Source: Halosimplex pelagicum
GTDB lineage: Archaea > Halobacteriota > Halobacteria > Halobacteriales > Haloarculaceae
Assembly (NCBI RefSeq): GCF_013415905.1
Contig: NZ_CP058909.1
Span: 2,728,001-2,792,000, forward strand
Reading direction: 5' to 3'
DNA length: 64,000 nucleotides
Shown: one piece after another, positions 1-64,000 of the stretch
Layout: the number at the start of each line of letters is the position of its first letter
Numbering within the stretch: the first letter of the stretch is position 1
Notes under the pieces: model-generated
The model's database searches: none
What the model was told of the DNA's origin: nothing
Seen by the model: the letters and a program-made list of their open reading frames with translations, nothing else
Translations under genes and position numbers: made by a program

Positions 1-912
1 GTGAAAGGTCACGGGGTCGGCGGCGACAACGAACTCGGCGCGGAGATCATGCAAGACGAGGCGACGGAGGTGATGGACGGTCTCGACGCGAAGCTCTCTA
101 CCGACGCCGAGGCCGTCGTCATCGTCGCCGGGCTCGGCGGCGGCACCGGCTCCGGCGGCGCACCCGCGCTCGCCAGTGAACTCAAGCGCATCCACGACAT
201 CCCCGTCTACGTCGTCGGCATCCTCCCCGGGCGCGACGAGGGCGCCATCTACCAGGCCAACGCCGGCCGCTCGCTCAAGACCGTCGCCCGCGAGGCCGAC
301 TCTCTGTTGCTGATCGACAACGACGCCTGGCGCACCGCCGGCGAGTCCATGGAAGAGGGCTTCGCCGAGATCAACGACAACATCGCCCAGCGGCTCGGCC
401 TCCTCTTCGCCTCCGGCGAGATCGAGGCCGTCGACGAGGTCGCCGAGAGCGTCGTCGACTCCTCGGAGATCATCAACACCCTCCGTCCCGGCGGGATGGC
501 GGTGCTGGGCTACGCCAGCGCCGCCGCCAGCGAGGACGCCGGCGAGAACGTCAACGCGATCACCTCGACGACTCGCAACGCCCTCCTGACGGGAACGAGC
601 GTTCCGAACGTCGTCGAGGCCGAGACGGGGCTGCTCGTCGTCGCCGGCCAGCCCGAGCGCATCTCCCGCAAGGGCGTCGAGCGCGCCCGCTCGTGGATCG
701 AGGAGGAGACCGGCAGCATGCAGGTCCGCGGCGGCGACTTCCCGCTCGACTCCGAACGCCTCGCCGCGCTGGTCCTGCTGGGCGGCGTCGAGCGTTCCAA
801 CCGCATCGACGAGTTCATGCAGCGGGCCAAGGAGGCCCACGAGGCCAAAAACGACGACCGCGGCGAGGCCAAGGAAGCGTTCGTCAACGAGGAGCTCGAC
901 GACCTGTTCTGA
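1..912 (+). CDS. cetZ: CetZ-family tubulin-like GTPase, 5'-truncated
   Basis: C-terminal 303 residues of a tubulin/FtsZ-superfamily protein. The tubulin signature GGGTGSGG lies at residues 47-54, and the text after it (IDNDAW, then INDNIAQRLGLLFASGE) matches the haloarchaeal CetZ branch rather than FtsZ1/FtsZ2. CetZ proteins are usually near 360-400 residues, so roughly the first 90 residues, with the first nucleotide-binding loop, lie before base 1; the GTG at base 1 is therefore internal and not a true start. CetZ proteins polymerise with GTP and act in cell shape and motility (family knowledge). The C-terminus ends in an acidic ELDDLF tail. FtsZ is the alternative, but the sequence fits CetZ better. 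Confidence 0.88.
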   Translation: MKGHGVGGDNELGAEIMQDEATEVMDGLDAKLSTDAEAVVIVAGLGGGTGSGGAPALASELKRIHDIPVYVVGILPGRDEGAIYQANAGRSLKTVAREADSLLLIDNDAWRTAGESMEEGFAEINDNIAQRLGLLFASGEIEAVDEVAESVVDSSEIINTLRPGGMAVLGYASAAASEDAGENVNAITSTTRNALLTGTSVPNVVEAETGLLVVAGQPERISRKGVERARSWIEEETGSMQVRGGDFPLDSERLAALVLLGGVERSNRIDEFMQRAKEAHEAKNDDRGEAKEAFVNEELDDLF

Positions 913-983
913 CCCGCCGCGTTTCGGGGTTCCCGCCGGCTGGAAGCGAAAGCTCTAATCGCCGGGCCGGGGAACCCACGGGC

Positions 984-1274
984 ATGGCTGACGACGACGC
1001 CGACGAGGAGGAACCCGCGGTCGAGCTCGGCGAGGGCGAACCGGTCGAGGGAGCGCCGCTCGCGCGCGTCACCTCGCGCCTGAACTGGGGCGCCGCCCAC
1101 AGCGACATCGTCGAGCGCGAGGGCGACAGCACGATCCGCACCCCCGACGGTCCCCGGGACCTGGCCGACGTGATGGACGAGGTCGACACCCCCTACTTCG
1201 AGACTCGCCAGGAGTTCACCGAGGCCGTCCGCGAGGTAATCGGCACTGGCCCGATCCCCACCGCCGACGAGTAG
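984..1274 (+). CDS. small haloarchaeal protein, DUF5789-like
   Basis: A 96-residue acidic soluble protein starting at the ATG at 984, 71 bp after the CetZ stop. It opens with an Asp/Glu-rich stretch, then GEPVEGAPLARV, RLNWG and a C-terminal part ending VIGTGPIPTADE. This pattern resembles the haloarchaeal DUF5789 family as I remember it. I see no membrane segment, signal peptide or metal ligands. Function is unknown. It may be transcribed with cetZ, as it lies on the same strand at short spacing, but an independent promoter is not excluded. Confidence 0.7.
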   Translation: MADDDADEEEPAVELGEGEPVEGAPLARVTSRLNWGAAHSDIVEREGDSTIRTPDGPRDLADVMDEVDTPYFETRQEFTEAVREVIGTGPIPTADE

Positions 1275-1402
1275 CCACCGGCGCTCCCCACCCTCCGATT
1301 CGACGTGAGTGTCACGGTCGCGCTGTGGCACCGAGACACGGAGCCCTACCGAGCGTAGCGAGCGCATAATTACGTTGTCGTGACGTGCTTTTCCCCCAGA
1401 CG

Positions 1403-2566
1403 ATGGTCCGAGCCATACTCGTCGCTGGGGTGGTCGCGTCGGTGTTCGTCGGCTTCAACATCGGAGGGTCGTCGACGGGGATCGCGTGGGGGCCGGCGGT
1501 CGGTGCCCGGATCCTCCGGAAGGTCACGGCCGCCGCGCTGATGACGCTGTTCGTCTTCCTCGGCGGCTGGACGGTCGGGCGGAACGTGATGGACACGCTC
1601 AGCGGCGGGATCGTCACGACGGAGATCTCGCTCGGCGCGGGCGTGGCCGTCCTCTTTTTCATCGGGTTCGGCATCCTGATCGCCAACGTCTTCGGGGTTC
1701 CGGTGCCGACCTCGATGACGACGGTCGGCGCGATCGCGGGGCTCGGCCTCGCGACCGGGACGGCGAACTTCCGGACGATCGGGTGGATCGTCTCGTGGTG
1801 GATCGTGACGCCGGTCGTCGGGTTCTGGATCGGCGTGACCGTCGGCCGGTACGTCTACCCCGAACTCAACCGGCGCGTCCGGATCGAGGTCTCCGAGGGA
1901 CCGACCCTGGCACTGGACCGCGGCGGCGCGGTCCCCCGGGTCCGCCTGGGGCCGAACACGACCCGCGGCGAACTCGCCGGCACCGTCGTCGTGCTCGTCG
2001 TCGGCTGCTACATGGCCTTCTCGGCGGGCGCGAGCAACGTCCCAAACGCGGTCGCGCCGCTGGTCAGCAGCCGCGCGCTCGAACCCGACCTGGCGATCGC
2101 GATCGCGACCGTCGCCATCGGCCTCGGCGGGTTCACGATCGCCCGACGGACGATGGAGTCGGTCGGATCCGAACTTTCGGACATCCCGCTGCTCGCGGCG
2201 CTCGTCGTCATGATAACCGCCTCGACGGTCACGACGGCGCTGTCCTACATCGGCATCCCGATCAGCCTCGTCATGGCGTCGGTGATGACGATCGTCGGCC
2301 TCGGCTGGGGGCGGGCGACCCGCCCCATCGCCGCGCGCGACGCGCTCCGCGGTGACTTCGACACCGAGATCGAACCCGGCGCGCTGACGGCCGAACCGGA
2401 GGCTCCGGTGACGGAGATCGGCGAGGCCGAACCCGACGAGGTGCTCGACGCGGGCGACCTGTTCAACCCCCGTGCCATCGTCAAGTACGTCTCGATGTGG
2501 ATAATCGGCCCGACGATGTCGACGCTGCTCGCCTACGTCTTCTTCACGCTCGTTCCGGTCGCCTGA
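1403..2566 (+). CDS. inorganic phosphate permease, PiT/Pho4 family
   Basis: A 387-residue polytopic membrane protein. Two inverted family repeats are visible: an N-terminal half beginning FNIGGSSTGIAWGPAVGA and a second half with FSAGASNVPNAVAPLVSS, the latter a good match to the PiT GANDVANA-type signature. About ten hydrophobic segments are split by a charged loop near residues 165-190, and an acidic cytoplasmic loop precedes the last helix. PiT permeases import phosphate with Na+ or H+ (family knowledge). I chose the ATG at 1403; an in-frame GTG at 1385 would add six residues with no hydrophobic character. The universal stress gene follows on the same strand after 66 bp. Confidence 0.85.
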   Translation: MVRAILVAGVVASVFVGFNIGGSSTGIAWGPAVGARILRKVTAAALMTLFVFLGGWTVGRNVMDTLSGGIVTTEISLGAGVAVLFFIGFGILIANVFGVPVPTSMTTVGAIAGLGLATGTANFRTIGWIVSWWIVTPVVGFWIGVTVGRYVYPELNRRVRIEVSEGPTLALDRGGAVPRVRLGPNTTRGELAGTVVVLVVGCYMAFSAGASNVPNAVAPLVSSRALEPDLAIAIATVAIGLGGFTIARRTMESVGSELSDIPLLAALVVMITASTVTTALSYIGIPISLVMASVMTIVGLGWGRATRPIAARDALRGDFDTEIEPGALTAEPEAPVTEIGEAEPDEVLDAGDLFNPRAIVKYVSMWIIGPTMSTLLAYVFFTLVPVA

Positions 2567-2632
2567 CCCGACCACCCGACTCGCTCCCCCGCCACACCGC
2601 CGGTTTTTACGGGTCCTGCTCGTAGGACGGCC

Positions 2633-3058
2633 ATGGTCTCTCGTGTCCTCGTGCCGATGGACGGGTCGGAGATGAGCGAACGAGCGCTCGAATACGCCAC
2701 CGGAGTGTACCCGGACGCCGAGTTCACCGTCCTGCACGTGGTCGGCGAGCCCTCGCCGCTGTGGGGGAAGGCCGCCGGGATCGCGGTCGCCGACGACATC
2801 GACGCGGCCGCGCGCGAACACGCCGAACCGATATTCGAGCGCGCCCGGGCGATCGTCGACAAGGCCGACGGCGATATCGCCCTCGACACCGAGGTCGCGC
2901 TGGGTCATCCCGTGCGCGCGATCATCAACCGAGCCGGCGAGTACGACACCGTGGTCATCGGCAGCCACGGCGGCACCGTCGCCGAGCGGCTGTTCGTCGG
3001 GAACGTCGCCGAGAAAGTGTTCCGTCGGTCGCCGGTCCCGGTGGTCACCGTTCGGTGA
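2633..3058 (+). CDS. universal stress protein, UspA family
   Basis: A 141-residue single-domain Usp. The N-terminus (RVLVPMDGSEMSERAL) is the usual first strand and helix, and the ATP-binding G-2x-G-9x-G(S/T)-like motif is near the C-terminus in GSHGGTVAERLFVGNVAEKV, followed by SPVPVVTV. Usp proteins bind ATP or other ligands and often accompany transporters in haloarchaea; here the gene sits directly downstream of a PiT permease, so a role in sensing or regulating that transporter is possible but only inferred from context. Confidence 0.9.
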   Translation: MVSRVLVPMDGSEMSERALEYATGVYPDAEFTVLHVVGEPSPLWGKAAGIAVADDIDAAAREHAEPIFERARAIVDKADGDIALDTEVALGHPVRAIINRAGEYDTVVIGSHGGTVAERLFVGNVAEKVFRRSPVPVVTVR

Positions 3059-3111
3059 GCCGCGGGCCCGGACTCGACCCGTCGATCGGCCGGCCGACCC
3101 GGCCGCCCGGT

Positions 3112-3573
3112 TCAGGCGCGCCCGTCGTCGGTCGTCTCGTCGGGCGCCGGTGTGTCGTCCGCGTCGCGGGCCTCGTCCGCCCGAGCGTCGCGTTCGACGC
3201 GTTCGTCGAGCGACTCGACTCGCGCCTGGACCTCGTCGAGCTGTTCGCCCATCGTTCGCTCGACCGCTTCGACGGTCCCCTCCATGGACTCCTCGACCGT
3301 CTCCTCCATCGCCTCCTCGACGGCTTCCTCGACCCGCTCCTCGACGGAGTCGCCGACCGTCTCTTCCACCGTCTCCCTGACGGTGCGGGTCATCCAGTCG
3401 GGGTCGAACCGGGACATCTTCCAGACGACGTGGACGACGTACGCCGCGAAGACGCCGACGCCGAAGGCGACCCCGACGTTCGTGTTCACCGTCGCTATCA
3501 GCACGATCGACAGGGCGATCAGGCCGCCGTAGGCCAGGTCGACGAGCGCGTCGGCGCGAACGGGGTTCACCAC
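3112..3573 (-). CDS. membrane-anchored coiled-coil protein, unknown function
   Basis: A 153-residue protein with a GTG start at 3573. Residues about 10-30 and 33-50 are hydrophobic, giving two N-terminal membrane segments. After WKMSRFDPDW comes a long Glu/Val-rich region (repeating VEE and ETVEE units, then LDEVQARVESLDERVE) with clear coiled-coil character, and a polar Asp/Thr tail. The layout suggests a membrane-tethered oligomerising protein with the coil in the cytoplasm. No family recognised. It converges with the Usp gene. Confidence 0.65.
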   Translation of the reverse strand: MVNPVRADALVDLAYGGLIALSIVLIATVNTNVGVAFGVGVFAAYVVHVVWKMSRFDPDWMTRTVRETVEETVGDSVEERVEEAVEEAMEETVEESMEGTVEAVERTMGEQLDEVQARVESLDERVERDARADEARDADDTPAPDETTDDGRA

Positions 3574-3777
3574 GGCGGCCGGTCACCCCCGCGTTCCCCC
3601 CGTTCGGGTCCGTTCGGTCGTCGATTCCCCCGTCGGCTGGCGCTCCCCTCGACACTCATGGTTGCTCGACCGTTCTTACGGGAGCCGGACGGATTAGTTC
3701 GATCCAGGCGTCGGGTCGACGATGGCCGCCACAGTACCGAAGACGACGACTCGCCGTGACGCGGACTGCACTCGTCG

Positions 3778-4035
3778 TTACGAATTCCGGTCGATCCACG
3801 CGCAGAACGACTCGAAATCCTCGGCGCCGGCGTCGTCGGCGATATCACGAAGCGTACCGATGCTGATCGAGTCGTGCGCGGGTACCGTCACAACTCGCGA
3901 GTCGGTATCATCGTGATCGGTAGGTGGGTCCCAGCGAAGGATCAGGTGGTCGCCGGTCGTTCGAACGTGCCGAAATCCGCCGACGTTGACCAGTACTTTG
4001 TACACGTCTTCTCCGGAGAAGTCGCGCGTAACCAT
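3778..4035 (-). CDS. hicA: HicA-family toxin (mRNA interferase)
   Basis: An 85-residue protein of the HicA/YcfA double-stranded-RNA-binding-like fold. It begins with TRDFSGEDVYKVLVNVGGF and has the family's conserved His in TTGDHLILRW, followed by the VVTVPAHDSISIGTLRDI segment typical of HicA C-termini. HicA toxins cleave mRNA (family knowledge). The gene is second in a two-gene operon, 5 bp after the HicB-like antitoxin. Antitoxin-first order differs from the common hicA-hicB order. Confidence 0.88.
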   Translation of the reverse strand: MVTRDFSGEDVYKVLVNVGGFRHVRTTGDHLILRWDPPTDHDDTDSRVVTVPAHDSISIGTLRDIADDAGAEDFESFCAWIDRNS

Positions 4036-4040
4036 CCGCG

Positions 4041-4316
4041 CTACTGGAGCGCGTCCGGGAGGTCGTCGTCTTGCGTCCGCGCCGTCTCGGGGTCGACGCC
4101 GAGTTCGCGAAGCTCTTCGTCGGTGGGTTCGTGACCGCCGTCGCCGGCGATCGCGTCGACGACCGCGTCCAGATTCTCCAGCGCGGCCGACCGCGTCGCG
4201 CCCTGTGCGGACACCTCGACACCCAGATCACGGGCGGTCCACTGCCCGTCCGGGTTCTCGACCAGTCGGATCTCTCTGGGTTCGTCGTCGCGGTTCCCGG
4301 CGTCGGCGCGTGCCAT
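4041..4316 (-). CDS. hicB: HicB-family antitoxin
   Basis: A 91-residue acidic protein beginning at the ATG at 4316. The core EIRLVENPDGQWTARDLGVE followed by ATRSAALENLDAVVDAI is the partial RNase-H-like HicB fold, in which the antitoxin covers the HicA active site. No clear DNA-binding domain is appended, although the short C-terminal TDEELRELGVDPE segment could contribute. It precedes hicA by 5 bp on the same strand, so the two are very likely co-transcribed and translationally coupled. A longer reading from 4403 would add 29 residues of poor quality, so I reject it. Confidence 0.85.
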   Translation of the reverse strand: MARADAGNRDDEPREIRLVENPDGQWTARDLGVEVSAQGATRSAALENLDAVVDAIAGDGGHEPTDEELRELGVDPETARTQDDDLPDALQ

Positions 4317-4399
4317 ACTCCGATGTGGCTCCCCATCCGGGAAAACGCTTCGGGCCGAATAGCGGTCGTCGAAACGTGCGTGTCTCGTGGCGGTCTGGC

Positions 4400-5557
4400 T
4401 CACTCCAGCAACTGGTCGGCGATCGTGTTCCGCAGCACTTCGCTGGTCCCCTCGTAGATCTCCGACAACTTCGCGTCGCGGTAGTAGCGCTCGACGGCGA
4501 AGTCCTTCGTGTAGCCGTAGCCGCCGTGGATCTGGATGGCCTCGTTGCAGACCTCCCGGGCCATCTCCGAGGCGTAGAGCTTCGCCTGGGCGGCCTCCTT
4601 GACGTAGCGGTCGCCCCGCATCTTCCTGTCCGCAGCGGCGTGCATCAGATAGCGGGCGGCCTGGATCTTCGTGTCCATGTCCGCGAGCTTGTGCTGGATC
4701 GCCTGGAACTCACTGATGGGCTGGTCGAACTGCTCGCGGTCCTGGGCGTATTCGAGCGCGTCGTCCAGCGCGGCCTGCGCGAGCCCGATCGAGCGGGCGG
4801 CGATCGTGATCCGCCCGCCGTTCAGCGTCTTCAACGCCTGGACGAACCCCTCGCCCTCCTCGCCGAGCCGCCGTTCGGCGGGGATCTCCATCCCGTCGAA
4901 GCGGAGTTCGGCCGTGGGACACCCCTTGTCGCCGAGTTTGTGCTCGGTCCCTTCGACGTGGAACCCGTCGTCTTCCCCGGGGCGGACGACGAACGACGAG
5001 ATGCCCTTCCCGCCCGCCTCGGGGTCGGTCTTGGCGAAGACGACCACCGTGTCGGCCACCGAGCCGTTCGAGATCCAGAGCTTCCCGCCGTCGATGGTGT
5101 AGGCGTCCGGGTCGTCGGCGTCGCCGACCGGCTCGGCCGTGGTCTCCATCGCCGGCACGTCGCTCCCGGCACCGGGCTCCGAGAGCGCGAACGCACCGAT
5201 CTCCTCGCCCTCGGCCATCGGCGTCAGGTACCGTTCGCGCTGGGATTCGTCGCCGAACTCGTAGACCATGTTGCACGCCAGCGAGACGTGTGCGGCGACG
5301 ATCGTACCGAGGCCGCCCGATCCCCGGGATATCTCGACGAGCGCCTCGGGGTAGGCGTGATAGTCGAGGCCGGCGCCGCCGTACTCCTCGGGGATCGGCA
5401 TGCCCATCAGACCCAGCTCCGCCATCTCGTCGATCAGGTCGGCCGGGAACTCGTCGGTCTCGTCGATCTCGGCGGCGCGCGGGACGACCTCCTCGTCGAC
5501 GAACTCCGCGACCGTATCGCGGATCTGGCGCTGCTCCTGCGTGAGGGCGAAGTCCAT
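4400..5557 (-). CDS. acd: acyl-CoA dehydrogenase
   Basis: A 385-residue FAD-dependent acyl-CoA dehydrogenase of standard length. The N-terminal helical domain starts FALTQEQRQIRDTVAEFVDEE; the flavin-binding signature GAFALSEPGAGSDV and the WISNGSVAD segment lie in the beta domain; the C-terminal domain has IQIHGGYGYTKDF and a YEGTSEVLRNTI ending in which the Glu is the usual catalytic base. It catalyses the first step of fatty acyl or branched acyl beta-oxidation and passes electrons to ETF. The 3-hydroxyacyl-CoA dehydrogenase at 9.3-10.2 kb supplies a later step. Start is the ATG at 5557; an upstream extension is low-complexity and rejected. Confidence 0.94.
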   Translation of the reverse strand: MDFALTQEQRQIRDTVAEFVDEEVVPRAAEIDETDEFPADLIDEMAELGLMGMPIPEEYGGAGLDYHAYPEALVEISRGSGGLGTIVAAHVSLACNMVYEFGDESQRERYLTPMAEGEEIGAFALSEPGAGSDVPAMETTAEPVGDADDPDAYTIDGGKLWISNGSVADTVVVFAKTDPEAGGKGISSFVVRPGEDDGFHVEGTEHKLGDKGCPTAELRFDGMEIPAERRLGEEGEGFVQALKTLNGGRITIAARSIGLAQAALDDALEYAQDREQFDQPISEFQAIQHKLADMDTKIQAARYLMHAAADRKMRGDRYVKEAAQAKLYASEMAREVCNEAIQIHGGYGYTKDFAVERYYRDAKLSEIYEGTSEVLRNTIADQLLE

Positions 5558-5609
5558 GTGACCACCTACCGCGGCTCGGCCCTTGATTGTTCGCCAGCGA
5601 TCGAGCGGT

Positions 5610-6512
5610 TCACTCCGGCGCGGGGGATCGTGTGGCGTCGACGGACAGTTCCTCGTCGACGACGAGTTCGAGCCGTTCGTCCTCGCAGGGGATCGAGAGG
5701 GCGACCTCCCAGGGGTCACGCGAGCGGACGACGAGGTGGCGGTCGGTCATCGCCCACTCCAGTTCCCAGTGGGGGCGGCTCGTCACGTCGACGCCGTGGT
5801 CGTGGAAGAAGGAAACGACGGCGGGGTGATAGAGATGCGCGAGGCCGACCGACATGTACTGGGAGCTTCCGCAGTGGTCACAGTGACACCCGACGAACAC
5901 GTCGAGGCGACCGCTCCCCTCGGTCCAGACCTCCTCGCCGGCGACGAACTCGAAGTCGAGTGCATCGGCGCAGATCGGGCAGACACCGCGGGCGTACGCG
6001 AGTATCTCGTGGCGGTTGTACTGGTCGACGCGTTCGAGGAGGTCGCCCCTGTCGCCGGTCTCGACGGCGCTCGGCGGCAACTTCGTGTGGGCGTAGACGT
6101 GGTCACAGCCCGGACAGCGGAGCTCGAAGTTGCCCTCGTCGTAACGACCCTCGACGGGGGTCTCGCAGAAGTAGCAGTCGGTCCCGATCTCGAACGGTTC
6201 GACCGACGCCCGGCGGTTGACACTCCCGGCGCGGACGAGGCGATAGAGGGTGAGTCCCTCGGCGCGCATCGTGTAGCCGTCCTCGTCGCGGTCGACGAAC
6301 TGGCCGGTCAGCTGCGAGAGGTGGTAGTTGAACTGCCCGCTGTCCATCTCCGGGTCGACAGCCTCGCGCAGTTCGGAGAAGGAGACGCCCTCGTGGGGTC
6401 GCTCGCCGAGCGCGCGGAGTATCGCGGCCCGCGTCTCGTTGCCGACGAGCGCGAAGGCGTCCTCGGGGTCGGCGTCCGCCTCGCCCGGCGGGGACGAGTC
6501 GTCGTCTGCCAT
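5610..6512 (-). CDS. winged-helix transcriptional regulator with zinc-ribbon region
   Basis: A 300-residue protein. Residues about 18-85 form an ArsR-like winged helix (DAFALVGNETRAAILRAL, then FNYHLSQLTGQFV). Downstream are two Cys-pair groups: CYFC with CPGC, and CPIC with CHCDHCG, which look like zinc ribbons, separated by a segment that could bind a ligand or another protein. The fold resembles a common haloarchaeal HTH family with a C-terminal effector region. The divergent aldo/keto reductase starts 133 bp away, so it may control that gene or itself; this is inference from position only. Confidence 0.8.
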   Translation of the reverse strand: MADDDSSPPGEADADPEDAFALVGNETRAAILRALGERPHEGVSFSELREAVDPEMDSGQFNYHLSQLTGQFVDRDEDGYTMRAEGLTLYRLVRAGSVNRRASVEPFEIGTDCYFCETPVEGRYDEGNFELRCPGCDHVYAHTKLPPSAVETGDRGDLLERVDQYNRHEILAYARGVCPICADALDFEFVAGEEVWTEGSGRLDVFVGCHCDHCGSSQYMSVGLAHLYHPAVVSFFHDHGVDVTSRPHWELEWAMTDRHLVVRSRDPWEVALSIPCEDERLELVVDEELSVDATRSPAPE

Positions 6513-6644
6513 GGCCGACCGTTCCCGGCTCACGTCGAAATAGGTTGGGGCGGGACAGCGGGCGGGCAGTCGGGCCTCGTCCGCGAAGGGGAACCATCGA
6601 CCGGATCGGCCACCTTTTTCGCCCGAGCGGCCCACCTCTCGGGT

Positions 6645-7637
6645 ATGGACACACGCGAGTTCGGCTCGACAGGCTGGGACGTGACGGAGATCGGTCTCGG
6701 CACGTGGAACGTCGGCCCGTCGTGGGGCGACGTGAGCGACGACCAAGCGAAGGAGGCCATCGCCACGGCGCTGGACGACGGCGTCAACTTCGTCGACACC
6801 GCCGAGGTGTACGGACAGGGCCGCGCCGAGCGACTCATCGGCGAGGTGCTCGACGAACGGGACCCCGACCGGACGATCTACGTGCCGACGAAGGCCGCGC
6901 CCGACGAGGACGGCGGCCACTCCGAGGAGGGGCTCCGAGAGTCCGTCGAGGGCTCGCTCGACCGGCTCGGCGTCGACTCGCTGGATCTCGTCCAGCTGCA
7001 CTGCCCGGAGACCGAGGCGTTCTACGACCCGGAGAACTTCCGGGCGCTGGAAACCCTGAAGGAGGAGGGCCTGATCGACCACGCCGGCGTCAGCGTCGAG
7101 AAGGTCGAGGAGGCCGACAAGGCCATCGAGCACGACGTCGTCGAATCGGTGCAGATCATCTTCAACCCGCTCCGCCAGCGCCCGGCCGAGCGGTTCTTCG
7201 AGCGGGCGGCCAACGAGGACATCGGGGTCATCGTCCGCGTGCCGCTGGCATCGGGCCTGCTCGCGGACGCCTTCGAGGGGCCCGAGGACTTCGGCGAGGG
7301 CGACCACCGCCGCACCGCCGCCGAGGAGGGCGTCGACGCCGGCGTCGGCCGCAAGGGCGGCGAGACGTTCGCGGGCGTCCCCTTCGAGGACGGCCTGGCC
7401 GCCGTCGACGACCTGCGGCCGTTCGTCCCGGAGGAAGCGACGATGGCGCAGTTCACCCTCCGCTGGATCCTCGACCACGACGCCGTCTCGACGGTGATCC
7501 CGGGCTCGACCTCGCCCGACCACGTCGCCGAGAACGACGCGGCCGCCGAACTGGATCCGCTCTCGCACCAGACCCACGGCGCCGTCCGCGACATCTACGA
7601 CGAGCACGCCCGCGAGTACGTCCACCACCGCTGGTAG
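6645..7637 (+). CDS. aldo/keto reductase
   Basis: A 330-residue TIM-barrel AKR. It begins REFGSTGWDVTEIGLGTWNVG; the catalytic Asp/Tyr region is FVDTAEVYGQGRAERLIGEV; the substrate-loop region LDLVQLHCP and the NADPH-binding C-terminal segment with VSTVIPGSTS are present. It would reduce an aldehyde or ketone with NAD(P)H; the substrate cannot be read from the sequence. It starts at the ATG at 6645 and is divergent from the winged-helix regulator. A second, distinct AKR lies at 37271-38248. Confidence 0.9.
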   Translation: MDTREFGSTGWDVTEIGLGTWNVGPSWGDVSDDQAKEAIATALDDGVNFVDTAEVYGQGRAERLIGEVLDERDPDRTIYVPTKAAPDEDGGHSEEGLRESVEGSLDRLGVDSLDLVQLHCPETEAFYDPENFRALETLKEEGLIDHAGVSVEKVEEADKAIEHDVVESVQIIFNPLRQRPAERFFERAANEDIGVIVRVPLASGLLADAFEGPEDFGEGDHRRTAAEEGVDAGVGRKGGETFAGVPFEDGLAAVDDLRPFVPEEATMAQFTLRWILDHDAVSTVIPGSTSPDHVAENDAAAELDPLSHQTHGAVRDIYDEHAREYVHHRW

Positions 7638-7874
7638 CGACTCCGGCGGTCCCGTGAGCGCGCCGCACCGCGGACACCGCGCCGTCGCGTCCGCGCCACT
7701 CCGAAATCTTCTTACGGGTGCCCTTCGCCGTCGTCTCCCGTTCGATGGGGAGCGCTCGGGAGCGCTCCGTGGGGGAGTTTCAACCGGAGATCACGTCCGG
7801 GTAGTCGCCACGCTGTCGGTCGGATCTCCACCCGAAAGCGGTGGGTTCGTCGTTCGCGGTTTCCCGCCGCGCGC

Positions 7875-9227
7875 TCAGTCGGCGCTCGCGGGGTCCGTCC
7901 GGTCGTCGGCTTCGACCCGGTCGGCGGCGTCGTCCGGCCCGCGACCCAGCAGGTACAGCGGGACGCCGAACGCGACGGTCGCGGCGGCCCACGGGATGGT
8001 GGTGAAGGCGGAGAGGAGCAGCCCCAGTAGCGGCGACGCCCACGGCACGTAGAGGACGGCGGCGCCGAACGGCGCCGCAAGCAGAGCGACCACGACGAAT
8101 ACAGTCACGCCTCGGTCGCGACCGCCGGCGCGGCCGAGCGGGAACCAGAGTGCGGCGGGGATCGACAGCAGCGCGGTCTGGAGGGCGACGACGGAGACGA
8201 CGCTCGCGGCGAGAGCGACGAGCGCCGACGCGCCGAGGGTCCACCCGAGCGCGGCGCGCGCGGACGGGCGATCCAGTACCGCCGCGCCCGCGGCGACGAG
8301 CGCGTACAGTGCGGCGAAGGTGGCGACGGTCTCGGCGACGGCGGCGTCGAGGAGGACCGAACCGGCCAGCGCCGCGCCGGCGAGTACCGCGACGGCGGCG
8401 CCGCTGCCCGTGATCGCCTTCGAGAGGAGCAACGGATCGACGGCGGGCAACTCGTCGCCCCAGCGTCGCACCGCCAGCAGCAGGGCACCGAGCAGGGCCG
8501 CGGGCGCGACGCCGAGGGCGAGCGCGCTCGGTTCGGCGACGCCGACGCTGAAGGCGACGAACCCGACGGTCGTCAGCGCGCGCGCCGCGGGCCCGTCCGA
8601 GGGAGCGAACGCCAGGCGGGTGTCGCTCCCCAGCCCCGGCTCCTCGTCGGTCACGCGCCAGACGACCGCGCCGTTCTCGACGGTCGCAGCCGATGGCGCG
8701 CGACTCACGACGGTGCCGTTCGGCCCCTCGATCCGGAGTTGGTCCGCGTCGAGGTCGAGCCCGGCCCGGCGGGCGCGCGGGTCGAGCAGGTCGACGAGGA
8801 CGACGCCGCCGAGGCTCCGGTGGGCCACGCCGGGCTGGTCGAAGGTGACGACGAGCGTGTCGTTCACGACCGACGTACGCAGGTTCCGGGGGTCTTCGAC
8901 GACGGTGCGGCGGTCGAGGCTCGCGCGGACGACGCGCTCGCGGAGCGTCGCGTTCGCGGCGAGTCGGTCGGCCGCGTCGTCGTCGATCCGGACGCGGGCA
9001 TCCCAGTGGCCGCTGCCGTCCTCTCGGACGCGGATCGTCGCCGTGCCGTACTCGACGGTGAGCCGGATGCCCTCGTTCTCGGCGGCGTCGGCGAGCCCGT
9101 CCCCGCAGACGCCACAGACCGATTCGGGCGGTGGCGCGGCGTTCGCGGGGCCGACCGCTACGGCCCCGACGCCCGAACAGACGAGGAGGGCCGCGACTGC
9201 GAGGAGAGTGGGACGACGGGCTGTCAT
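7875..9227 (-). CDS. exported-domain membrane protein with N-terminal CxxC
   Basis: A 450-residue protein starting at the ATG at 9227. Residues about 7-29 form a signal peptide or first membrane helix. It is followed by SVCGVCGDGLADAAEN, an extracellular beta-rich domain of about 190 residues, and then about eight hydrophobic helices filling the C-terminal half. The ectodomain carries the segment DQLRIEGPNGT...ENGAVVWR, which is clearly related to the lipoprotein at 31733-33184. No enzyme family recognised. The two close Cys could form a disulfide or bind a metal. It converges with the upstream aldo/keto reductase. Confidence 0.75.
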   Translation of the reverse strand: MTARRPTLLAVAALLVCSGVGAVAVGPANAAPPPESVCGVCGDGLADAAENEGIRLTVEYGTATIRVREDGSGHWDARVRIDDDAADRLAANATLRERVVRASLDRRTVVEDPRNLRTSVVNDTLVVTFDQPGVAHRSLGGVVLVDLLDPRARRAGLDLDADQLRIEGPNGTVVSRAPSAATVENGAVVWRVTDEEPGLGSDTRLAFAPSDGPAARALTTVGFVAFSVGVAEPSALALGVAPAALLGALLLAVRRWGDELPAVDPLLLSKAITGSGAAVAVLAGAALAGSVLLDAAVAETVATFAALYALVAAGAAVLDRPSARAALGWTLGASALVALAASVVSVVALQTALLSIPAALWFPLGRAGGRDRGVTVFVVVALLAAPFGAAVLYVPWASPLLGLLLSAFTTIPWAAATVAFGVPLYLLGRGPDDAADRVEADDRTDPASAD

Positions 9228-9311
9228 CACTCCCCATCTCACTCGCCCGTCCCAAGTGGGTACCGGAGGGTCAACCGGGGGTTTCACCTTCTCGCGCCGG
9301 TGGGCCGTCGC

Positions 9312-10172
9312 TCAGTCGTACTCGTAGAACCCGCGCCCGGTCTTCTTGCCGAGGTCGCCGGCCTCGACCTTGCGCTTGAGGAGGTAGGCGGGCTGGTAGC
9401 GGTCGCCCAGCTCCTCGTGGAGCGTCTCGGTGGCGTGGAGACACACGTCGAGGCCGATGTGGTCGGCGAGTTCGAGCGGGCCCATCGGGACGTTCGTCCC
9501 GAGTTCCATCCCGCGGTCGATGTCTCCCTTCGCGGCGACGCCCTCGTCGTAGGCGCGGATCCCCTCGTTGATCCACGGCATGAGAATGCGGTTGGTCACG
9601 AAGCCGGGCTTGTCGTCGGCCTCCCAGGTCTCCTTGCCGAGCGCCTCGGCGAACTCGTGGGCGAACTCCACGACTGCGGGGTCGGTCTTCTCGCCGACGA
9701 CCACCTCGACGCCTTTCATCACCGGGACTGGGTTCATGAAGTGGAGTCCGACCACGTCGTCGGGCCGGTCGGTGGCGGCGGCGATGGTCGTGATCGAGAG
9801 CGTGCTGGTGTTCGTGGCGAGGGTCACGTCGTCGTCGGTCACGTCGTCGAGGTCGGCGAACACGTCGCGCTTGACCTCCACGTCCTCGACGACCGCCTCG
9901 ATCACGAGGTCAGCGTCGGCCAGGTCGGCTAGGTCCGTCGTGCCGGTCACCCGGTCGCGCATCGTCTCGGCCTCCCCCTCGGAGACGGTCCCCTTCTCGA
10001 CGAGGCGGTCGAGCCCGTCGGTCAGGTTCTCGATCCCTCCTTCGACGAGGTCGCCTTCCACGTCGCGGAGGACGACTTCGTAGCCCGACTGGGTGGCGAC
10101 CTGCGCGATTCCGCTCCCCATGGTGCCGGCGCCGACGACGCCGACGGTGTCGATGGCATCGAGTTCGCGCAT
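9312..10172 (-). CDS. hbd: 3-hydroxyacyl-CoA dehydrogenase
   Basis: A 286-residue single-function HAD. The Rossmann NAD motif VGVVGAGTMGSGIAQ is at the N-terminus, ADLVIEAVVEDVEVK follows, the catalytic His lies in GLHFMNPVPVMKGVEVV, and the C-terminal dimerisation domain contains GFVTNRILMPWINE and ends TGRGFYEYD. It oxidises (S)-3-hydroxyacyl-CoA to 3-oxoacyl-CoA with NAD. With the acyl-CoA dehydrogenase at 4.4-5.6 kb it supports a fatty-acid degradation role, although the two are not in one operon. Confidence 0.94.
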   Translation of the reverse strand: MRELDAIDTVGVVGAGTMGSGIAQVATQSGYEVVLRDVEGDLVEGGIENLTDGLDRLVEKGTVSEGEAETMRDRVTGTTDLADLADADLVIEAVVEDVEVKRDVFADLDDVTDDDVTLATNTSTLSITTIAAATDRPDDVVGLHFMNPVPVMKGVEVVVGEKTDPAVVEFAHEFAEALGKETWEADDKPGFVTNRILMPWINEGIRAYDEGVAAKGDIDRGMELGTNVPMGPLELADHIGLDVCLHATETLHEELGDRYQPAYLLKRKVEAGDLGKKTGRGFYEYD

Positions 10173-10345
10173 ACCCCTCCTCCGCCCGCCGTCCGCCTAA
10201 ACCTACTCCCGTTCGTCGTAGCACGCGCTCCGTGCCGGACCACAGTCAGATACTTGCCACGTACTTGCGGCGTCGCCACCGGATCCATCAGGTGACCCGA
10301 TTTCGGCCGTCCAAGCGCGTGCGAACGTCACGCACGCCTCAATCG

Positions 10346-10365
10346 TTTACTCGAACGGTAGTAAA
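10346..10365 (+). promoter_or_regulatory. TrmB-like operator upstream of fba-fbp
   Basis: The dyad TTTACT-N8-AGTAAA lies 17 bp upstream of the TATA box of fba. Read as TACT-N7-TAGTA it differs by one base from the Halobacterium TrmB consensus TACT-N7/8-GAGTA (recalled from the literature). Its position upstream of BRE/TATA is the one expected for activation, as described for gluconeogenic targets of TrmB. Binding itself is inference. Confidence 0.6.
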
Positions 10366-10382
10366 TAATGTCAGAAAGAAGA

Positions 10383-10388
10383 TATATA
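10383..10388 (+). promoter_or_regulatory. TATA box of fba-fbp operon
   Basis: TATATA preceded by a purine-rich BRE-like stretch. The fba ATG at 10416 lies about 30 bp downstream, so the transcript should be leaderless or nearly so. Confidence 0.7.
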
Positions 10389-10415
10389 CGTTCGGTCCGT
10401 GTACGCTTGTCCGTA

Positions 10416-11222
10416 ATGCGACCCATCGCAGACGCTCCGGTCACGCGGGACGGGAAAGTACTCGTTTTGGCGTACGACCACGGTATCGAGCACGGGCCGG
10501 TGGACTTCGACCCCCAGCCCGAGAGCGCGGACCCGGAACACGTCTTCGATGTCGCCACACACCCCGCCGTCACCTCGCTAGCGGTCGGCAAGGGCGTCGC
10601 CGAGGCCTACTACCCCTCCTACGAGGACGACGTGTCGCTGCTTGCCAAGCTCAACGGCACTTCCAACCTCTGGATGGGCGAGCCCGACAGCGCCGTCAAC
10701 TGCTCCGTCGAGTACGCCGCCGAGGAACTGGGCGCCGAGGCCGTCGGCTTCACCGTCTACCCCGGCGTCAACGGCGAGGTCGAGATGTTCGAGGAGTTCC
10801 GCGAGGTCCAGGAGAAGGCCCGCGAGTACGACCTGCCCGTCGTGATGTGGTCGTACGCCCGCGGCCAGGCCGTCAAGAACGACACCGGCGAGGAGACCAT
10901 CGCCTACGCCGCCCGGCTGGGGCTGGAACTCGGCGCCGACATTGCCAAGGTCAAGTACCCCGGCAGCCAGGAGGCCATGGAGACGGTCACCCGGATGGCC
11001 GGTCCGACGAAGGTGCTCATGTCCGGCGGTTCGAAGACCAGCGACCGCGAGTTCCTAGAGAGCGTCAAGAGCGTCATCGACGCCGGCGGCGCGGGCCTCG
11101 CCGTCGGCCGCAACGTCTGGCAGCGCGAGAACCCCCGCCGCATCCTCGACGCGCTGGAGGAAGTCATCTACGAGGAGGCCTCCGTCGACGAGGCCCTCGA
11201 CGCGGCCGCACCCAAGCCATGA
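10416..11222 (+). CDS. fba: class I fructose-bisphosphate aldolase, archaeal DhnA type
   Basis: A 268-residue TIM barrel of the archaeal DhnA aldolase family. It begins RPIADAPVTRDGKVLVLAYDHGIEHGP; the Schiff-base Lys is most likely Lys178 in DIAKVKYPG, matching the position in the Thermoproteus enzyme; the phosphate-binding region is VLMSGGSKTS and GGAGLAVGRNVWQ. It interconverts fructose 1,6-bisphosphate with the two triose phosphates. The related 2-amino-3,7-dideoxyheptulosonate synthase is the alternative, but the overlap with an FBPase gene argues for the sugar pathway. The ATG at 10416 was chosen because it fits the TATA spacing; an upstream in-frame ATG at 10368 lies before the TATA box. 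Overlaps fbp by 4 bp. Confidence 0.9.
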   Translation: MRPIADAPVTRDGKVLVLAYDHGIEHGPVDFDPQPESADPEHVFDVATHPAVTSLAVGKGVAEAYYPSYEDDVSLLAKLNGTSNLWMGEPDSAVNCSVEYAAEELGAEAVGFTVYPGVNGEVEMFEEFREVQEKAREYDLPVVMWSYARGQAVKNDTGEETIAYAARLGLELGADIAKVKYPGSQEAMETVTRMAGPTKVLMSGGSKTSDREFLESVKSVIDAGGAGLAVGRNVWQRENPRRILDALEEVIYEEASVDEALDAAAPKP

Positions 11223-12115
11223 GCAAGCAGCTCCCACCGTCGGCCGACTGGGTTGGCCATCCGACCGTCGACGCCGTCTTCGACGTGGTCCGGGACACCG
11301 CCAGCGAGGTCCGCGAGGCGCTGCCCGAACGCCGGGCGTACGTCGAGGGCCACAACCCCAGCGGCGAGAAGGTCCGCGCCGCCGACGAGTACGCCGACGA
11401 GCTGTTCTGCGAGCGCCTGCTCGCGCTCGATTCGGTCGGGAGCTACGCCTCCGAGGAGCGTCAGTCCGCGCAGACCGACGACGACGGCGGCGAGTACCAC
11501 CTCGCCCTCGACCCGCTCGACGGCTCCTCGAACCTCACCTCGAACAACCCGATGGGCACCATCGTCAGCGTCTACGACGAGCCGGTCCCGACCACCGGCG
11601 ACCACCTCGTCGCCGCCGCGTTCGTCCTCTACGGCCCCAACACCACGATGGTCGTCTCCGACGGCGACACCGTCGACGAGTACCTTATCGAGGACGACGG
11701 CGACGAGGGCCGCAAACTCCTCCGCGAGGGGCTCACCCTGCCCGACGACTCGACCGTCTACGCCTTCGGCGGTCGCCGCCCGGACTGGACCGACGGCGTC
11801 ACCGCGGCAGTCGAGGACCTGGAGGCCGACCGGCTGAAACTCCGCTACGGCGGCGCGTTCATCGCCGACGTGATGCAGGTGCTCACCCACGGCGGCGTCT
11901 TCGCCTATCCCGAACTCGCCGACGCGCCCGAGGGCAAGCTCCGCTACTGCTTCGAGTGCGCCCCCGTCGGCTTCGTCGTCGAGGCCGCCGGCGGCCGCGT
12001 CTCCGACGGCTACGGCGACCTCTTCGAGACCGACCCCGACCGGCTCCACCAGCGCAGCCCCGTGTATCTCGGGAACGCCGAACTCGTGGACCGGGTCGAA
12101 GCGAAACTGTCGTAG
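11219..12115 (+). CDS. fbp: fructose-1,6-bisphosphatase
   Basis: A 298-residue member of the Li+-sensitive phosphatase superfamily. The metal-binding motif DPLDGSSN starts at Asp98, and the acidic EYADE and SEER segments earlier contribute the other ligands. A second signature, CAPVGFVVEAAGG, lies near the C-terminus. It dephosphorylates fructose 1,6-bisphosphate, the committed step of gluconeogenesis. Its ATG overlaps the fba stop (ATGA), so the two are translationally coupled and share the promoter at 10383. The same aldolase-phosphatase pairing is known in Halobacterium. Confidence 0.92.
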   Translation: MSKQLPPSADWVGHPTVDAVFDVVRDTASEVREALPERRAYVEGHNPSGEKVRAADEYADELFCERLLALDSVGSYASEERQSAQTDDDGGEYHLALDPLDGSSNLTSNNPMGTIVSVYDEPVPTTGDHLVAAAFVLYGPNTTMVVSDGDTVDEYLIEDDGDEGRKLLREGLTLPDDSTVYAFGGRRPDWTDGVTAAVEDLEADRLKLRYGGAFIADVMQVLTHGGVFAYPELADAPEGKLRYCFECAPVGFVVEAAGGRVSDGYGDLFETDPDRLHQRSPVYLGNAELVDRVEAKLS

Positions 12116-12179
12116 CGGCGGACGGGTCAGCGGCCCTCTCGCCACAACGCCTATCCTTCTGTGCTCACATCGTACACAT

Positions 12180-12494
12180 ATGGGGTCGAGCGACAAGCGG
12201 CGGGTACAGTTCCGGGCGTCCGAGGACCTCGTCGAGCGCACGGACGCGCTGGCGACGGTGCTGGAGACCGACCGGACCGACGTGCTCACGACCGCGCTCC
12301 GCGAGTACCTCCGTGAGGCGAGCCACGACGACGACCTCGTCCAGGAGATCGCCGACGCGTACTACGGCGACGATATCAGTTTCGAGCAGTTGCGTGGGCT
12401 GGTCGGCCACGAGGCGGCGGCGAACTTCCGGGTTCTCAAGGAGCGGCTCGACGAGGAGTTCGTCGCGGCGACGGCGGACGAACTCGACGGATGA
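12180..12494 (+). CDS. ribbon-helix-helix antitoxin-like protein
   Basis: A 104-residue protein. The first 45 residues (KRRVQFRASEDLVERTDALA, then LETDRTDVLTTALREYL) are a CopG/Arc-type ribbon-helix-helix DNA-binding domain; the rest is acidic and likely binds the partner. It overlaps the next gene by 4 bp (ATGA), a layout typical of antitoxin-toxin pairs in which the antitoxin also represses the operon. The start is the ATG at 12180. Confidence 0.82.
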   Translation: MGSSDKRRVQFRASEDLVERTDALATVLETDRTDVLTTALREYLREASHDDDLVQEIADAYYGDDISFEQLRGLVGHEAAANFRVLKERLDEEFVAATADELDG

Positions 12495-13006
12495 CGCGAC
12501 TCGTCGCCGACACCTCCGCGCTGGTCAGCCTCGGCGTCGTCGCTGGCGGGAACCCGGATCCGCTGGAGATCCTGCTCGACGACCACACAGTACTGGCGCC
12601 CGAGCGCGTCGTCGAGGAACTCGAATCGGTCGGCGAGTACGACGACGAGTCGGCCGTCGCGGCGGAGGCGGTGCTGGACAGACGTGACTCGATCGCCGTC
12701 GAAGCGGTCGCCCTCGACGATTCGTTTCCGCTCGACGACGGGGAGAACGCCGCCATCTCGCTCGCGAACGACCGCAGTGCCGACCAGTTTCTCTGCGACG
12801 AGTTCAACTCGGTCGCGCTCGTCCACGCGTCGCTGGTAGATTCGCGGCTCGTGACGACGCCGCTCTTGCTCACCGCGCTCGTCCGGAACGGGCGGATCGA
12901 CACGGGCGACGCCGAGCGCCTGCTGGACCGCATCGGCGAGGCCCGAAGTTGGGACGGGAACAGCTACGTCCAGCGTGCGCGCGAGACGCTCGACGCCGAG
13001 TCCTGA
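12491..13006 (+). CDS. PIN-domain toxin-like protein
   Basis: A 171-residue PIN-fold protein. The first acidic residue is in RLVADTSALVSLG, a second group in VVEELESVGE, and the later acidic centre is QFLCDEFNSVALV. These fit the divalent-metal site of PIN ribonucleases of the longer COG2405-like type rather than the short classical VapC. Coupled by ATGA overlap to the ribbon-helix-helix gene, so most likely a type II toxin. Its stop codon abuts the stop of the convergent surface-protein gene with no gap. Confidence 0.78.
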   Translation: MTRLVADTSALVSLGVVAGGNPDPLEILLDDHTVLAPERVVEELESVGEYDDESAVAAEAVLDRRDSIAVEAVALDDSFPLDDGENAAISLANDRSADQFLCDEFNSVALVHASLVDSRLVTTPLLLTALVRNGRIDTGDAERLLDRIGEARSWDGNSYVQRARETLDAES

Positions 13007-15484
13007 TCACCCGTTCGCGCTCTCGCCGCCGACCTTTCCGAGGACGAACCGCAGGAGCACCACGACGAGTCCCAGCCCCAGCAGGCCGCCGAGCGCCATC
13101 CCGATGAGCCGCAACGGGAGGAAGGACAAGAACGACAGGAACGAGAGCAGGCCGCCTCCACCGCCGACGACGACGGGGCCGGCCTGGGTACCGTTGACCA
13201 TCACGGTGTGGTTGCCCTCGGTGGCGAACTGCGTGGAGAACTGCACACCGCGCTGCTCGCCCGCGGGCACCGCGACGGTCTCAGTGCCGACGAACGAGAC
13301 GTTCATGCCCTGGAGCGTCTGTAACCCGGCCGTGTAGGTGCCGTCGGCGTCGCCCTCGTTCGCGAGCGTGACGTTGACCGCGACCGACTCGTTGACCGCG
13401 ACGGCCGTCCGGTTGACCGTGACGTTGCTGACGAAGATGGTCGCCTCGCCCGACGGTTCGTCGTCGCCCGACGCCGTCTCGTTGCCGCTCGTCCCGTTCG
13501 CAGCGGTGCCGTTCCCGGCCGTACCGTTCCCGGTGGTGCCGTTGGCGGCCGTTCCGTTGCCCGCGGTGCCGTTCGCGTCGGCCAGCGCCGGGTCGGTCGA
13601 CAGCGAGAACACCGAGAGGCCGGGGGAGTCGACGCGATAGCGGACGTGCGCCTCGTCGCTCTCGGCCACACTGGTTCCGATCGCCGACCAGTCGCCGTCG
13701 GAGAGCCGGTACACCGTGAGGTTCGCCGGATCGAGACCGTGCGCGTCGAGGTACGGTCGGCGGACGGACAGGTCGTAGGTCACGCCGTCGACGGCGTCGT
13801 CGGTGACCGAGTGCTGGACCGTGACGGTCGCGGCGGCGGTCGCCCCGTCGGGACCGCTCAGGGCCGCGCCGGTCCGTTCGCGGGCGACGACGGTCGCCGT
13901 GAGGTTCGTGTCGGCGGCGGCGTCGAAGCGCAGGCGCTCGACGGAGACGTTCGCCGTCGCGACGACGGGACTCGACGCGTTCTCGGGGACGGTCACGGTC
14001 GTCCCCGCGGCGGCGCGGCGGACCGTGACGGACGAACTCGCCGTCCCCGCCCGCCCGTCCTGCAGCGATTCGACGCCGACCGTCGGCCAGTCGGTCCCGT
14101 TCCCGTCGCCCTCCGCGTCGGGCTCGGACTCGCCGACGAACGTCTCGCGGGCGGCGCCGTCGACGGCGAACTCCTCCGTGTGTTCGACGCCTTTGGCGTC
14201 GGTCGCGCGGACGATCACCGTCGTGCGGTTGCCGGCGATGGCGACCTCGCGGTCGAACTCGACGCGCTGGCGGCGCGAGCCCGAGTGGACGACCTGGTAG
14301 TCGAGGGTCTCGCCGGTGGTCGCCACTCTGGTCTCGACGACGAGGCGCTCGGTGACGCCCTCGAAGGCGGTGCCGGCGAGGAAGAGCCGCTCGTCGTTCA
14401 ACACGACGGTGCGGTCGCGGTCGACGGCGATCGTCGGCGCCACGTCCCGTTTCGGCTGAGGGACTCGCTCGATCGGGACCGTCCGGGTCGTCGTCTTGCC
14501 CGCCGCGTCCGTGACCGAGATCGTCGCCTCGTACGTGCCGGGGAAGAGGGTGTACAGCGACTCGTTAAACGACATCGAGAGCCGGTCGGGGTCGGGCGCC
14601 CCCGAGTCGCCGGCGGTGATCATCGACTCGTTGGTAACGTTGCCGTCGGGGCCCCGGAGCGTCAAGTTGGCCGACCGCACTCCCACGTCGTCCCGGAAGG
14701 TCCCGGTGAGGTAGACCTTGTTGCGCGTCGTCCGGTTGGGGACCGGTTCGACTGAGACCGACGGGGCGCGCCGGTCCTCGACGGTGACCGCGAAGGTGTA
14801 GACCCGGGTATTCCCGAACTCGTCGGTGGCGGTGAGCCTGAACTCGTTGGTTCCGTCGCCGTTCGCGGCGTAGCCGAGCAGCATCTCGACAGAGAAGTTC
14901 TCGCCGACATCGCGGACCACGCGCGCCGAGCGGTCGCCGCCGAACGTCCGGGTGAGCCGGAGCTTCTCGACGCCGGCGGACTCGATGATGTTTCCGGCGA
15001 TGGTGACCCGCGAGCCGTTGGAGGTCCCGTTGCCGATGGACTTCCACGGCGCTGTCTCGTAGGGGCTGGTCAGGTAGACGTGGGGTGCCTCGGTGTCCTT
15101 CTCGACGGTGAACGTCGTGGCGTTGACCGCTCCCGCGTCGTCGGTGACGATGACCCGGATCTCGTTCTCACCGTTGGACAGCGATGGCTCGACCGTCTCC
15201 GTGACGCTGCGCCCGTCGACGGGGACCGACTCAACGAACTCCCCGTTGACGCGGACGACGATCTCCGAGAGTTCGGTCCCGTTGATCGCGACATCGCCGA
15301 CGCTCGCGTTCACCGTGATGTCCACGTCCGTTCCGGCCTCGTACGTGTCTCCGTCGGCCACGTCGGTCGACCGGATCGTGACGTCGACCGCCGGCTTCGC
15401 GCTGGCCGCGCCGCCGGCGGCGACCGTCGGCGCCGCGACCGACACGAGAACCAACAGCACCAGCGAGAGTGACCGGTAACGCAT
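13007..15484 (-). CDS. large secreted or membrane-anchored surface protein with Ig-like repeats
   Basis: An 825-residue protein starting at the ATG at 15484. Residues 1-23 form a Sec signal peptide (LSLVLLVLVSVAAPTVAA). Next come several Ig/cadherin-like beta domains with recurrent patterns such as VTIAGNIIES, RTVPIERV and TVTVEDRRAPSVSV, then a Thr/Asn-rich linker with seven N-glycosylation sequons (residues about 636-668), another CARDB-like domain, and a C-terminal helix (about 780-815) with a short charged tail. It is anchored in the membrane with the bulk outside. Function is structural or adhesive by inference. An upstream continuous reading frame to 15841 runs into the IS element and is not part of the gene. 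Confidence 0.85.
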   Translation of the reverse strand: MRYRSLSLVLLVLVSVAAPTVAAGGAASAKPAVDVTIRSTDVADGDTYEAGTDVDITVNASVGDVAINGTELSEIVVRVNGEFVESVPVDGRSVTETVEPSLSNGENEIRVIVTDDAGAVNATTFTVEKDTEAPHVYLTSPYETAPWKSIGNGTSNGSRVTIAGNIIESAGVEKLRLTRTFGGDRSARVVRDVGENFSVEMLLGYAANGDGTNEFRLTATDEFGNTRVYTFAVTVEDRRAPSVSVEPVPNRTTRNKVYLTGTFRDDVGVRSANLTLRGPDGNVTNESMITAGDSGAPDPDRLSMSFNESLYTLFPGTYEATISVTDAAGKTTTRTVPIERVPQPKRDVAPTIAVDRDRTVVLNDERLFLAGTAFEGVTERLVVETRVATTGETLDYQVVHSGSRRQRVEFDREVAIAGNRTTVIVRATDAKGVEHTEEFAVDGAARETFVGESEPDAEGDGNGTDWPTVGVESLQDGRAGTASSSVTVRRAAAGTTVTVPENASSPVVATANVSVERLRFDAAADTNLTATVVARERTGAALSGPDGATAAATVTVQHSVTDDAVDGVTYDLSVRRPYLDAHGLDPANLTVYRLSDGDWSAIGTSVAESDEAHVRYRVDSPGLSVFSLSTDPALADANGTAGNGTAANGTTGNGTAGNGTAANGTSGNETASGDDEPSGEATIFVSNVTVNRTAVAVNESVAVNVTLANEGDADGTYTAGLQTLQGMNVSFVGTETVAVPAGEQRGVQFSTQFATEGNHTVMVNGTQAGPVVVGGGGGLLSFLSFLSFLPLRLIGMALGGLLGLGLVVVLLRFVLGKVGGESANG
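13478..13575 (-). repeat. tandem N-glycosylation sequon tract
   Basis: About seven near-tandem short units encoding NGTA, NGTT, NGTS and NETA inside the surface protein. The DNA alternates gccgttcc/gtgccgtt-like units of 12-15 bp. Each Asn-X-Thr is a potential haloarchaeal AglB site, so this is a probable heavily glycosylated linker. Such tracts can change length by slippage. Confidence 0.8.
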
Positions 15485-15597
15485 TGGCGCGACCTTCGCC
15501 GTTGTCCTACTTACCCGTTCGTCCGCGGCTATCAAGTTTGAAATCCCGGTGGGTCCCCGCTGCCGTCCGACGAGGGGAGGGGTTCCACCCCCTCGAC

Positions 15598-15612
15598 GGT
15601 AGTGTTTAGTTA
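15598..15612 (+). repeat. left terminal inverted repeat of the IS
   Basis: Sequence GGTAGTGTTTAGTTA. It differs from the right repeat only at the fourth base, and it contains the transposase TAA stop. Confidence 0.9.
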
Positions 15613-16241
15613 GCAGCATTGTGCCAGCGAGCGAAACTCTGCAACCAATTTTCGGCTGTTTTCGGTTCAACGTGGCTGAAGCAGTTTGAAAATGATGAGG
15701 TTCGGCGCTTGAGCTCTCGAAAGATCCGTTCGACAGCGTTCCGATTTCCGTGGCGACGCATCTGAAATCGGAGCCCAGCTCGTTGGAGTGCAGTTTGGAG
15801 GTGTTGAGCCCCATCAACGAGAAAGACCGCAGTTTCGACATCGTGTTTTTGACGCAGTTCGCGCAGGAAGATCTCGGTCAGAGCGGTCGTCGTCGTTGAA
15901 AAGAGGCGGACGTGAAGCAGTTCATTCGTCGCTGGATCAGCGGCGGCGTACAGCCAGAACTGCTGATCGTTGATCCGAATCACCGTCTCGTCAAGCGCGA
16001 CTTGATTCGGAGATCGACCAGATTCGGGCTGTAGATCGGCTTTCTGCACCCAATCGTGGACTGCCTTCCGACTGCGTTGGACACCCAGACAGTCGAGCAA
16101 TTCGACGGTATTCGACAGCGACAGTCCCGCAACGTGCGATTGAATACCGAGCGCCATTGCCGGCTCGGGTGTCCGCTCGCGCTCCACAAAATCCAAATCG
16201 ATCCAGTCTCTACGACCGGTGAGGCGGGCGATTTCTGGCAT
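15606..16241 (-). CDS. IS6-family transposase, haloarchaeal ISH15-like
   Basis: A 211-residue DDE transposase starting at the ATG at 16241 (MPEIARLTGRRDW). The catalytic residues are visible in ALDETVIRIND, VFLVDGAQ and NAVERIFRELKRRT, and the family hallmarks GLSLSNTVELL and AVHDWVQKAD are present. The sequence is full length with no frameshift, so the element may still be active. An upstream in-frame GTG at 16268 would add nine residues, but the family normally starts at this Met. Codon use is more AT-rich than in the neighbouring genes, as expected for a transferred element. Confidence 0.93.
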   Translation of the reverse strand: MPEIARLTGRRDWIDLDFVERERTPEPAMALGIQSHVAGLSLSNTVELLDCLGVQRSRKAVHDWVQKADLQPESGRSPNQVALDETVIRINDQQFWLYAAADPATNELLHVRLFSTTTTALTEIFLRELRQKHDVETAVFLVDGAQHLQTALQRAGLRFQMRRHGNRNAVERIFRELKRRTSSFSNCFSHVEPKTAENWLQSFARWHNAAN

Positions 16242-16278
16242 AGGCACCAAGAAATCACACCGCCTCACCTTTCACGCG

Positions 16279-16293
16279 TAACTAAACACGACC
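16279..16293 (-). repeat. right terminal inverted repeat of the IS
   Basis: On the minus strand it reads GGTCGTGTTTAGTTA, matching the left end at 14 of 15 positions. The target duplication CCCTCGAC follows immediately. Confidence 0.9.
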
Positions 16294-16307
16294 CCCTCGA
16301 CGGGGCG

Positions 16308-16318
16308 GCATATTTTAC
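16308..16318 (+). promoter_or_regulatory. TATA box of the carboxyltransferase gene
   Basis: The AT-rich element CATATTTTACC lies about 28 bp before the ATG at 16342, consistent with a leaderless transcript. The IS target duplication ends only about 7 bp upstream, so the insertion abuts the BRE region of this promoter. Confidence 0.6.
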
Positions 16319-16341
16319 CGCTAGCGTGCGACGGGACTGGT

Positions 16342-18222
16342 ATGCGAGTTCGAATCGCCCAGGACGCGAGCGTCGAGGAGGCGGAAGCGATCGCCTCGGC
16401 GCTCGAACGGACGGTCCCGGGGGACGGCCGCGTGGAGGTGTACGTCGGCGACGCCGACGAGCCGGCCGTCGTCCACGAGTTCGACGGGGACGGACCCACC
16501 GGCTCCGCCTCCGGGAGCGGCGAGTCGACGGGAGGCGCGGCCGACGAGGACCTCGGTCCGACCGCCCGCGAGCGGGCCCTCCGGGAGGAGATCGCGGACA
16601 TCCGGCGGGGCGGCCCGGAGAAGTACCGCGAGCGGCTGGCCGAGCAGGGGAAACTGTTCGTCCGCGACCGACTGGAGCTGTGGTTCGGCGACACCGACCC
16701 GGTGCCCGATGGGGCGGCCGATGCCGACTACGACCGGGCCGCCGACCCCTCGGGCCTGCGCTTCGAGGACGGCACGTTCGCCAACTTCGACGCGTGGCAC
16801 GCCGACTCGCCCGAGACCGACGACGCGGACGGCGGCGATGGGGACGGGAGCGGGACCGACGACGGGGACCGACTGCCCGCCGACGGCCTCATCACCGGTG
16901 CCGCGGAGTTCGCGGGCCGGGACCTGCACTTCATGGCCAACGACTTCACCGTCAAGGCGGGTTCGATGGCCGAACACGGCGTCGAGAAGTTCCTCCGGAT
17001 GCAACAGCGGGCGCTGAAGACCGGCCGGCCCGTCCTCTACCTGATGGATTCGTCGGGCGGCCGGATCGACCAGCAGACCGGCTTCTTCGCCAACCGCGAG
17101 GGCATCGGCAAGTACTACTACAACCACTCGATGCTCTCCGGACGAGTCCCCCAGATCTGCGTCCTCTACGGCCCCTGTATCGCCGGCGCCGCCTACACCC
17201 CTGTCTTCGCCGACTTCACGGTCATGGTCCGGGATATGTCCGCGATGGCCATCGCCAGCCCGCGGATGGTCGAGATGGTCACCGGCGAGCAGATCGACCT
17301 CGACGATTTGGGCGGCCCCGACGTACACACCCGCCACTCCGGGTCGGCGGATCTCGTCGCCGAGGACGAACACCACGCTCGCGACCTCGTCGAACAGTTG
17401 ATCTCGTATCTCCCGGACAACAGCGACGAGAAGCCCCCGCAGACGGAGGGGCGCCCGCCGGCGAAGTCGCCCGAGGGCATCGACGGCGTCGTTCCCGAGA
17501 AGCCCAACAGGGGCTACGACATGGAGCGGTTGATCGAGCGGGTCGTCGACGGGGACTCCTTCTTCGAACTCCAGCCGGAGTACGGCCCCGAGATTCTGAC
17601 GGGGTTCGCCCGGGTCGACGGCCGCCCGGTCGGCGTGGTGGCCAACCAGCCCGCCCAGCGCGCGGGAGCTATCTTCCCCGACGCCGCCCGCAAGGCCGCC
17701 GAGTTCGTCTGGAAGTGCGACGCCTTCGAGGTCCCGCTGCTGTACCTCTGTGACACCCCCGGGTTCATGGCCGGCTCCGGCGTCGAGAAGGAGGGCATCC
17801 TCGAAGCGGGCAAGAAGATGATCTACGCCACCTCCGCCGCGACGGTGCCCAAACAGTGCGTCGTCGTCAGGAAGGCCTACGGCGCCGGCATCTACGCCAT
17901 GTCGGGGCCCGCCTACGACCCCGAGTCGACCATCGGCCTCCCGTCGGGAGAGATCGCCATCATGGGCCCCGAAGCGGCGATCAACGCCGTCTACGCGAAC
18001 AAGCTCGACGACATCGACGACCCCGAGGGGCGCGAGCGCCGGGAGCGGGAGCTCCGGGAGGCGTACCGCGAGGACATCGACGTGCATCGGATGGCCAGCG
18101 AGGTCGTCATCGACGAGATCGTCCCGCCGAGCGACCTGCGCGAGGAGCTGGCCGCCCGCTTCGCCTTCTACGAGTCCGTCGAGAAGGACCGACCGGACAA
18201 GAAACACGGCACGGTCATCTGA
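16342..18222 (+). CDS. acyl-CoA carboxylase carboxyltransferase subunit
   Basis: A 626-residue carboxyltransferase with the two crotonase-like halves of the propionyl/methylcrotonyl-CoA carboxylase beta or methylmalonyl-CoA decarboxylase alpha family. The acyl-CoA half contains LYLMDSSGGRIDQQTGFF and YGPCIAGAAYTPVFADF; the biotin half contains LYLCDTPGFMAGSGVEKEGI and YGAGIYAMSGPAYDPE. It would move CO2 between carboxybiotin and an acyl-CoA. Unusually, about 95 N-terminal residues precede the catalytic region, with a small alpha/beta-looking stretch (MRVRIAQDASVEEAEAIA) and a Gly/Ser/Asp linker. No biotin carboxylase or biotin carrier gene is adjacent, so partners are encoded elsewhere. The exact acyl substrate is uncertain. 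Confidence 0.88.
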   Translation: MRVRIAQDASVEEAEAIASALERTVPGDGRVEVYVGDADEPAVVHEFDGDGPTGSASGSGESTGGAADEDLGPTARERALREEIADIRRGGPEKYRERLAEQGKLFVRDRLELWFGDTDPVPDGAADADYDRAADPSGLRFEDGTFANFDAWHADSPETDDADGGDGDGSGTDDGDRLPADGLITGAAEFAGRDLHFMANDFTVKAGSMAEHGVEKFLRMQQRALKTGRPVLYLMDSSGGRIDQQTGFFANREGIGKYYYNHSMLSGRVPQICVLYGPCIAGAAYTPVFADFTVMVRDMSAMAIASPRMVEMVTGEQIDLDDLGGPDVHTRHSGSADLVAEDEHHARDLVEQLISYLPDNSDEKPPQTEGRPPAKSPEGIDGVVPEKPNRGYDMERLIERVVDGDSFFELQPEYGPEILTGFARVDGRPVGVVANQPAQRAGAIFPDAARKAAEFVWKCDAFEVPLLYLCDTPGFMAGSGVEKEGILEAGKKMIYATSAATVPKQCVVVRKAYGAGIYAMSGPAYDPESTIGLPSGEIAIMGPEAAINAVYANKLDDIDDPEGRERRERELREAYREDIDVHRMASEVVIDEIVPPSDLREELAARFAFYESVEKDRPDKKHGTVI

Positions 18223-18248
18223 CTCCCGAAGACCGCGCGGCCGCGCAG

Positions 18249-18467
18249 TCAGTCGTCGTCGGGGTCGCCGAGCAGGCCCAGGTCCTCCGCGACCAGGTCG
18301 CGGACCTGGTCGGCCAGCGCCGGGTCGACGCGAGCGACCTGTTCGCCGCCGTGGAGCCCGTCGTTGTGACGCTCGACCGCGTCGGCCACGTCGTCGATCG
18401 CGACCGCCGTCTCGGTCTCGCACTCCGAACACACCACCGGAACCGTCGGGTCTGTGTCGTCTGCCAT
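18249..18467 (-). CDS. small acidic protein with N-terminal CxxC
   Basis: A 72-residue protein from the ATG at 18467. It has one Cys pair (VVCSECETE) near the N-terminus and a helical acidic remainder ending in LGDPDDD. One CxxC alone can bind zinc only as a dimer or with another protein. No family recognised; its position convergent to the carboxyltransferase gives no clue. Confidence 0.6.
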   Translation of the reverse strand: MADDTDPTVPVVCSECETETAVAIDDVADAVERHNDGLHGGEQVARVDPALADQVRDLVAEDLGLLGDPDDD

Positions 18468-18942
18468 CGGTCTCACCCGGTATTGACCGCCCCCCGTGAT
18501 ACATCCCTCGGGTCCGGTCGGCGACCACTGTCCCAAGACACCCCGGTCGTGTTCGGTGCTGGAGAGGCAGCGATCGGATGCGGTCGGCGCGTGCTGGAGC
18601 GCGCTCTCGTGCGCGCGACGACATCGCGCGAGGGATTCGCGACTCGCGTGTCGCGAATCGGCTGGGGAGGGTCGTGGCCGTCTGCGGCACCGTTTGGGGC
18701 GGTCGCTGGTGCGGTTGCGGTCCTGGCGGACTGAAAGGGCGAGACACGCTCGCGTGCAGTTCAGTCGCCTGAGTCGGCACTATCCGCGCGGGCGGTGCGG
18801 AGAGCGCGGATATCCGACTCAGCGACCGCGAGCGGGTCGAGGGCTTTCGTCGCTCGCTGTTCGGGTCGCCGCTCGCAATTCTCGTCGAATCGACTCCGAC
18901 ACCAACCCCCAGGGGCTTACGTCAGGGGTGCGATATCGGGGT
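18468..18942. other. 475-bp intergenic region holding a dispersed repeat
   Basis: No convincing coding sequence. Most of the region is repeat copy A (see 18581-18860). The last 60 bp contain the upstream region of the nucleoside hydrolase gene, where no strong TATA box was found. Confidence 0.6.
18581..18860 (+). repeat. dispersed intergenic repeat, copy A
   Basis: Shares long blocks with the inverted copy at 28109-28432, for example GGCGGACTGAAAGGGCGAG at 18725-18743, GGCTGGGGAGG and GAGGGCTTTC. Its distal half folds into a hairpin (18764-18826): stem TATCCGCG/CGCGGATA around a 16-nt loop identical in both copies, extended by CTGAGTCGG/CCGACTCAG. The second copy keeps pairing with different bases. 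It could be a MITE-like element, a structured RNA or a regulatory hairpin; no open reading frame is conserved. Confidence 0.8.
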
Positions 18943-19890
18943 ATGCGACGCGTCATCGTGGACACGGACACGGCCGGCGACGACACGCAGGCGCTGGCGC
19001 TCGCGGTCCTGACCGACCGGCTGTCCGTCGAGGCCGTCACGGTCGTCGCCGGCAACGTCCCCTTCGACCGGCAGGTCGAGAACGCGAAATACACGCTCTC
19101 GCTCGTCGACGCGACCGACGTGCCCGTCTACGAGGGCGCCCGCTCGCCGCTGGTCAAATCCCACGAACACGCCACGGAGATCCACGGCGAGGGCGGCCTC
19201 GGCGGCGATCTGAACCCCGAGACCGGCATCGACTCCGCAGGGGGGTTCGCACCCGGCGAGATCGTCGCCCGCTGTCGCGAGTCGCCGGGCGAACTCACCC
19301 TGCTCTGTATCGGCCCGCTCACGAACCTCGCGCTCGCGCACGCCCGCGAAGAGGAACTTCCCGACCTCGTCGACGAGGTGTGGGTCATGGGCGGCGCGGT
19401 CGAGTGCCGGGGCAACGTCACGCCCGCCGCCGAGTTCAACGTCTGGGCCGACCCCGACGCCGCCAAGCGGGTGCTCGACGCCTTCGACGTGACGCTCGTC
19501 GACTGGGGGCTGTGCCTGCGGACCGCGCTCGCTCCCGACACGCTCGACGAAATCGACGCCATCGACACCGACCTGGCCGAGTTCTTCCGCGAGGTCACCA
19601 AGGTCGTCCGCGAGCGCGGCGAAGCCGGCGGTCTCGACGGCATCACCCAGCCCGACGGCCTCACCGCCGCGCTGCTGGCCTACCCCGAACTCCGCGAGCG
19701 GGTCGAATCCTACGCCGTCGACGTGGACGAACGCGAAGGGCTCACTCGGGGATACACCAGCGTCGACTTCGAGGGCGTGACCGGGGAGCCGGCCGATACT
19801 CGGGTGGTCGAGGCCGCCGATTCCGAGCGGTTCGCCGAGGTGATCCTGAGGATGTTGCGGGAGCGAGATCCCGACGGCGTCTTCGAGTGA
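18943..19890 (+). CDS. inosine/uridine-preferring nucleoside hydrolase family protein
   Basis: A 315-residue protein. The N-terminal DTDTAGDD (residues 7-14) is the calcium-binding DxDxxxDD signature of nucleoside hydrolases; downstream are LLCIGPLTNLALAHA, VWVMGGAV and AEFNVWADPDAA, all family hallmarks. It would hydrolyse the N-glycosidic bond of ribonucleosides to base plus ribose for salvage. Length is typical. The start is the ATG at 18943, giving MRRVIVDTDT, the usual N-terminus. Confidence 0.92.
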   Translation: MRRVIVDTDTAGDDTQALALAVLTDRLSVEAVTVVAGNVPFDRQVENAKYTLSLVDATDVPVYEGARSPLVKSHEHATEIHGEGGLGGDLNPETGIDSAGGFAPGEIVARCRESPGELTLLCIGPLTNLALAHAREEELPDLVDEVWVMGGAVECRGNVTPAAEFNVWADPDAAKRVLDAFDVTLVDWGLCLRTALAPDTLDEIDAIDTDLAEFFREVTKVVRERGEAGGLDGITQPDGLTAALLAYPELRERVESYAVDVDEREGLTRGYTSVDFEGVTGEPADTRVVEAADSERFAEVILRMLRERDPDGVFE

Positions 19891-20173
19891 CTACGGCCTC
19901 ACCGTCCTCTCAGTCTTCCACTTTCACCTCGGCCTGCGAGCGTTTAACGACTCTCCGATAGACGAACTGTACAGTGTGGTATGTAACCGAGACGGACGGT
20001 ACGGGGCAGTGAGATGCGCCTGCTGACGGGGACGAACTTGCTGGTTCCAGACGAACGCTTGTGAGGGAGAAACGACGGGTCGATCGAGGTCGCCAGATCG
20101 GAGTGGTCCGGACGAGCCATCGAGAGCGGTGGCGCCAGTTTCAACCGACTGAGACCCGAACACCGACGCAGTC

Positions 20174-21541
20174 GTGGCCAGTGAGCAACTCGGGCTGACC
20201 GAGAGCGTGTCGATGGCGCTGGGCGGGATGATCGGCGGTGGCATCTACGCCGTCCTCGGCGTCGTCACGGGGATCACCGGGCCGGCGACGTGGGTTGCGT
20301 TCTGCCTCGCGGGCGTCGTCGCCGCCTGCGCGGGCTACTCCTACAACGCCTTGAACGACGTGGACGACGAGAACCAGGGCGGCTCGGTCTCGTTCGTCCA
20401 GTCGTTCGTCGGCAACTCCACGCTCGCGGGGATGGCCGGGTGGACGCTCCTGTTCGGCTACGTCGGGTCGATGGCGATGTACGCCTTCGCGTTCGGCGAG
20501 TTCACCGTCGCGCTGGGGGGCGTGCCCGACGGCGTCGGCGCGGTGCCGCTCCGACCCGTCGTCTCGGTGCTCGCCGTCGCCGGGTTCGTCGGGTTGAACC
20601 TGCTGGGCGCTCAGGCGACCGGCAGCGCCGAGAACGTCCTCGTCGCGGCGAAAGTGGGCGTTCTCGTCGCCTTCGGCGTCGGCGGCATCGTCTACGTCGC
20701 CACCGGCGCCAGCGGCGCGACGCTCTCGCTGGGCTTCTCCGAACTCGCCTCGTGCGGGCCGGTCGTCGCGGCGGCGGTCTCGTTCGTCGCCTTCCAGGGG
20801 TGGCAGCTGCTGTTCTACGACCAGGAGAGCATCGCCGACCCCGTCGAGACCATCCGGAAGGCGGTGTACGTCTCGATCCCGGTGGCGGTACTCATCTACG
20901 GGATGGTCGCCGTCGTCACCATCGCGCTGGCGCCCGAGGCGCTGGAGTCGAACCCCCACACGGCGCTGGCGGACGCCGCGGGCGCGATCACGGAGCCGTT
21001 CGGGCTGGGGCGGGCGGGCGCGCTCGTCATCTCGCTGTCGGCGCTGTTCTCGACGGGGTCGGCCATCAACGCGACGCTGTTCTCGACGGGTCACTTCGCG
21101 AAGGGGATGCTCTCCGACGACCTGCTGCCCGACCGGATCGGCGACTCGGAGGCCGAGGGGATCCCGACGCGGACGCTGCTCGTCCTCGGGGGCGTCACGG
21201 CGGCGTTCGCGGCGATCGGGAGTCTCGGCGGGATCACCTCCTTCGCCTCCGTGGCGTTCATCGTCGTCTTCGGATCGATGAGCTACCTCGCGCTCCGCGA
21301 GCGCGACCGCGACCGGATCAACCCCGTCCCGCCCGCCGTCGGACTGGTCGGCACGGCCGCGTTCCTGCCGCTCCTCTTCTGGCACCTCTACACGAACCAG
21401 CGCCACACGTTCTACGTCGTGGTGGTCGTCTCGGTCGTCGCCGTCGCCGTCGAGTTGCTCTACTTCGAGCGCGAAGCCCTCGAGGAGGAGATCGAATCGG
21501 TCGAACCCGAGTTCGTCGAGGAGCGGTCGCCGTTCCGGTAG
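20174..21541 (+). CDS. APC-superfamily amino acid permease
   Basis: A 455-residue membrane protein with about 12 helices and a GTG start. The first helix carries MALGGMIGGGIYAVLG, the APC substrate-backbone-binding glycine motif. Other recognisable parts are FVAFQGWQLLFYDQESI on helix 6 and SALFSTGSAINATLFST on helix 8. It would import amino acids or related cations; specificity cannot be read. A short acidic cytoplasmic tail follows the last helix. The 283 bp upstream show no recognisable feature. Confidence 0.87.
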   Translation: MASEQLGLTESVSMALGGMIGGGIYAVLGVVTGITGPATWVAFCLAGVVAACAGYSYNALNDVDDENQGGSVSFVQSFVGNSTLAGMAGWTLLFGYVGSMAMYAFAFGEFTVALGGVPDGVGAVPLRPVVSVLAVAGFVGLNLLGAQATGSAENVLVAAKVGVLVAFGVGGIVYVATGASGATLSLGFSELASCGPVVAAAVSFVAFQGWQLLFYDQESIADPVETIRKAVYVSIPVAVLIYGMVAVVTIALAPEALESNPHTALADAAGAITEPFGLGRAGALVISLSALFSTGSAINATLFSTGHFAKGMLSDDLLPDRIGDSEAEGIPTRTLLVLGGVTAAFAAIGSLGGITSFASVAFIVVFGSMSYLALRERDRDRINPVPPAVGLVGTAAFLPLLFWHLYTNQRHTFYVVVVVSVVAVAVELLYFEREALEEEIESVEPEFVEERSPFR

Positions 21542-21572
21542 GCCCGTCGAGCGGGGCGTCCGCGCTCCGGGT

Positions 21573-22112
21573 TCAGTCGTCCTCGCCGGCTTCCCACCGT
21601 TCGGACACGTCGTCCTTGGCGACGGTCTGGAGGCGCTGGACGCCGCTGAACTCGTCGATCACGTCGGCGACCACGTCGGGGACGCGGTCGGTCCAGGTGT
21701 CGTCGTCGAGCATCCGCGCGCGGATGTCGCTACCCTCCAGGCGGTCGCGGTCGAACATGGGGGAGTCCCGTACCTCGATGCCCCGCTCCTCGAACAGCTG
21801 GACGACCAGCGGGTTGTTCGAGTAGGCCACGTCGAAACTGGGAGACATGCTCTCGATGTGGCTGACCCAGACGGCGTTGCGGTCGATGTCCTCGATGGGG
21901 ACGACGTACGTGGGCACGTCCACGTCGCGGACGGCCTTGCTCACCATCATCACGCGCTCGCCCGCGGTGAAGGGGTTGCGAACGGTGTGGGACACGTCCG
22001 CGCTCCCGATGCCGAGGACGAGTTCGTCCACCTCGTCGACGATGTGGTCGACCATCGCCCGGTGGCCGTTGTGGAACGGCTGGAAGCGCCCGATGTAGAA
22101 CCCGCGCGTCAT
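21573..22112 (-). CDS. nadM: nicotinamide-nucleotide adenylyltransferase
   Basis: A 179-residue archaeal NMN adenylyltransferase. The HxGH-type nucleotidyltransferase motif is GRFQPFHNGHRAMV at the N-terminus; the C-terminal signature that binds ATP phosphates is SDIRARM. The substrate region AYSNNPLVVQLFEE is typical. It makes NAD from NMN and ATP. The ATG at 22112 gives MTRGFYIGRFQPFH, the usual start; upstream extensions are rejected. Convergent with the APC permease and divergent from lonB. Confidence 0.95.
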   Translation of the reverse strand: MTRGFYIGRFQPFHNGHRAMVDHIVDEVDELVLGIGSADVSHTVRNPFTAGERVMMVSKAVRDVDVPTYVVPIEDIDRNAVWVSHIESMSPSFDVAYSNNPLVVQLFEERGIEVRDSPMFDRDRLEGSDIRARMLDDDTWTDRVPDVVADVIDEFSGVQRLQTVAKDDVSERWEAGEDD

Positions 22113-22342
22113 ACGGCTTCCTGTGCGGAGCGGGCACATTAACCCCCGTGACTCGCCGGCCGGTCCGCGGTGGCTCGCTGTCGACCCGCGTGGCCGGCGC
22201 CGTCGGCGCTCCCCCGTCCGTGCTAACTCTAGACACGCCCTGTTTTTTCCGGACTGACCGGTAGGAGCCGTGTACTCCGAACCCGCCGATACCACTCACG
22301 TCCGGCGGTTTGAGGGCGTTATCGGGGCGCGCTGTGGGAGAA

Positions 22343-22350
22343 AGTATATC
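22343..22350 (+). promoter_or_regulatory. TATA box of lonB
   Basis: AGTATATC preceded by the purine-rich GGGAGAA, 40-45 bp before the lonB ATG at 22390, predicting a short leader of about 15-20 nt. Confidence 0.6.
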
Positions 22351-22389
22351 AATAAACAGCCCTTGGCTTCTGATGTCAGAATCGTTTAT

Positions 22390-24543
22390 ATGAGTGAGAA
22401 TATCGACACCGACGATCCGTCCGCAGACGACGCGGACGAGACCGAGGAGGTCGGCGTGACCGAGGAGGCGCCGGACTCGACCCCCGACGAGCGGGGCGAA
22501 GAGCCGGGGTCGCCGGGCGACGCCGAGGGCGGCGACGAGTCGGGTGCCGACGAGTCCGGGGACGGCGGGTCCGCGGTTGCCGTCGACGGCGACGACAGTC
22601 TCGGCAGCGCGGTCGAGATCGACGCCGACGACGCGGCCGTCGAGAACGCCGACGAGGACTTGCTGGGCGGGCTCGACGTCGAGACCACCGCCGACATCGA
22701 GGTCCCCGACCGACTGGTCGACCAGGTCATCGGGCAGGACCACGCCCGCGACGTGGTGTTGAAAGCGGCCAAACAGCGCCGACACGTGATGATGATCGGC
22801 TCGCCCGGGACGGGCAAGTCGATGCTGGCGAAGGCGATGAGCCAGTTGCTCCCCAAGGAGGAACTCCAGGACGTTCTCGTCTATCACAACCCCGACGACG
22901 GCAACGAGCCGAAGGTCCGCACCGTGCCGGCGGGGAAGGGCGAACAGATCGTGGACGCTCACAAGGAGGAGGCGCGCAAGCGCAACCAGATGCGGTCGTT
23001 CCTGATGTGGATCATCATCGCGATCATCATCGGGTACGCGCTGCTCATCCAGGGCTCCGTGCTCCTGGGCATCCTCGCGGCCGGGGTCGTCTACCTGGCC
23101 TTCCGCTACGGCTCGCGGGGCAACGACTCGATGATCCCGAACCTGCTGGTCAACAACGCCAACCAGCAGACTGCGCCGTTCGAGGACGCCACCGGCGCCC
23201 ACGCCGGTGCGCTGCTGGGCGACGTGCGCCACGACCCGTTCCAGTCCGGCGGCATGGAGACGCCGAGCCACGACCGCGTCGAGGCCGGCGGCATCCACAA
23301 GGCCAACAAGGGCGTGCTGTTCGTCGACGAGATCAACACGCTCGACATCCGCAGCCAGCAGAAGTTGATGACGGCCATCCAGGAGGGCGAGTTCTCCATC
23401 ACGGGCCAGTCCGAGCGCTCCTCGGGCGCGATGGTCCAGACCGAACCCGTCCCGACGGACTTCATCATGGTCGCCGCGGGCAACCTCGACGCCATGGAGA
23501 ACATGCACCCCGCCCTGCGCTCGCGTATCAAGGGCTACGGGTACGAGGTGTACATGGACGACACCATCGAGGACGACGCCGAGATGCGGCGCAAGTACGC
23601 CCGCTTCGTCGCCCAGGAAGTCGAGAAGGACGGCCGCCTGCCCCACTTCGACGAGGAGGCCGTCGAAGAGGTCATCCTCGAAGCCCGCCGCCGTTCGGGC
23701 CGCAAGGGCCACCTCTCGCTGAAGCTCCGCGACCTCGGTGGGCTGGTCCGCGTCGCGGGCGACATCGCCCGCGCCGAGGACAAGGAGTTCACCGAACGGG
23801 GCGACGTGCTCCAGGCCAAGCGCCGCTCGCGCTCCATCGAGCAGCAGCTCGCGGACAACTACATCGAGCGCCGCAAGGACTACGAGCTCACCGTCAACGA
23901 GGGCGACGTGGTCGGCCGCGTCAACGGCCTCGCGGTCATGGGCGAGGACTCCGGTATCGTCCTCCCCGTCATGGCCGAGGTCACGCCCTCGCAGGGGCCC
24001 GGCCAGGTCATCGCGACCGGCCAGCTCCAGGAGATGGCCGAGGAAGCAGTGCAGAACGTCTCGGCGATCATCAAGAAGTTCAGCGACGAGGACATCTCCG
24101 AGAAGGACGTCCACATCCAGTTCGTCCAGGCCGGTGAGGGCGGCGTCGACGGCGACTCCGCCTCCATCACGGTCGCGACCGCAGTGATAAGCGCGCTGGA
24201 GGACGTGCCCGTCGAGCAGAACCTCGCGATGACCGGGTCGCTGTCGGTCCGCGGAGACGTGCTTCCGGTCGGCGGCGTCACCCACAAGATCGAGGCCGCG
24301 GCGAAGTCCGGCCTCGACACGGTCATCATCCCGAAAGCGAACGAGCAGGACGTGATGATCGAGGACGAGTTCAAAGACGAGATCGAGATCGTCCCCGTCC
24401 AGCACATCTCCGAGGTGCTGGAGGTCGCGCTGGCGGGCGAACCCGAGAAGGACTCGCTGGTCGCCCGCCTCAAGTCCATCACGGGCAAGGCGCTCGAACA
24501 GCGCGAAGTCGGCCAGACCGGCGGCTCGCCGAGCCCGCAGTAG
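22390..24543 (+). CDS. lonB: membrane-anchored archaeal LonB protease
   Basis: A 717-residue ATP-dependent protease. After a very acidic 90-residue N-terminus comes the AAA+ domain with Walker A GSPGTGKS (137-144) and Walker B LFVDEINTLD. Two membrane helices (about residues 205-243) are inserted within the AAA+ domain, diagnostic of LonB. The C-terminal protease domain has the catalytic Ser590 (GDSASI) and Lys633 (GVTHKIEAA), spaced 43 residues apart as in other Lon proteases. In haloarchaea LonB is essential and controls membrane lipid and carotenoid enzymes (family knowledge). The ATG at 22390 fits the TATA position; the GTG at 22270 lies upstream of that TATA. Confidence 0.96.
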   Translation: MSENIDTDDPSADDADETEEVGVTEEAPDSTPDERGEEPGSPGDAEGGDESGADESGDGGSAVAVDGDDSLGSAVEIDADDAAVENADEDLLGGLDVETTADIEVPDRLVDQVIGQDHARDVVLKAAKQRRHVMMIGSPGTGKSMLAKAMSQLLPKEELQDVLVYHNPDDGNEPKVRTVPAGKGEQIVDAHKEEARKRNQMRSFLMWIIIAIIIGYALLIQGSVLLGILAAGVVYLAFRYGSRGNDSMIPNLLVNNANQQTAPFEDATGAHAGALLGDVRHDPFQSGGMETPSHDRVEAGGIHKANKGVLFVDEINTLDIRSQQKLMTAIQEGEFSITGQSERSSGAMVQTEPVPTDFIMVAAGNLDAMENMHPALRSRIKGYGYEVYMDDTIEDDAEMRRKYARFVAQEVEKDGRLPHFDEEAVEEVILEARRRSGRKGHLSLKLRDLGGLVRVAGDIARAEDKEFTERGDVLQAKRRSRSIEQQLADNYIERRKDYELTVNEGDVVGRVNGLAVMGEDSGIVLPVMAEVTPSQGPGQVIATGQLQEMAEEAVQNVSAIIKKFSDEDISEKDVHIQFVQAGEGGVDGDSASITVATAVISALEDVPVEQNLAMTGSLSVRGDVLPVGGVTHKIEAAAKSGLDTVIIPKANEQDVMIEDEFKDEIEIVPVQHISEVLEVALAGEPEKDSLVARLKSITGKALEQREVGQTGGSPSPQ

Positions 24544-24628
24544 GGCCCGACGCCGCTCCCGCACGACCCGCGGATTCGCATCTTTCGGCTCCGAAACGAC
24601 TTTCGACCGCCGAGTCCCAACTCCGGGT

Positions 24629-25696
24629 GTGACGCTCTCGCCGGCCGTCGGCCCCGCTCTCCAGACGCTGCCCGTCCCCGAGACGGATCTCGCCGGGTTC
24701 GCCTGGCTCGTCGCCGCCGTCCTCGCGGGCTTTCTGATCCTCGCGCGGCTCTCGCAGGGCGTCGTCGACGGTGAGGGTGACGACGGGACGACCGGCGAGG
24801 CGGCCGGCGACGGCGCGAACCCAAAGCGGTCGCGGTCGACGGGGCGACCCGGATCCGACGGTCGCGACGCGAGCGCGGCCGAACGGGACGCGAGCGCGGC
24901 CGACCGAACGACGACAGGCGACGGCGACCACGACGAGGACGCGCCGGGGTCGTCGCCGGTCGCGCACCCGCTGGCGCCCGACGGGGCGCTGGGGCCGACG
25001 GAGGACGACGATCGACTCCGAACCGTCGACGACGGCGCGGCGGATCGCCCGGTCGAGCCCGCCGTCGCGCGCAACGCCCGCGAGGACCCGGCGATGTCGC
25101 CGGGCCTGCTCCTGCTGAACGTGGCGCTCACGCAGGGGCTGTTCGGCGCGATCCTCGCGGGCGGCGCCTGGTACTTCGGCGTCCCGCTCGACGTGCTCGG
25201 GGTCAGCGGCGACGCCCTCTCGACGGGGCTGCCGGCGCTTCTGGTCGGTGTCGTCTTCGGGGTCGTCCTCTGGGTCGGTAACGAACTCGCCTCGGGGCTG
25301 GCGGCGTCGTCGGGCGCCGACTACGACGAGGGGCTGCGCGAGTTGCTCGCGCCGGAGGGGGTCCGCGGCTGGGGGCTGCTCCTGGGAGCGACGCTGCCGA
25401 CCATCGCGGTCGTCGAGGAGTTCGTCTTTCGCGCGGCGGTCGTCGGCGCGGTGACGCCGGTGGCCGGTACCTCACCCTGGGTCCTCGCCGTCGTCTCGTC
25501 GGTCGCGTTCGCGCTCGGCCACGGCGCCCAGGGTCGCGTGGGCGTCCTCGTCACTGGCGGCCTCGGATTCGCGCTCGCGGCCGGGTTCGTCCTGACCGAG
25601 AGCCTCCTCGTGGTGGTCGTCGCCCACTACCTCGTCAACGCGCTGGAGTTCCTCGCCCACGAGGGGTTCGGGCTGCCCGACCCGGTGTGGTCCTGA
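24629..25696 (+). CDS. CPBP-family intramembrane metalloprotease
   Basis: A 355-residue protein with a GTG start. One N-terminal helix (about residues 20-45) is followed by a 110-residue acidic disordered region, then six or so helices. The CPBP/CAAX-protease motifs are Glu263-Glu264 in VVEEFVFRA, the His of FALGHGAQG and the His of VAHYLVNALEF. Members cleave prenylated proteins or mature peptides. The disordered linker is unusually long. Located 85 bp after lonB on the same strand, perhaps jointly expressed for membrane protein turnover. Confidence 0.86.
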   Translation: MTLSPAVGPALQTLPVPETDLAGFAWLVAAVLAGFLILARLSQGVVDGEGDDGTTGEAAGDGANPKRSRSTGRPGSDGRDASAAERDASAADRTTTGDGDHDEDAPGSSPVAHPLAPDGALGPTEDDDRLRTVDDGAADRPVEPAVARNAREDPAMSPGLLLLNVALTQGLFGAILAGGAWYFGVPLDVLGVSGDALSTGLPALLVGVVFGVVLWVGNELASGLAASSGADYDEGLRELLAPEGVRGWGLLLGATLPTIAVVEEFVFRAAVVGAVTPVAGTSPWVLAVVSSVAFALGHGAQGRVGVLVTGGLGFALAAGFVLTESLLVVVVAHYLVNALEFLAHEGFGLPDPVWS

Positions 25697-25739
25697 GGGG
25701 AGCGGTGGTGTTTTCTGACAGCCGTCCGACCGGTCGCGC

Positions 25740-26117
25740 ATGAACGTCGACGACGCGCTCGTCCGCCGCGCGATTGTCGCGTGGTGGGCACTGCTCGCGG
25801 TCGGCTGGCTGGCGCTGGCGGTGACCGACGCGACCGGCGCGCTCGCGTTCGACCTGGAGGATCTCGCGCTGGGGCTCGCGGTCGTCGTCGGTGGCGCCGG
25901 CGTGGTCGTCCTCGCGGGCACGGACGAACAGGCGCGCCGGCTCGCCGGGGCACTGCTCGTCGTCGGGGGGACCGCGCTCGTCGTGACGACGGTCGGCGTG
26001 ACGGGCCTGCCGGTCGCCTCGGGGACGCTCTCGCTGGTGGCGGATCTCACGATCCTCGGTGCGATGTTGCTGGTCCTCTCGAACCGGCTCGGCGGGGCGG
26101 ACGACTCGTCCGTCTGA
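25740..26117 (+). CDS. small four-helix membrane protein, unknown
   Basis: A 125-residue protein with four hydrophobic helices (about residues 10-30, 38-58, 65-85 and 88-108) joined by short loops, and a polar C-terminus. No conserved catalytic motif. It starts 43 bp after the CPBP gene on the same strand, so is likely in the same transcript. Function unknown. Confidence 0.65.
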   Translation: MNVDDALVRRAIVAWWALLAVGWLALAVTDATGALAFDLEDLALGLAVVVGGAGVVVLAGTDEQARRLAGALLVVGGTALVVTTVGVTGLPVASGTLSLVADLTILGAMLLVLSNRLGGADDSSV

Positions 26118-26120
26118 GGG

Positions 26121-26582
26121 TCAGAGCCCTTCGAGCGAGCGCAGTCGCTGCTCGACCTCCGCGGGGGCGGCGCTGGGGCCGTCGCGGACGCGGTGGTCCG
26201 GGATGAGCAGCGGTGCGGGGTTGTCAGCGAGCGCCGACCGGGCGGTCCGCACGTCCTCCTCGTCGTCGGGGTCGCCGTCGGGCGTCATCCGGACGAGTTG
26301 AGCGACGCCGACCTGCTCGCCGTACGGGATCTCCCGGACCGCCTCCAGTACCGCGCGGCGGTCGGTCGGGACCGTCAGCGCGACGGTCACGTCGGCGAAG
26401 TCGTCTTCGCCGCCGGTGAGGTACTCCTCGATCCGGTCGAGCAGTTGGTGGTCCGATACCGCCTCGTCGTCGGGCGTGCTCGGAAACGACAGCGAGAGCA
26501 CCCGCCCCTGGGCCTCCCCGAACTGGACGTGCCGGTCGAGATACGACGACTCCCGCGCGTAGATCCCCGCCTCCTCGTTCAT
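26121..26582 (-). CDS. MGMT-fold protein lacking the catalytic cysteine
   Basis: A 153-residue protein of the O6-alkylguanine-DNA alkyltransferase fold. The helix-turn-helix part VREIPYGEQVGVAQLVRM and the later ARSALADNPAPLLIPDHRV are recognisable. The active-site PCHRV is PDHRV here, with Asp in place of the alkyl-accepting Cys, so it cannot act as a suicide alkyltransferase. It may be an alkyltransferase-like DNA damage sensor (such proteins have Trp or Ala at this position) that flags lesions for excision repair. That role is inference. Confidence 0.82.
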   Translation of the reverse strand: MNEEAGIYARESSYLDRHVQFGEAQGRVLSLSFPSTPDDEAVSDHQLLDRIEEYLTGGEDDFADVTVALTVPTDRRAVLEAVREIPYGEQVGVAQLVRMTPDGDPDDEEDVRTARSALADNPAPLLIPDHRVRDGPSAAPAEVEQRLRSLEGL

Positions 26583-26687
26583 ACCTCCCTCTCCGTCCGG
26601 TCGGAACTTGAAGATTTGTTCCGCGCGCGGCGGCCATCGCTGTCCGGGCGGTCCCGCGGGCGTCGCTCGGACGGTCCCGAGTCGACG

Positions 26688-27326
26688 CTACCCGGGGAGG
26701 TCCGCGTCGGCGTCGACAGTGTGGTCGGGTTCCGGGGGGAGCTCCCAGTCGGTCGTCAGTTCGAGTAACTGGACGAGCATGTTGGCGGTGGCGCCCCAGA
26801 CGGTGAACCCGTCGACGCGGAAGAAGTGCAGTCGGATCTCGCCGTAGTGGGGGTGGTCGCGGCGCTCGCTCTCGTAGTTGTCCGGGTCGATCAGGCCGGC
26901 GACGGGGAGGACGGCCACCTCGGCGACCTCCTCGTCGCCGGGCAGGTACTCCCGGTCGGCGACGCGGGCGACGAACGGGCGGACGAGGTAGTCGGTGATC
27001 GTCCGGATGTCGTCGAGCCGGCCGACGACCTCGGCCTCCTCGGGACGGAGACCGACCTCTTCCCCGGCCTCGCGGAGCGCGGTCGCGAGCAAGTCGTCGT
27101 CCTCGGGCTCGCGGCCGCCCCCCGGGAAACTCATCTGGCCGGGGTGGTCCGAGAGGTGGTCGGCGCGCTTGGTGAACAGGACGTGGTCGGCGCCGTCGCG
27201 GGTGAGGACCGGCGCCAGGACCGCCGCCTCGCGCTCCTCGCCGGTGAGGCGGTCGCTCCCGTCGGCTCGCGACCCCTCGGCCGGCAGGCCGACCGGGTCG
27301 CGCTCTCGCACCCGCGACAGGTCCAT
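26688..27326 (-). CDS. Nudix hydrolase, CoA-pyrophosphatase-like
   Basis: A 212-residue Nudix protein. The family-specific region LFTKRADHLSDHPGQMSFPG precedes the Nudix helix (REPEDDDLLATALREAGEEVG), as in NudL/CoAse (UPF0035) proteins. The first acidic position is Asp rather than Glu, which is normal for this subgroup. Likely cleaves CoA or a nucleoside diphosphate derivative to control its level. Transcribed in the same direction as the MGMT-like gene, 105 bp upstream. Confidence 0.88.
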   Translation of the reverse strand: MDLSRVRERDPVGLPAEGSRADGSDRLTGEEREAAVLAPVLTRDGADHVLFTKRADHLSDHPGQMSFPGGGREPEDDDLLATALREAGEEVGLRPEEAEVVGRLDDIRTITDYLVRPFVARVADREYLPGDEEVAEVAVLPVAGLIDPDNYESERRDHPHYGEIRLHFFRVDGFTVWGATANMLVQLLELTTDWELPPEPDHTVDADADLPG

Positions 27327-27462
27327 ACGCGGAGCAACGGGGCGGGTGGTCTTAACTGGCGGGTTACCCTCGAAGGAACGGTCGCGGGTCGTCGGCCGAG
27401 GGGCGCAGGGTTCGGGCGCTGGAACGGGAGGGGGCTCGGACGCCGGAGCGCTGGCCGGGGAC

Positions 27463-27921
27463 TCACACGTCGTCGAGTCGCTCGCGCAGTTGGGCGGTGT
27501 CGACGGCGGCCCACGTCTCCAAGTCGTAACAGACCTCGACGAGTTCGTCGGCGCGGTCGGCGTCCCCTGCCTTGGCGATCTCGACCGCCTGGGCGTCGAG
27601 CCGGTCCCGGGCGGCGGCCGCGGCGGTCTCGCGGTCGACCGACCGGGTCTCGACGTCCATGATGTGCGGGAGGTCCTCGGCGTGGTCGGGCAGCGTCGGG
27701 AAGGCCGTCGGCCCGGCGACGAGCAGGGTCGTCTCCTCGCGCTCGACGGGCACGAGGTGGTAGCTCTCGACGGCCGCCTCGACGGCCGCGGCGACGGCGT
27801 CGGCGTCGGGCTCCTCGCCGCGCTTGTACGCCAGCTCTTCGAGCGCGCGGTGGAGTTCCTCCCGAGTCAGTCCCCCGAAGAGGTCGACCACACCGGCGAG
27901 TTCGTCGGCGACGAGACTCAT
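27463..27921 (-). CDS. hypothetical helical protein
   Basis: A 152-residue soluble, mostly helical, acidic protein from the ATG at 27921 (MSLVADELAGVVDLFGGLTR). It has a central LLVAGPTAFPTLPDHAEDLP segment and no metal-binding or membrane features. It resembles a widespread haloarchaeal family of unknown function (possibly DUF7109). It precedes the Nudix gene by 136 bp on the same strand. Confidence 0.7.
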   Translation of the reverse strand: MSLVADELAGVVDLFGGLTREELHRALEELAYKRGEEPDADAVAAAVEAAVESYHLVPVEREETTLLVAGPTAFPTLPDHAEDLPHIMDVETRSVDRETAAAAARDRLDAQAVEIAKAGDADRADELVEVCYDLETWAAVDTAQLRERLDDV

Positions 27922-28108
27922 ACCCGGGGCCACGACGCCGGCCCATTTCAGCGTTCGCTTCCCACTTTTTCCGGCGGAGAGCTCCTCGCGGCCCTGCGGG
28001 CCGCTGCGGGGGTCCTCCGTCTGCGCACGGCGCTTTGCGAGTGTATCGGTTGTTTCTGTTGGACAGGTTGTGAAAGCAAGTCGACCGACAGCGACCGCAC
28101 TCGACGGT

Positions 28109-28432
28109 GAGCGATGAAAGCCCTCGCCGCGCTCGCGGTCGCTGAGGCGGGATATCCGCGCTCTCCGCACCGCCCGCGCGGATAGTCGCCCGCTCAGGCG
28201 ACTATCGACGCGAGCGCGCCTCGCCCTTTCAGTCCGCCAGGACAGCAACCGCCCCGCACAGCACCGCAGACGGCCACGAGCCTCCCCAGCCGATTCGCTC
28301 GCCTTCGGCTCTCTCATCCCTCGCGCGACTGTTTCGAGCGGCCCGCCAGGAGGCGGGCACGCTCACGGCAGAGCCGTTCGCATCGAGGCGCTGCGCGCCT
28401 CGCACCGCTCGACAGCACGCGCCAACCGCACT
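28109..28432 (-). repeat. dispersed intergenic repeat, copy B (inverted)
   Basis: Reverse-oriented partner of 18581-18860. Shared 19-mer at 28220-28238. The hairpin at 28138-28202 retains the TATCCGCG/CGCGGATA stem and identical loop, while the outer stem reads CTGAGCGGG/CCCG-C-CTCAG instead of CTGAGTCGG/CCGACTCAG, so two pairs changed on both sides. This copy carries extra sequence with two short hairpins toward its start and lacks about 12 bp present in copy A. Confidence 0.8.
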
Positions 28433-28527
28433 GCCACCTACACCACTTGTTGTTAGCATCCGGCGCGTAGCGCCAGTTCACCGGACGCGAGGGAGCGAAG
28501 CGACCGAGTCGTCCGGCCTTTTTCACC

Positions 28528-28594
28528 CATGTTTTTGGCGGGTGGGCTCCCGCAGCGAGCGAAGCGACGGGGAAACCCGCCCGCCAAAAACATG
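28528..28594. terminator. 67-bp inverted repeat after proS, possible terminator or MITE remnant
   Basis: Arms CATGTTTTTGGCGGGTGGG and its near-perfect reverse complement (18 of 19) enclose a 29-bp core with GCGAGCGAAGCGAC. It starts 3 bp beyond the proS stop. The T5 runs in the arms would give a U-tract in the transcript, so a terminator role for proS is plausible. The sequence GAGCGAAGCGACC recurs nearby at 28485, hinting at a repeat family. Confidence 0.5.
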
Positions 28595-28597
28595 GCT

Positions 28598-30052
28598 TCA
28601 GTAGGTCTTCGCCCAGTAGGCGGTCTCCTCGGCCTCGTCGCCGCAGATGGCGCAGTCGTCGTGGAGGGGCTCCTCGTCGCGGTCGAGGGGGACCATGACG
28701 ATCTCGGCGGCGAGCGCGTCCTTGATGGGGTCCTCGCAGTCTTCGTCGCCGCACCAGCCGGTCTTGACGTAGCCGCCGTGCTGGCCGATCGTACCGAGGA
28801 TCTCCTCGCGGGAGTCGGCCTCGCGGATCTCGCCTTCCAGCGTCTCCTCGGCGCTGGCGTACAGTTTGGCGTAGACGGTGTCGAGGTGGTCCTCGACGGT
28901 GGCGGCGATGTCGTCGCGGCTCTCGACGCTGTTCTCGCCGTCGGGGCGGTGGACGAGGGTCAGCTCGTCGTCCTCGACTTCGTTGGGGCCGACCTCGATG
29001 CGGAGGGGGACCCCTTTCAGCTCCCACTCGTTGTACTTGAAGCCGGGGTTGCGGTTGTCGCGGTCGTCGAGGTTCACGCGGACGCCCGCTTCTTCGAGTT
29101 CCGCGGCGGCGTCGGCGGCGTACTCGACGACCTCTTCTTTGTTGTCCTCCTGCCAGATGGGGACGATGACGACCTGCGTGGGGGCGAGCGTGGGCGGGAG
29201 CACGAGCCCCTGGTCGTCGGAGTGCAGCATGATGAGCGCGCCCATCGAGCGCCAGGAGAGGCCCCAGGAGGTCGTGTGGGCGGTCTGGTCCTCCTCGTCC
29301 TCGTCGGCGTAGGTGATGTCGAACGCCTCGGCGAAGCTCGTGCCGAGGTAGTGGGAGGTAGCGGCCTGGACGCTCTTGCCGTCGGGCATGAGCGTCTCGA
29401 TGGTCGTCGTCGTGTGAGCGCCGGGGAACTTGTCGTGTTCGGGCTTGCGGCCCTTCAGCGCGGGCATGGCCATCACGTCCTCGTAGAGGCGCTCGTACTG
29501 GTCGAGACGGGTCATCGTCTCGTCCCACGCGCCGTCCTCGTCGGCGTGGGCGGTGTGGCCCTCCTGCCAGAGGAACTCCTTGGTGCGGAAGAACGGCTTC
29601 GTCTCCGTCGCTTCCCAGCGCACCACGGAACACCACTGGTTGAGCCGCATGGGCAGGTCCCGATGCGAGCGCACCCAGTCGGCGATGAAGGGGGTGATGA
29701 TGGACTCGCTGGTCGGGCGGACCGCCAGTCGCTCTTCGAGTTCGTCGTGGCCGCCGTGGGTCACCCACGCGACCTCGGGGTCGAAGCCTTCGACGATGTC
29801 CTTCTCCCGTTCGAGGTAGCTCTCGGGGATGAACATCGGGAAGTAGGCGTTGTCGACGCCGGTGTCCTTGAACCAGCCGTCGAGGTGGTCCTGGATGCGC
29901 TCCCAGACGGCGTACCCGCGGGGGCGGGTGACGATGAACCCGCCCATGGGCGCGTAGTCGGCCAGCTCCGCCTTCTGCACGACTTCGGCGTACCACTCGC
30001 CCGTCGAATGCTCCTTGCTCTCGGTGATACCGAGTTCCTGCTCGCCACTCAT
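28598..30052 (-). CDS. proS: prolyl-tRNA synthetase
   Basis: A 484-residue archaeal/eukaryal-type ProRS. It starts at the ATG at 30052 (MSGEQELGITESKEHSTGEW). Class II motifs are visible: motif 1 near YFPMFIPESYLE, the RPTSESIITPFIADWV segment, motif 2 RWEATETKPFFRTKEFLWQE and motif 3 GLSWRSMGALIM. An anticodon-binding domain follows (VVIVPIWQEDN), then a C-terminal zinc-binding-like domain with CGDEDC and CAIC, and the characteristic Tyr terminus. Charges tRNA-Pro with proline. The long open frame upstream of the ATG is spurious. Confidence 0.97.
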   Translation of the reverse strand: MSGEQELGITESKEHSTGEWYAEVVQKAELADYAPMGGFIVTRPRGYAVWERIQDHLDGWFKDTGVDNAYFPMFIPESYLEREKDIVEGFDPEVAWVTHGGHDELEERLAVRPTSESIITPFIADWVRSHRDLPMRLNQWCSVVRWEATETKPFFRTKEFLWQEGHTAHADEDGAWDETMTRLDQYERLYEDVMAMPALKGRKPEHDKFPGAHTTTTIETLMPDGKSVQAATSHYLGTSFAEAFDITYADEDEEDQTAHTTSWGLSWRSMGALIMLHSDDQGLVLPPTLAPTQVVIVPIWQEDNKEEVVEYAADAAAELEEAGVRVNLDDRDNRNPGFKYNEWELKGVPLRIEVGPNEVEDDELTLVHRPDGENSVESRDDIAATVEDHLDTVYAKLYASAEETLEGEIREADSREEILGTIGQHGGYVKTGWCGDEDCEDPIKDALAAEIVMVPLDRDEEPLHDDCAICGDEAEETAYWAKTY

Positions 30053-30265
30053 TATCGAATCCTCGCCGACTGCGTTCTTGAACCTGACGAAGCCACCGGT
30101 CGCGTTCGCACGCCGCCGGCGCCACCGACGGGTGCGACGAACAGCGATCGGACCCGTCGCCGCGCGGTCAGATCCGTTGGTGGACGGCCGTCTGTGGCGC
30201 CGACCGATCAGACCTGTCGTCTCAGGATCCGACCGGAGACGGTCGAGGAGCCGGACGTTCGTCCG

Positions 30266-30302
30266 GTGTGGTGCGCGATACCACACAATAATTAAGTATA
30301 AA
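30266..30302 (+). promoter_or_regulatory. dyad operator plus TATA box
   Basis: A perfect 7-bp dyad GTGTGGT-N7-ACCACAC (30266-30286) is followed 7 bp later by the TATA-like TTAAGTATAAA (about 30292-30302). The dyad position, just upstream of BRE/TATA, suits a regulator. The protein that binds is unknown. Confidence 0.55.
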
Positions 30303-30320
30303 CCGCGCTTTCGTCCACGT

Positions 30321-30431
30321 ATGTCCTCCGCCAGCCCGGCGCGGACGGCGTCCGCTTCGCTACGTGACCGACGCGACGCGATAGCGCGGCGTTTCCCGAC
30401 ACCGCTGGCGGAGCCTTTCGCGACAACGTAA
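30321..30431 (+). CDS. possible 36-residue leaderless small ORF
   Basis: The ATG at 30321 lies about 24 bp after the centre of the TATA box, exactly where a leaderless start codon would be. The product (MSSASPARTASASLRDRRDA and onward) is basic and Ser/Ala-rich, unlike the acidic proteome, which counts against it. It could be a regulatory leader ORF for the E1 alpha gene or a chance frame. Confidence 0.3.
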   Translation: MSSASPARTASASLRDRRDAIARRFPTPLAEPFATT

Positions 30432-30523
30432 TTCGATCCGGCGGCGCGCCGACCGACGCGCCCCGCTATCCACCACAGCGACTCGACAGCACGCACTGCG
30501 GACCACGAGCGGACCACCACACT

Positions 30524-31660
30524 ATGAGCACGATACGAGACACGGATCTGATACGGACGAACGACTACGCCGAAGACAGCGGCGAGGTACGGGTCCTCGA
30601 CCCCGAGGGCCGCCTGCTCCCCGGGGCGACAGAGCCCGACCTCTCGGACGAGGCGCTGGTGACGATGTACGAGGCGATGGTGACGGCCCGCCGGTTCGAC
30701 GAGCGGGCGGTCAGCTGGCAGCGCCAGGGTCGGCTGGCCACCTACGCGCCGATGAGCGGGCAGGAGGCCGGCCAGGTCGCGAGCACGCTCGCGCTGGCCG
30801 ACGACGACTGGGTGTTCCCCACCTACCGCGAGCACGCGGTGCGGCTCGTGGCGGGGTTCGACCTCCCGGAGATCCTCCGCGGGCTGATGGGCGCGGAGTT
30901 GCCCGTCGGCTCGGCGGGCGGGCCGACCGTCGCGCCCGAGGCGATCCCGATCGCGACCCAGATTCCGCACGCGACCGGCGCGGCGATGGCCGCACGCCAC
31001 AGGGGCGACGAGTCGGTCGCGCTCTCGCACTTCGGCGACGGCGCGACGAGCGAGGGCGACTTCCACGAGGCGCTCAACTTCGCGGGCGTGTTCGACGCGC
31101 CCGCGGTGTACCTCTGTCACAACAACCAGTGGGCCATCTCCGTGCCGCGGGCGCGCCAGACGGCCAGCGCCACCCTCGCACAGAAGGCCGACGCCTACGG
31201 CTTCGAGGGGATCCGCGTCGACGGGATGGACCCGCTCGCCGTCTACTCCGTCGTCCGCTACGCCCGCGAGAAGGCGCTCGACCCGGACGCCGAGGACCTG
31301 CGCCCGACGCTGATCGAGTCCGTCGAGTACCGCTACGGCGCCCACACCACCGCCGACGACCCCGACGTGTACCGCGACGAGGAAGAGGTCGACTACTGGC
31401 GCGAGCGGGACCCCATCGACCGCCTGGAGACGTTCCTCGTCGAGACCGGACGGCTCGACGAGGGGGCGGTCGAGGCCATCGGGACCCGGGTCGACGAGCG
31501 GGTGGCCGAGGCCATCGAAGCGGCGGAGGCCGAGGCCGCGCCCGACCCGGACGACCTGTTCGAGGACGTGTACGACGAGGTGCCCGAGCACCTCGCGGAC
31601 CAGCGCGAGGAGTTGCGACGGCTCCGCGAGCGCCACGGCGACGCGCTCCTGCGGGACTGA
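30524..31660 (+). CDS. 2-oxoacid dehydrogenase E1 component, alpha subunit
   Basis: A 378-residue thiamine-diphosphate enzyme subunit. The ThDP motif begins at Gly171 (GDGATSEGDFHEALN) and ends in HNNQWAIS; the region QEAGQVASTLAL and FPTYREHAVRL are typical. With a beta subunit it decarboxylates pyruvate or a branched 2-oxoacid and transfers the acyl group to lipoyl-E2. No beta subunit, E2 or E3 gene is adjacent; the next gene is an unrelated lipoprotein, so this is an orphan alpha subunit here. Haloarchaea carry several such paralogues whose substrates are mostly unknown. Confidence 0.9.
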   Translation: MSTIRDTDLIRTNDYAEDSGEVRVLDPEGRLLPGATEPDLSDEALVTMYEAMVTARRFDERAVSWQRQGRLATYAPMSGQEAGQVASTLALADDDWVFPTYREHAVRLVAGFDLPEILRGLMGAELPVGSAGGPTVAPEAIPIATQIPHATGAAMAARHRGDESVALSHFGDGATSEGDFHEALNFAGVFDAPAVYLCHNNQWAISVPRARQTASATLAQKADAYGFEGIRVDGMDPLAVYSVVRYAREKALDPDAEDLRPTLIESVEYRYGAHTTADDPDVYRDEEEVDYWRERDPIDRLETFLVETGRLDEGAVEAIGTRVDERVAEAIEAAEAEAAPDPDDLFEDVYDEVPEHLADQREELRRLRERHGDALLRD

Positions 31661-31732
31661 GCCGGCTCCGAGCGCGATACGACTCTCCGTTGAGGGCAAC
31701 ACTCTTGTTGGACGGTGGACCATTCGGGGTGT

Positions 31733-33184
31733 ATGTCGCCGCGCCGCAGGCTCGCGGTCGCGTGTCTGCTCGTCGCCGCCCTCGCGCTGTTGGCGGGGTG
31801 TAGCGGTCCGGCCCCCGAACAGGAGGTGATCTGTCACGGCTGTGTCGACGCCGTCGAGAACGTCACCGGCGGGTCTGGGACTGCAACCGTCGAGGAGAGC
31901 GTCACGCACGTCCGCCTGCAAGAGAGCGGCGACGCCCGCTTCGTCGCTCGACTGGAGGTCGGCGACGACGGTGAAACCGACGCCACGACCGCCGACCGGG
32001 TCGTGGAACGCATCGAAGCGCTTGAACGGACCAGCTACGATACCAGACCGGCGTTCGAGCGGCGCGACCTCGACGCGCGAGTCACCGGTGACGAGGTCCT
32101 CGTCACCTACAGCGTCGGGGGGATGACCGAACGGCGCTTCGGCGTCACGGTCACGGACCGGTTCTACCGGGCGGACGGTCGGGGGCGGTCGGACGAGGTC
32201 GACCACGGGCCGTTCCAGATCGGGACCGACCGGCTCGTCGTCGACGGCCCCGACGGGACGTCGCCGCTCGTCGGCGTCCCGGGCGCGACGGTGAAGGACG
32301 ACCGCGTCGTCTGGACCGGCAACGAGGTGTCGACGCGTTCGTATCTCGTCTTCGGGGACAGCGGTGGCGAGGTCCGCGGTCGGACGGCCGTCGCCGCGAA
32401 CGTCATCGAATGGGCGGGGCCGCAGGCGCTCCTCGCGTCGGCGCTCCCGGTCGCGGTGCTCGGGGCGCTGGCTATCGGATTCGCGTACAGATACCCGCGA
32501 CGGGTCGCAGACGGCTGGAACCCTCGTGACGACAGCCTGTTCAAAGCTCTCGCGCTGGGGCCGTTCGCCGTGCCGGTCGGCATCGCGGCGCTGTGGCAGT
32601 TGCCCGTCCCGACAGTCGACACCGCAGTCCTACTGGCGGTCGTCACCGGGGTCGTGCTGACGGCACGAGCGGTGCGGTCAGACGACGGAGACGACGTCGA
32701 GGACGACAGCGACGCGGCACCGGCGAGGGAGTCGACCGCAGACTCCCGACCGCCCGCTCCGAGACGACCGATCGGCCAGCGCCTCGCGGAGGGCGAGTTC
32801 GGAGGCCGAGGGGTCGTCTACGCCGTGGTGCTGTCGGCGACGGCCGTCGCCGCAGTCACGGCGGCCGTCGCCGCGGACTTCGAGGGGGACTACCTCGGGT
32901 TCGTCTGGCTCGCGGCCGCGGCCCTTCCGTTGTTCGCGTTCACGGCCCTCGGCTATCTCGTGACAGACCGGGAGCGAACGCCCCACAGAGTGGTCGCCGT
33001 CGCGGCCGCGGCGACCGCGCCGTGGCTGGTGATGTTCACGGCGATAGTCAACGGGGACGAGGTCATCAGCGACCTCCTCGGGATGATACTCGTTCCGCTG
33101 GGCCAACTGGCCGGCGGCGTCCTGCTGTTCTACGCCGCGCTGTGGCTGACGACGCGGTACCGGTCGACGGGAACCGACGCGTGA
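31733..33184 (+). CDS. membrane lipoprotein related to the 7875-9227 protein
   Basis: A 483-residue protein starting at the ATG at 31733. The N-terminus ends in lipobox LLAGC, and EVICHGCVDAVEN follows. The beta-rich ectodomain contains TDRLVVDGPDGTSPL and DDRVVWTGNE, matching the equivalent parts of the protein at 7.9-9.2 kb. The second half has several membrane helices with an acidic cytoplasmic loop. A GTG at 31715 would place six residues before the Met and is less likely. Function unknown; see the paralogy finding. Confidence 0.78.
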   Translation: MSPRRRLAVACLLVAALALLAGCSGPAPEQEVICHGCVDAVENVTGGSGTATVEESVTHVRLQESGDARFVARLEVGDDGETDATTADRVVERIEALERTSYDTRPAFERRDLDARVTGDEVLVTYSVGGMTERRFGVTVTDRFYRADGRGRSDEVDHGPFQIGTDRLVVDGPDGTSPLVGVPGATVKDDRVVWTGNEVSTRSYLVFGDSGGEVRGRTAVAANVIEWAGPQALLASALPVAVLGALAIGFAYRYPRRVADGWNPRDDSLFKALALGPFAVPVGIAALWQLPVPTVDTAVLLAVVTGVVLTARAVRSDDGDDVEDDSDAAPARESTADSRPPAPRRPIGQRLAEGEFGGRGVVYAVVLSATAVAAVTAAVAADFEGDYLGFVWLAAAALPLFAFTALGYLVTDRERTPHRVVAVAAAATAPWLVMFTAIVNGDEVISDLLGMILVPLGQLAGGVLLFYAALWLTTRYRSTGTDA

Positions 33185-33203
33185 CGGGTCGAGGATCCGC
33201 CGC

Positions 33204-33707
33204 TCACTCGACCGCGAACGGACTCGCGCGCTCGCGCCACTCCCACCCCGGGAGGCGGGTCTGGAAGCCCGCCGCGAGCGCGGCGTCCAGATCGTCGAGC
33301 CCCGCGGGGTCGCCGTCGTCGACGCCCGCCGACCCGTCCGCCTCCTCGATCGCCACGTCGGCGTAGTGGAACGTGGCCTCGCCGAGCAGGCGCAGGGGTT
33401 GGGTCCCCGCGAGCGTCCCGGCGAGTTCCCGGCCGAGCAGTTCGTCAACGACGAACCCCGGGTAGTCGCTGGCCACGTCGAGTTCGCGGAGGATCGCGAC
33501 CAGCGCGGCGACGTTGACGGCGCGGTCACCGTCGGCGAACACCGCGTCGACCGCGCGGCGATACTGTTCGGCGGACACCTCGTCGACCCCGGTGTCGAAT
33601 CGGTCGCCCAGGTCGGCCCGGGTCTCGTTTATCAGCGCGACGACGACGGGCGCCCGTTCGCGGACCCACTCGCGTTCCTCGGCGACGACCGCTGGCGTGA
33701 CTCGCAT
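33204..33707 (-). CDS. hypothetical protein
   Basis: A 167-residue soluble acidic protein starting MRVTPAVVAEEREWV. The central region (VNVAALVAILRELDVASDY) is helical, the C-terminus is Trp/Arg-containing. No domain recognised. A GTG at 33716 would add three residues. It is divergent from the fttA unit. Confidence 0.6.
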   Translation of the reverse strand: MRVTPAVVAEEREWVRERAPVVVALINETRADLGDRFDTGVDEVSAEQYRRAVDAVFADGDRAVNVAALVAILRELDVASDYPGFVVDELLGRELAGTLAGTQPLRLLGEATFHYADVAIEEADGSAGVDDGDPAGLDDLDAALAAGFQTRLPGWEWRERASPFAVE

Positions 33708-33746
33708 ACCGACCACTCACGTCGGACCGCCTACTGTTTTGCGAAG

Positions 33747-33840
33747 GCTTTTATAACGCCGGGAGGTTAGGAGCAAGTAAGCCGGTTTTCCGGACACTTC
33801 CGTCTAGGGTCCGGAGTGGATTCCGCCAGTAGGAAAACCG
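33747..33840 (+). promoter_or_regulatory. promoter and structured 5' leader of fttA
   Basis: A TATA-like TTTTATAAC at about 33748-33756 predicts a start near 33779. The leader then begins with CGGTTTTCC (33783-33791), which pairs with GGAAAACCG (33832-33840). Nested inside, CCGGAC (33790-33795) pairs with GTCCGG (33809-33814). The 3' arm of the outer stem ends 4 nt before the ATG of a short ORF. A regulatory hairpin is plausible; it has not been tested. Confidence 0.5.
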
Positions 33841-33844
33841 ACCT

Positions 33845-33958
33845 ATGAATATTGCTTCCAGACTCCGGCAGGCACGCCGCGACGTGCGGGACGGCGAGCG
33901 GACAGACGTTCCCGGCATCCGGCGACCGGCCGGCCCGACCCTGTTTTCGCAGCTATGA
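33845..33958 (+). CDS. possible 37-residue upstream ORF coupled to fttA
   Basis: ATG at 33845 to TGA at 33956-33958, overlapping the fttA ATG at 33955 as ATGA. The product starts MNIASRLRQARRDVRDGERT and ends PTLFSQL; it is basic and has no recognised domain. It lies directly after a leader hairpin, so it could couple or tune fttA translation. A chance open frame is a real alternative. Confidence 0.35.
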   Translation: MNIASRLRQARRDVRDGERTDVPGIRRPAGPTLFSQL

Positions 33959-35874
33959 GTCAAGTAGACAAGCAACTCGACGATATCAGAGCAGAGATCG
34001 AACAGGAAGTTCCGAACGAGATCTCCATCACGGAGGTCGCCTACGAGGGGCCCGAACTGGTCGTGTACACCCGCGACCCGAAGACCTTCGCGAGCAACGG
34101 CGACCTGATCCGCAAGCTCGCCTCGAAGCTCCGCAAGCGCATCACCGTCCGGCCCGACCCCTCCGAGCTCTCCGAACCCAGCGACGCGAAGGCGACCATC
34201 GAGAGCATCATCCCCGAGGACGCCGGCGTCACCGACCTCGATTTCCACCACGACACCGGCGAGGTCGTCGTCGAAGCGCAGAAACCCGGCATGGTCATCG
34301 GCCGCCACGGCTCGACGCTCCGGGAGATCACCCAGGAGGTCGGCTGGACCCCCGAGGTCGTCCGCACGCCGCCCATCGAGTCCTCGACGGTCAAGAACGT
34401 CCGCAACTTCCTCAAGCAGGAGCGCGACGAACGCCGCGACATCCTCGAACGGATCGGCCGCCAGATCCACCGCGAGGAGATGTCCGACGACGAGTGGGTC
34501 CGCATCACCACGCTCGGTTGCTGCCGCGAGGTCGGCCGCGCCGCCTTCATCCTCTCGACGCCGGAGACGCGCGTCCTGATCGACTGCGGCGACAAGCCCG
34601 GCGCCGAGGACGAGGTCCCCTACCTCCAGGTGCCCGAGGCGCTGGGCTCGGGCCCGAGTTCGCTCGACGCGGTCGTACTCACCCACGCCCACCTCGACCA
34701 CTCGGCGCTCATCCCCCTCCTCTTCAAGTACGGCTACGACGGCCCCATCTACTGCACGGAGCCGACGCGGGACCTGATGGGCCTGCTCACGCTGGACTAC
34801 CTCGACGTGGCCTCGAAGGAGGGGCGTACGCCGCCCTACGAGTCCGAGATGGTCCGCGAGGCGATCAAACACACCATCCCCCTGGAGTACGGCGACGTGA
34901 CCGACATCGCGCCGGACATCAAGCTCACGCTGCACAACTCCGGGCACATCCTCGGGTCGGCGATCTCCCACTTCCACATCGGCGACGGCCTCTACAACGT
35001 CGCCTTCTCCGGGGACATCCACTACGACGACACGCGCCTGTTCAACGGCGCCGTCAACGAGTTCCCCCGCGTCGAGACGCTCGTCCTCGAATCGACCTAC
35101 GGCGGCCGCAACGACTACCAGACCGACCAGGCCGACTCCGAGCGCAAGCTCAAGGAGGTCATCCGGAACACCGTCGAGCGCGACGGCAAGGTGCTCATCC
35201 CCGCCTTCGCCGTCGGGCGCTCCCAGGAGATCATGCTCGTCCTCGAGGAGGCGATGCGGGAGGGCGACATCCCCGAGGTGCCGGTCCACCTCGACGGGAT
35301 GATCTGGGAGGCGACGGCCATCCACACCACCTACCCCGAGTACCTCCGTGACGACCTGCGCGACCGGATCTTCCACGAGGACCAGAACCCGTTCCTCGCC
35401 GACCAGTTCAACCACATCGACGGCGGCGAGGAGGAGCGCCAGGAGGTCGCCGACGGCGGTCCCTGCATCGTCCTCTCGACCTCCGGGATGGTCGAGGGCG
35501 GCCCCATCATGTCCTGGCTCCGCCACGTCGGCGGCCAGGACGAGGGCACCATGATCTTCGTCGGCTACCAGGCCCAGGGGACGCTCGGCCGCCGCATTCA
35601 AAATGGCTGGGACGAGATCCCCATCAACGACGGCGGCGGCCGCGCCGACACCCTCTCGCTGAACATGGACGTCGAGACGGTCGACGGCTTCTCCGGCCAC
35701 GCCGACCGCCAGGGCCTGGAGAACTTCGTCCGCACGATGAACCCCCGCCCCGAGAAGGTGCTCTGCGTCCACGGCGACGAGTCCTCCACCCAGGACCTAT
35801 CGTCGGCGCTGTACCACGAGTTCAATATGCGCACCTTCGCGCCGAAGAACCTCGAGACGTTCCGGTTCGTCTGA
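33955..35874 (+). CDS. fttA: beta-CASP ribonuclease aCPSF1 / transcription termination factor FttA
   Basis: A 639-residue protein of full length. Two KH-like domains lie at the N-terminus (KPGMVIGRHGSTLREIT is the second KH GxxG loop), followed by the metallo-beta-lactamase core with the motif H244-A-H-L-D-H249 and the beta-CASP inserts (LVLESTYGGR; FSGDIHYDD; VLSTSGMVEGGPIM; FSGHADRQGL). aCPSF1/FttA cleaves nascent RNA at U-rich sites and releases RNA polymerase, making it the general archaeal terminator (family knowledge). Start at the ATG at 33955. It is preceded by a structured leader and short ORF. Confidence 0.96.
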   Translation: MSQVDKQLDDIRAEIEQEVPNEISITEVAYEGPELVVYTRDPKTFASNGDLIRKLASKLRKRITVRPDPSELSEPSDAKATIESIIPEDAGVTDLDFHHDTGEVVVEAQKPGMVIGRHGSTLREITQEVGWTPEVVRTPPIESSTVKNVRNFLKQERDERRDILERIGRQIHREEMSDDEWVRITTLGCCREVGRAAFILSTPETRVLIDCGDKPGAEDEVPYLQVPEALGSGPSSLDAVVLTHAHLDHSALIPLLFKYGYDGPIYCTEPTRDLMGLLTLDYLDVASKEGRTPPYESEMVREAIKHTIPLEYGDVTDIAPDIKLTLHNSGHILGSAISHFHIGDGLYNVAFSGDIHYDDTRLFNGAVNEFPRVETLVLESTYGGRNDYQTDQADSERKLKEVIRNTVERDGKVLIPAFAVGRSQEIMLVLEEAMREGDIPEVPVHLDGMIWEATAIHTTYPEYLRDDLRDRIFHEDQNPFLADQFNHIDGGEEERQEVADGGPCIVLSTSGMVEGGPIMSWLRHVGGQDEGTMIFVGYQAQGTLGRRIQNGWDEIPINDGGGRADTLSLNMDVETVDGFSGHADRQGLENFVRTMNPRPEKVLCVHGDESSTQDLSSALYHEFNMRTFAPKNLETFRFV

Positions 35875-35982
35875 GGCCGCCGGCCCGGTGACCGCCCACC
35901 GCCGCCACCGCGCCGGTCGACCGCGGGCGCCGCACCCGCCGAACCGAACCGCATTTTGCGTTGCCGCGTCCACCCGTCCACC

Positions 35983-36399
35983 GTGAGCGCACGCCTCGAC
36001 CGCCTCGACCCCAGATATCGGCTCGCCGCCGGCGCCGTCGTCGCCCTCGTCGCGACCGCGGGGAGCCTCTACTTCTCCGAGGGCATGGGACTGGTCCCCT
36101 GCGAGCTGTGCTGGTTCCAGCGGGTCCTGATGTACCCGCTGGTCGTCGTCTTCGGCGTCGCGCTGGTCGAGCGCCGTCCCGGCGTCTACCGCACCGTCCT
36201 CCCGCTGTCGACGCTCGGGGCGGTCGTGGCGGCGTACCACTCCTGGCTGCAGATCTCGGCAGGCGGTCGCTGCGGGCTCGGCGGCGGCTGTGCGGCGGTG
36301 CAACTGCGCGTCGTCGGGCTGACCATCCCGAACCTCTCGCTGGTCGCGTTCGCCCTGATCACGGCGACGGCCGCCGCGCTGTTCGTCGGAGAGCGGTGA
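35983..36399 (+). CDS. DsbB-family disulfide bond formation protein
   Basis: A 138-residue four-helix membrane protein with a GTG start. The quinone-proximal Cys pair is in LVPCELCWFQRVLMYP, a hallmark of DsbB, and the second pair is CGLGGGC in the following extracellular loop. It reoxidises an exported thioredoxin-like oxidase by passing electrons to quinones. No DsbA-like gene is adjacent. The Cys-containing exported proteins in this window are possible substrates. Confidence 0.92.
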   Translation: MSARLDRLDPRYRLAAGAVVALVATAGSLYFSEGMGLVPCELCWFQRVLMYPLVVVFGVALVERRPGVYRTVLPLSTLGAVVAAYHSWLQISAGGRCGLGGGCAAVQLRVVGLTIPNLSLVAFALITATAAALFVGER

Positions 36400-36461
36400 C
36401 GGCGTGAGAGGTGCGTGGTCGAATCGACGGCGTGAGAGGTGCGCGGTCGGCTCGACGGCGT
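36399..36461. repeat. 28-bp tandem repeat, two units plus a partial third
   Basis: Units at 36399-36426 and 36427-36454 both begin ACGGCGTGAGAGGTGCG and end TCG or CTCG; a third starts at 36455 (ACGGCGT) and then diverges. It begins at the dsbB stop codon and lies between two convergent genes. Confidence 0.75.
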
Positions 36462-36477
36462 AACGAGCCTCGCGGAG

Positions 36478-37071
36478 TCAGCTCGGGTCCTCGTAGCCGA
36501 GCTGCTCGTCGAACTCCGATTCGAGCTCGTCGAGTTCGGCCTCCAGTTCGTCGATGCGGTTCTGGAGGCGGCGGAACTCGACGCTGTCTTCGAGCGCAGA
36601 GGGGTGTTTCTCGACTTCGAGGACGTTGCGTTTGACCCGGAGCGTGCTGAGTTCGCGCTGGGCCTCGTCGTACTCGTCGAGCAGTTCGAGGCGCTCGACG
36701 GTTTCGACGAGGTCGTCGCGGTCGACCGGCTTGACCAGGTAGTCGTCGCAGTCGATCGTGACGATGTCGAAGTCGGGGTCGACCGCCGTGACCAGGGCGA
36801 TCTGACAGTCGACGTTTCGGCCGCGGATCTCCTCCAGCACTTCGTCGCCGGAGCGGTCGGGCATCCGGCGGTCGAGCAGGACGACGTCGACGTCGTCGTC
36901 GACGGCCGCCAGCGCGGCCTCGCCGCTGCCGACCGTCCGGACCGCGTAGCCGAGCGGTTCGAGGTACAGGGCGAACGACTCGCGGACCACCTCCTCGTCG
37001 TCGACGACGAGGATCGTGGTTCGGTCGTCGTCCGAGGACCCGTCGGATGACTCCGTCTCCCCTCTCTGCAT
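36478..37071 (-). CDS. HalX-domain response regulator
   Basis: A 197-residue protein from the ATG at 37071. The receiver domain spans about residues 18-130: acidic pocket VVDDEEVV, phosphoacceptor Asp in VVLLDRRMPDRSG, conserved Thr in ALVTAVD and Lys in DDYLVKPVDRDDL. The C-terminal helical HalX domain (TLRVKRNVLEVEKHPSALED, then a coiled coil of Glu-rich heptads) is specific to haloarchaea. No histidine kinase is adjacent, so the partner is unknown. An upstream extension to 37128 is possible but less likely. Confidence 0.9.
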   Translation of the reverse strand: MQRGETESSDGSSDDDRTTILVVDDEEVVRESFALYLEPLGYAVRTVGSGEAALAAVDDDVDVVLLDRRMPDRSGDEVLEEIRGRNVDCQIALVTAVDPDFDIVTIDCDDYLVKPVDRDDLVETVERLELLDEYDEAQRELSTLRVKRNVLEVEKHPSALEDSVEFRRLQNRIDELEAELDELESEFDEQLGYEDPS

Positions 37072-37270
37072 CGGCCAGACGTAGGACGTTCCGATAGAAA
37101 AACCCACCCGTCTCGGAACGGCAGTCAACGGACCGACAGTTGTCGCGGCCCGGCCGACAGTCGCCGGGCCGAGCCCGTGCCGCCCCTCGGCATCGCACGA
37201 GCGGTCGGGCCGGGGCGGAAGGGGCTTCCGGGACCCAAGCGGTTACCACCGCTCGCTCACACTGTCGCGT

Positions 37271-38248
37271 ATGGAGTACGTCCGACTCGGCTCGACGGGA
37301 CTGCAGGTATCGCCCATCTGCCTCGGCACCTGGCGGTTCGGCCTGGAACACGAGGACAGCGGCGTGATGGAGACCGACCGCGAGGAGGCACACGAACTGC
37401 TCGACGCGCTCGAGGAGCGCGGCGGCAACTTCATCGACACCGCCAACGGCTACGGCCAGGGCCGCTCCGAGAAGTGGATCGGCGAGTGGCTCGACGACCG
37501 CGACCGCGAGGACTACGTCATCGCCTCGAAGTGCTACTGGTCCGATGTCTCGCGATTCCAGGAGAACCTCTCGAAGAAGAACGTCAAGGCCGAAGTGGAA
37601 GGTTCGCTGGAGAAACTCGGCACCGACTACCTCGACCTGCTCTACCTCCACCGCTTCGACGACGACACGCCCATCGAGCGCACGCTCCGGGCGGTCGACG
37701 ACCTCGTGAGCGAGGGCAAGGTCCACTACGTCGGCATCTCGACGTGTGACGCCTGGAAACTCACGAAGGGCCTGTGGAAAGCCGACGTGAACAACTACGA
37801 GGCCTTCAGCGTCACCCAGCCGCAGTACTCGGCGACGTACCGCGACCCCGTCTCGGAGTATCTGGACGTGTGCGCCGACCAGGATGTCGCGGTGTGTCCG
37901 TACTCGCCGCTGCACGGCGGCTTCCTCACCGGCAAGTACGAGCGCGTCGGCGACGGCGAGGTGAAGACGCCGGACGGATCGCGGGGCGACCTCGACGAGC
38001 ACTTCACCGACTGGTACCTCGACGACCAGGCCTGGGACGTACTCGACGAGATCCGCGCCGTCGCCGACGAGGTCGACGCCACGCCCGCGCAGGTGTCGCT
38101 GCGCTGGCTGATGGACCACGAGCGGTTCACCTGCGTCCCGATCGTCGGCGCCCGGACCGTCGACCAGCTGGACGAGAACCTCGACGCGATCGAGGTCGAA
38201 CTGTCCGACGAGCAGTGGGGCCGCATCGACGACGCGACCGAGGCCTGA
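37271..38248 (+). CDS. aldo/keto reductase, voltage-gated K-channel-beta-like subgroup
   Basis: A 325-residue TIM-barrel AKR. Starts EYVRLGSTGLQVSPICLGTW; catalytic region NFIDTANGYGQGRSEKWIGEW; substrate Lys in IASKCYW; FDDDTPIERTL and the NADPH segment VPIVGARTVDQLDENL. The order is that of the larger AKR subgroup (AKR11/13-like). Substrate unknown. Only about 20% of positions appear shared with the AKR at 6645-7637 beyond family motifs, so these are not recent duplicates. Confidence 0.9.
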   Translation: MEYVRLGSTGLQVSPICLGTWRFGLEHEDSGVMETDREEAHELLDALEERGGNFIDTANGYGQGRSEKWIGEWLDDRDREDYVIASKCYWSDVSRFQENLSKKNVKAEVEGSLEKLGTDYLDLLYLHRFDDDTPIERTLRAVDDLVSEGKVHYVGISTCDAWKLTKGLWKADVNNYEAFSVTQPQYSATYRDPVSEYLDVCADQDVAVCPYSPLHGGFLTGKYERVGDGEVKTPDGSRGDLDEHFTDWYLDDQAWDVLDEIRAVADEVDATPAQVSLRWLMDHERFTCVPIVGARTVDQLDENLDAIEVELSDEQWGRIDDATEA

Positions 38249-38367
38249 GGCGGCGCTTCGGGCGCGAGCGGCGGCGTTCTGAGCGCGCCGCTCGGCGGCG
38301 TTAGGCATCCATTTCTCGCCGTCCGGCGGTGCATACTAACGGGACGGCACGTCCAACGGGCTGGCAG

Positions 38368-39558
38368 ATGAGCATCGACCCAGCCGACGGGCCCGCCGCG
38401 GTCGTCGTTCCGGCGATCGCCGCACCGAGCAGCGTCGCCTGCGTGCGCTCGCTCGGGAAGCGCGGGATCCACACCGTCGTCGTCTCCGAAGACGAGGACG
38501 CCGCCGCCTTCCGGTCGCGCTACGCCGGCGAGACGGTCGTCGTCCCCGACCCACACGAGGATCTGGTCGCCTACAAGGACGCCCTCCTGTCGCTCGCGAT
38601 GCGGCCGGACGTGCTGACGATACTGCCCGTCCGCGAGGAGGACGTGTACGTCCTCGCGCAGTACCGCGAGGCCTTCGAGCCCCACGTCGAGACCCTCTGG
38701 CCGACCGCCGAGGGCCTGCGTCGGGTCCAGGACCGCGTCGAGCTGTTCGACGCGGCCGAGCGGGCCGGCGTCGCCGTCCCCGACACCAGCCTGCTCGACG
38801 AGGTCGACGACTGGGACCGCGAGTGGATCGTCAAGGGCCGCTACACCCTGCTCGCCGACGCCTACGTCGACGACCTGCCGCCCGAGCGCTCCCGCGACCC
38901 GCCCTCGACGCAGTACCTCAACGGGAACAAACCTGACGTGGAGACGATCCGCAGCCAGAACGGCCACACCCCGATCGTCCAGGAGTTCCTCCCGGCGACC
39001 GACGAGTACGCCTTCTTCGCGCTGTACGACGAGGGCGAGCCGGTCAGGACCTTCCAGCACCGGCAGGTCCGCGCGTACAACTACGCCGGCGGCCCCAGCT
39101 CCTTCCGCGAGTCCGTCTCGATCCCCGAACTGGACGAGGCCGGCCGCGCGCTGCTGGACGAGCTGGAGTGGCATGGGCTGGCGATGGTGGAGTTCCTGCG
39201 CGACGACGAGACCGGCGAGTTCGAGCTGATGGAGATCAACCCGCGGCTGTGGTCGTCGCTCCCCTTCTCCGTCCGCGCGGGCGCGGACTTCCCCCACGAC
39301 TACTGGCTGCTCGCCCGCGGCGAGCGCGACCGGATCGTCGACGACTACGAGGTCGGCACGGCCGGGCACCTGCTCCGCGGCGAGGTCTCCTATCTCCACA
39401 GCGTCCTGTTCGACGCGGAGGAACTGGTCGAGCGGCCGGTCCGCCGGGAGGCGTTCTCGGCGGTCGCCGAGTCGCTCCGGGAGCATCCCCGCTTCGACTA
39501 CCTGCGGCTCGACGACCCGCGACCGTTCGTCCGGGACGCGCTGAACGCGCTCCGGTAG
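38368..39558 (+). CDS. ATP-grasp ligase (predicted carboxylate-amine/thiol ligase)
   Basis: A 396-residue ATP-grasp protein of the COG3919 type. The N-terminal pre-ATP domain contains AVVVPAIAAPSSVACVRSLG and a GKRGIHTVVVSEDED stretch; the ATP-binding part begins REWIVKGRYTLLAD; the metal-binding motif is LMEINPRLWSSLPF near residue 290. It would activate a carboxylate as acyl phosphate and attach an amine or similar group. The TATA-like CATACTAAC about 30 bp before the ATG at 38368 fits a leaderless transcript. First gene of the glycan island; substrate unknown. Confidence 0.85.
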   Translation: MSIDPADGPAAVVVPAIAAPSSVACVRSLGKRGIHTVVVSEDEDAAAFRSRYAGETVVVPDPHEDLVAYKDALLSLAMRPDVLTILPVREEDVYVLAQYREAFEPHVETLWPTAEGLRRVQDRVELFDAAERAGVAVPDTSLLDEVDDWDREWIVKGRYTLLADAYVDDLPPERSRDPPSTQYLNGNKPDVETIRSQNGHTPIVQEFLPATDEYAFFALYDEGEPVRTFQHRQVRAYNYAGGPSSFRESVSIPELDEAGRALLDELEWHGLAMVEFLRDDETGEFELMEINPRLWSSLPFSVRAGADFPHDYWLLARGERDRIVDDYEVGTAGHLLRGEVSYLHSVLFDAEELVERPVRREAFSAVAESLREHPRFDYLRLDDPRPFVRDALNALR

Positions 39559-39589
39559 AATAGCGGCGTCGGTCGTGCGACCGGTGCGG

Positions 39590-40615
39590 TCAGTTACGCC
39601 GTTTCTCCTGGAACTCGGGTGTTGGAGCCGCTGGTTCGTCGGCCGCCTCGTAGGCGCTCCGCACGTCGTCGACGGTCGCGCAGTCGTGCTCGGCGGCGAA
39701 CACGAGCAGGTCGACGAACGGGGCGCCGTACTCGGCGGCGAGCGCGCGCAGCTGGTCCGAAAAGCCCGAGTGGAAGTCGGCGAGACCGTAGAGCACGTCG
39801 TCGACGGCGACGCCCGAGGCGTCGGGGTAGACGCCCTCCAGCAGCCCCTCGATCTCCCGGAGTCGCCGCCAGTCGTCGCGGGACACGTCGTCGAGGTAGC
39901 GGCCGGCGAGCAGTTCGGTCTGGGTGTTGCCGGCGCTGCGGCCGAGCCCCTGGAGCGACGCGTCGACGTAGCTCGCCCCGCAGTCGATGGCGCGGCGGGC
40001 GTTGGCGAGCCCGAACCCGACGTTGTCGTGGCCGTGGTAGCCGACGGCCGCGTCGACCTCTGCCATCGCGGTCACGTACGCCTCCACGTCCGCGGGCGTG
40101 AACCCGCCGGCGGAGTCGACGACGTAGGCGGTGTCGGCGCCGAGTTCGACCCCGGTGCGGGCCGCGTCGGCCGCTTCGGTCGGGGAGACGAGGTACGTCT
40201 TCAGCAGGTTGAGACTGACCCGCACGTCGAGGTCCGTCAGTTCCCGGAGCAGCGGGCGGGCGGCGAGGGGGTCGTCGGCGTCGACGCCGACGCGGACGAG
40301 GTCGAACGCCGACTCGTAGGCGGCGATGAGATCGATCTCCGCGGGACCGGCGACGCCGGGGAGCAACAGCGTCGTCAGCCCGGTGTCGGAGACGGCCTCC
40401 GAGACGATGTGGAGGTGTTCGGCGTCGGGCGGGTGCGGTTCGGGAGTCGTCGTCCCGAACCCGGTCCCCGGCCCCACGTCGAGCAGGTCGACGAACGAGA
40501 GGTCGTCGATCCGGTCGGTCAGCGCGGCCAGCTTCGGGGGGTCGAACTGGAAGTCGCTGACGTAGGAGCCGTCGCGGACGACCTCCTCGACGACGGTGGT
40601 TCCACCGAGCGTCAT
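39590..40615 (-). CDS. HMGL-like (DmpG-type) aldolase
   Basis: A 341-residue TIM-barrel of the HMG-CoA lyase/DmpG/isopropylmalate synthase superfamily. Starts MTLGGTTVVEEVVRDGSYVS; RDGSY replaces the common RDG-xQ metal-ligand motif; VDLLDVGPGTGFG, VVDSAGGFTPADVEAYV, the GYHGHDNVGFGLANARRA metal-binding stretch and ASLQGLGRSAGNTQTE follow, all typical of DmpG/MhpE 4-hydroxy-2-oxovalerate aldolases. It is in a glycan cluster rather than an aromatic degradation locus, so its substrate is probably a 2-oxo sugar acid or related compound. The gene faces the ATP-grasp gene across 31 bp. Confidence 0.82.
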   Translation of the reverse strand: MTLGGTTVVEEVVRDGSYVSDFQFDPPKLAALTDRIDDLSFVDLLDVGPGTGFGTTTPEPHPPDAEHLHIVSEAVSDTGLTTLLLPGVAGPAEIDLIAAYESAFDLVRVGVDADDPLAARPLLRELTDLDVRVSLNLLKTYLVSPTEAADAARTGVELGADTAYVVDSAGGFTPADVEAYVTAMAEVDAAVGYHGHDNVGFGLANARRAIDCGASYVDASLQGLGRSAGNTQTELLAGRYLDDVSRDDWRRLREIEGLLEGVYPDASGVAVDDVLYGLADFHSGFSDQLRALAAEYGAPFVDLLVFAAEHDCATVDDVRSAYEAADEPAAPTPEFQEKRRN

Positions 40616-40737
40616 CGTCTCTCCGTCGACCGTCCGCCGGAACGCGGGTCCGGGAGCCCCCGGAGCGACGGGACGGGGTAGTTCGCGAGCGACAGCCCGT
40701 GAGGGCACCGCGGTCGGTTACACGTTGGAACACTCAT
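40612..40737 (-). CDS. possible 41-residue upstream ORF coupled to the aldolase
   Basis: ATG at 40737; its TGA (40612-40614) overlaps the aldolase ATG as ATGA. The product begins MSVPTCNRPRCPHGLSLANY and is basic. Upstream are a TATA-like CCTATAACA (about 40800-40809, minus strand) and a GCCGCCC-CGAC-GGGCGGC hairpin at 40751-40768. The arrangement parallels the one before fttA. Could be chance. Confidence 0.3.
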   Translation of the reverse strand: MSVPTCNRPRCPHGLSLANYPVPSLRGLPDPRSGGRSTERR

Positions 40738-40899
40738 AGTAGTTGAAACGGCCGCCCCGACGGGCGGCGGTTCCCGAATACGTACCACTGAGGATCCGAT
40801 TGTTATAGGCCGCTTTCAGGCGGTACACTGCGTTTACGGTGTGATATCGAGTCCGTTCGTGGCGTCGATCTGAACCGGGAGAAAGACGGGGTTCGGGAC

Positions 40900-42375
40900 T
40901 CAGCGGAGGCGTTCGCGGACGGAGCCGTACAGCGGAGAGACGCGCTCGTAGACCGGATACGGGGTGTGTCGCGCCACGGTGCGGACCAGTCGGTCCCGCG
41001 CCGGCCGCCCGGCCATCGACTCGAAGTCGGCCCCGCGGAGCCACCGGACGAACGCGTCGGACCCGGCCATCGGCAGGTCGGCGTCCGCGGGCAACCGCTC
41101 CTGGAAGGTCTGCCAGTGGTAGGGGGCGTGCTGGTCGTTCAGCCACGCCCCGGCCTCGAAGCGCTCGACGGCGTGTTCGAACGACTCCCGGCCGACGTCG
41201 AAGCCGTGGTCGCTCGGGTCGAGACCGACCAGCGCGAGGCCCAGCGCCGTCCGGATGCACTTCTCGCAGCGCCCGCAGTTCTCGGCGGCCTCGGACGCCG
41301 AACAGGAGTACACCGGCAGGTCCGGGTCGTGCGTCCGGGCGTAGTCGGCCACGACCTCGATGCGCTCCTGGCGCTCCAGCTCGAACAGGTCGTGGACGCC
41401 CGTCGAGTCGGCCCAGGCGACTTCGTCGTCGATGTCGGGGTGAGTGCCCCACGGCATCGCCCGCCCGTCCCAGCCGTCGACGACCGGCGGCGGCTCCATC
41501 CCCTCCCAGACGGAGGCGGCGACGTAGAGCTCTCCCATCCCGTCGGCGACGGCCAGCGGCGCGCAGAGTCCGAGCAGCCCGAGGCCGCAGCCGACGGCGC
41601 TGTACCACGCCCCGTCGTGGTGGGTCTGGTACCGCGCGTCGAGCATCGCGGTGTCGAGGAACTCCAGCATGTTCGACCGGACGAACCGCGCGTCGACGCC
41701 GAACCGGTCGGCGAACGACTCCGTGCGGGCGCGCATCCGCCGCCAGCGCTCGGGTTCGTCGACGCCCACCACCCACCCCTGGATCGTGATCAGCGTCGGG
41801 TCCTCCCCGCGGTGGCGGACGTACGTCGCCAGCGAGTCCACCCCGCCCGTGAACAGCATGCCGGCGCCGTCGGCCGGTTCGGTCCCACTGACCGCTCCGG
41901 TCCCCGTGGGCGCTGCCTCGTCCTCGTCGGGCGCCGTCTCGCTCCGGCCGGACACCACGTCGTCCCACTCGGGCGCGCGCTCGGCTGTCACGCGGCCACC
42001 CTGCATGAACGGATACATCGCACAGAGGGCGTTGCCGACGGTTTCGAGGGAGTCGAGAAAGCGGCGGTCGGCGACGGGGACGCGCACGTCGGCGCCGGCG
42101 GCCCACGCGACCGGGCAGACCTGGGCCAGCACCGGGATCGTCAGGATCGACTCGGGCAGGTCGGAGACGTCGACGCCGTACTCGGCGTAGAAGGGCGATT
42201 CGTCGAAGAACGGTCGCAGATCGTCGCTGTAGGAGACGGTCGACTCGATGCGACAGCCGTCGGCGGTGACCGAGTCGACGGAGACGACCGGCGACTCGCC
42301 GTCGGGGGCGGAACCGGTCGCCCCGCCGGCGTCGCCGACCGCTGCGAGGATGGGGGATGCGGCAGTTCGGAACAC
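40900..42375 (-). CDS. QueC-like PP-loop ATPase, tandem copy 1
   Basis: A 491-residue protein with a GTG start. An N-terminal domain of about 170 residues (beginning near VVSVDSVTADGCRI and including SPFYAEYGVDVSDLPES) is followed by an N-type PP-loop MLFTGGVDSLATYVRH, a central LEFLDTAMLDARYQ and GLLGLCAPLAVADGMGELYV, and a Cys cluster C-x8-C-x2-C-x2-C (SCSASEAAENCGRCEKCIRT) like the zinc site of QueC. So it probably adenylates a carbonyl or carboxyl group. It is clearly paralogous to the next gene (most residues shared). Its own promoter is at 42398-42409. Substrate is unknown; queuosine or archaeosine chemistry is not implied by this cluster. Confidence 0.8.
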   Translation of the reverse strand: MFRTAASPILAAVGDAGGATGSAPDGESPVVSVDSVTADGCRIESTVSYSDDLRPFFDESPFYAEYGVDVSDLPESILTIPVLAQVCPVAWAAGADVRVPVADRRFLDSLETVGNALCAMYPFMQGGRVTAERAPEWDDVVSGRSETAPDEDEAAPTGTGAVSGTEPADGAGMLFTGGVDSLATYVRHRGEDPTLITIQGWVVGVDEPERWRRMRARTESFADRFGVDARFVRSNMLEFLDTAMLDARYQTHHDGAWYSAVGCGLGLLGLCAPLAVADGMGELYVAASVWEGMEPPPVVDGWDGRAMPWGTHPDIDDEVAWADSTGVHDLFELERQERIEVVADYARTHDPDLPVYSCSASEAAENCGRCEKCIRTALGLALVGLDPSDHGFDVGRESFEHAVERFEAGAWLNDQHAPYHWQTFQERLPADADLPMAGSDAFVRWLRGADFESMAGRPARDRLVRTVARHTPYPVYERVSPLYGSVRERLR

Positions 42376-42397
42376 GGGGCGGACCAGCGGCGCGGCG

Positions 42398-42409
42398 ATG
42401 TAAAGTATG
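42398..42409 (-). promoter_or_regulatory. TATA box of PP-loop copy 1
   Basis: Minus-strand CATACTTTACATC. Its TACTTTA core ends 26 bp before the GTG at 42375, predicting a leaderless start. Confidence 0.7.
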
Positions 42410-42477
42410 CGTTCGTTACGGCCGTTCTCGCGGACCGAAGCCGTCCCGACGAGCAGCGAGCGGGCCCGCGCTCGCTC

Positions 42478-43986
42478 TCAGGACCGCGGCGTCAGTTCGC
42501 GGACGGTGTCGTAGGCGGGCGACAGCCGCGCGTACACCGGAGCGGGGACCGCGCGAGCGGCGGCCCGAACGACGCGGTCCGAGACCGGCGGCCCGGACCT
42601 GGCGGCCGCCGCGCGCAGGTCGGCCGTCCGGAGCCAGTCGGCGACGGCGTCGACGCCCGCCACCGGGTACGAGGCGTCGGGGTCGACCGACGCCTGCAGG
42701 TCGAGCCAGTAGGCGAGGACGTGGAAGTCGACCAGCCAGTTGCCGGCCTCGATCTCTCGGCGGGCGCGCCCGAAGGTCGCCGCGTCCACGTCGAAGCCGT
42801 GGTCGTTCGGGTCGGCCCCGGCGAGCGCGAGCCCCAGCGCCGTCCGCGCGCACTTCTCGCAGCGGTCGCAGTTGCTCCCGGTCGCCGAGACCTCGCAGGC
42901 CCGGATCGGCAGGTCGAGCGACCGCTCGCGGAGGAACTCGGCGACGGTCTCGACGCGCTCCTGGCGGGTGATCTCGAAGGCGTCGTGGGCGACTTCCGTC
43001 CCGGCCCAGGCGATCTCGTCGTCGATGGCCGGGTCCGAGCCCCAGGGGATCGCGCCGCCGTCCCAGCCCTCGAACCGCTCCGCCGTCGGGAACCCCTCCC
43101 AGTGGGTCGCGGCGAGGTACAGCCGGTCCATCCCCTCGGCGACGGCCAGCGGCGCGCACAGGCCGGTCAGCCCGAGCCCGCAGCCGACGGCGCTGTACCA
43201 CGCCCCGTCGTGGCGGGGTTTGTAGTGGGCGTCGAGCATCGCGGTGTCGAGGAACTCCAGCATGTTCGAGCGGACGAACTGCGCGTCCACCCCGAAGCGG
43301 TCGGCGTAGCCGGCGATCCGCCGTCTGGTGTGGGCCCACCGCTCGTCGTCGTCGACGCCCACGAGCCACCCCCTGACGTTGATCAGCGTCGGGTCCTCCT
43401 CGCGGTGGCGGACGTACGTCGCCAGCGAGTCCACCCCGCCCGTGAACAGCATCCCGGTGCCGCCCGGGCCGCCGGTGCCGTCCGGACTGCCAGTGCCGTC
43501 CGCGCCGGCGGGGCCACCCGCGCCACCGGGGTCGCCCACGGCGGCGGGATCGTCCGCACCGTCTGTCCCGGACGGCGCCTGTTCGTTCCACTCGGGCGCG
43601 CGTTCGACGAGGACGCGCCCGCCCTCCATGAAGGGGTACATCTCGGAGAGGACGCGGCCGACGGTTTCGAGGGAGTCGAGGAAGCGGCGGTCGGCGGTCG
43701 AGACGCGCACGTCGGCGCCGGCGGCCCACGCGACCGGGCAGACGTGCGCCAGCACCGGGATCGTCAGGACCGATTCGGGCAGGTCGGAGACGTCGACGCC
43801 GTACTCCGCGTAGAAGGGCGATTCGTCGAAGAACGGTCGCAGGGCGTCGCTGTAGGAGACGGTCGCCTCGATGCGACGGCCGTCGGCGGTGACGGTATCG
43901 ACCGAGACGACCGGGGAACGACCGCCGTCGGATCCGCTCGCGCCTCGACCGACCGCAGACAGAAGGGATTTGTCACTCGGGATCAC
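42478..43986 (-). CDS. QueC-like PP-loop ATPase, tandem copy 2
   Basis: A 502-residue paralogue of copy 1 with the same order: N-terminal domain with PVVSVDTVTADGRRIEATVS, PP-loop MLFTGGVDSLATYVRH, and Cys cluster ACEVSATGSNCDRCEKCART. Just before the PP-loop it carries an extra Gly/Ala/Asp/Pro/Thr-rich tract, likely a flexible linker expanded by repetition. I chose the GTG at 43986 rather than the ATG at 44007: a matching TATA core lies 26 bp upstream of 43986, exactly as for copy 1, and the protein ends then align. The ATG at 44007 would be upstream of the predicted transcription start. Confidence 0.8.
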   Translation of the reverse strand: MIPSDKSLLSAVGRGASGSDGGRSPVVSVDTVTADGRRIEATVSYSDALRPFFDESPFYAEYGVDVSDLPESVLTIPVLAHVCPVAWAAGADVRVSTADRRFLDSLETVGRVLSEMYPFMEGGRVLVERAPEWNEQAPSGTDGADDPAAVGDPGGAGGPAGADGTGSPDGTGGPGGTGMLFTGGVDSLATYVRHREEDPTLINVRGWLVGVDDDERWAHTRRRIAGYADRFGVDAQFVRSNMLEFLDTAMLDAHYKPRHDGAWYSAVGCGLGLTGLCAPLAVAEGMDRLYLAATHWEGFPTAERFEGWDGGAIPWGSDPAIDDEIAWAGTEVAHDAFEITRQERVETVAEFLRERSLDLPIRACEVSATGSNCDRCEKCARTALGLALAGADPNDHGFDVDAATFGRARREIEAGNWLVDFHVLAYWLDLQASVDPDASYPVAGVDAVADWLRTADLRAAAARSGPPVSDRVVRAAARAVPAPVYARLSPAYDTVRELTPRS

Positions 43987-44008
43987 GTACCAAACCACTC
44001 GCCTCATC

Positions 44009-44021
44009 GGATAAAGTATTT
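44009..44021 (-). promoter_or_regulatory. TATA box of PP-loop copy 2
   Basis: Minus-strand AATACTTTATCC. The TACTTTA core has the same 26-bp spacing to the GTG at 43986 as the copy 1 promoter has to its GTG. This supports the downstream start and indicates that the promoter was duplicated with the gene. Confidence 0.7.
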
Positions 44022-44121
44022 TTCAGCTATCCGGCGTACCGGACCGCCTATCGGACGTACCGCTCCGCCTACGCGCGGTTATCGAGTCGTAACCGAGAGT
44101 ACCGAACGAGTTGGGGTGTGC

Positions 44122-45363
44122 CTACGCCGGGACCGGCGTCGCGCGCGGTCGCCGAACGGTCCGGTCGAACAGCACCGTCTCGTGTTCGGCGACGACCGCG
44201 TCCCAGTCGTGGGCCTCGGCGGTGGCGCGGCCCGCTCGCCCGAGCGCGGGGGCGTCGGCCTCGCCGTCGATCACGTCGTCGAGCGTGTCGACGAGTCCCT
44301 CGGCGGTCCCGTCGTACAGCAGGCCGTTCTCGCCCGGCTCGACCAGCCGGCGGTGGGCGGGGATGTCTGTCGCGACCACCGGGGTGCCCGAGGCCATGTA
44401 CTCCAGGAGCTTCGCGGGGAAACTGATCCGGTAGGACTCGATGTCGGCCAGCGGGGAGACGGCGACGTCGGAGTCGGCGAGCACGTCGGGGATCTCCTCG
44501 TGGGGGACGATCCCGAGCCAGGTGACCCGGTCGTCGATCCCGAGGTCGCGGGCCCGCTCGCGCAGGGAGGCCATGTAGTCGTCGTCGCCGCCGCCGGCGA
44601 CGCGGAACTCGACGTCGCGGTCGGTCGCCGCGACGGCGTCGAGGACGTGTTCGAGCCCCCGCGGCGGGCCGATCGAGCCGACGTAGGTGACCACCCACGT
44701 GTCGTCGGGCCCGCGGGCGGGCTCACGGGTCGCGTCGACGGCGAAGCGGTCGGTGTCGACGCCCATCCCGATGACGGTGGCCTCCGAGAGGTCGACCCCG
44801 TACTCCAGTTCGGTCGTCTCGCGGATCCCGTCGGTCAGGCAGACCACCTCCGTCGTCCGGTCGAGCAGCCGACCGACCGCCCAGGCGTACTTGGCCTTGA
44901 CCGCGATCCGGGTCCGCTTGCGGAGCGGCAGTCGGCCGTGAGCGGCGTTCGAGAGGTCCCGTTTCTGACGGACGGGGACCGACTGGAGGCCGACGACGAA
45001 CCGCGAGCCGCCGGCGCGGGCGGCCAGCCACCCCTGGATGATCGTCTGCTGGAAGGCGTAGACGGCGTCGAAGCGGTAGCGAGCGCCCAGCGCGACGGCG
45101 TACAGCGTCGACGCGACGAGGAAGAGCAGGCCCGAGACGATGGGAACCTCGCCGGTCGAGACCTCGTGGTGGACCACGTCGTCGGGGAACTCCCCGTCCT
45201 CGTCGCGGTCCGAGAAGCGCCGGCTGAGGACGTGGACGGTGTGGGACGCCGAGAGCGTCCGCGAGAGGTAGTGGGGAACGGTCGCGCTGTAGGGCGAGGA
45301 TATCTCGCGGTGGTGGACGACCAACACGGAGTCGCGGTCGCCGCCCCCTCGTGACCGGCTCAT
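44122..45363 (-). CDS. GT4-family glycosyltransferase
   Basis: A 413-residue GT-B glycosyltransferase starting at the ATG at 45363. The donor-binding C-terminal half is clear: VVTYVGSIGPPRGLEHVLDA, WLGIVPHEEIPDVLADSDVA, then the catalytic SFPAKLLEYMASGTPVVATD with the E-x7-E-like region. N-terminal acceptor half includes VLSRRFSDRDEDGE and FAVGLQSVPVR-like loops. It would add a sugar from a nucleotide donor to a lipid-linked or protein-linked glycan on the cytoplasmic side. The upstream frame to 45792 is not coding. Confidence 0.9.
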   Translation of the reverse strand: MSRSRGGGDRDSVLVVHHREISSPYSATVPHYLSRTLSASHTVHVLSRRFSDRDEDGEFPDDVVHHEVSTGEVPIVSGLLFLVASTLYAVALGARYRFDAVYAFQQTIIQGWLAARAGGSRFVVGLQSVPVRQKRDLSNAAHGRLPLRKRTRIAVKAKYAWAVGRLLDRTTEVVCLTDGIRETTELEYGVDLSEATVIGMGVDTDRFAVDATREPARGPDDTWVVTYVGSIGPPRGLEHVLDAVAATDRDVEFRVAGGGDDDYMASLRERARDLGIDDRVTWLGIVPHEEIPDVLADSDVAVSPLADIESYRISFPAKLLEYMASGTPVVATDIPAHRRLVEPGENGLLYDGTAEGLVDTLDDVIDGEADAPALGRAGRATAEAHDWDAVVAEHETVLFDRTVRRPRATPVPA

Positions 45364-45378
45364 GGCCGCGCCCCGGAC

Positions 45379-45441
45379 GGTTCGCGAGGCGGTCGTGACG
45401 GGTCGCGGTACGGTCGAGGCGGTTCGCGGTACGGTCGACTG
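45379..45441. repeat. three 21-bp tandem repeats in a promoter region
   Basis: Units at 45379-45399, 45400-45420 and 45421-45441 of form GG(T/G)TCGCG(A/G)(G/T)(G/A)CGGTCG-N4; units 2 and 3 share 18 of 21 bases or so. The array lies just upstream of the glycosyltransferase start on the minus strand. It could be a regulator-binding array. Confidence 0.7.
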
Positions 45442-45728
45442 ACCGACCGGCGGGCACCGCCGGCGGCCGCCGCGAGCGACGGGTGGGCGGCCGCGGACGA
45501 CCGGCCGGCGGCGCCGCGAGTCGCGATACCTGTCATCGAGCGACCCGACCGAGCGACGCCCAATAAGTAAGAGCCGGATACCCGCCGGCACCGCCCGCCA
45601 CTCGCCCGCGACCGCCGACCGGAGCGACCGGCGGTCGGCCTCCCAGGCCGCGACTGCGCCGCGAACGGCTCCGCCCGTGATGTGTTCACATGCGGAGATG
45701 CCCGTCGAGCGCGGCCGCGACGCTAGAG

Positions 45729-45740
45729 GCGGTATACCGC
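45729..45740. promoter_or_regulatory. 12-bp perfect palindrome upstream of the sugar dehydrogenase
   Basis: GCGGTATACCGC lies about 45 bp upstream of the TATA-like element of the dehydrogenase gene. Possible operator; no known regulator consensus recalled. Confidence 0.35.
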
Positions 45741-45818
45741 TCGGGACCGATCCGTCGACGCCGCGTAACCGTCCGTAGGCTGATAATAACATTCCCGACC
45801 GGTCCGGTGGGGTGGCGT

Positions 45819-47075
45819 ATGAGCATCGGCATCTACGGCGTCGGATTCGTCGGCAAGGAGGTCGCGGAACTGGCCGTCGAGCGCGGGCGGTCGGTCGCCT
45901 GCGTCGACGTGGACCCCGAGGTCGTCGAGCGGATCGAGGCCGAGGAGTACCTGGCGGTCGACGACCACGACCGCGTCTCGGCGACCACGGACGGCGCGGC
46001 GGTCGCGGCCGAGGCCGACACCTGCCTCGTCACGGTTCCGACACCGGTCGACGGGGCCGAACGGGTCGACCTGGGCCCGCTCCGGGCGGCCAGCGAGACC
46101 ATCGGCGAGGGGCTGCGGGGCCGCGACGCCGCCGAGCCCTGTCTCGTCGTCGTCGAGTCGACCATCCCGCCGGGGACCGCCCGCCGGGAGATCGCCGAGG
46201 TGTTCGACACCTACGGCCTGGAGCTGGGGACCGACTACTACCTCGCGGCCGTGCCCGAGCGGGTCGACCCCGGCAACGAGGCGTGGCCGCTCGAAGCCAT
46301 CCCGCGGGTCGTCGGCGCGCTCTCCGAGCCGGGGCTGGAGCGGGCGACCGCGTTCTACGACCGCCTGCTCGACGCCGAGGTCCACCCGGTCGACAGCGTC
46401 GAGATCGCCGAGGTCTCGAAGATCGTCGAGAACGCCTTCCGCGACATCAACATCGCCTTCGCCAACGAGATCGCCGTCTCGCTGGACTCGCTGGACGTGG
46501 ACGCCCGCTCGGCCATCGACGCGGCGAGCACGAAGCCGTTCGGCTTCATGGGCTTCGAACCGGGCGCCGGCGTCGGCGGCCACTGCATCCCCGTCGACCC
46601 CCACCTCCTCATCGGCGAGGCCGAGGACGCGGGGTTCACCCACGAGCTGCTGAGCGTCGCCCGGACCATCAACAACCAGATGCCCGAGTACGTGGCCGAC
46701 ATGACCGTCGACGCGCTCACGCGCGAGCGGGTCCTCCCGCAGGACGCCACGGCGCTGCTGCTCGGTCGCGCGTTCAAACCCGACCTCGCGGACGACCGCA
46801 ACAGCCCCTACTTCCCGATCCGCGAGGGGCTGACCGACTACGACGTGACCGTCGAGACGTACGACCCCGTCCTCGCCGCGGAGTCGTCGGTCGATTCGCC
46901 GTACCAGCCGGTCGACGCGGTCGTCGTCGTCACCGACCACGAGGCGTTCGCGGACCTGGACCCCGAACGGTTCGCCGACCTGGGCGTCTCGACGGTCGTC
47001 GACGGCCGCGACGTGTTCGACGCCGAGGCCGTCGAGGCCGCTGGGCTCCGCTACGACGCCGTCGGGGAGGTCTGA
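45819..47075 (+). CDS. UDP-glucose/GDP-mannose-family nucleotide-sugar dehydrogenase
   Basis: A 418-residue two-step NAD oxidoreductase. NAD-binding GVGFVGKEVAELAVERGR at the N-terminus; VVESTIPPGTARREIAEVF and PERVDPGN in the middle; catalytic Cys256 in GVGGHCIPVDPHLLI; C-terminal UDP-binding domain beginning ALLLGRAFKPDLADDRNSP. It converts an NDP-hexose to the NDP-hexuronic acid. Divergent WecC-like members make UDP-ManNAcA, and this protein looks nearer to that branch than to classical Ugd. It provides an acidic sugar for surface glycan. Followed 4 bp later by the DUF354 gene. Confidence 0.93.
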   Translation: MSIGIYGVGFVGKEVAELAVERGRSVACVDVDPEVVERIEAEEYLAVDDHDRVSATTDGAAVAAEADTCLVTVPTPVDGAERVDLGPLRAASETIGEGLRGRDAAEPCLVVVESTIPPGTARREIAEVFDTYGLELGTDYYLAAVPERVDPGNEAWPLEAIPRVVGALSEPGLERATAFYDRLLDAEVHPVDSVEIAEVSKIVENAFRDINIAFANEIAVSLDSLDVDARSAIDAASTKPFGFMGFEPGAGVGGHCIPVDPHLLIGEAEDAGFTHELLSVARTINNQMPEYVADMTVDALTRERVLPQDATALLLGRAFKPDLADDRNSPYFPIREGLTDYDVTVETYDPVLAAESSVDSPYQPVDAVVVVTDHEAFADLDPERFADLGVSTVVDGRDVFDAEAVEAAGLRYDAVGEV

Positions 47076-47079
47076 GCCG

Positions 47080-48159
47080 ATGCAGGTCTTCGTGACCATC
47101 CAGCACCCGGCCCACGTCCACTTCTTCCGCGAGGCCATCGGGGAGCTGGAGGCCGCGGGCCACGAGGTCTCCGTGTTCATGCGCGACGTGGAGATCGCCG
47201 CCGACCTGCTGGAGAGCTACGGCATCGACTACGAGGTGCTCGCGCCGACCAGCGACTCGCTGGCCTCGCTGGCGCGCTCGCAGGCGCGCTACGAGCTCGC
47301 CCTGCTCCGGCGGGCCAGGCGGGAGGACCCGGACGTGCTCACCGCGATCGCCGAGCCGGCGGTCGCGCACCTCTCGACGCTGCTGGACTGCCGGTCGGTC
47401 GTGTTCACCGACACCGAGCACGCGACGCTGGGCAACCGGCTCACCTTCCCGTTCGCCGACCGGGTCTGTACGCCCGACGCGTACATGGACGACTTGGGCG
47501 ACAAGCAGGTCACCTACCCCGGGTTCCACGAGCTCGCCTACCTCCATCCCGACCGGTTCGAACCGGACCCCTCGGTCGTCGCCGAGGCCGGTATCGACCC
47601 CGACGAGCGGCTCGTCGTCCTGCGGCTGATCGCCTGGGAGGCGCTGCACGACGTGGGCGGCGGCGGCTTCGCCGACGCGCGCGAGGTCGTCGACGAACTC
47701 GAACGCCACGGCGCGCGAGTGGTGATCACCGCCGAGGCCGACCTCCCGCCGGATCTCGCCGACCGGCGGGCGACCGTCGCGCCGGAGGACATGCACCACC
47801 TGCTGGCCCACGCGGATCTGTTCGTCGGCGAGAGCGCGACGATGGCCGCCGAGTCGGCGGTGCTGGGCACGCCCGCGGTGTACGCCTCGACGCTCGAACT
47901 CGGCTACCTCGAGACCCTGGAGTCGGAGTACGGCCTCGTGGTCAACACGACCGGCGAGGACCGCCAGGCCGAGGCGCTCCACCGCGCCAGTTCGATCCTC
48001 GCGAGCCACGACGAGACCGACTGGGCGGGCCGGCGCGAGCGACTGCTGGACGACTGCGTCGACACGACCGACGTGATCCTGTCGCAGGTTGCCGACGGCC
48101 TCGCCCGGCGGCCGACCGCCGAGGTCGACGCTCCCCGGCCGGTCGCCGAGCGGCGATGA
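47080..48159 (+). CDS. DUF354 family protein (GT-B-like fold)
   Basis: A 359-residue protein with the DUF354 start QVFVTIQHPAHVHFFREAI and C-terminal part MHHLLAHADLFVGESATMAA, where the GT-B nucleotide-sugar site would be. Members resemble UDP-GlcNAc 2-epimerases and occur in archaeal polysaccharide loci, but no activity is established. Separated from the sugar dehydrogenase by 4 bp, so surely one operon. A role in making or transferring the uronic acid sugar is inferred. Confidence 0.87.
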   Translation: MQVFVTIQHPAHVHFFREAIGELEAAGHEVSVFMRDVEIAADLLESYGIDYEVLAPTSDSLASLARSQARYELALLRRARREDPDVLTAIAEPAVAHLSTLLDCRSVVFTDTEHATLGNRLTFPFADRVCTPDAYMDDLGDKQVTYPGFHELAYLHPDRFEPDPSVVAEAGIDPDERLVVLRLIAWEALHDVGGGGFADAREVVDELERHGARVVITAEADLPPDLADRRATVAPEDMHHLLAHADLFVGESATMAAESAVLGTPAVYASTLELGYLETLESEYGLVVNTTGEDRQAEALHRASSILASHDETDWAGRRERLLDDCVDTTDVILSQVADGLARRPTAEVDAPRPVAERR

Positions 48160-48239
48160 CGACGGGACGCCGCTCCCGACGACCGGCGCCGATATCGGCG
48201 AGTAAACGGCTCCTACGGAGAGTACAGCCGACATAACAA

Positions 48240-49778
48240 ATGCGTCGAAGGGCTACGAACAAGCAAATGGCGCCCGACCGGTTGTCACGACGGCGATTCC
48301 TCAAAGGGACAGTAGCGGCCGCGCTGGGAGTCGGCGCGGCGGGGTGCGGGTCGAACGAGAGCGAGCCGACCGACCGGGAGGACGCGGGCACGCTGATCGA
48401 CCCGGACACGCCGACGGACACGCCGACCGCGACGGCCGAGCCGACGCCGACCGGCACGCCGACCGGCACCCCGATCCCGGAGGTCGTCGCCGAGTACGGC
48501 GACCAGTTCGACTCGATCGTCAACGTAGTCGACGCCGGCGCCGACCCCGAGGGCTCGGAACCGATCAACGACGTGCTCACCGACGCGATCGCCGAGGACA
48601 CGCTCGTGTACTTCCCCGCCGGCCGCTACGCGCTCGACTACATGGAGATCGAGGACGTCTCCGGCTTCGGGCTCGTCTCGATCCCCCACGAGCGGACGCT
48701 GCTCGTCCCGAACGGGCCGGTCGAGGAGGTCGGCAACCACTTCATCGACTTCAGGGGCGTGGGGGACATCCTCCTCGACGGCCTGGAGTTCGACTTCACC
48801 GAGTCCGGCGTCGGCGGCGCCATCAGGACCATCTCCGAGGGCAACGTCGTCGCCCGGAACCTCCGGACCCACGGGAAGTTGCCCGACCGGAACAAGGAGC
48901 GCAAACACGTCGCCTACCGGTTCGAGGTGCAAAACCCCGAGGGCAAAGGACTCGTCGAGCGGGTCGTCGCCCGCGACGGCGGCCACGACGGCGGTAACGG
49001 CGTCGGCATCTACGTCGGCAAGGACCACGCGGGCTCGCTGACGTTCCGCGACTGCGAGATCGCGAACTTCCCGAACAACGGCCTGTACGCCTCGGCGCCG
49101 GGCCAGACCCTCGACGGCTACACCGGCAACAACGGCGACATCCACGTCCGGGGCGGCCGCTACGAGAACAACAACATCGCCAACGTCCGGATCGGCTCGA
49201 CCGGCTCGACCGTCAAGGACGTGACGGTCGTCGTGGACAGGGTCCCGCCGAGCCCCTCGTCGAGCCACCTGAACGTCCGCGGGATCAGGCTCCGGGCCCG
49301 CAGCGACCAGCTGGTCGAGAACTGCGAGGTCCGGATCGGCCCGGACGCGGGCAAGGGGTTCGGCGCCATCTCCTACCACCCCGAACACGAGAGTTCGACG
49401 ATTCGGGACACGACGATCAGGGTCGACCGCGACGACTTCAGCGCGATCGACGCGACCGACTCCAGCAACGGCGGGTCCGAGGCGCCGCTGAACTTCGAGA
49501 ACGTGACCGTCACCGGGAGCGCCGGCGGCGGGGCGGCCGTCGACATCGCCGACCGCCCCGAGACGACGCTCCGGAACTGCCGGATCGAACAGTCCGGCGC
49601 CGACCGACGGGGGATCGTGTTCACCGACTCCGAGAACTGCGCCGTCATCGACTCGACGATCCGGGTGACCGGCCTCCCGATCGAGACCGAGAACGCCTCG
49701 GTCGACCGCCGGAACCTCTCCATCGAGAACCTGCGTCCCGGACAGGCCACCGTGACACCCGTCGCCGACGACGGGTGA
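48240..49778 (+). CDS. Tat-exported lipoprotein with parallel beta-helix
   Basis: A 512-residue protein. Tat motif SRRRFLKG followed by a hydrophobic segment and a lipobox AAGC, then an acidic Thr/Pro linker (DTPTDTPTATAEPTPTGTPT). From residue about 90 there are right-handed beta-helix coils with recurrent G-N-D-V patterns (VDAGADPEGSEPINDVLTDA; YVGKDHAGSLTFRDCEI; RIGSTGSTVKDVTVVVDR). Start could also be the internal ATG at 48267. Such proteins bind or cleave polysaccharides on the cell surface. Third gene after the DUF354 operon. Confidence 0.88.
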   Translation: MRRRATNKQMAPDRLSRRRFLKGTVAAALGVGAAGCGSNESEPTDREDAGTLIDPDTPTDTPTATAEPTPTGTPTGTPIPEVVAEYGDQFDSIVNVVDAGADPEGSEPINDVLTDAIAEDTLVYFPAGRYALDYMEIEDVSGFGLVSIPHERTLLVPNGPVEEVGNHFIDFRGVGDILLDGLEFDFTESGVGGAIRTISEGNVVARNLRTHGKLPDRNKERKHVAYRFEVQNPEGKGLVERVVARDGGHDGGNGVGIYVGKDHAGSLTFRDCEIANFPNNGLYASAPGQTLDGYTGNNGDIHVRGGRYENNNIANVRIGSTGSTVKDVTVVVDRVPPSPSSSHLNVRGIRLRARSDQLVENCEVRIGPDAGKGFGAISYHPEHESSTIRDTTIRVDRDDFSAIDATDSSNGGSEAPLNFENVTVTGSAGGGAAVDIADRPETTLRNCRIEQSGADRRGIVFTDSENCAVIDSTIRVTGLPIETENASVDRRNLSIENLRPGQATVTPVADDG

Positions 49779-50109
49779 CGACACCTCGACGACCGACGCC
49801 ACGCCGCCGGTGACCGTCGCGTCACCGCCGGCCGAGGGATCGTCGGTAGCCGGCCGGTAACTACCGCTTACTCGGTCGGTGGCGTCTCGAAACCAATCCT
49901 TACTGCCCGTCGCCGCCCCGTCGAGCCGGGGGAGACGGGCGCGTCGCGGCCCGACCCTGAGCCGCGCTCGGCGGCACGTATCCCTCGCGATCCGGTACGT
50001 ACCCCGCAATCGATCGGCACGGAACCGAACGCAACGGCCGAAGATCCGGTCGTATCGGGTAGTTTACCCGCAGGTACCCTTTTCCCAGTAGATAGGGCTT
50101 AACCGCGAT
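49779..50109. other. 331-bp intergenic region with duplicated promoter block
   Basis: No gene seen. The last 41 bp are closely similar to the block preceding the next beta-helix gene (52650-52691). Confidence 0.5.
50069..50109 (+). promoter_or_regulatory. promoter block of beta-helix gene 2, copy 1
   Basis: GCAGGTA, then CCCTTTTCCCAG (weak TATA-like, about 31 bp before the ATG), then AACCGCGATATGGTG. The same order occurs before 52692 with small differences, so the duplicated unit included the regulatory sequence. Confidence 0.6.
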
Positions 50110-52416
50110 ATGGTGAACGGTAACCAGAACGAACCGGATAGTACGAGTGAGCAAACTCGTCGCAATCGGCTACCACCGGGCGACGAGTTCGGACGGCGCT
50201 CCTTCCTGAAGCTCGGCGCCGGGGCCGCGGCCGCTGGCACCCTGTTCGCCGGCGGGGCCGCCGCCGCGCCGACGACGCGCCACCTCGAGATCGTCTCGAC
50301 GGGCGAGACGACCGAGACGGGCGACCTCGCGGTCGACTACGAGTTCACGGCCACCGGCGAGATCGCTCCCGACACCGACAACGGCCGCAACTCCGCGGAG
50401 GGCAACGACTCGATCGTCCAGAACGACGACGGCACCTGGACCGCCACGGGCACGACCGGCAACGGCTTCGGCGACGCCTACGCCGTCACGGGCCGCGTCG
50501 TCGACTTCTCCGCGACGGGCGCGTACGATCTCTACCTCGACGGCGAGGCCGTCACCGTCGACGACCTCGTCACCGAGTACGAGCACACCATCGAGGTGCT
50601 GACGACCGAGGACCCCTCGGAGCTGGACTACACCTTCACGACCACCGGCGAGATCGAACCGAACTACGACAACGGTGACGACTCCGCCAGCGGCAACGAT
50701 TCGGTCGCCCGGAACGACGACGGCACCTGGACCGCCGACGGCTACACCGGCAACGGCTACGGCGACGCCTACTACTTCGACGGCGACCTCACCGACTTCG
50801 GCCCCGTCGAGGAGTTCGTCGAGGTCCGCGTCGACGGCAGCGCCGTCGACCTGAGCCGGTTCGAACCCGAGCCCGAACCCGAGCCCGAGCGACACACGAT
50901 CGAGGTGCTGACGACCGAGGACCCCTCGGAACTGGACTACACCTTCACGACTACCGGGGAGATCACCCCGAACTACGACGTCGAGGAGAACGCCGCCAGC
51001 GGCAATGACAGCGTCGCCCAGAACGACGACGGCACCTGGACCGCCGACGGCTACACCGGCAACGGCTACGGCGACACCTACTCCTTCGAAGGGGAGCTGA
51101 CGGACTTCGGCCCCGTCGAGGAGTTCGCCGAGGTCCGGGTCGACGGTACCGCTATCGATCTGGCGCAGTTCCGTCCCGACGAACACACGATCGAGGTGCT
51201 GACGACCGAGAACCCCTCGGAACTGGACTACGCCTTCACGACCTCCGGGGAGATCACGCCGGTCACCGACGTCGAGGAGAACGCCGCCAGCGGCAACGAC
51301 TCCGTGACGGAGACCGACGACGGCACCTGGCGCGCCGACGGCTACACCGGCAACGGCTACGGCGACACGTACCGGTTCCGCGGCGAGCTGCTGACGTTCG
51401 GGCCGGACGTCGACCACGCCGAGGTGCGGATCGACGGGAGCGTCGTCGACCTGAGCGGGTACGAGACCCCCCCGGATCCGGCCGTGGTCGTGGGCGGCGG
51501 CGACGGCTACTCGGGCACCGTGCCCGAATCCGAGGCCGACGTGGTCGTCTCTACCCGCGGCGAACTCGCCTCGGCGCTGAACGGCGCCGCCAGCGGCGAC
51601 GTGGTGTACGTCGACCCCGATGCGAGCATCAACGTCCCGGACCGCGAGCTGACGATCCCCTCGGGCGTGACGCTCGCCTCCGACCGCGGCATCGACGGCT
51701 CCGACGGCGGGGAGATCCGCGCCGACGACGTCTACGGCGAGGGGCCGCTCCAGACCGAAGACGACGTGCGCGTCACGGGGCTGCGGATCACCGGCTCGAT
51801 CGACGAGTACGTCGAGTTCAGTCGTCCGGTCCACAGCGGCCTCACCGTCAAGGGGGCCGGCTGCGAGATCGACAACGTCGAGATCTCCGGGTTCAGTTAC
51901 GGCGGTGTCAAGCTCCAGGAACCCGCCTACGTCCACCACTCGTACATCCACACCAACGCGATGGACGGCCTCGGCTACGGGGTCGTCTGCAACCAGGAGG
52001 GCGGTGACACCCTGATCGAGTGCAACGAGTTCAACCTCAACCGCCACTCCGTCGCCAGCCGCGGCTACGCGGGCTACGAGGTCCGCTACAACCACTTCGG
52101 CGAGGACGCGATCGCCTATCAGGTCGGGACCCACCGGCCGGGCGGCACGACGCTCGAGATCCACCACAACACGTTCGTCCCGACCCTGCACCTCAACTCC
52201 GGGGAGGACCCCGAGTCGCACGTCAGCATCCGGGGCGTCCCGGACGACGCCGCCGACATCCACCACAACTGGTTCCACAACCCCGAGCGACCGGCGCCCG
52301 GGCGCGGCACGGAATCGATCATCCAGCCCCACGTCGAGGAGTTCACGAACCTCGACTACCGGAACAACCACTACGGGACCGACGAGCCGACCGACGACGA
52401 CATCGGCTGTCCCTGA
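50110..52416 (+). CDS. Tat-exported beta-helix protein with four N-terminal modules
   Basis: A 768-residue protein. Tat motif GRRSFLKLGAG at residues 27-37 and an Ala-rich core. Then come four modules of about 97-103 residues: a diverged first (HLEIVSTGETTET) and three very similar copies starting with HTIEVLTTEDPSELDYTF at residues 159, 262 and 359, each ending near VDLSRFE. They are followed (from about 455) by a right-handed parallel beta-helix (VVSTRGELASALNGAASGDV; ISGFSYGGVKLQEPAYVHHS; FVPTLHLNSGEDPESHVSIR) of the polysaccharide lyase-like type. Repeated modules look like carbohydrate-binding beta-sandwiches. Paralogue of the next gene. Confidence 0.9.
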   Translation: MVNGNQNEPDSTSEQTRRNRLPPGDEFGRRSFLKLGAGAAAAGTLFAGGAAAAPTTRHLEIVSTGETTETGDLAVDYEFTATGEIAPDTDNGRNSAEGNDSIVQNDDGTWTATGTTGNGFGDAYAVTGRVVDFSATGAYDLYLDGEAVTVDDLVTEYEHTIEVLTTEDPSELDYTFTTTGEIEPNYDNGDDSASGNDSVARNDDGTWTADGYTGNGYGDAYYFDGDLTDFGPVEEFVEVRVDGSAVDLSRFEPEPEPEPERHTIEVLTTEDPSELDYTFTTTGEITPNYDVEENAASGNDSVAQNDDGTWTADGYTGNGYGDTYSFEGELTDFGPVEEFAEVRVDGTAIDLAQFRPDEHTIEVLTTENPSELDYAFTTSGEITPVTDVEENAASGNDSVTETDDGTWRADGYTGNGYGDTYRFRGELLTFGPDVDHAEVRIDGSVVDLSGYETPPDPAVVVGGGDGYSGTVPESEADVVVSTRGELASALNGAASGDVVYVDPDASINVPDRELTIPSGVTLASDRGIDGSDGGEIRADDVYGEGPLQTEDDVRVTGLRITGSIDEYVEFSRPVHSGLTVKGAGCEIDNVEISGFSYGGVKLQEPAYVHHSYIHTNAMDGLGYGVVCNQEGGDTLIECNEFNLNRHSVASRGYAGYEVRYNHFGEDAIAYQVGTHRPGGTTLEIHHNTFVPTLHLNSGEDPESHVSIRGVPDDAADIHHNWFHNPERPAPGRGTESIIQPHVEEFTNLDYRNNHYGTDEPTDDDIGCP

Positions 52417-52649
52417 CCGCCGGATTTTCCCTTAGTCTCGCGTGCGCGCGAGACTGGCCCCGTATCGCGCTGGTAATCGCACGTTTCTCCCGATGCATCG
52501 CGAACTCCGAGCGAGCCGGTCGCGGTGCGCGCTCCCCGCTCGCCGACCGTCTCGGGTAAGCCGCTCCTACGCAAAGACTCGGGAAGCCGCAACCAACTGT
52601 ACGAATCCGGTACGGAAGCGGCGCGCAAGCGAGTGTGCCACGCACCGCT

Positions 52650-52691
52650 ACTGCAGGTAGCCTTATCCCAGAAGCAGAGACTTACCGCGAT
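52650..52691 (+). promoter_or_regulatory. promoter block of beta-helix gene 3, copy 2
   Basis: GCAGGTA, then CCTTATCCCAGAAG (TATA-like CTTATCC about 31 bp before the ATG), then TTACCGCGATATGGTG, matching the block at 50069-50109 over most positions. Confidence 0.6.
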
Positions 52692-54107
52692 ATGGTGTTC
52701 GGAAACCAGAGCGAAACGACGGGTGACGAAACACGGGACGATCGTAACGCGGGCTTACCGGGCGGTTCGGGCGGGTTCGGGCGACGGTCGTTTCTGACGG
52801 CGGCTGCCGCGACGGCGGCGGCTCCGCTGGTCACGGGGAGCGGACAGGCCGCCCAGGCGTCGGGCGGTCGGCGCCGGATCGAGATCGACAGCACCGGTTC
52901 GAAGGCGGTGAACTACGAGTTCACCGCGACGGGCGCGGTCGAACCCGTCCGCGGCGACGCCGATGGCAACGACTCGATCACCGAGAACGGCGACGGCACC
53001 CGGACCGCGACCGGGTCGGTCGGCTCGTGGGGCCGCGATACCTACACGTTCGAGGGACGCATCACCGGCTTCTCGCCGACGAAGGGCGACTTCGAACTCC
53101 GCGTCGACGGGACGCGCGTCGACCCCTCGGCGGTCGCGAAGAAGAAGACGCTGAAGTCGCTGCCGGCGGCCAGCGGCGTGCTCGGCGGCGGGAAGGGCTA
53201 CCCGGACGCGGTCCCGAAGTCGGCGGCCACCACGGTCGTCTCCGATATCGCAGGGCTCGAAACGGCGCTGAACGGGGCCTCCAGCGGCGACGTGGTCTAC
53301 GTCGACCCGTCGGCGACGATCCAGGCCGGTAAGCGCGAGCTAACCGTTCCCTCGGGCGTGACGCTCGCCTCGAACCGCGGGGTCGGCGGCGCCAAGGGCG
53401 GGGAGATCCACGCCGGCGAGGTCCACGGCGAGGGCCCCATCCACACCGAGCACCAGGTTCGGATCACGGGCGTGCGGATCACCGCGCCGAACGACGAGTA
53501 CACCGAGTACAGCCGCCCGGTCCACAGCGGCGTGGTCGTCGGGGGCAACGGCTGCGAGATCGACAACGTCGAGATCTCCGGGTTCACGTACTCGGGCGTG
53601 AAGTTGCTGCACTCGGCGCGGGTCCACCACTCGCACATCCACTCCAACCCGATGGACGGCCTCGGCTACGGGATCGTCTGCATCGGCGGCGGCAGCACCC
53701 TGATCGAGTACAACCGCTTCAACTACAACCGCCACTCCGTCGCGAACCAGGGCACCGCCGGCTACGAGGTCCGCTACAACCACTTCGGCGACAAGGCCGT
53801 CGCCTACCAGGTCGGCACCCATCGGCCGGGCGCGACCACGCTGAATATCCACCACAACACGTTCGTCCCGACCAAACACATCAACTCCGGGGAGGACCCC
53901 GAGTCGCACGTCAGCATCCGCGGCGTGCCCGACGACATCGCGGACATCCACCACAACTGGTTCCACAACCCGAAGAAGCCCGCACCGGGTCGGGGCACGG
54001 AGTCGATCATCCAGCCCCACTCGAACCAGTTCCGGAACGTGAACTTCGACACCAACCACTACGGCGCGAAGAAACCGTCCGACCCGACGATCGGCTGCCC
54101 GCGGTAA
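52692..54107 (+). CDS. Tat-exported beta-helix protein with one N-terminal module
   Basis: A 471-residue paralogue of the preceding gene, starting at the ATG at 52692 (MVFGNQSETTGDET), which aligns with the start of the paralogue. Tat motif GRRSFLTAAAA; one N-terminal module (RRIEIDSTGSKAVNYEFTAT, with GNDSITENGDGT) rather than four; then the same beta-helix (SSGDVVYVDPSATI; ISGFTYSGVKLLHSARVHHS; STLIEYNRFNYNRHSVANQG). The helix region is highly similar to that of 50110-52416. Likely secreted or surface-attached. Substrate unknown. Confidence 0.9.
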   Translation: MVFGNQSETTGDETRDDRNAGLPGGSGGFGRRSFLTAAAATAAAPLVTGSGQAAQASGGRRRIEIDSTGSKAVNYEFTATGAVEPVRGDADGNDSITENGDGTRTATGSVGSWGRDTYTFEGRITGFSPTKGDFELRVDGTRVDPSAVAKKKTLKSLPAASGVLGGGKGYPDAVPKSAATTVVSDIAGLETALNGASSGDVVYVDPSATIQAGKRELTVPSGVTLASNRGVGGAKGGEIHAGEVHGEGPIHTEHQVRITGVRITAPNDEYTEYSRPVHSGVVVGGNGCEIDNVEISGFTYSGVKLLHSARVHHSHIHSNPMDGLGYGIVCIGGGSTLIEYNRFNYNRHSVANQGTAGYEVRYNHFGDKAVAYQVGTHRPGATTLNIHHNTFVPTKHINSGEDPESHVSIRGVPDDIADIHHNWFHNPKKPAPGRGTESIIQPHSNQFRNVNFDTNHYGAKKPSDPTIGCPR

Positions 54108-54259
54108 CCGTTCGGAACACCGGGGTCACGCTGTCAGACACGCGGTCGCCGCCCTCTTCGGCCCTCCGCGGATTCTCCCCCTTCGCCGGGGATTCTTCGC
54201 CCTCCACCGGGACGGTCCGTTTCGACGCGATCCCGACCGGACGACCGCGGCGCCGCCCG

Positions 54260-55576
54260 CTACAGGTATCCCAGGTCTTCGAGCCGGCTGGTCATCCGCT
54301 GTTCGGCGCCCTCGGAGACCGAGGCCGTCTCGAGCTGGCGCTCGCGGGCGACGTGCTCGTCGACGATCCCGCGGAGCCGTTCGACCACCTCCGGGTTGTC
54401 GTCTGCGACGTTGTCCAGCTCCTTCGGGTCGGATTCGAGGTCGAACAGCTGGCACAGCTCGCGGTTGCGGCCCTGGACGTACTTCCAGCCGTCGTAGCGG
54501 ACGCCGTCGAGCCACCGCTCGCGCTCGCCGGAGGCGCCCACGGCGCGGACGTGGGCCGGCCGGTGGTCGATCGACCCCGCGAGGAGGTCCTGACCGGTCA
54601 CCTCGTCGGGCCGGTCGACGCCGGCCGCGTCGAGCAGCGTCGGGAAGATGTCGACCGACCGGACCTGGTCGGTCACGCGGCCCCCGCTCGGGACGCCCGG
54701 CCCGACGACGGCGAACGGGACCCTCGTGAGGAAGTCGTAGACGTGGTAGCCGTGGCCGATGCGGTGGAAGGCGTTGGGGAACTCGGTGGCGCTGGCCCGC
54801 CGCAGGGAGTTGTACCACTCCTCGGTCTCGATGCCCCGGGGCCGGAGGTACTGGTCGTACACGTCGCTGCGGACGTTGCGCGTGCGCTTGTCGGTGAACG
54901 GGATGGGGACCTGGTTGAAGCCGATGATCGACGCGCTGTGGCGCCAGGTGCCGTCGCGGAACGCCTCCCCGTGGTCGCCCGTGACCGCGACGATGGTCTC
55001 CGAGAGGTCGACGACCTCCAGCAGGCGCTGGAGCTTCTCGAAGACGCCGCGGACGGCCGCGTCGTAGTCGATCTCCTCGTCGTCGGCGTCCGGCGGGAGG
55101 TCCTTGTGGACGTGGGCCTCCCAGAGGTGGAGGTACCTGAACCACGGCCCCTCGGCCTCGTCGAGCTCCGCCCGGTACTCGTCGAACCAGTCGGTGTATA
55201 CGGTGGTGTCGCGCTCGCGGTAGTCGTAGCGGTCGAAGCCGGCGTCGAGGTCGGTGTCCTCGGTGATCGGGCCGGTGACCGACGCCGAGGTGTCGTAGCC
55301 GGCGGCGGCGAACGCCTCGGCAAGTGTCGTCGCGTCGTCGGCCAGCGAGAAGTCCCGCAGCGAGAGGACGCCGTGGTCGGGCGGGTAGGTGCCGGTCATG
55401 TAGCTGGCGACGCAGGGCGTCGTCGACGACGCCGCGGCGACCATCGTGTCGAAGGCCGTTCCCTCGCGTTCGAGGAACTCGAAGAGGGGCTTGTCCGCCC
55501 CGTAGTCCCCGAACGCGAAGTCGCTCCGCAGCGCGTCGACACAGACGAACAGCACGTTGGGGCGCGCTCGATCCAT
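54260..55576 (-). CDS. alkaline-phosphatase-superfamily hydrolase with Thr at the nucleophile position
   Basis: A 438-residue sulfatase-fold protein starting at the ATG at 55576. Metal-binding Asp14 in VLFVCVDALRSD; TTPCVASYMTGTYPPDHGVL aligns with the sulfatase motif C/S-x-P-S-R so that the nucleophile position is Thr52, not Cys or Ser; VAVTGDHGEAF and RVPFAVVGPGV are later family motifs. A Thr nucleophile is seen in phosphotransferases and phosphodiesterases of this superfamily (NPP, LtaS, EptA), not in sulfatases, so it may move or remove a phospho-group on the glycan. No signal peptide is seen, so it looks cytoplasmic. Faces the beta-helix genes. Confidence 0.82.
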   Translation of the reverse strand: MDRARPNVLFVCVDALRSDFAFGDYGADKPLFEFLEREGTAFDTMVAAASSTTPCVASYMTGTYPPDHGVLSLRDFSLADDATTLAEAFAAAGYDTSASVTGPITEDTDLDAGFDRYDYRERDTTVYTDWFDEYRAELDEAEGPWFRYLHLWEAHVHKDLPPDADDEEIDYDAAVRGVFEKLQRLLEVVDLSETIVAVTGDHGEAFRDGTWRHSASIIGFNQVPIPFTDKRTRNVRSDVYDQYLRPRGIETEEWYNSLRRASATEFPNAFHRIGHGYHVYDFLTRVPFAVVGPGVPSGGRVTDQVRSVDIFPTLLDAAGVDRPDEVTGQDLLAGSIDHRPAHVRAVGASGERERWLDGVRYDGWKYVQGRNRELCQLFDLESDPKELDNVADDNPEVVERLRGIVDEHVARERQLETASVSEGAEQRMTSRLEDLGYL

Positions 55577-55902
55577 ACGCGGCCCGACCGGGCTCTCGCC
55601 ATTAGCTATGATGGCCGTAACGCCCCGATACGGAGCGCTTACTCGCGAGTAACGGCCGTTTAACAAGGGGGAGCGCTCGCGGACGGGCGAGACGAATGAC
55701 CTGTATCCGCGCGAGTCGGCCGGCGTCCTCCCGCCGGCTCGGTCCCGTCGGTCGGCCGTCCGGTGGGGACGGCCGACGCGCACGCGAGTTCGGTCGGAGA
55801 GCGTCGAGCGGACCCCCCGTCGCCGGTCGGACGGCGCCGAGGGGCGGCCACCGAGTGTACGGACCGGGCCGACGGCCCGGCGCGACGGCCGGATCGTAGC
55901 CC
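55577..55902. other. 326-bp divergent region
   Basis: No gene seen. Contains the 14-bp palindrome at 55639-55652 between a TATA-like element and the expected start of the hydrolase transcript. The flippase side shows no strong TATA box. Confidence 0.5.
55639..55652. promoter_or_regulatory. 14-bp palindrome, possible operator
   Basis: TTACTCGCGAGTAA is perfectly self-complementary. On the minus strand a TATA-like GTTAAACG (about 55658-55665) lies just upstream, so the palindrome would fall between TATA and the transcription start, a repressor position. Confidence 0.5.
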
Positions 55903-57327
55903 ATGGACCTGCGAGACTCCATCCTGAAACTGTTCTCCGGCAGTATCGTCCTCGCGCTGGTCGAGTTCGCCGCGATCGCCTGGTTCACGCAGACGCTCGG
56001 CACCGGCCCAATGGGGTCGTTTTTCGTCTTCCAGGCGGTCGTCGGGATGCTCGGCATCCCGATCGACCTGGGCATCTCCAAGGCCGCGGAGAAGCAGCTC
56101 TCCTCGACGGGGGCGACCGGCGAGATCCTCGCGACCGGCGTCCTCACGAAAGCGCTGTTGATGCTGCCGTGGATCGGCGCGCTCGTCCTGTTGACCCCTC
56201 ACGTCGAGTCGTACGTCGGCGTCGCCGGCGTCGTGCCGCTGGTCGTCCTCGGGCTGGTGGCGGCCCAGAGCCGCGGGCTGACCCTGCGGCTGCTCGCCGG
56301 GCAGATGCGCGTCGACAAGAACGCCGCGCTGAAAGTCCTCGGCAAGATCACCTGGGTGGCGGTCGGCGTCGCGCTCGTCGAGCAGGGGTGGGGCGCGAAG
56401 GGGCTCATCGTCGCCTACATCGCCGGGCGGTTCGCGACGGCGCTGGGCGCGCTCGTTCGGATGGACCTCTCGGTCGCGCTCCCGAGCATCTCGCGGGCGC
56501 GGAGCCTCGTCGACTTCGGCCGGTACGTCTTCATCGGGAACGTCGGCGGCTTCGTCTACCAGTGGATGGACGTGGCGATCCTCCGGCTGTTCGTCGGGGT
56601 CGACCTCGTCGGCGCCTACGAGATCGCCTGGCGCGTCGCCAGCGTCGCGATGATGCTCACCGAGGCGATCCGCACCTCCCTGTTCCCGCAGATCTCCCAG
56701 TGGCACGCCGAGGACCGCATCGACCGGATCGAGTCGGCCTTCGAGCAGTGGCTGCAGATCCCGCTGTACCTGACGATCCCGGCGTTCGCCGGCGCTGTCG
56801 TCCTCGGCCGGGAGATCCTGGGGACGCTGTTCGGCGCCGAGACCGTCGTCGCCTACCCGGTCCTGATCGTCTTCATGACCGAGAAGATCCTGCGGTCGGT
56901 CCAGCTCGTGTTGGGCCCGTCGCTGTTCGCGATGGACAAGCCCAGTCTGGGCTACCGGGGGAGCATGGCGGCCATCGTGACGAACCTCGTCCTCAACCTC
57001 GCGCTGGTGCCGCAGTTCGGCATCCTCGGTGCGGCCGTCGCGACGACGTGCTCGGCGGCGACCGCCGCGGTCGTCTCGGTCACCTACGTCACCCGCTTCG
57101 TCGACGTGGTCGTCCCGTGGGGGCGGATCGCCTGGAGCGTCGCGGCGGCGGCGATCATGGGACTCGCCGTCTACGCTCTCCAGCCGTACCTCCCGGCCGG
57201 CCCGCAGCGCGTCGCCGGAGGCGTCGCGGCGGGCGTCGCCGTCTACGCGCTCCTGTTGCTCGCCCACGAGGGGATCCGCCTGGAGATGCGCACCGCCATC
57301 GAAGACGTGACCGGGTCGTGGTCCTGA
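55903..57327 (+). CDS. Wzx/MATE-like polysaccharide flippase
   Basis: A 474-residue polytopic membrane protein with about 14 helices, starting MDLRDSILKLFSGSIVLALV. The MOP flippase family features are visible: the N-terminal amphipathic start, AAEKQLSSTGATGEILATGV, repeated long hydrophobic helices and a FGRYVFIGNVGGFVYQWMD boundary between the two halves. It would move lipid-linked oligosaccharide across the membrane. Placed just upstream of two glycan genes, it fits a Wzx-type or Agl15-like role. Confidence 0.87.
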   Translation: MDLRDSILKLFSGSIVLALVEFAAIAWFTQTLGTGPMGSFFVFQAVVGMLGIPIDLGISKAAEKQLSSTGATGEILATGVLTKALLMLPWIGALVLLTPHVESYVGVAGVVPLVVLGLVAAQSRGLTLRLLAGQMRVDKNAALKVLGKITWVAVGVALVEQGWGAKGLIVAYIAGRFATALGALVRMDLSVALPSISRARSLVDFGRYVFIGNVGGFVYQWMDVAILRLFVGVDLVGAYEIAWRVASVAMMLTEAIRTSLFPQISQWHAEDRIDRIESAFEQWLQIPLYLTIPAFAGAVVLGREILGTLFGAETVVAYPVLIVFMTEKILRSVQLVLGPSLFAMDKPSLGYRGSMAAIVTNLVLNLALVPQFGILGAAVATTCSAATAAVVSVTYVTRFVDVVVPWGRIAWSVAAAAIMGLAVYALQPYLPAGPQRVAGGVAAGVAVYALLLLAHEGIRLEMRTAIEDVTGSWS

Positions 57328-57461
57328 CTGCGTCGTCGCCCGCTCCGCGAGATCGCCGGCGGCACCGGCGTTATACGCTCTATTCGGCCCCGTCGGTACG
57401 CCCGCGAACGCACGCGTGCGGCGTTAGTCCCGGTGATCGGGGGCGTAGTCGCATCATTACA

Positions 57462-57617
57462 ATGGACGAACCGTGGAACGATAGGGGTGTGAACGGGCTC
57501 GACAGCACAGCACAGCCGAGGGGTTCGAACCAGCCGGCCGGCCGGGACGGCGCCGTCCGGTCGCCGGCCGCATCGGCGTCCGCGTCGCGGGGGTCGCGAC
57601 GGACGGTGGTCCGATAG
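57462..57617 (+). CDS. possible 51-residue ORF immediately before a glycosyltransferase
   Basis: ATG at 57462 to TAG at 57615-57617, directly followed by the next ATG. Product starts MDEPWNDRGVNGLDSTAQPR and is Arg/Ser-rich toward the end. No domain. The abutting stop and start would permit reinitiation, but the composition is atypical. Confidence 0.3.
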   Translation: MDEPWNDRGVNGLDSTAQPRGSNQPAGRDGAVRSPAASASASRGSRRTVVR

Positions 57618-58550
57618 ATGGTCCGAACGCTTCAGCTGGTCACGTCGCGCAGACCGTTTTTCGAACAGCAGGTCGAGGTACTGGAGCGAAACGGCGTCAC
57701 CTGTACCGTCGTCCCGGTCCCCGGCGGGTCCCGCGAGCGGTCGCTGGCGGAGTACGCCCGCTTCTACGCCCGCGTGCTCAGGGCCGCCCGCGGCCCGGAC
57801 ATCGACCTGGTCCACGCCAACTACGGCCTGACCGCGCCGGCGGCGCTGGCTCAGCCGGTGCGGCCGGTCGTCCTCTCGCTGTGGGGGTCGGACCTGCTGG
57901 GCCGCTACGGGACCGTCAGCGAGCAGTGCGCCCGCTTCGCCGACGAAGTGGTCGTCATGTCCCCGGAGATGGCGGGCGCGCTGGACCGCGACTCGACGGT
58001 CGTCCCCCACGGGATCGACACCGACCGGTTCGCCCCCCAGCCCCGCGAGGAGGCCGTCGCCGCCGTCGGCTGGGACGGCGACGCCACGCACGTCCTCTTC
58101 CCGTACGACACCGGGCGAACCGAGAAGAACTACCCCCGCGCCGAGCGAGTCGTCGAGCGAGCGCGCGAGGCGGTCGAGGGACCGCTCGAACTCCACGCGG
58201 TCTCGGGCGTCCCCCACGAGGAGGTGCCGACGTACATGAACGCCGCCGACGCCATGCTGTTGACCTCCGACCGCGAGGGGTCGCCCAACGCCGTCAAGGA
58301 GGCCCTGTCGTGTAACCTGCCCGTCGTCGCGACGCCGGTCGGCGACGTGCCCGATCTGCTCGACGGCGTCGACTGCTCGGCCGTCGCAGACACCGACGCC
58401 GCGCTGGCCGAGGCGCTGGCCGAGGCGATCGCGCCGACGACCGAGCCGAACGGTCGCGAGCGAGCCCGCGAGTTCGGCCTCGAACGCATGGGCGAGGACC
58501 TGCTCTCCGTCTACGAGCGGGCCCTCGACGGGGAGGTGAGCGCCGCGTGA
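57618..58550 (+). CDS. GT4-like glycosyltransferase
   Basis: A 310-residue GT-B protein, shorter than usual (most are 350-400). Start MVRTLQLVTSRRPFFEQQVE; VHANYGLTAPAALAQPVRPV; VVPHGIDTDRFAP linker; FPYDTGRTEKNYPRAERVVE; then DREGSPNAVKEALSCNLPVV with the E-x7-E-type donor site. The family is GT4 with a truncated acceptor half. Its last 4 bp overlap the next gene (GTGA). Confidence 0.88.
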   Translation: MVRTLQLVTSRRPFFEQQVEVLERNGVTCTVVPVPGGSRERSLAEYARFYARVLRAARGPDIDLVHANYGLTAPAALAQPVRPVVLSLWGSDLLGRYGTVSEQCARFADEVVVMSPEMAGALDRDSTVVPHGIDTDRFAPQPREEAVAAVGWDGDATHVLFPYDTGRTEKNYPRAERVVERAREAVEGPLELHAVSGVPHEEVPTYMNAADAMLLTSDREGSPNAVKEALSCNLPVVATPVGDVPDLLDGVDCSAVADTDAALAEALAEAIAPTTEPNGRERAREFGLERMGEDLLSVYERALDGEVSAA

Positions 58551-60568
58551 ACCGGCACCCGACGACCTGGCTGTCGGACACCCGCTTCGACGTCGCGGTC
58601 GCCGCAGTCGGCCTCGTCCTCGCGGTGGGCATGCTTCCGATGGCCGTGCTGACCTCGTCGCTGTACGTCCGGACGGTGCCGGTCGTCGTCGGCGCGGCCT
58701 GCGGTCTCTACCTGTTCTCGGTGCGGCGGGAGGGCGCCGCCGAGCGGCGACAGCCGACGCTCGACGCCAGCGGCGTCGCTGCGGCCGAGTTGACCGGGAT
58801 CGCGCTGATCGGGATCGCGACCTGGGCGGCGCTGGCCGGGACGCGAACGCTCGGGATCCTCCTCGCGAGCGGCGCCGTGGGCGCGTTCGTTCTGCTGCAG
58901 ACCGTCTTCCTGAGCGAGGACGCGCTCGACCGGCGGCTCGTGCTCGCGCAGGTGCTGGCCCACGCGTTCGTCGTCAGGTTCACCGGCCTGTTCACGACGC
59001 CTGGCTTCGTCGGCGTCGACAGCTGGGAACACGTCACCCAGTACGCCGCGGCCGTCGGGGCCGCCGACTCGCTCGGGCCGCTGGCCGGTGCGAAGTACCT
59101 CTTCGCCCCGTTCCACCACCTGATCACGGTCGTCGGCTCGGACCTGCTCGGCGTCTCGTTGCGGCTCTCGCTGTATCTCGTCGTCGGGAGCACGGTCGCG
59201 CTCTCGGTGCTGCTCGTCTACGGGACCGCCCGTTACTTCGTCGACGCCCGCTGGGCGCTGTTCGCGACCGGCGCGTTCGCGATGACCGACCAGGCGATCC
59301 GCTGGGGCATGCACATCATCCCGACGAGCCTCGGGCTCGTCTTCTTCCTCGGGGTCGTCTTCGCGGTCGCGCGCCTGCTCCACGCCGAGACCGGCTACGC
59401 CGACTGGGCGCTCCTGGCCGGGTCGATCGTCGCGGTGACGCTCACCCACCAGGTGTCGGCGTTCGTCTCGCTGGTGTTCGTCGGGTCGGCCGTGGTCGCC
59501 CAGCTCGTCGTCGGCCACGTCGGCTGGGCGACCCCCGCCGGGCTCGCGGGCTCGATGAGCCTCGGCGCCGAGTCGGGCGACCCGATCACCGACGGCGCCT
59601 CGCGGACCTCGCCGGGGGTCGTCGGCCTCCACTGGGCGTTCGCCTTCCACCTCCTGTTCACGGGAGCGATCTGGGCGATCACGCCCTGGGGCGGCGAGCC
59701 GTTCCTCACGCGGATGGTCGGACTGCTCGCGCTGACGCTGCGGACCTCCGCCGGGTTCCTGAACCTCGCCGGGAGCGAGAGCGGCGGTGGCGCCGCCGCC
59801 GCGGCAGCGACCGTCGGCACCGACACGGCGTCGCCGCTGATGACCCGTCTTGCGACCTACGTCGACGCCGTCGGGTTCCTCGTGTTGCTGTTCGCGGCGG
59901 TCCTGGGCGGGCTCGCGCTGGTCCGACGCCACCGCTCGCCGCAGGCGTCGCACACGCTCGTCGTCGCCATCGGCGCGATGCTCTTTTTCTCGCTGGGCCT
60001 GCCGCTGTTCGGGATCCGCACGTTCCTCCCCGGCCGGTGGTTCGCGTTCGCCTACGCGCTGATGGCCGTCGTCGGCGCCGCCGGCCTGCGCTACCTCGGG
60101 ACGCAGTTCTCGGCCCGCGCGGCGGCCGCCGTGCTGGTCGTGCTCATGCTGGTCTTCCCGTTCGCGATGGTCGCCGGCAAGAAGGCGACGCTCGACGACC
60201 CGACCTTCGACGAGCAGTGGTCCCAGTACGCCTACTCCGAGTCGGAGATCGCCGCCATGGGGACCATCGGGGAGACGACGCCCGCCAGCGTCGAGACGGT
60301 CTTCACCGACCACCCCTGGCGGACCGCGTTCAAGAGCAGCGGCGCGCACTTCAGCGACACAATCAACCTCACCCGCGTCGACGGGACGGACCCACCGTAC
60401 GACCGGGTGGTCTACCGCGACTACCAGTCGACCGGCGCACCGATGTTCACCGCCGCCGGCGGCGCCGTGGTGACCCGGCAAGTCGACCGCGACCAGATCT
60501 GTCCCGTCGGGAGCAACCGGGTCTACGAGAACCAGAACGCGGAGCTGTGTACCCGACCGGGGGCCTGA
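58547..60568 (+). CDS. GT-C-like multi-spanning membrane protein
   Basis: A 673-residue protein with a GTG start overlapping the previous stop. About 12 membrane helices fill most of it, with an extracellular-looking C-terminal domain after residue about 560 (FTDHPWRTAFKSSGAHFSDT). Asp158 in GFVGVDSWEHVTQYA, in the first large loop, fits the catalytic Asp of GT-C enzymes. It may be a lipid-donor glycosyltransferase or an O-antigen ligase-like protein acting outside. No exact family recognised. Confidence 0.75.
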   Translation: MNRHPTTWLSDTRFDVAVAAVGLVLAVGMLPMAVLTSSLYVRTVPVVVGAACGLYLFSVRREGAAERRQPTLDASGVAAAELTGIALIGIATWAALAGTRTLGILLASGAVGAFVLLQTVFLSEDALDRRLVLAQVLAHAFVVRFTGLFTTPGFVGVDSWEHVTQYAAAVGAADSLGPLAGAKYLFAPFHHLITVVGSDLLGVSLRLSLYLVVGSTVALSVLLVYGTARYFVDARWALFATGAFAMTDQAIRWGMHIIPTSLGLVFFLGVVFAVARLLHAETGYADWALLAGSIVAVTLTHQVSAFVSLVFVGSAVVAQLVVGHVGWATPAGLAGSMSLGAESGDPITDGASRTSPGVVGLHWAFAFHLLFTGAIWAITPWGGEPFLTRMVGLLALTLRTSAGFLNLAGSESGGGAAAAAATVGTDTASPLMTRLATYVDAVGFLVLLFAAVLGGLALVRRHRSPQASHTLVVAIGAMLFFSLGLPLFGIRTFLPGRWFAFAYALMAVVGAAGLRYLGTQFSARAAAAVLVVLMLVFPFAMVAGKKATLDDPTFDEQWSQYAYSESEIAAMGTIGETTPASVETVFTDHPWRTAFKSSGAHFSDTINLTRVDGTDPPYDRVVYRDYQSTGAPMFTAAGGAVVTRQVDRDQICPVGSNRVYENQNAELCTRPGA

Positions 60569-60572
60569 CACC

Positions 60573-61652
60573 ATGAGCTACGAGTCACCACCACGTCTCG
60601 GCGGGTTCGCCGACCTCGCGCTGGTCGTCGTCCTCGTCGCCGTCTTCGACGTCGTCGTCGCGCTGTCGATCGATATCGCCGCCCTGCGCGTCGCGCTGGG
60701 GCTCCCCGTCGTCCTGCTGGCGCCGGGGTACGCGGTCGTCGCCGCGCTGTACCCCCGCGGCGAGGGCCGGACAGACCTCCAGCGGCCGCGCGCGACCGCC
60801 TCGCCCGCGGGCGACACGTCCGTCGACGCGATCAGTCCGTTCGTCCGCGCCGGCCTGACGGTCGCCGCGAGCGTCGCCGTCGTCGCGACCGTCGCGCTGG
60901 CCGTCAACGCGAGCCCGTGGGCCATCCGCCCGCTTCCGACCCTCGCGGCGCTCACCGTCGCGACGCTGGCCGCCGTCGCCGCCGCGGCCTACCGGCGGAG
61001 TCGGGTTCCCGCGCGCCTGCGCTACGCCCCGTCGACGGGGCTGGGGTCGGCCGCTCGCGTCTTCCGCCCCCGCCTCTCGGCGACGTTCGTGCTCGCGCTC
61101 CTGCTGGTCGCCAGCGCCGTCGGTGCCAGCGCCGTCCTCGCGACGACCGACACGAACCAGGCTGGCACCGACGAGCAGTTCACCGAGTTCGCCGCGCTGA
61201 CCCAGAACGCCACCGGCGAGTACGTCACCGCCAACTACACCGGCGCCGTCGCCGCCGACCGCCCGATCTACGTCGAGGTGATCAACGGCGAGGGCGAGCG
61301 CACCGACTACACCGTCGTCCTCGTCCGCGAGACGGTCGAGCGGCGGGACAACGTGACCGTCGTCCGCTCGGCGACCGAACGGGTCCGCGAGGACCTCTCG
61401 CTGCGCGACGGCGCGATCCGGTATCTTGAGTTCGACCCCGAACCGGCCGCCGGCGACGCGCCGAGTCGCCTGCGCGCGTACCTCTACCGCGGCGACGCGC
61501 CCGAGGTCCCCTCCCGCGCGTCGGCCTACCGCTCGCTGCAGGTCTGGTACACCGACGACCCGATCGCGGAGGCGACCGCCGCCGCGAACGCCACTGACGA
61601 CGACGAGACCGCCGCAGGGAACGCCACTGCCGCCCTCGCCGCCGGCGACTGA
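60573..61652 (+). CDS. DUF1616 membrane protein
   Basis: A 359-residue protein. Three or four N-terminal helices (about residues 13-60, 88-110, 115-135) with GLPVVLLAPGYAVVAALYPR, typical of DUF1616, then another helix near 165-185 and an extracellular beta domain with several N-glycosylation sequons (QNATGEY, NYTGAV, NVTVV). Family members accompany archaeal glycan loci. Starts 4 bp after the GT-C-like gene, so probably the last gene of a three-gene transcript. Confidence 0.85.
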   Translation: MSYESPPRLGGFADLALVVVLVAVFDVVVALSIDIAALRVALGLPVVLLAPGYAVVAALYPRGEGRTDLQRPRATASPAGDTSVDAISPFVRAGLTVAASVAVVATVALAVNASPWAIRPLPTLAALTVATLAAVAAAAYRRSRVPARLRYAPSTGLGSAARVFRPRLSATFVLALLLVASAVGASAVLATTDTNQAGTDEQFTEFAALTQNATGEYVTANYTGAVAADRPIYVEVINGEGERTDYTVVLVRETVERRDNVTVVRSATERVREDLSLRDGAIRYLEFDPEPAAGDAPSRLRAYLYRGDAPEVPSRASAYRSLQVWYTDDPIAEATAAANATDDDETAAGNATAALAAGD

Positions 61653-61736
61653 CCACGCCGTTCGCCCCGCCAAACACCCGATTTCGGTCCCCGACGACCG
61701 CTTCCGTTCCCCGTTTCCGACGATCGGCCTCGTCTC

Positions 61737-62606
61737 TCAGTCGCCGGCCGCCTCGGCGGGGTCGACGACCTCACCCGTCGCCGGCGAGACGCCCACCTGG
61801 TCGCACAGGTCCGCGAGCGGGCAGGCCTCGGGGTCGTCGAGACAGGCCGGTTTCCGCGCCGAGCAGTACTCGCGGCCGAACTGGATCGTCGCGGTGTGGC
61901 CGAAACCGCACTTCTCCGCGGGGACCGACGCCTCCAGCGCCTCGCGGACGCCCTCGTGGTCGGCGTCGGCGGGGGCCAGCCCCATCCGCCGGGCGATGCG
62001 GTGGACGTGCGTGTCGACGGGGAAGACCCCGCCGCGACCGCCCGAGAACAACAGGACGCAGTCGGCCGTCTTCGGGCCGACGCCGTTCATGTCCAGCAGC
62101 GTCTCGCGGACCTCCCCCGGCTCGCCGGTCTCGACGAACTCGTCGAAGCCGTCGGCGCCGCCGTACTCCTCGCAGATCCGGTCGGCGAGCGCGATCATCC
62201 GTTCGGACTTCTGATTGTACAGCCCCGCCGAGGAGATGGTCTCGGCGAGGGTCGCCTGGTCGGCGGCCGCGAGCGACTCGGCGAGGTCGTCGCCGGCCGC
62301 GGCGCCCGCCGCCTCGCCACCTGGACCGTACCGGTCCATCAGCGCGTCGTGGGCCGGCTGGCTCGCCACGTCGGAGGTGTTCTGGCTCAAGATCGTGCGA
62401 ACGAGACACTCGAAGGCGTCGCGCCCGCCGTACGCCTTCTGCCAGTAGATGTCGCCGAGCCGGTCGACGACGGCCTCGGCGCGAGTCTCCGCGTCGCCGG
62501 GCTCGAAGGCGGCGGCCTCGCCGCCGCCCGCCGCGCCGCCGCTGATGTTCTCCGCGGGTTCCGGGTCCCCGTCCGTCCCGTCCGCGTCGGCCGCTCCGTC
62601 ACTCAT
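61737..62606 (-). CDS. nth: endonuclease III-like DNA glycosylase
   Basis: A 289-residue HhH-GPD glycosylase. An acidic 40-residue N-terminal extension precedes the core; the catalytic Lys lies in MNGVGPKTADCVLLF and the catalytic Asp in VFPVDTHVHRIARRMG. The C-terminal Cys cluster is C-x6-C-x6-C-x5-C, with the middle spacing longer than the usual x2 of the [4Fe-4S] loop. It removes oxidised pyrimidines and nicks the strand. Confidence 0.9.
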   Translation of the reverse strand: MSDGAADADGTDGDPEPAENISGGAAGGGEAAAFEPGDAETRAEAVVDRLGDIYWQKAYGGRDAFECLVRTILSQNTSDVASQPAHDALMDRYGPGGEAAGAAAGDDLAESLAAADQATLAETISSAGLYNQKSERMIALADRICEEYGGADGFDEFVETGEPGEVRETLLDMNGVGPKTADCVLLFSGGRGGVFPVDTHVHRIARRMGLAPADADHEGVREALEASVPAEKCGFGHTATIQFGREYCSARKPACLDDPEACPLADLCDQVGVSPATGEVVDPAEAAGD

Positions 62607-62661
62607 GGCAGTTCGTCAGGGCTCGACTCCCATAATCGTCCCGCGTCTCGCGTTCGGTCGG

Positions 62662-63102
62662 TCAGGCCGGGTCGACTCGCAACGTCAGGGTCGCGTCGGC
62701 GCCGTCGGCCAGCGCGGCGACCAGTTCGCGGTCCACGTCGGCCGCGGCGCCGGAGGCTCCGACCAGCACGGTCCGGTCGTCGACGTAGTCGCTCGTCCGG
62801 ATCACGTGGCTGCGCTCGTTCTCGAAGGAGAAGTCGGGGTGGCCGCGGCCCGTCACCTCGTGGACGTGGCCCCCAGCCTCGATCGTCGCCGTGATCGTCG
62901 CGCCGTGGGCCTGGCAGGCGTCGACGAACGCGTCGTCGAAGTCGGCGGGGACGCGGTCGGCCTCGACGGCGAGGATACAGTCGCCCGCGGGCGTGAGGAA
63001 GTCGTCGCTGGTGAACTCCAGCGTGCTGACGTGCTCGGCGGTGACGTTCTCGTGCCCGCGGGCGCGGACGACCTCGGCGAGTCTCTCGGCGTCGTCGCTC
63101 AT
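62662..63102 (-). CDS. DUF371 family protein
   Basis: A 146-residue protein with the archaeal DUF371 start VVRARGHENVTAEHVSTLEF and the segment DDFLTPAGDCILAV. Conserved throughout archaea but of unknown function. Soluble, no metal site apparent. It precedes nth by 55 bp on the same strand. Confidence 0.9.
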   Translation of the reverse strand: MSDDAERLAEVVRARGHENVTAEHVSTLEFTSDDFLTPAGDCILAVEADRVPADFDDAFVDACQAHGATITATIEAGGHVHEVTGRGHPDFSFENERSHVIRTSDYVDDRTVLVGASGAAADVDRELVAALADGADATLTLRVDPA

Positions 63103-63160
63103 GTGGGTGGGTTCGGACGCCGCTACTTCAGGCAGTCGAAGTCAGCCCGCTCGGGAGGGG

Positions 63161-63322
63161 TCACTCGCTGGGCGCGGCGACGGTGACCGTGACGTGCCCG
63201 CACGCGCACTCGTAGGCGCGGCGCTCGCCGCCCTCGGTCCGGAAGACGAGCATGCAGTCGCCGTCGGTGAGCTTCCGCGAGCAGTTCGCCGCCTCGCACC
63301 GGCAGGCTATCTCGCTCAACAT
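63161..63322 (-). CDS. 53-residue Cys-rich protein, probable zinc binder
   Basis: ATG at 63322 to the stop at 63161. The sequence MLSEIACRCEAANCSRKLTD, then GDCMLVFRTEGG and YECACGHVTV has four to six Cys in two pairs (CRC with C, and CACGH), like a small zinc ribbon. Conserved-looking and compact, unlike random frames. Function unknown, perhaps a nucleic-acid or protein adaptor. Confidence 0.6.
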   Translation of the reverse strand: MLSEIACRCEAANCSRKLTDGDCMLVFRTEGGERRAYECACGHVTVTVAAPSE

Positions 63323-63501
63323 ACCACGGCGTTCGAGCCGGAGACATATCAACCCGAGCCGTACCCTGAGTGAAAGTATAATCGCAAGATTGCGGAGGGG
63401 TACCCGTCCCCGTACGGCGGTCTCGTGAGCGAAAGTGAAACGGGGTCGACTGCGACCGAGGGAGCGACGGCCGGCGGCTCGCCGACCGTCCGACGTAACT
63501 G

Positions 63502-63509
63502 ATATACCA
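63502..63509 (+). promoter_or_regulatory. TATA box of the GH2-like gene
   Basis: ATATACCA about 25-29 bp before the ATG at 63531, consistent with a leaderless transcript. Confidence 0.6.
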
Positions 63510-63530
63510 CCGGGGGACGCGGACGTTGGT

Positions 63531-64000
63531 ATGCCGAGCAAGTGGAGCGGTGCGGCGGTCGACCCCGGCGGCGGCAAGCCGACGCCCGGCGAGTGGCAGT
63601 CGGTCGAGGTCCCCGGCCGGCCGGCCGCGTTCGCCGGCGAGGACCGGGTCGCCTACCGGACCGTCTTCGACGACCCGCGCGACCCCGACGACGACCTGGG
63701 GCTGCTGGAGCTACGCGGGTGCTACGCGGGTGCGGAAGTCTGGCTCAACGACGAACTGGTCGCCGAGTCCGACGCCGTCTTCGAGCCGCTCAAGGTTCCC
63801 TTCGAGCCCGAGGCCGAGAACGAACTCGTCGTCGAGTGCCGGGCGCCCGAGGACCGATTCGGCGGCATTCACGACACCGATCGGGTCCCGGACGAGCGGT
63901 CGGTCCCGGGGATCTGGTGGGGCGTCGACGTGACGGGGCAGCCCGACCCGTTCGTCGTCGACGTGGACCTGCGGCCGCGCGCGACCGAGGAGGGAGCGAC
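63531..64000 (+). CDS. GH2-like sugar-binding-domain protein, 3'-truncated
   Basis: The first 156 residues of a protein that runs past the window end. It contains a galactose-binding-like jelly-roll domain as found at the N-terminus of GH2 glycosidases: WQSVEVPGRPAAFAGEDRV, AYRTVFDDP, LGLLELRGCYAGAEVWLNDE and VPGIWWGVDVTGQP. No catalytic domain is visible yet, so enzyme or binding function cannot be decided. Confidence 0.78.
   Translation, partial: MPSKWSGAAVDPGGGKPTPGEWQSVEVPGRPAAFAGEDRVAYRTVFDDPRDPDDDLGLLELRGCYAGAEVWLNDELVAESDAVFEPLKVPFEPEAENELVVECRAPEDRFGGIHDTDRVPDERSVPGIWWGVDVTGQPDPFVVDVDLRPRATEEGA

Follow-up and report, generated by a model that had tools for sequence, protein, structure and literature searches.

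What do two tandem PP-loop proteins, here called PP1 and PP2, do among the surface-glycan genes of a haloarchaeon? They are encoded in a 64,000-nucleotide stretch of Halosimplex pelagicum DNA, all of which we refer to as the window. The original prediction had credited both with the PP-loop FTGGVDS, a C-x8-C-x2-C-x2-C cluster and a common N-terminal domain, and had placed beside them genes for an ATP-grasp enzyme, a DmpG/HMGL-like protein, a GT4 glycosyltransferase and an NDP-sugar dehydrogenase. The two open reading frames are intact, with the limits and motifs that it gave, and Pfam and NCBIfam models agree with it on the neighbours, for the ATP-grasp protein with matches below the curated cut-offs (Table 1). 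The nearest named relatives of the window DNA are Halosimplex species.

Table 1. Features of the PP1–PP2 locus, in positions of the window
Feature	Positions	Strand	Evidence
ATP-grasp protein, PRK06849/PRK12767-like, likely carboxylate-amine ligase	38368..39558	+	Pfam/NCBIfam matches below curated cut-offs
DmpG/HMGL-like TIM-barrel protein	39590..40708	-	Pfam/NCBIfam; PRK08195 E 3e-45, below cut-off
PP1, QueC-like PP-loop enzyme with N-terminal domain	40900..42375	-	FTGGVDS and Cys4 site C358/C367/C370/C373
TATA-like element ATACTTTA of PP1	42401..42408	-	Ends 26 nt before PP1 GTG
PP2, tandem paralog of PP1	42478..43986	-	65% identity to PP1
TATA-like element ATACTTTA of PP2	44012..44019	-	Ends 26 nt before PP2 GTG
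GT4 glycosyltransferase	44122..45363	-	Pfam PF00534/PF13692
NDP-sugar C6 dehydrogenase, uronic-acid forming	45819..47075	+	TIGR03026, 305 bits vs cut-off 189.8
DUF354 (GT-B-like) protein	47080..48159	+	PF04007

PP1 starts with GTG. For PP2, an in-frame ATG at 44007 offers an upstream alternative to the GTG at 43986, and we prefer the GTG because ATACTTTA is placed 26 nt before both GTGs and recurs in Halosimplex. The element occurs twice in the 64-kb window against 0.02 expected occurrences, and it is also found upstream of most other Halosimplex PP copies among those whose upstream DNA was examined. PP1 and PP2 each have a promoter element of their own, and there is therefore no operon evidence linking them to the ATP-grasp and DmpG-like genes.

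PP1 and PP2 belong to a hitherto undescribed branch of the QueC-fold PP-loop enzymes that is centred on haloarchaea; no published account of it turned up in literature searches. Compared with Pfam, NCBIfam and PADLOC models, neither protein gave anything above cut-off; neither matched PF06508 (QueC) at 0.1, three of 27 family members match that model at all (best E 0.0013) and none reaches its gathering cut-off, and PDB sequence searches with PP1 and PP2 returned no significant match. The likeness to QueC that the original prediction had seen is borne out by profile and model alike. The family profile matches QueC over the whole core (E 1.8e-6, probability 90; 2.3e-6 in a repeat run) and QatC weakly (E 4e-5 to 1.5e-4). 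For the AlphaFold model (pLDDT 87, pTM 0.86), the best Foldseek match in the PDB is QatC, with E 7.8e-7 over 431 columns, a whole-chain TM of 0.38–0.42 and an rmsd of 11 Å, and the second is QueC 3bl5 (E 3.7e-3, TM 0.70 by target length); TtuA and MnmA follow with weaker matches, mostly limited to the Rossmann core, and Cap9 is a weak match (E 0.05). As modelled, the family has the QueC fold. The SGGxDS PP-loop and the C-x8-C-x2-C-x2-C site of QueC (PDB 3bl5) are likewise found in proteins about twice its length: 31 of 32 aligned members have [ST]GGxDS, and all four cysteines are invariant in alignments of 27 and of 32 relatives, with a spacing between the first and second of exactly 8 in 18/32 and of 7–10 in 31/32. 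At the sequence level, this is the QueC-type C(x)8CxxCxxC motif, and zinc binding is predicted. The PP-loop of the family typically reads [ST]GGVDS, and the family has motifs of its own, PWG[ST]HPxID and RQxK.

Members are present in 103 of the 392 Halobacteria genomes, about a quarter of those sampled, and are missed by current domain libraries. They also occur in Bathyarchaeota and, rarely, in bacteria (1–2 of ~250 per sampled group). Tandem copies number two in the window, three in a Dehalococcoidia and two in Devosia, the totals being three in Devosia and two in Aquibacillus. Viral contigs contained no relative, and a viral origin is rejected on that ground.

The glycan-island setting, which the original prediction had described for the window, recurs elsewhere. 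Glycosyltransferases flank PP genes in 40/61 haloarchaeal loci versus 5/40 control windows (P 1e-7, an optimistic value because the loci are phylogenetically non-independent), and a glycan context also surrounds PP genes in several bacteria and other archaea. The GT4 gene is retained next to PP in the other Halosimplex loci. Among the same 61 haloarchaeal loci, 22 contain DUF354, only 6 a UDP-sugar dehydrogenase and 40 a homolog of a polysaccharide deacetylase whose seed came from one such locus; in Natrialbaceae, PP stands in a conserved gene order with a phosphodiesterase, a deacetylase and a Gfo/Idh protein. Outside haloarchaea, a polysaccharide pyruvyl transferase (PF04230) lies within about 7 kb of PP in six loci, in three of them directly adjacent, and a FemAB-type GNAT (PF13480) adjoins PP in three bacteria (L149, L200 and L205). 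The third PP paralog of the Halosimplex genome and its clade are found outside glycan loci, and the Halomicrobium copy sits inside a dap gene cluster, in opposite orientation and with no glycan locus.

The proposal that the PP-loop, ATP-grasp, DmpG-like and glycosylation genes travel together holds for one pairing and fails for another. In Natronorubrum and other genera, close ATP-grasp homologs (61–65% identity) stand next to PP. Counting neighbours no more than 2 kb away, the pairing occurs in about 12 genomes from four haloarchaeal genera; ATP-grasps of the PRK12767 type are also found at L255, a Bacilli locus, and at L205, a locus of the sister clade. The DmpG-like gene, on the other hand, is confined to three Halosimplex species, where it always adjoins a PP1 ortholog, and it is present in exactly those three loci that have PP1-clade copies. 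A search of the 392 genomes gave matches in 25, with identity above 35% in two Halosimplex only, and eight of the other matching loci had none of the tested glycan markers. In BphI and DmpG, 4-hydroxy-2-oxo-acid aldolases, the His of RDGMH and the Tyr290 equivalent have catalytic roles. The window protein shares their fold and, in the alignment, keeps the RDG and HxH metal-site motifs, but the His is gone (RDGSY) and the Tyr290 equivalent is replaced as well, in 3/3 Halosimplex copies, while 8/8 aligned canonical haloarchaeal DmpGs keep both; a recognised catabolic operon is absent. Four families as one conserved set are not supported, the DmpG-like gene standing beside PP1 orthologs only and having lost the canonical catalytic residues.

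What chemistry could such enzymes bring to a glycan locus? QueC couples a carboxylate to ammonia and Cap9 to an N-terminal amine, both in an ATP-dependent manner (PMC13329287, PMC13279940). Our analysis suggests that the PP enzymes probably couple a carboxylic acid with an amine on a surface sugar, and we see about an even chance that PP1 and PP2 are ATP-dependent, carboxylate-activating amide (C–N) ligases of surface-glycan assembly. The PP-loop would bind ATP and adenylate a carboxylate. An amine, or ammonia, positioned close to the Zn(Cys)4 module would then attack the bound acyl-AMP to form an amide bond, either on a glycan building block or on its acyl decoration, and this step would come before the neighbouring glycosyltransferases assemble the glycan or while they do so. 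Paralogs that stand in tandem may differ in their acyl or amine substrates. Within the PP1 lineage, the DmpG-like protein might provide or modify the oxo-acid to be activated by PP1, and the adjacent ATP-grasp enzyme could add a second carboxylate–amine bond to the same decoration. Because none of the motifs with which the characterised relatives bind their substrates is present, the chemistry is extrapolated from the modelled fold, and we infer the adenylation, the amide product, the substrates and the order of the pathway.

Other chemistries have to be weighed against amide ligation. In ammonia-dependent amidation only, the uronic-acid carboxylates made by the NDP-sugar dehydrogenase would be converted to uronamides or nitriles, and acyl decoration would play no part. 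Ammonia is indeed used by QueC (PMC13329287) and the window has the dehydrogenase, but the frequencies of UDP-sugar dehydrogenase and deacetylase homologs across loci favour amines over uronic acids, and we consider this reading unlikely though conceivable; a general uronamide synthase is rejected, UDP-sugar dehydrogenases being rare at PP loci. The N-acetyl-sugar amidotransferases of the WbpG type, cluster 5 of PF06508 (PMC13329287), are likewise PP-loop proteins of surface-polysaccharide loci and transfer nitrogen, but their CxxC(x)6CxC motif is found in 0/32 PP members and no NCBIfam model matched the family. By the logic of TtuA, MnmA, ThiI and LarE, an adenylated carbonyl or carboxyl could instead receive sulfur from a persulfide or an Fe-S cluster, yielding a thio-sugar or thioamide. 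The places of TtuA and MnmA in the Foldseek order speak for such sulfur transfer, yet these matches cover little beyond the Rossmann core, the cysteine layout is that of the QueC/QatC zinc module and differs from the [4Fe-4S] signature of LarE, which is described as having three cysteines, and the neighbours examined include no recognised gene for a sulfur carrier or a desulfurase; we think it unlikely.

The closest solved structure, QatC of the qatABCD anti-phage defence system (PDB 9y01/9y02; NF041925), raises two further possibilities. PP proteins are similar to it in length and, as modelled, appear to arrange their domains alike, the QueC core and its Cys4 zinc module standing between an N-terminal domain and a helical C-terminal extension, and variability is frequent in surface-glycan islands, so that a QatC-like defence protein unrelated to glycan chemistry might stand there by chance. 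Against this, the QatC motifs STRTxHP, TKGxM and CGxCxxCxxRR, present in 6/6 QatC, are found in 0/32 members, the PADLOC and NCBIfam models of QatC do not match PP1 or PP2, family scans of the neighbours recognised no qatA, qatB or qatD, viral contigs hold no relative and the Natrialbaceae gene order is stable, making a defence role quite improbable. Still harder to credit is deazaguanylation in the manner of Cap9 and perhaps QatC, with 7-carboxy-7-deazaguanine (CDG) as the acid that PP activates and an amine of a protein or glycan as the acceptor. Both QueC and QueD are encoded in the Halosimplex genome and CDG should thus be available; however, the CDG-recognition motif YPDC and the QueC substrate motifs VPxRN and YxQxHxxE each occur in 0/32 members, and no partner protein is common to all PP loci. 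Cap9 itself (type IV CBASS; PDB 9nto), a QueC-fold amide-forming conjugating enzyme, is small, retains the deazaguanine motifs and is partnered by a CD-NTase. The family also occurs in genomes without QueC: 7-deazaguanine is an unlikely substrate because two PP-bearing bacteria, Devosia and Aquibacillus, have neither QueC nor QueD. The original prediction would have failed had PP genes lain mostly beside queuosine or archaeosine genes; they do not, the loci examined having no queD or queE beside PP. An archaeosine role is rejected, as the true QueC of the Halosimplex genome is encoded elsewhere, apart from PP1 and PP2.

Amide ligation by the PP enzymes would extend a recent theme, the reuse of the QueC fold for protein conjugation in phage defence having been shown or proposed for Cap9 and QatC; the PP family hints at another such use, in the making of surface glycans. 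More tentatively, we regard it as possible, if less than probable, that this is an unrecognised class of QueC-fold ligases, in archaea and bacteria, making amide-linked surface-glycan decorations, whose specificities diverge through tandem duplication and through the exchange of dedicated acyl-supplying partners, the DmpG-like neighbour of PP1 being one. The search for unusual nitrogen-bearing sugars at the surface of archaea gains a defined gene set from the family, and the six compared Halosimplex loci, with and without PP1 plus the DmpG-like gene, form a natural experiment for assigning genes to decorations.

The N-terminal domain is real, comprising ~140–170 residues common to PP1 and PP2 and conserved across relatives. 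Used alone as a structure query, it did not retrieve QatC. Folded alone (pLDDT 87.5), it has RNase H as its best PDB match (E 6.7e-3, TM 0.31), and its order of strands and helices is RNase-H-like in look.

The fold, family and genomic linkage of the PP proteins (the tandem paralogs PP1 and PP2 and their relatives) are established by our analyses. PP1 and PP2 themselves drew no family match in Pfam, NCBIfam or PADLOC scans. The original prediction had described them as QueC-like, and this was upheld by a profile comparison of the family with QueC that spanned the whole core (E 1.8e-6) and by the AlphaFold model, for which QatC was the best match and QueC the second; in the profile comparison, the match to QatC was weaker than that to QueC (E 1.5e-4 and 4e-5). 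Across the 32 aligned members, the Gly-Gly and the final Ser of the PP-loop and all four cysteines are invariant. The N-terminal domain, unrecognised at first reading, stayed so, giving no significant match when searched on its own; that its modelled strand and helix order is RNase-H-like is an unproven suggestion.

By homolog search, PP proteins are present in 103 of 392 Halobacteria genomes and, outside that class, in Bathyarchaeota, Thermoproteota, Bacillota, Chloroflexota and one Devosia. They are rare in the sampled bacteria (2 of 280 genomes in one class sample, the seed genome counted), and no relative was found in the viral contigs searched. Within the sampled Pseudomonadota, close members are confined to the seed genome, and a distant sister clade, strongly related by profile comparison (E 3e-29), occurs in six further genomes. 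The sister-clade proteins, about 370–430 aa long, come from seven loci (L200-L206), of which three are clearly glycan loci. Pfam gave no match for the seven proteins compared with it, nor did NCBIfam for the three compared.

The window spans G000:C1:2728001-2792000 of the 5.2-Mb single-contig genome of a Halosimplex species, to which the nearest named records are H. aquaticum, H. carlsbadense and H. salinum; the gene order of the island that holds PP1 and PP2 is given in the table together with features of other PP loci. The glycan setting proposed for it in the original prediction recurs: a glycosyltransferase or DUF354 protein lies within 10 kb of the PP gene in 40 of 61 haloarchaeal loci vs 5 of 40 control windows (P 1e-7), the 61 loci being related, such that 40 is not a number of independent events. 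Glycosyltransferases were detected with HMMs built from seed proteins of the window and of bacterial loci, and the controls were 40 stretches of 20 kb, placed arbitrarily in genomes of the clade that holds the PP loci. Natrialbaceae show a conserved order of DUF7344, beta-helix proteins, DUF6541-like, PP, phosphodiesterase, deacetylase, Gfo/Idh, DUF362, epimerase, GT4 and DUF354, and a polysaccharide pyruvyl transferase is found near PP in six non-haloarchaeal loci, directly adjacent in three. The exceptions to the glycan setting are a third paralog clade and a Halomicrobium copy that stands inside a dap gene cluster and faces the opposite way. The latter arrangement was seen in three Halomicrobium-type genomes (G041, G114 and G059) of one genus, where PP stands between dapD-like and dapB/dapA-like genes; it may be due to chance or may hint at a diaminopimelate-related substrate.

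Features of the island in the window and of other PP-family loci (L-numbers denote loci)
Feature	Locus	Position	Strand
ATP-grasp	window	38368-39558	+
DmpG/HMGL-like protein	window	39590-40708	-
PP1, PP-loop protein	window	40900-42375	-
PP2, PP-loop protein	window	42478-43986	-
GT4	window		
NDP-sugar dehydrogenase	window		
DUF354 protein (GT-B-like)	window	47080-48159	+
Three consecutive right-handed beta-helix proteins	window	48240-54107	one shared orientation
Flippase-like protein	window		
Second GT4	window		
DUF1616 protein	window		
PP in dap cluster	L038/L046/L072	about 9-10.7 kb	opposite to dap genes
c13, small acidic protein	L043 and equivalents	8533-9048	tail-to-tail with PP
Three tandem PP copies, Dehalococcoidia	L149	7301-11281	
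PP and flanking genes, Aquibacillus halophilus	L145	9977-18598	

The substrate motifs of QueC, QatC and WbpG were found in none of the 32 members; the family has motifs of its own, [PE]WG[ST]xPxI[DE] in 23 of the 32 and RQx[KR] in 31, and in the profile alignment the PWG[ST]HP loop falls at the position of QueC YPDC. QueC and QueD are both absent from the Devosia and Aquibacillus genomes (G392 and G395), which carry three and two PP copies, respectively. A 7-deazaguanine substrate is thus unlikely, the motifs being absent and the PP copies present in genomes free of QueC and QueD. Enzymes of the QueC family activate carboxylates and form amides (PMC13329287, PMC13279940); that chemistry and the gene context point to PP proteins being, most likely, ATP-dependent carboxylate-amine ligases of surface-glycan assembly, with reaction, substrate and product all inferred.

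The four-family co-occurrence set as a check in the original prediction stood for the ATP-grasp and failed to generalise for the DmpG-like protein. In about 12 genomes, spread over four haloarchaeal genera, the match coordinates place an ATP-grasp homolog no more than 2 kb from PP, and PRK12767-type ATP-grasps are found also in a Bacilli PP locus (L255) and a sister-clade locus (L205). Of six Halosimplex loci, only three contain the DmpG-like gene, and they are precisely the ones that have a PP1-clade copy: genome G275 has neither this gene nor PP1, and the gene is missing also from H. carlsbadense and H. salinum, each of which has two PP copies. In alignment, the DmpG-like protein keeps the metal motifs; gone from it are the catalytic His and the residue equivalent to Tyr290, both retained in eight canonical haloarchaeal DmpGs. 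In the most likely role, that of ligases, the PP proteins would have been diversified by tandem duplication, and PP1 and the DmpG-like protein would form a substrate-specific pair.

The element ATACTTTA occurs only twice in the 64 kb, vs 0.02 expected, in both cases 26 nt 5' of the GTG start of a PP gene, and its position relative to the GTG fixes the start of PP2 at 43986. It is found also 5' of both PP genes of genome G161, PP2 of G275, the PP of H. aquaticum and the first of the two H. carlsbadense copies; at the second of these copies, it stands immediately 5' of an alternative GTG. Since it precedes each PP gene, it suggests that each is transcribed from a promoter of its own.

Several neighbors recur or stand out. 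BH1-like beta-helix matches appear near PP genes again in many haloarchaeal loci, and c13, of no recognised family, is arranged tail-to-tail with PP in about 24 records of haloarchaeal loci, among which there is some overlap. The Dehalococcoidia copies adjoin a FemAB-type GNAT (PF13480), a family that also neighbors PP in the sister-clade loci L200 and L205. In Aquibacillus halophilus, PP is flanked by glycosyltransferases and, as read from sequence, by NRPS-like, asparagine-synthase-like and lasso-peptide-like genes; Pfam identifies condensation and AMP-binding domains at this locus.
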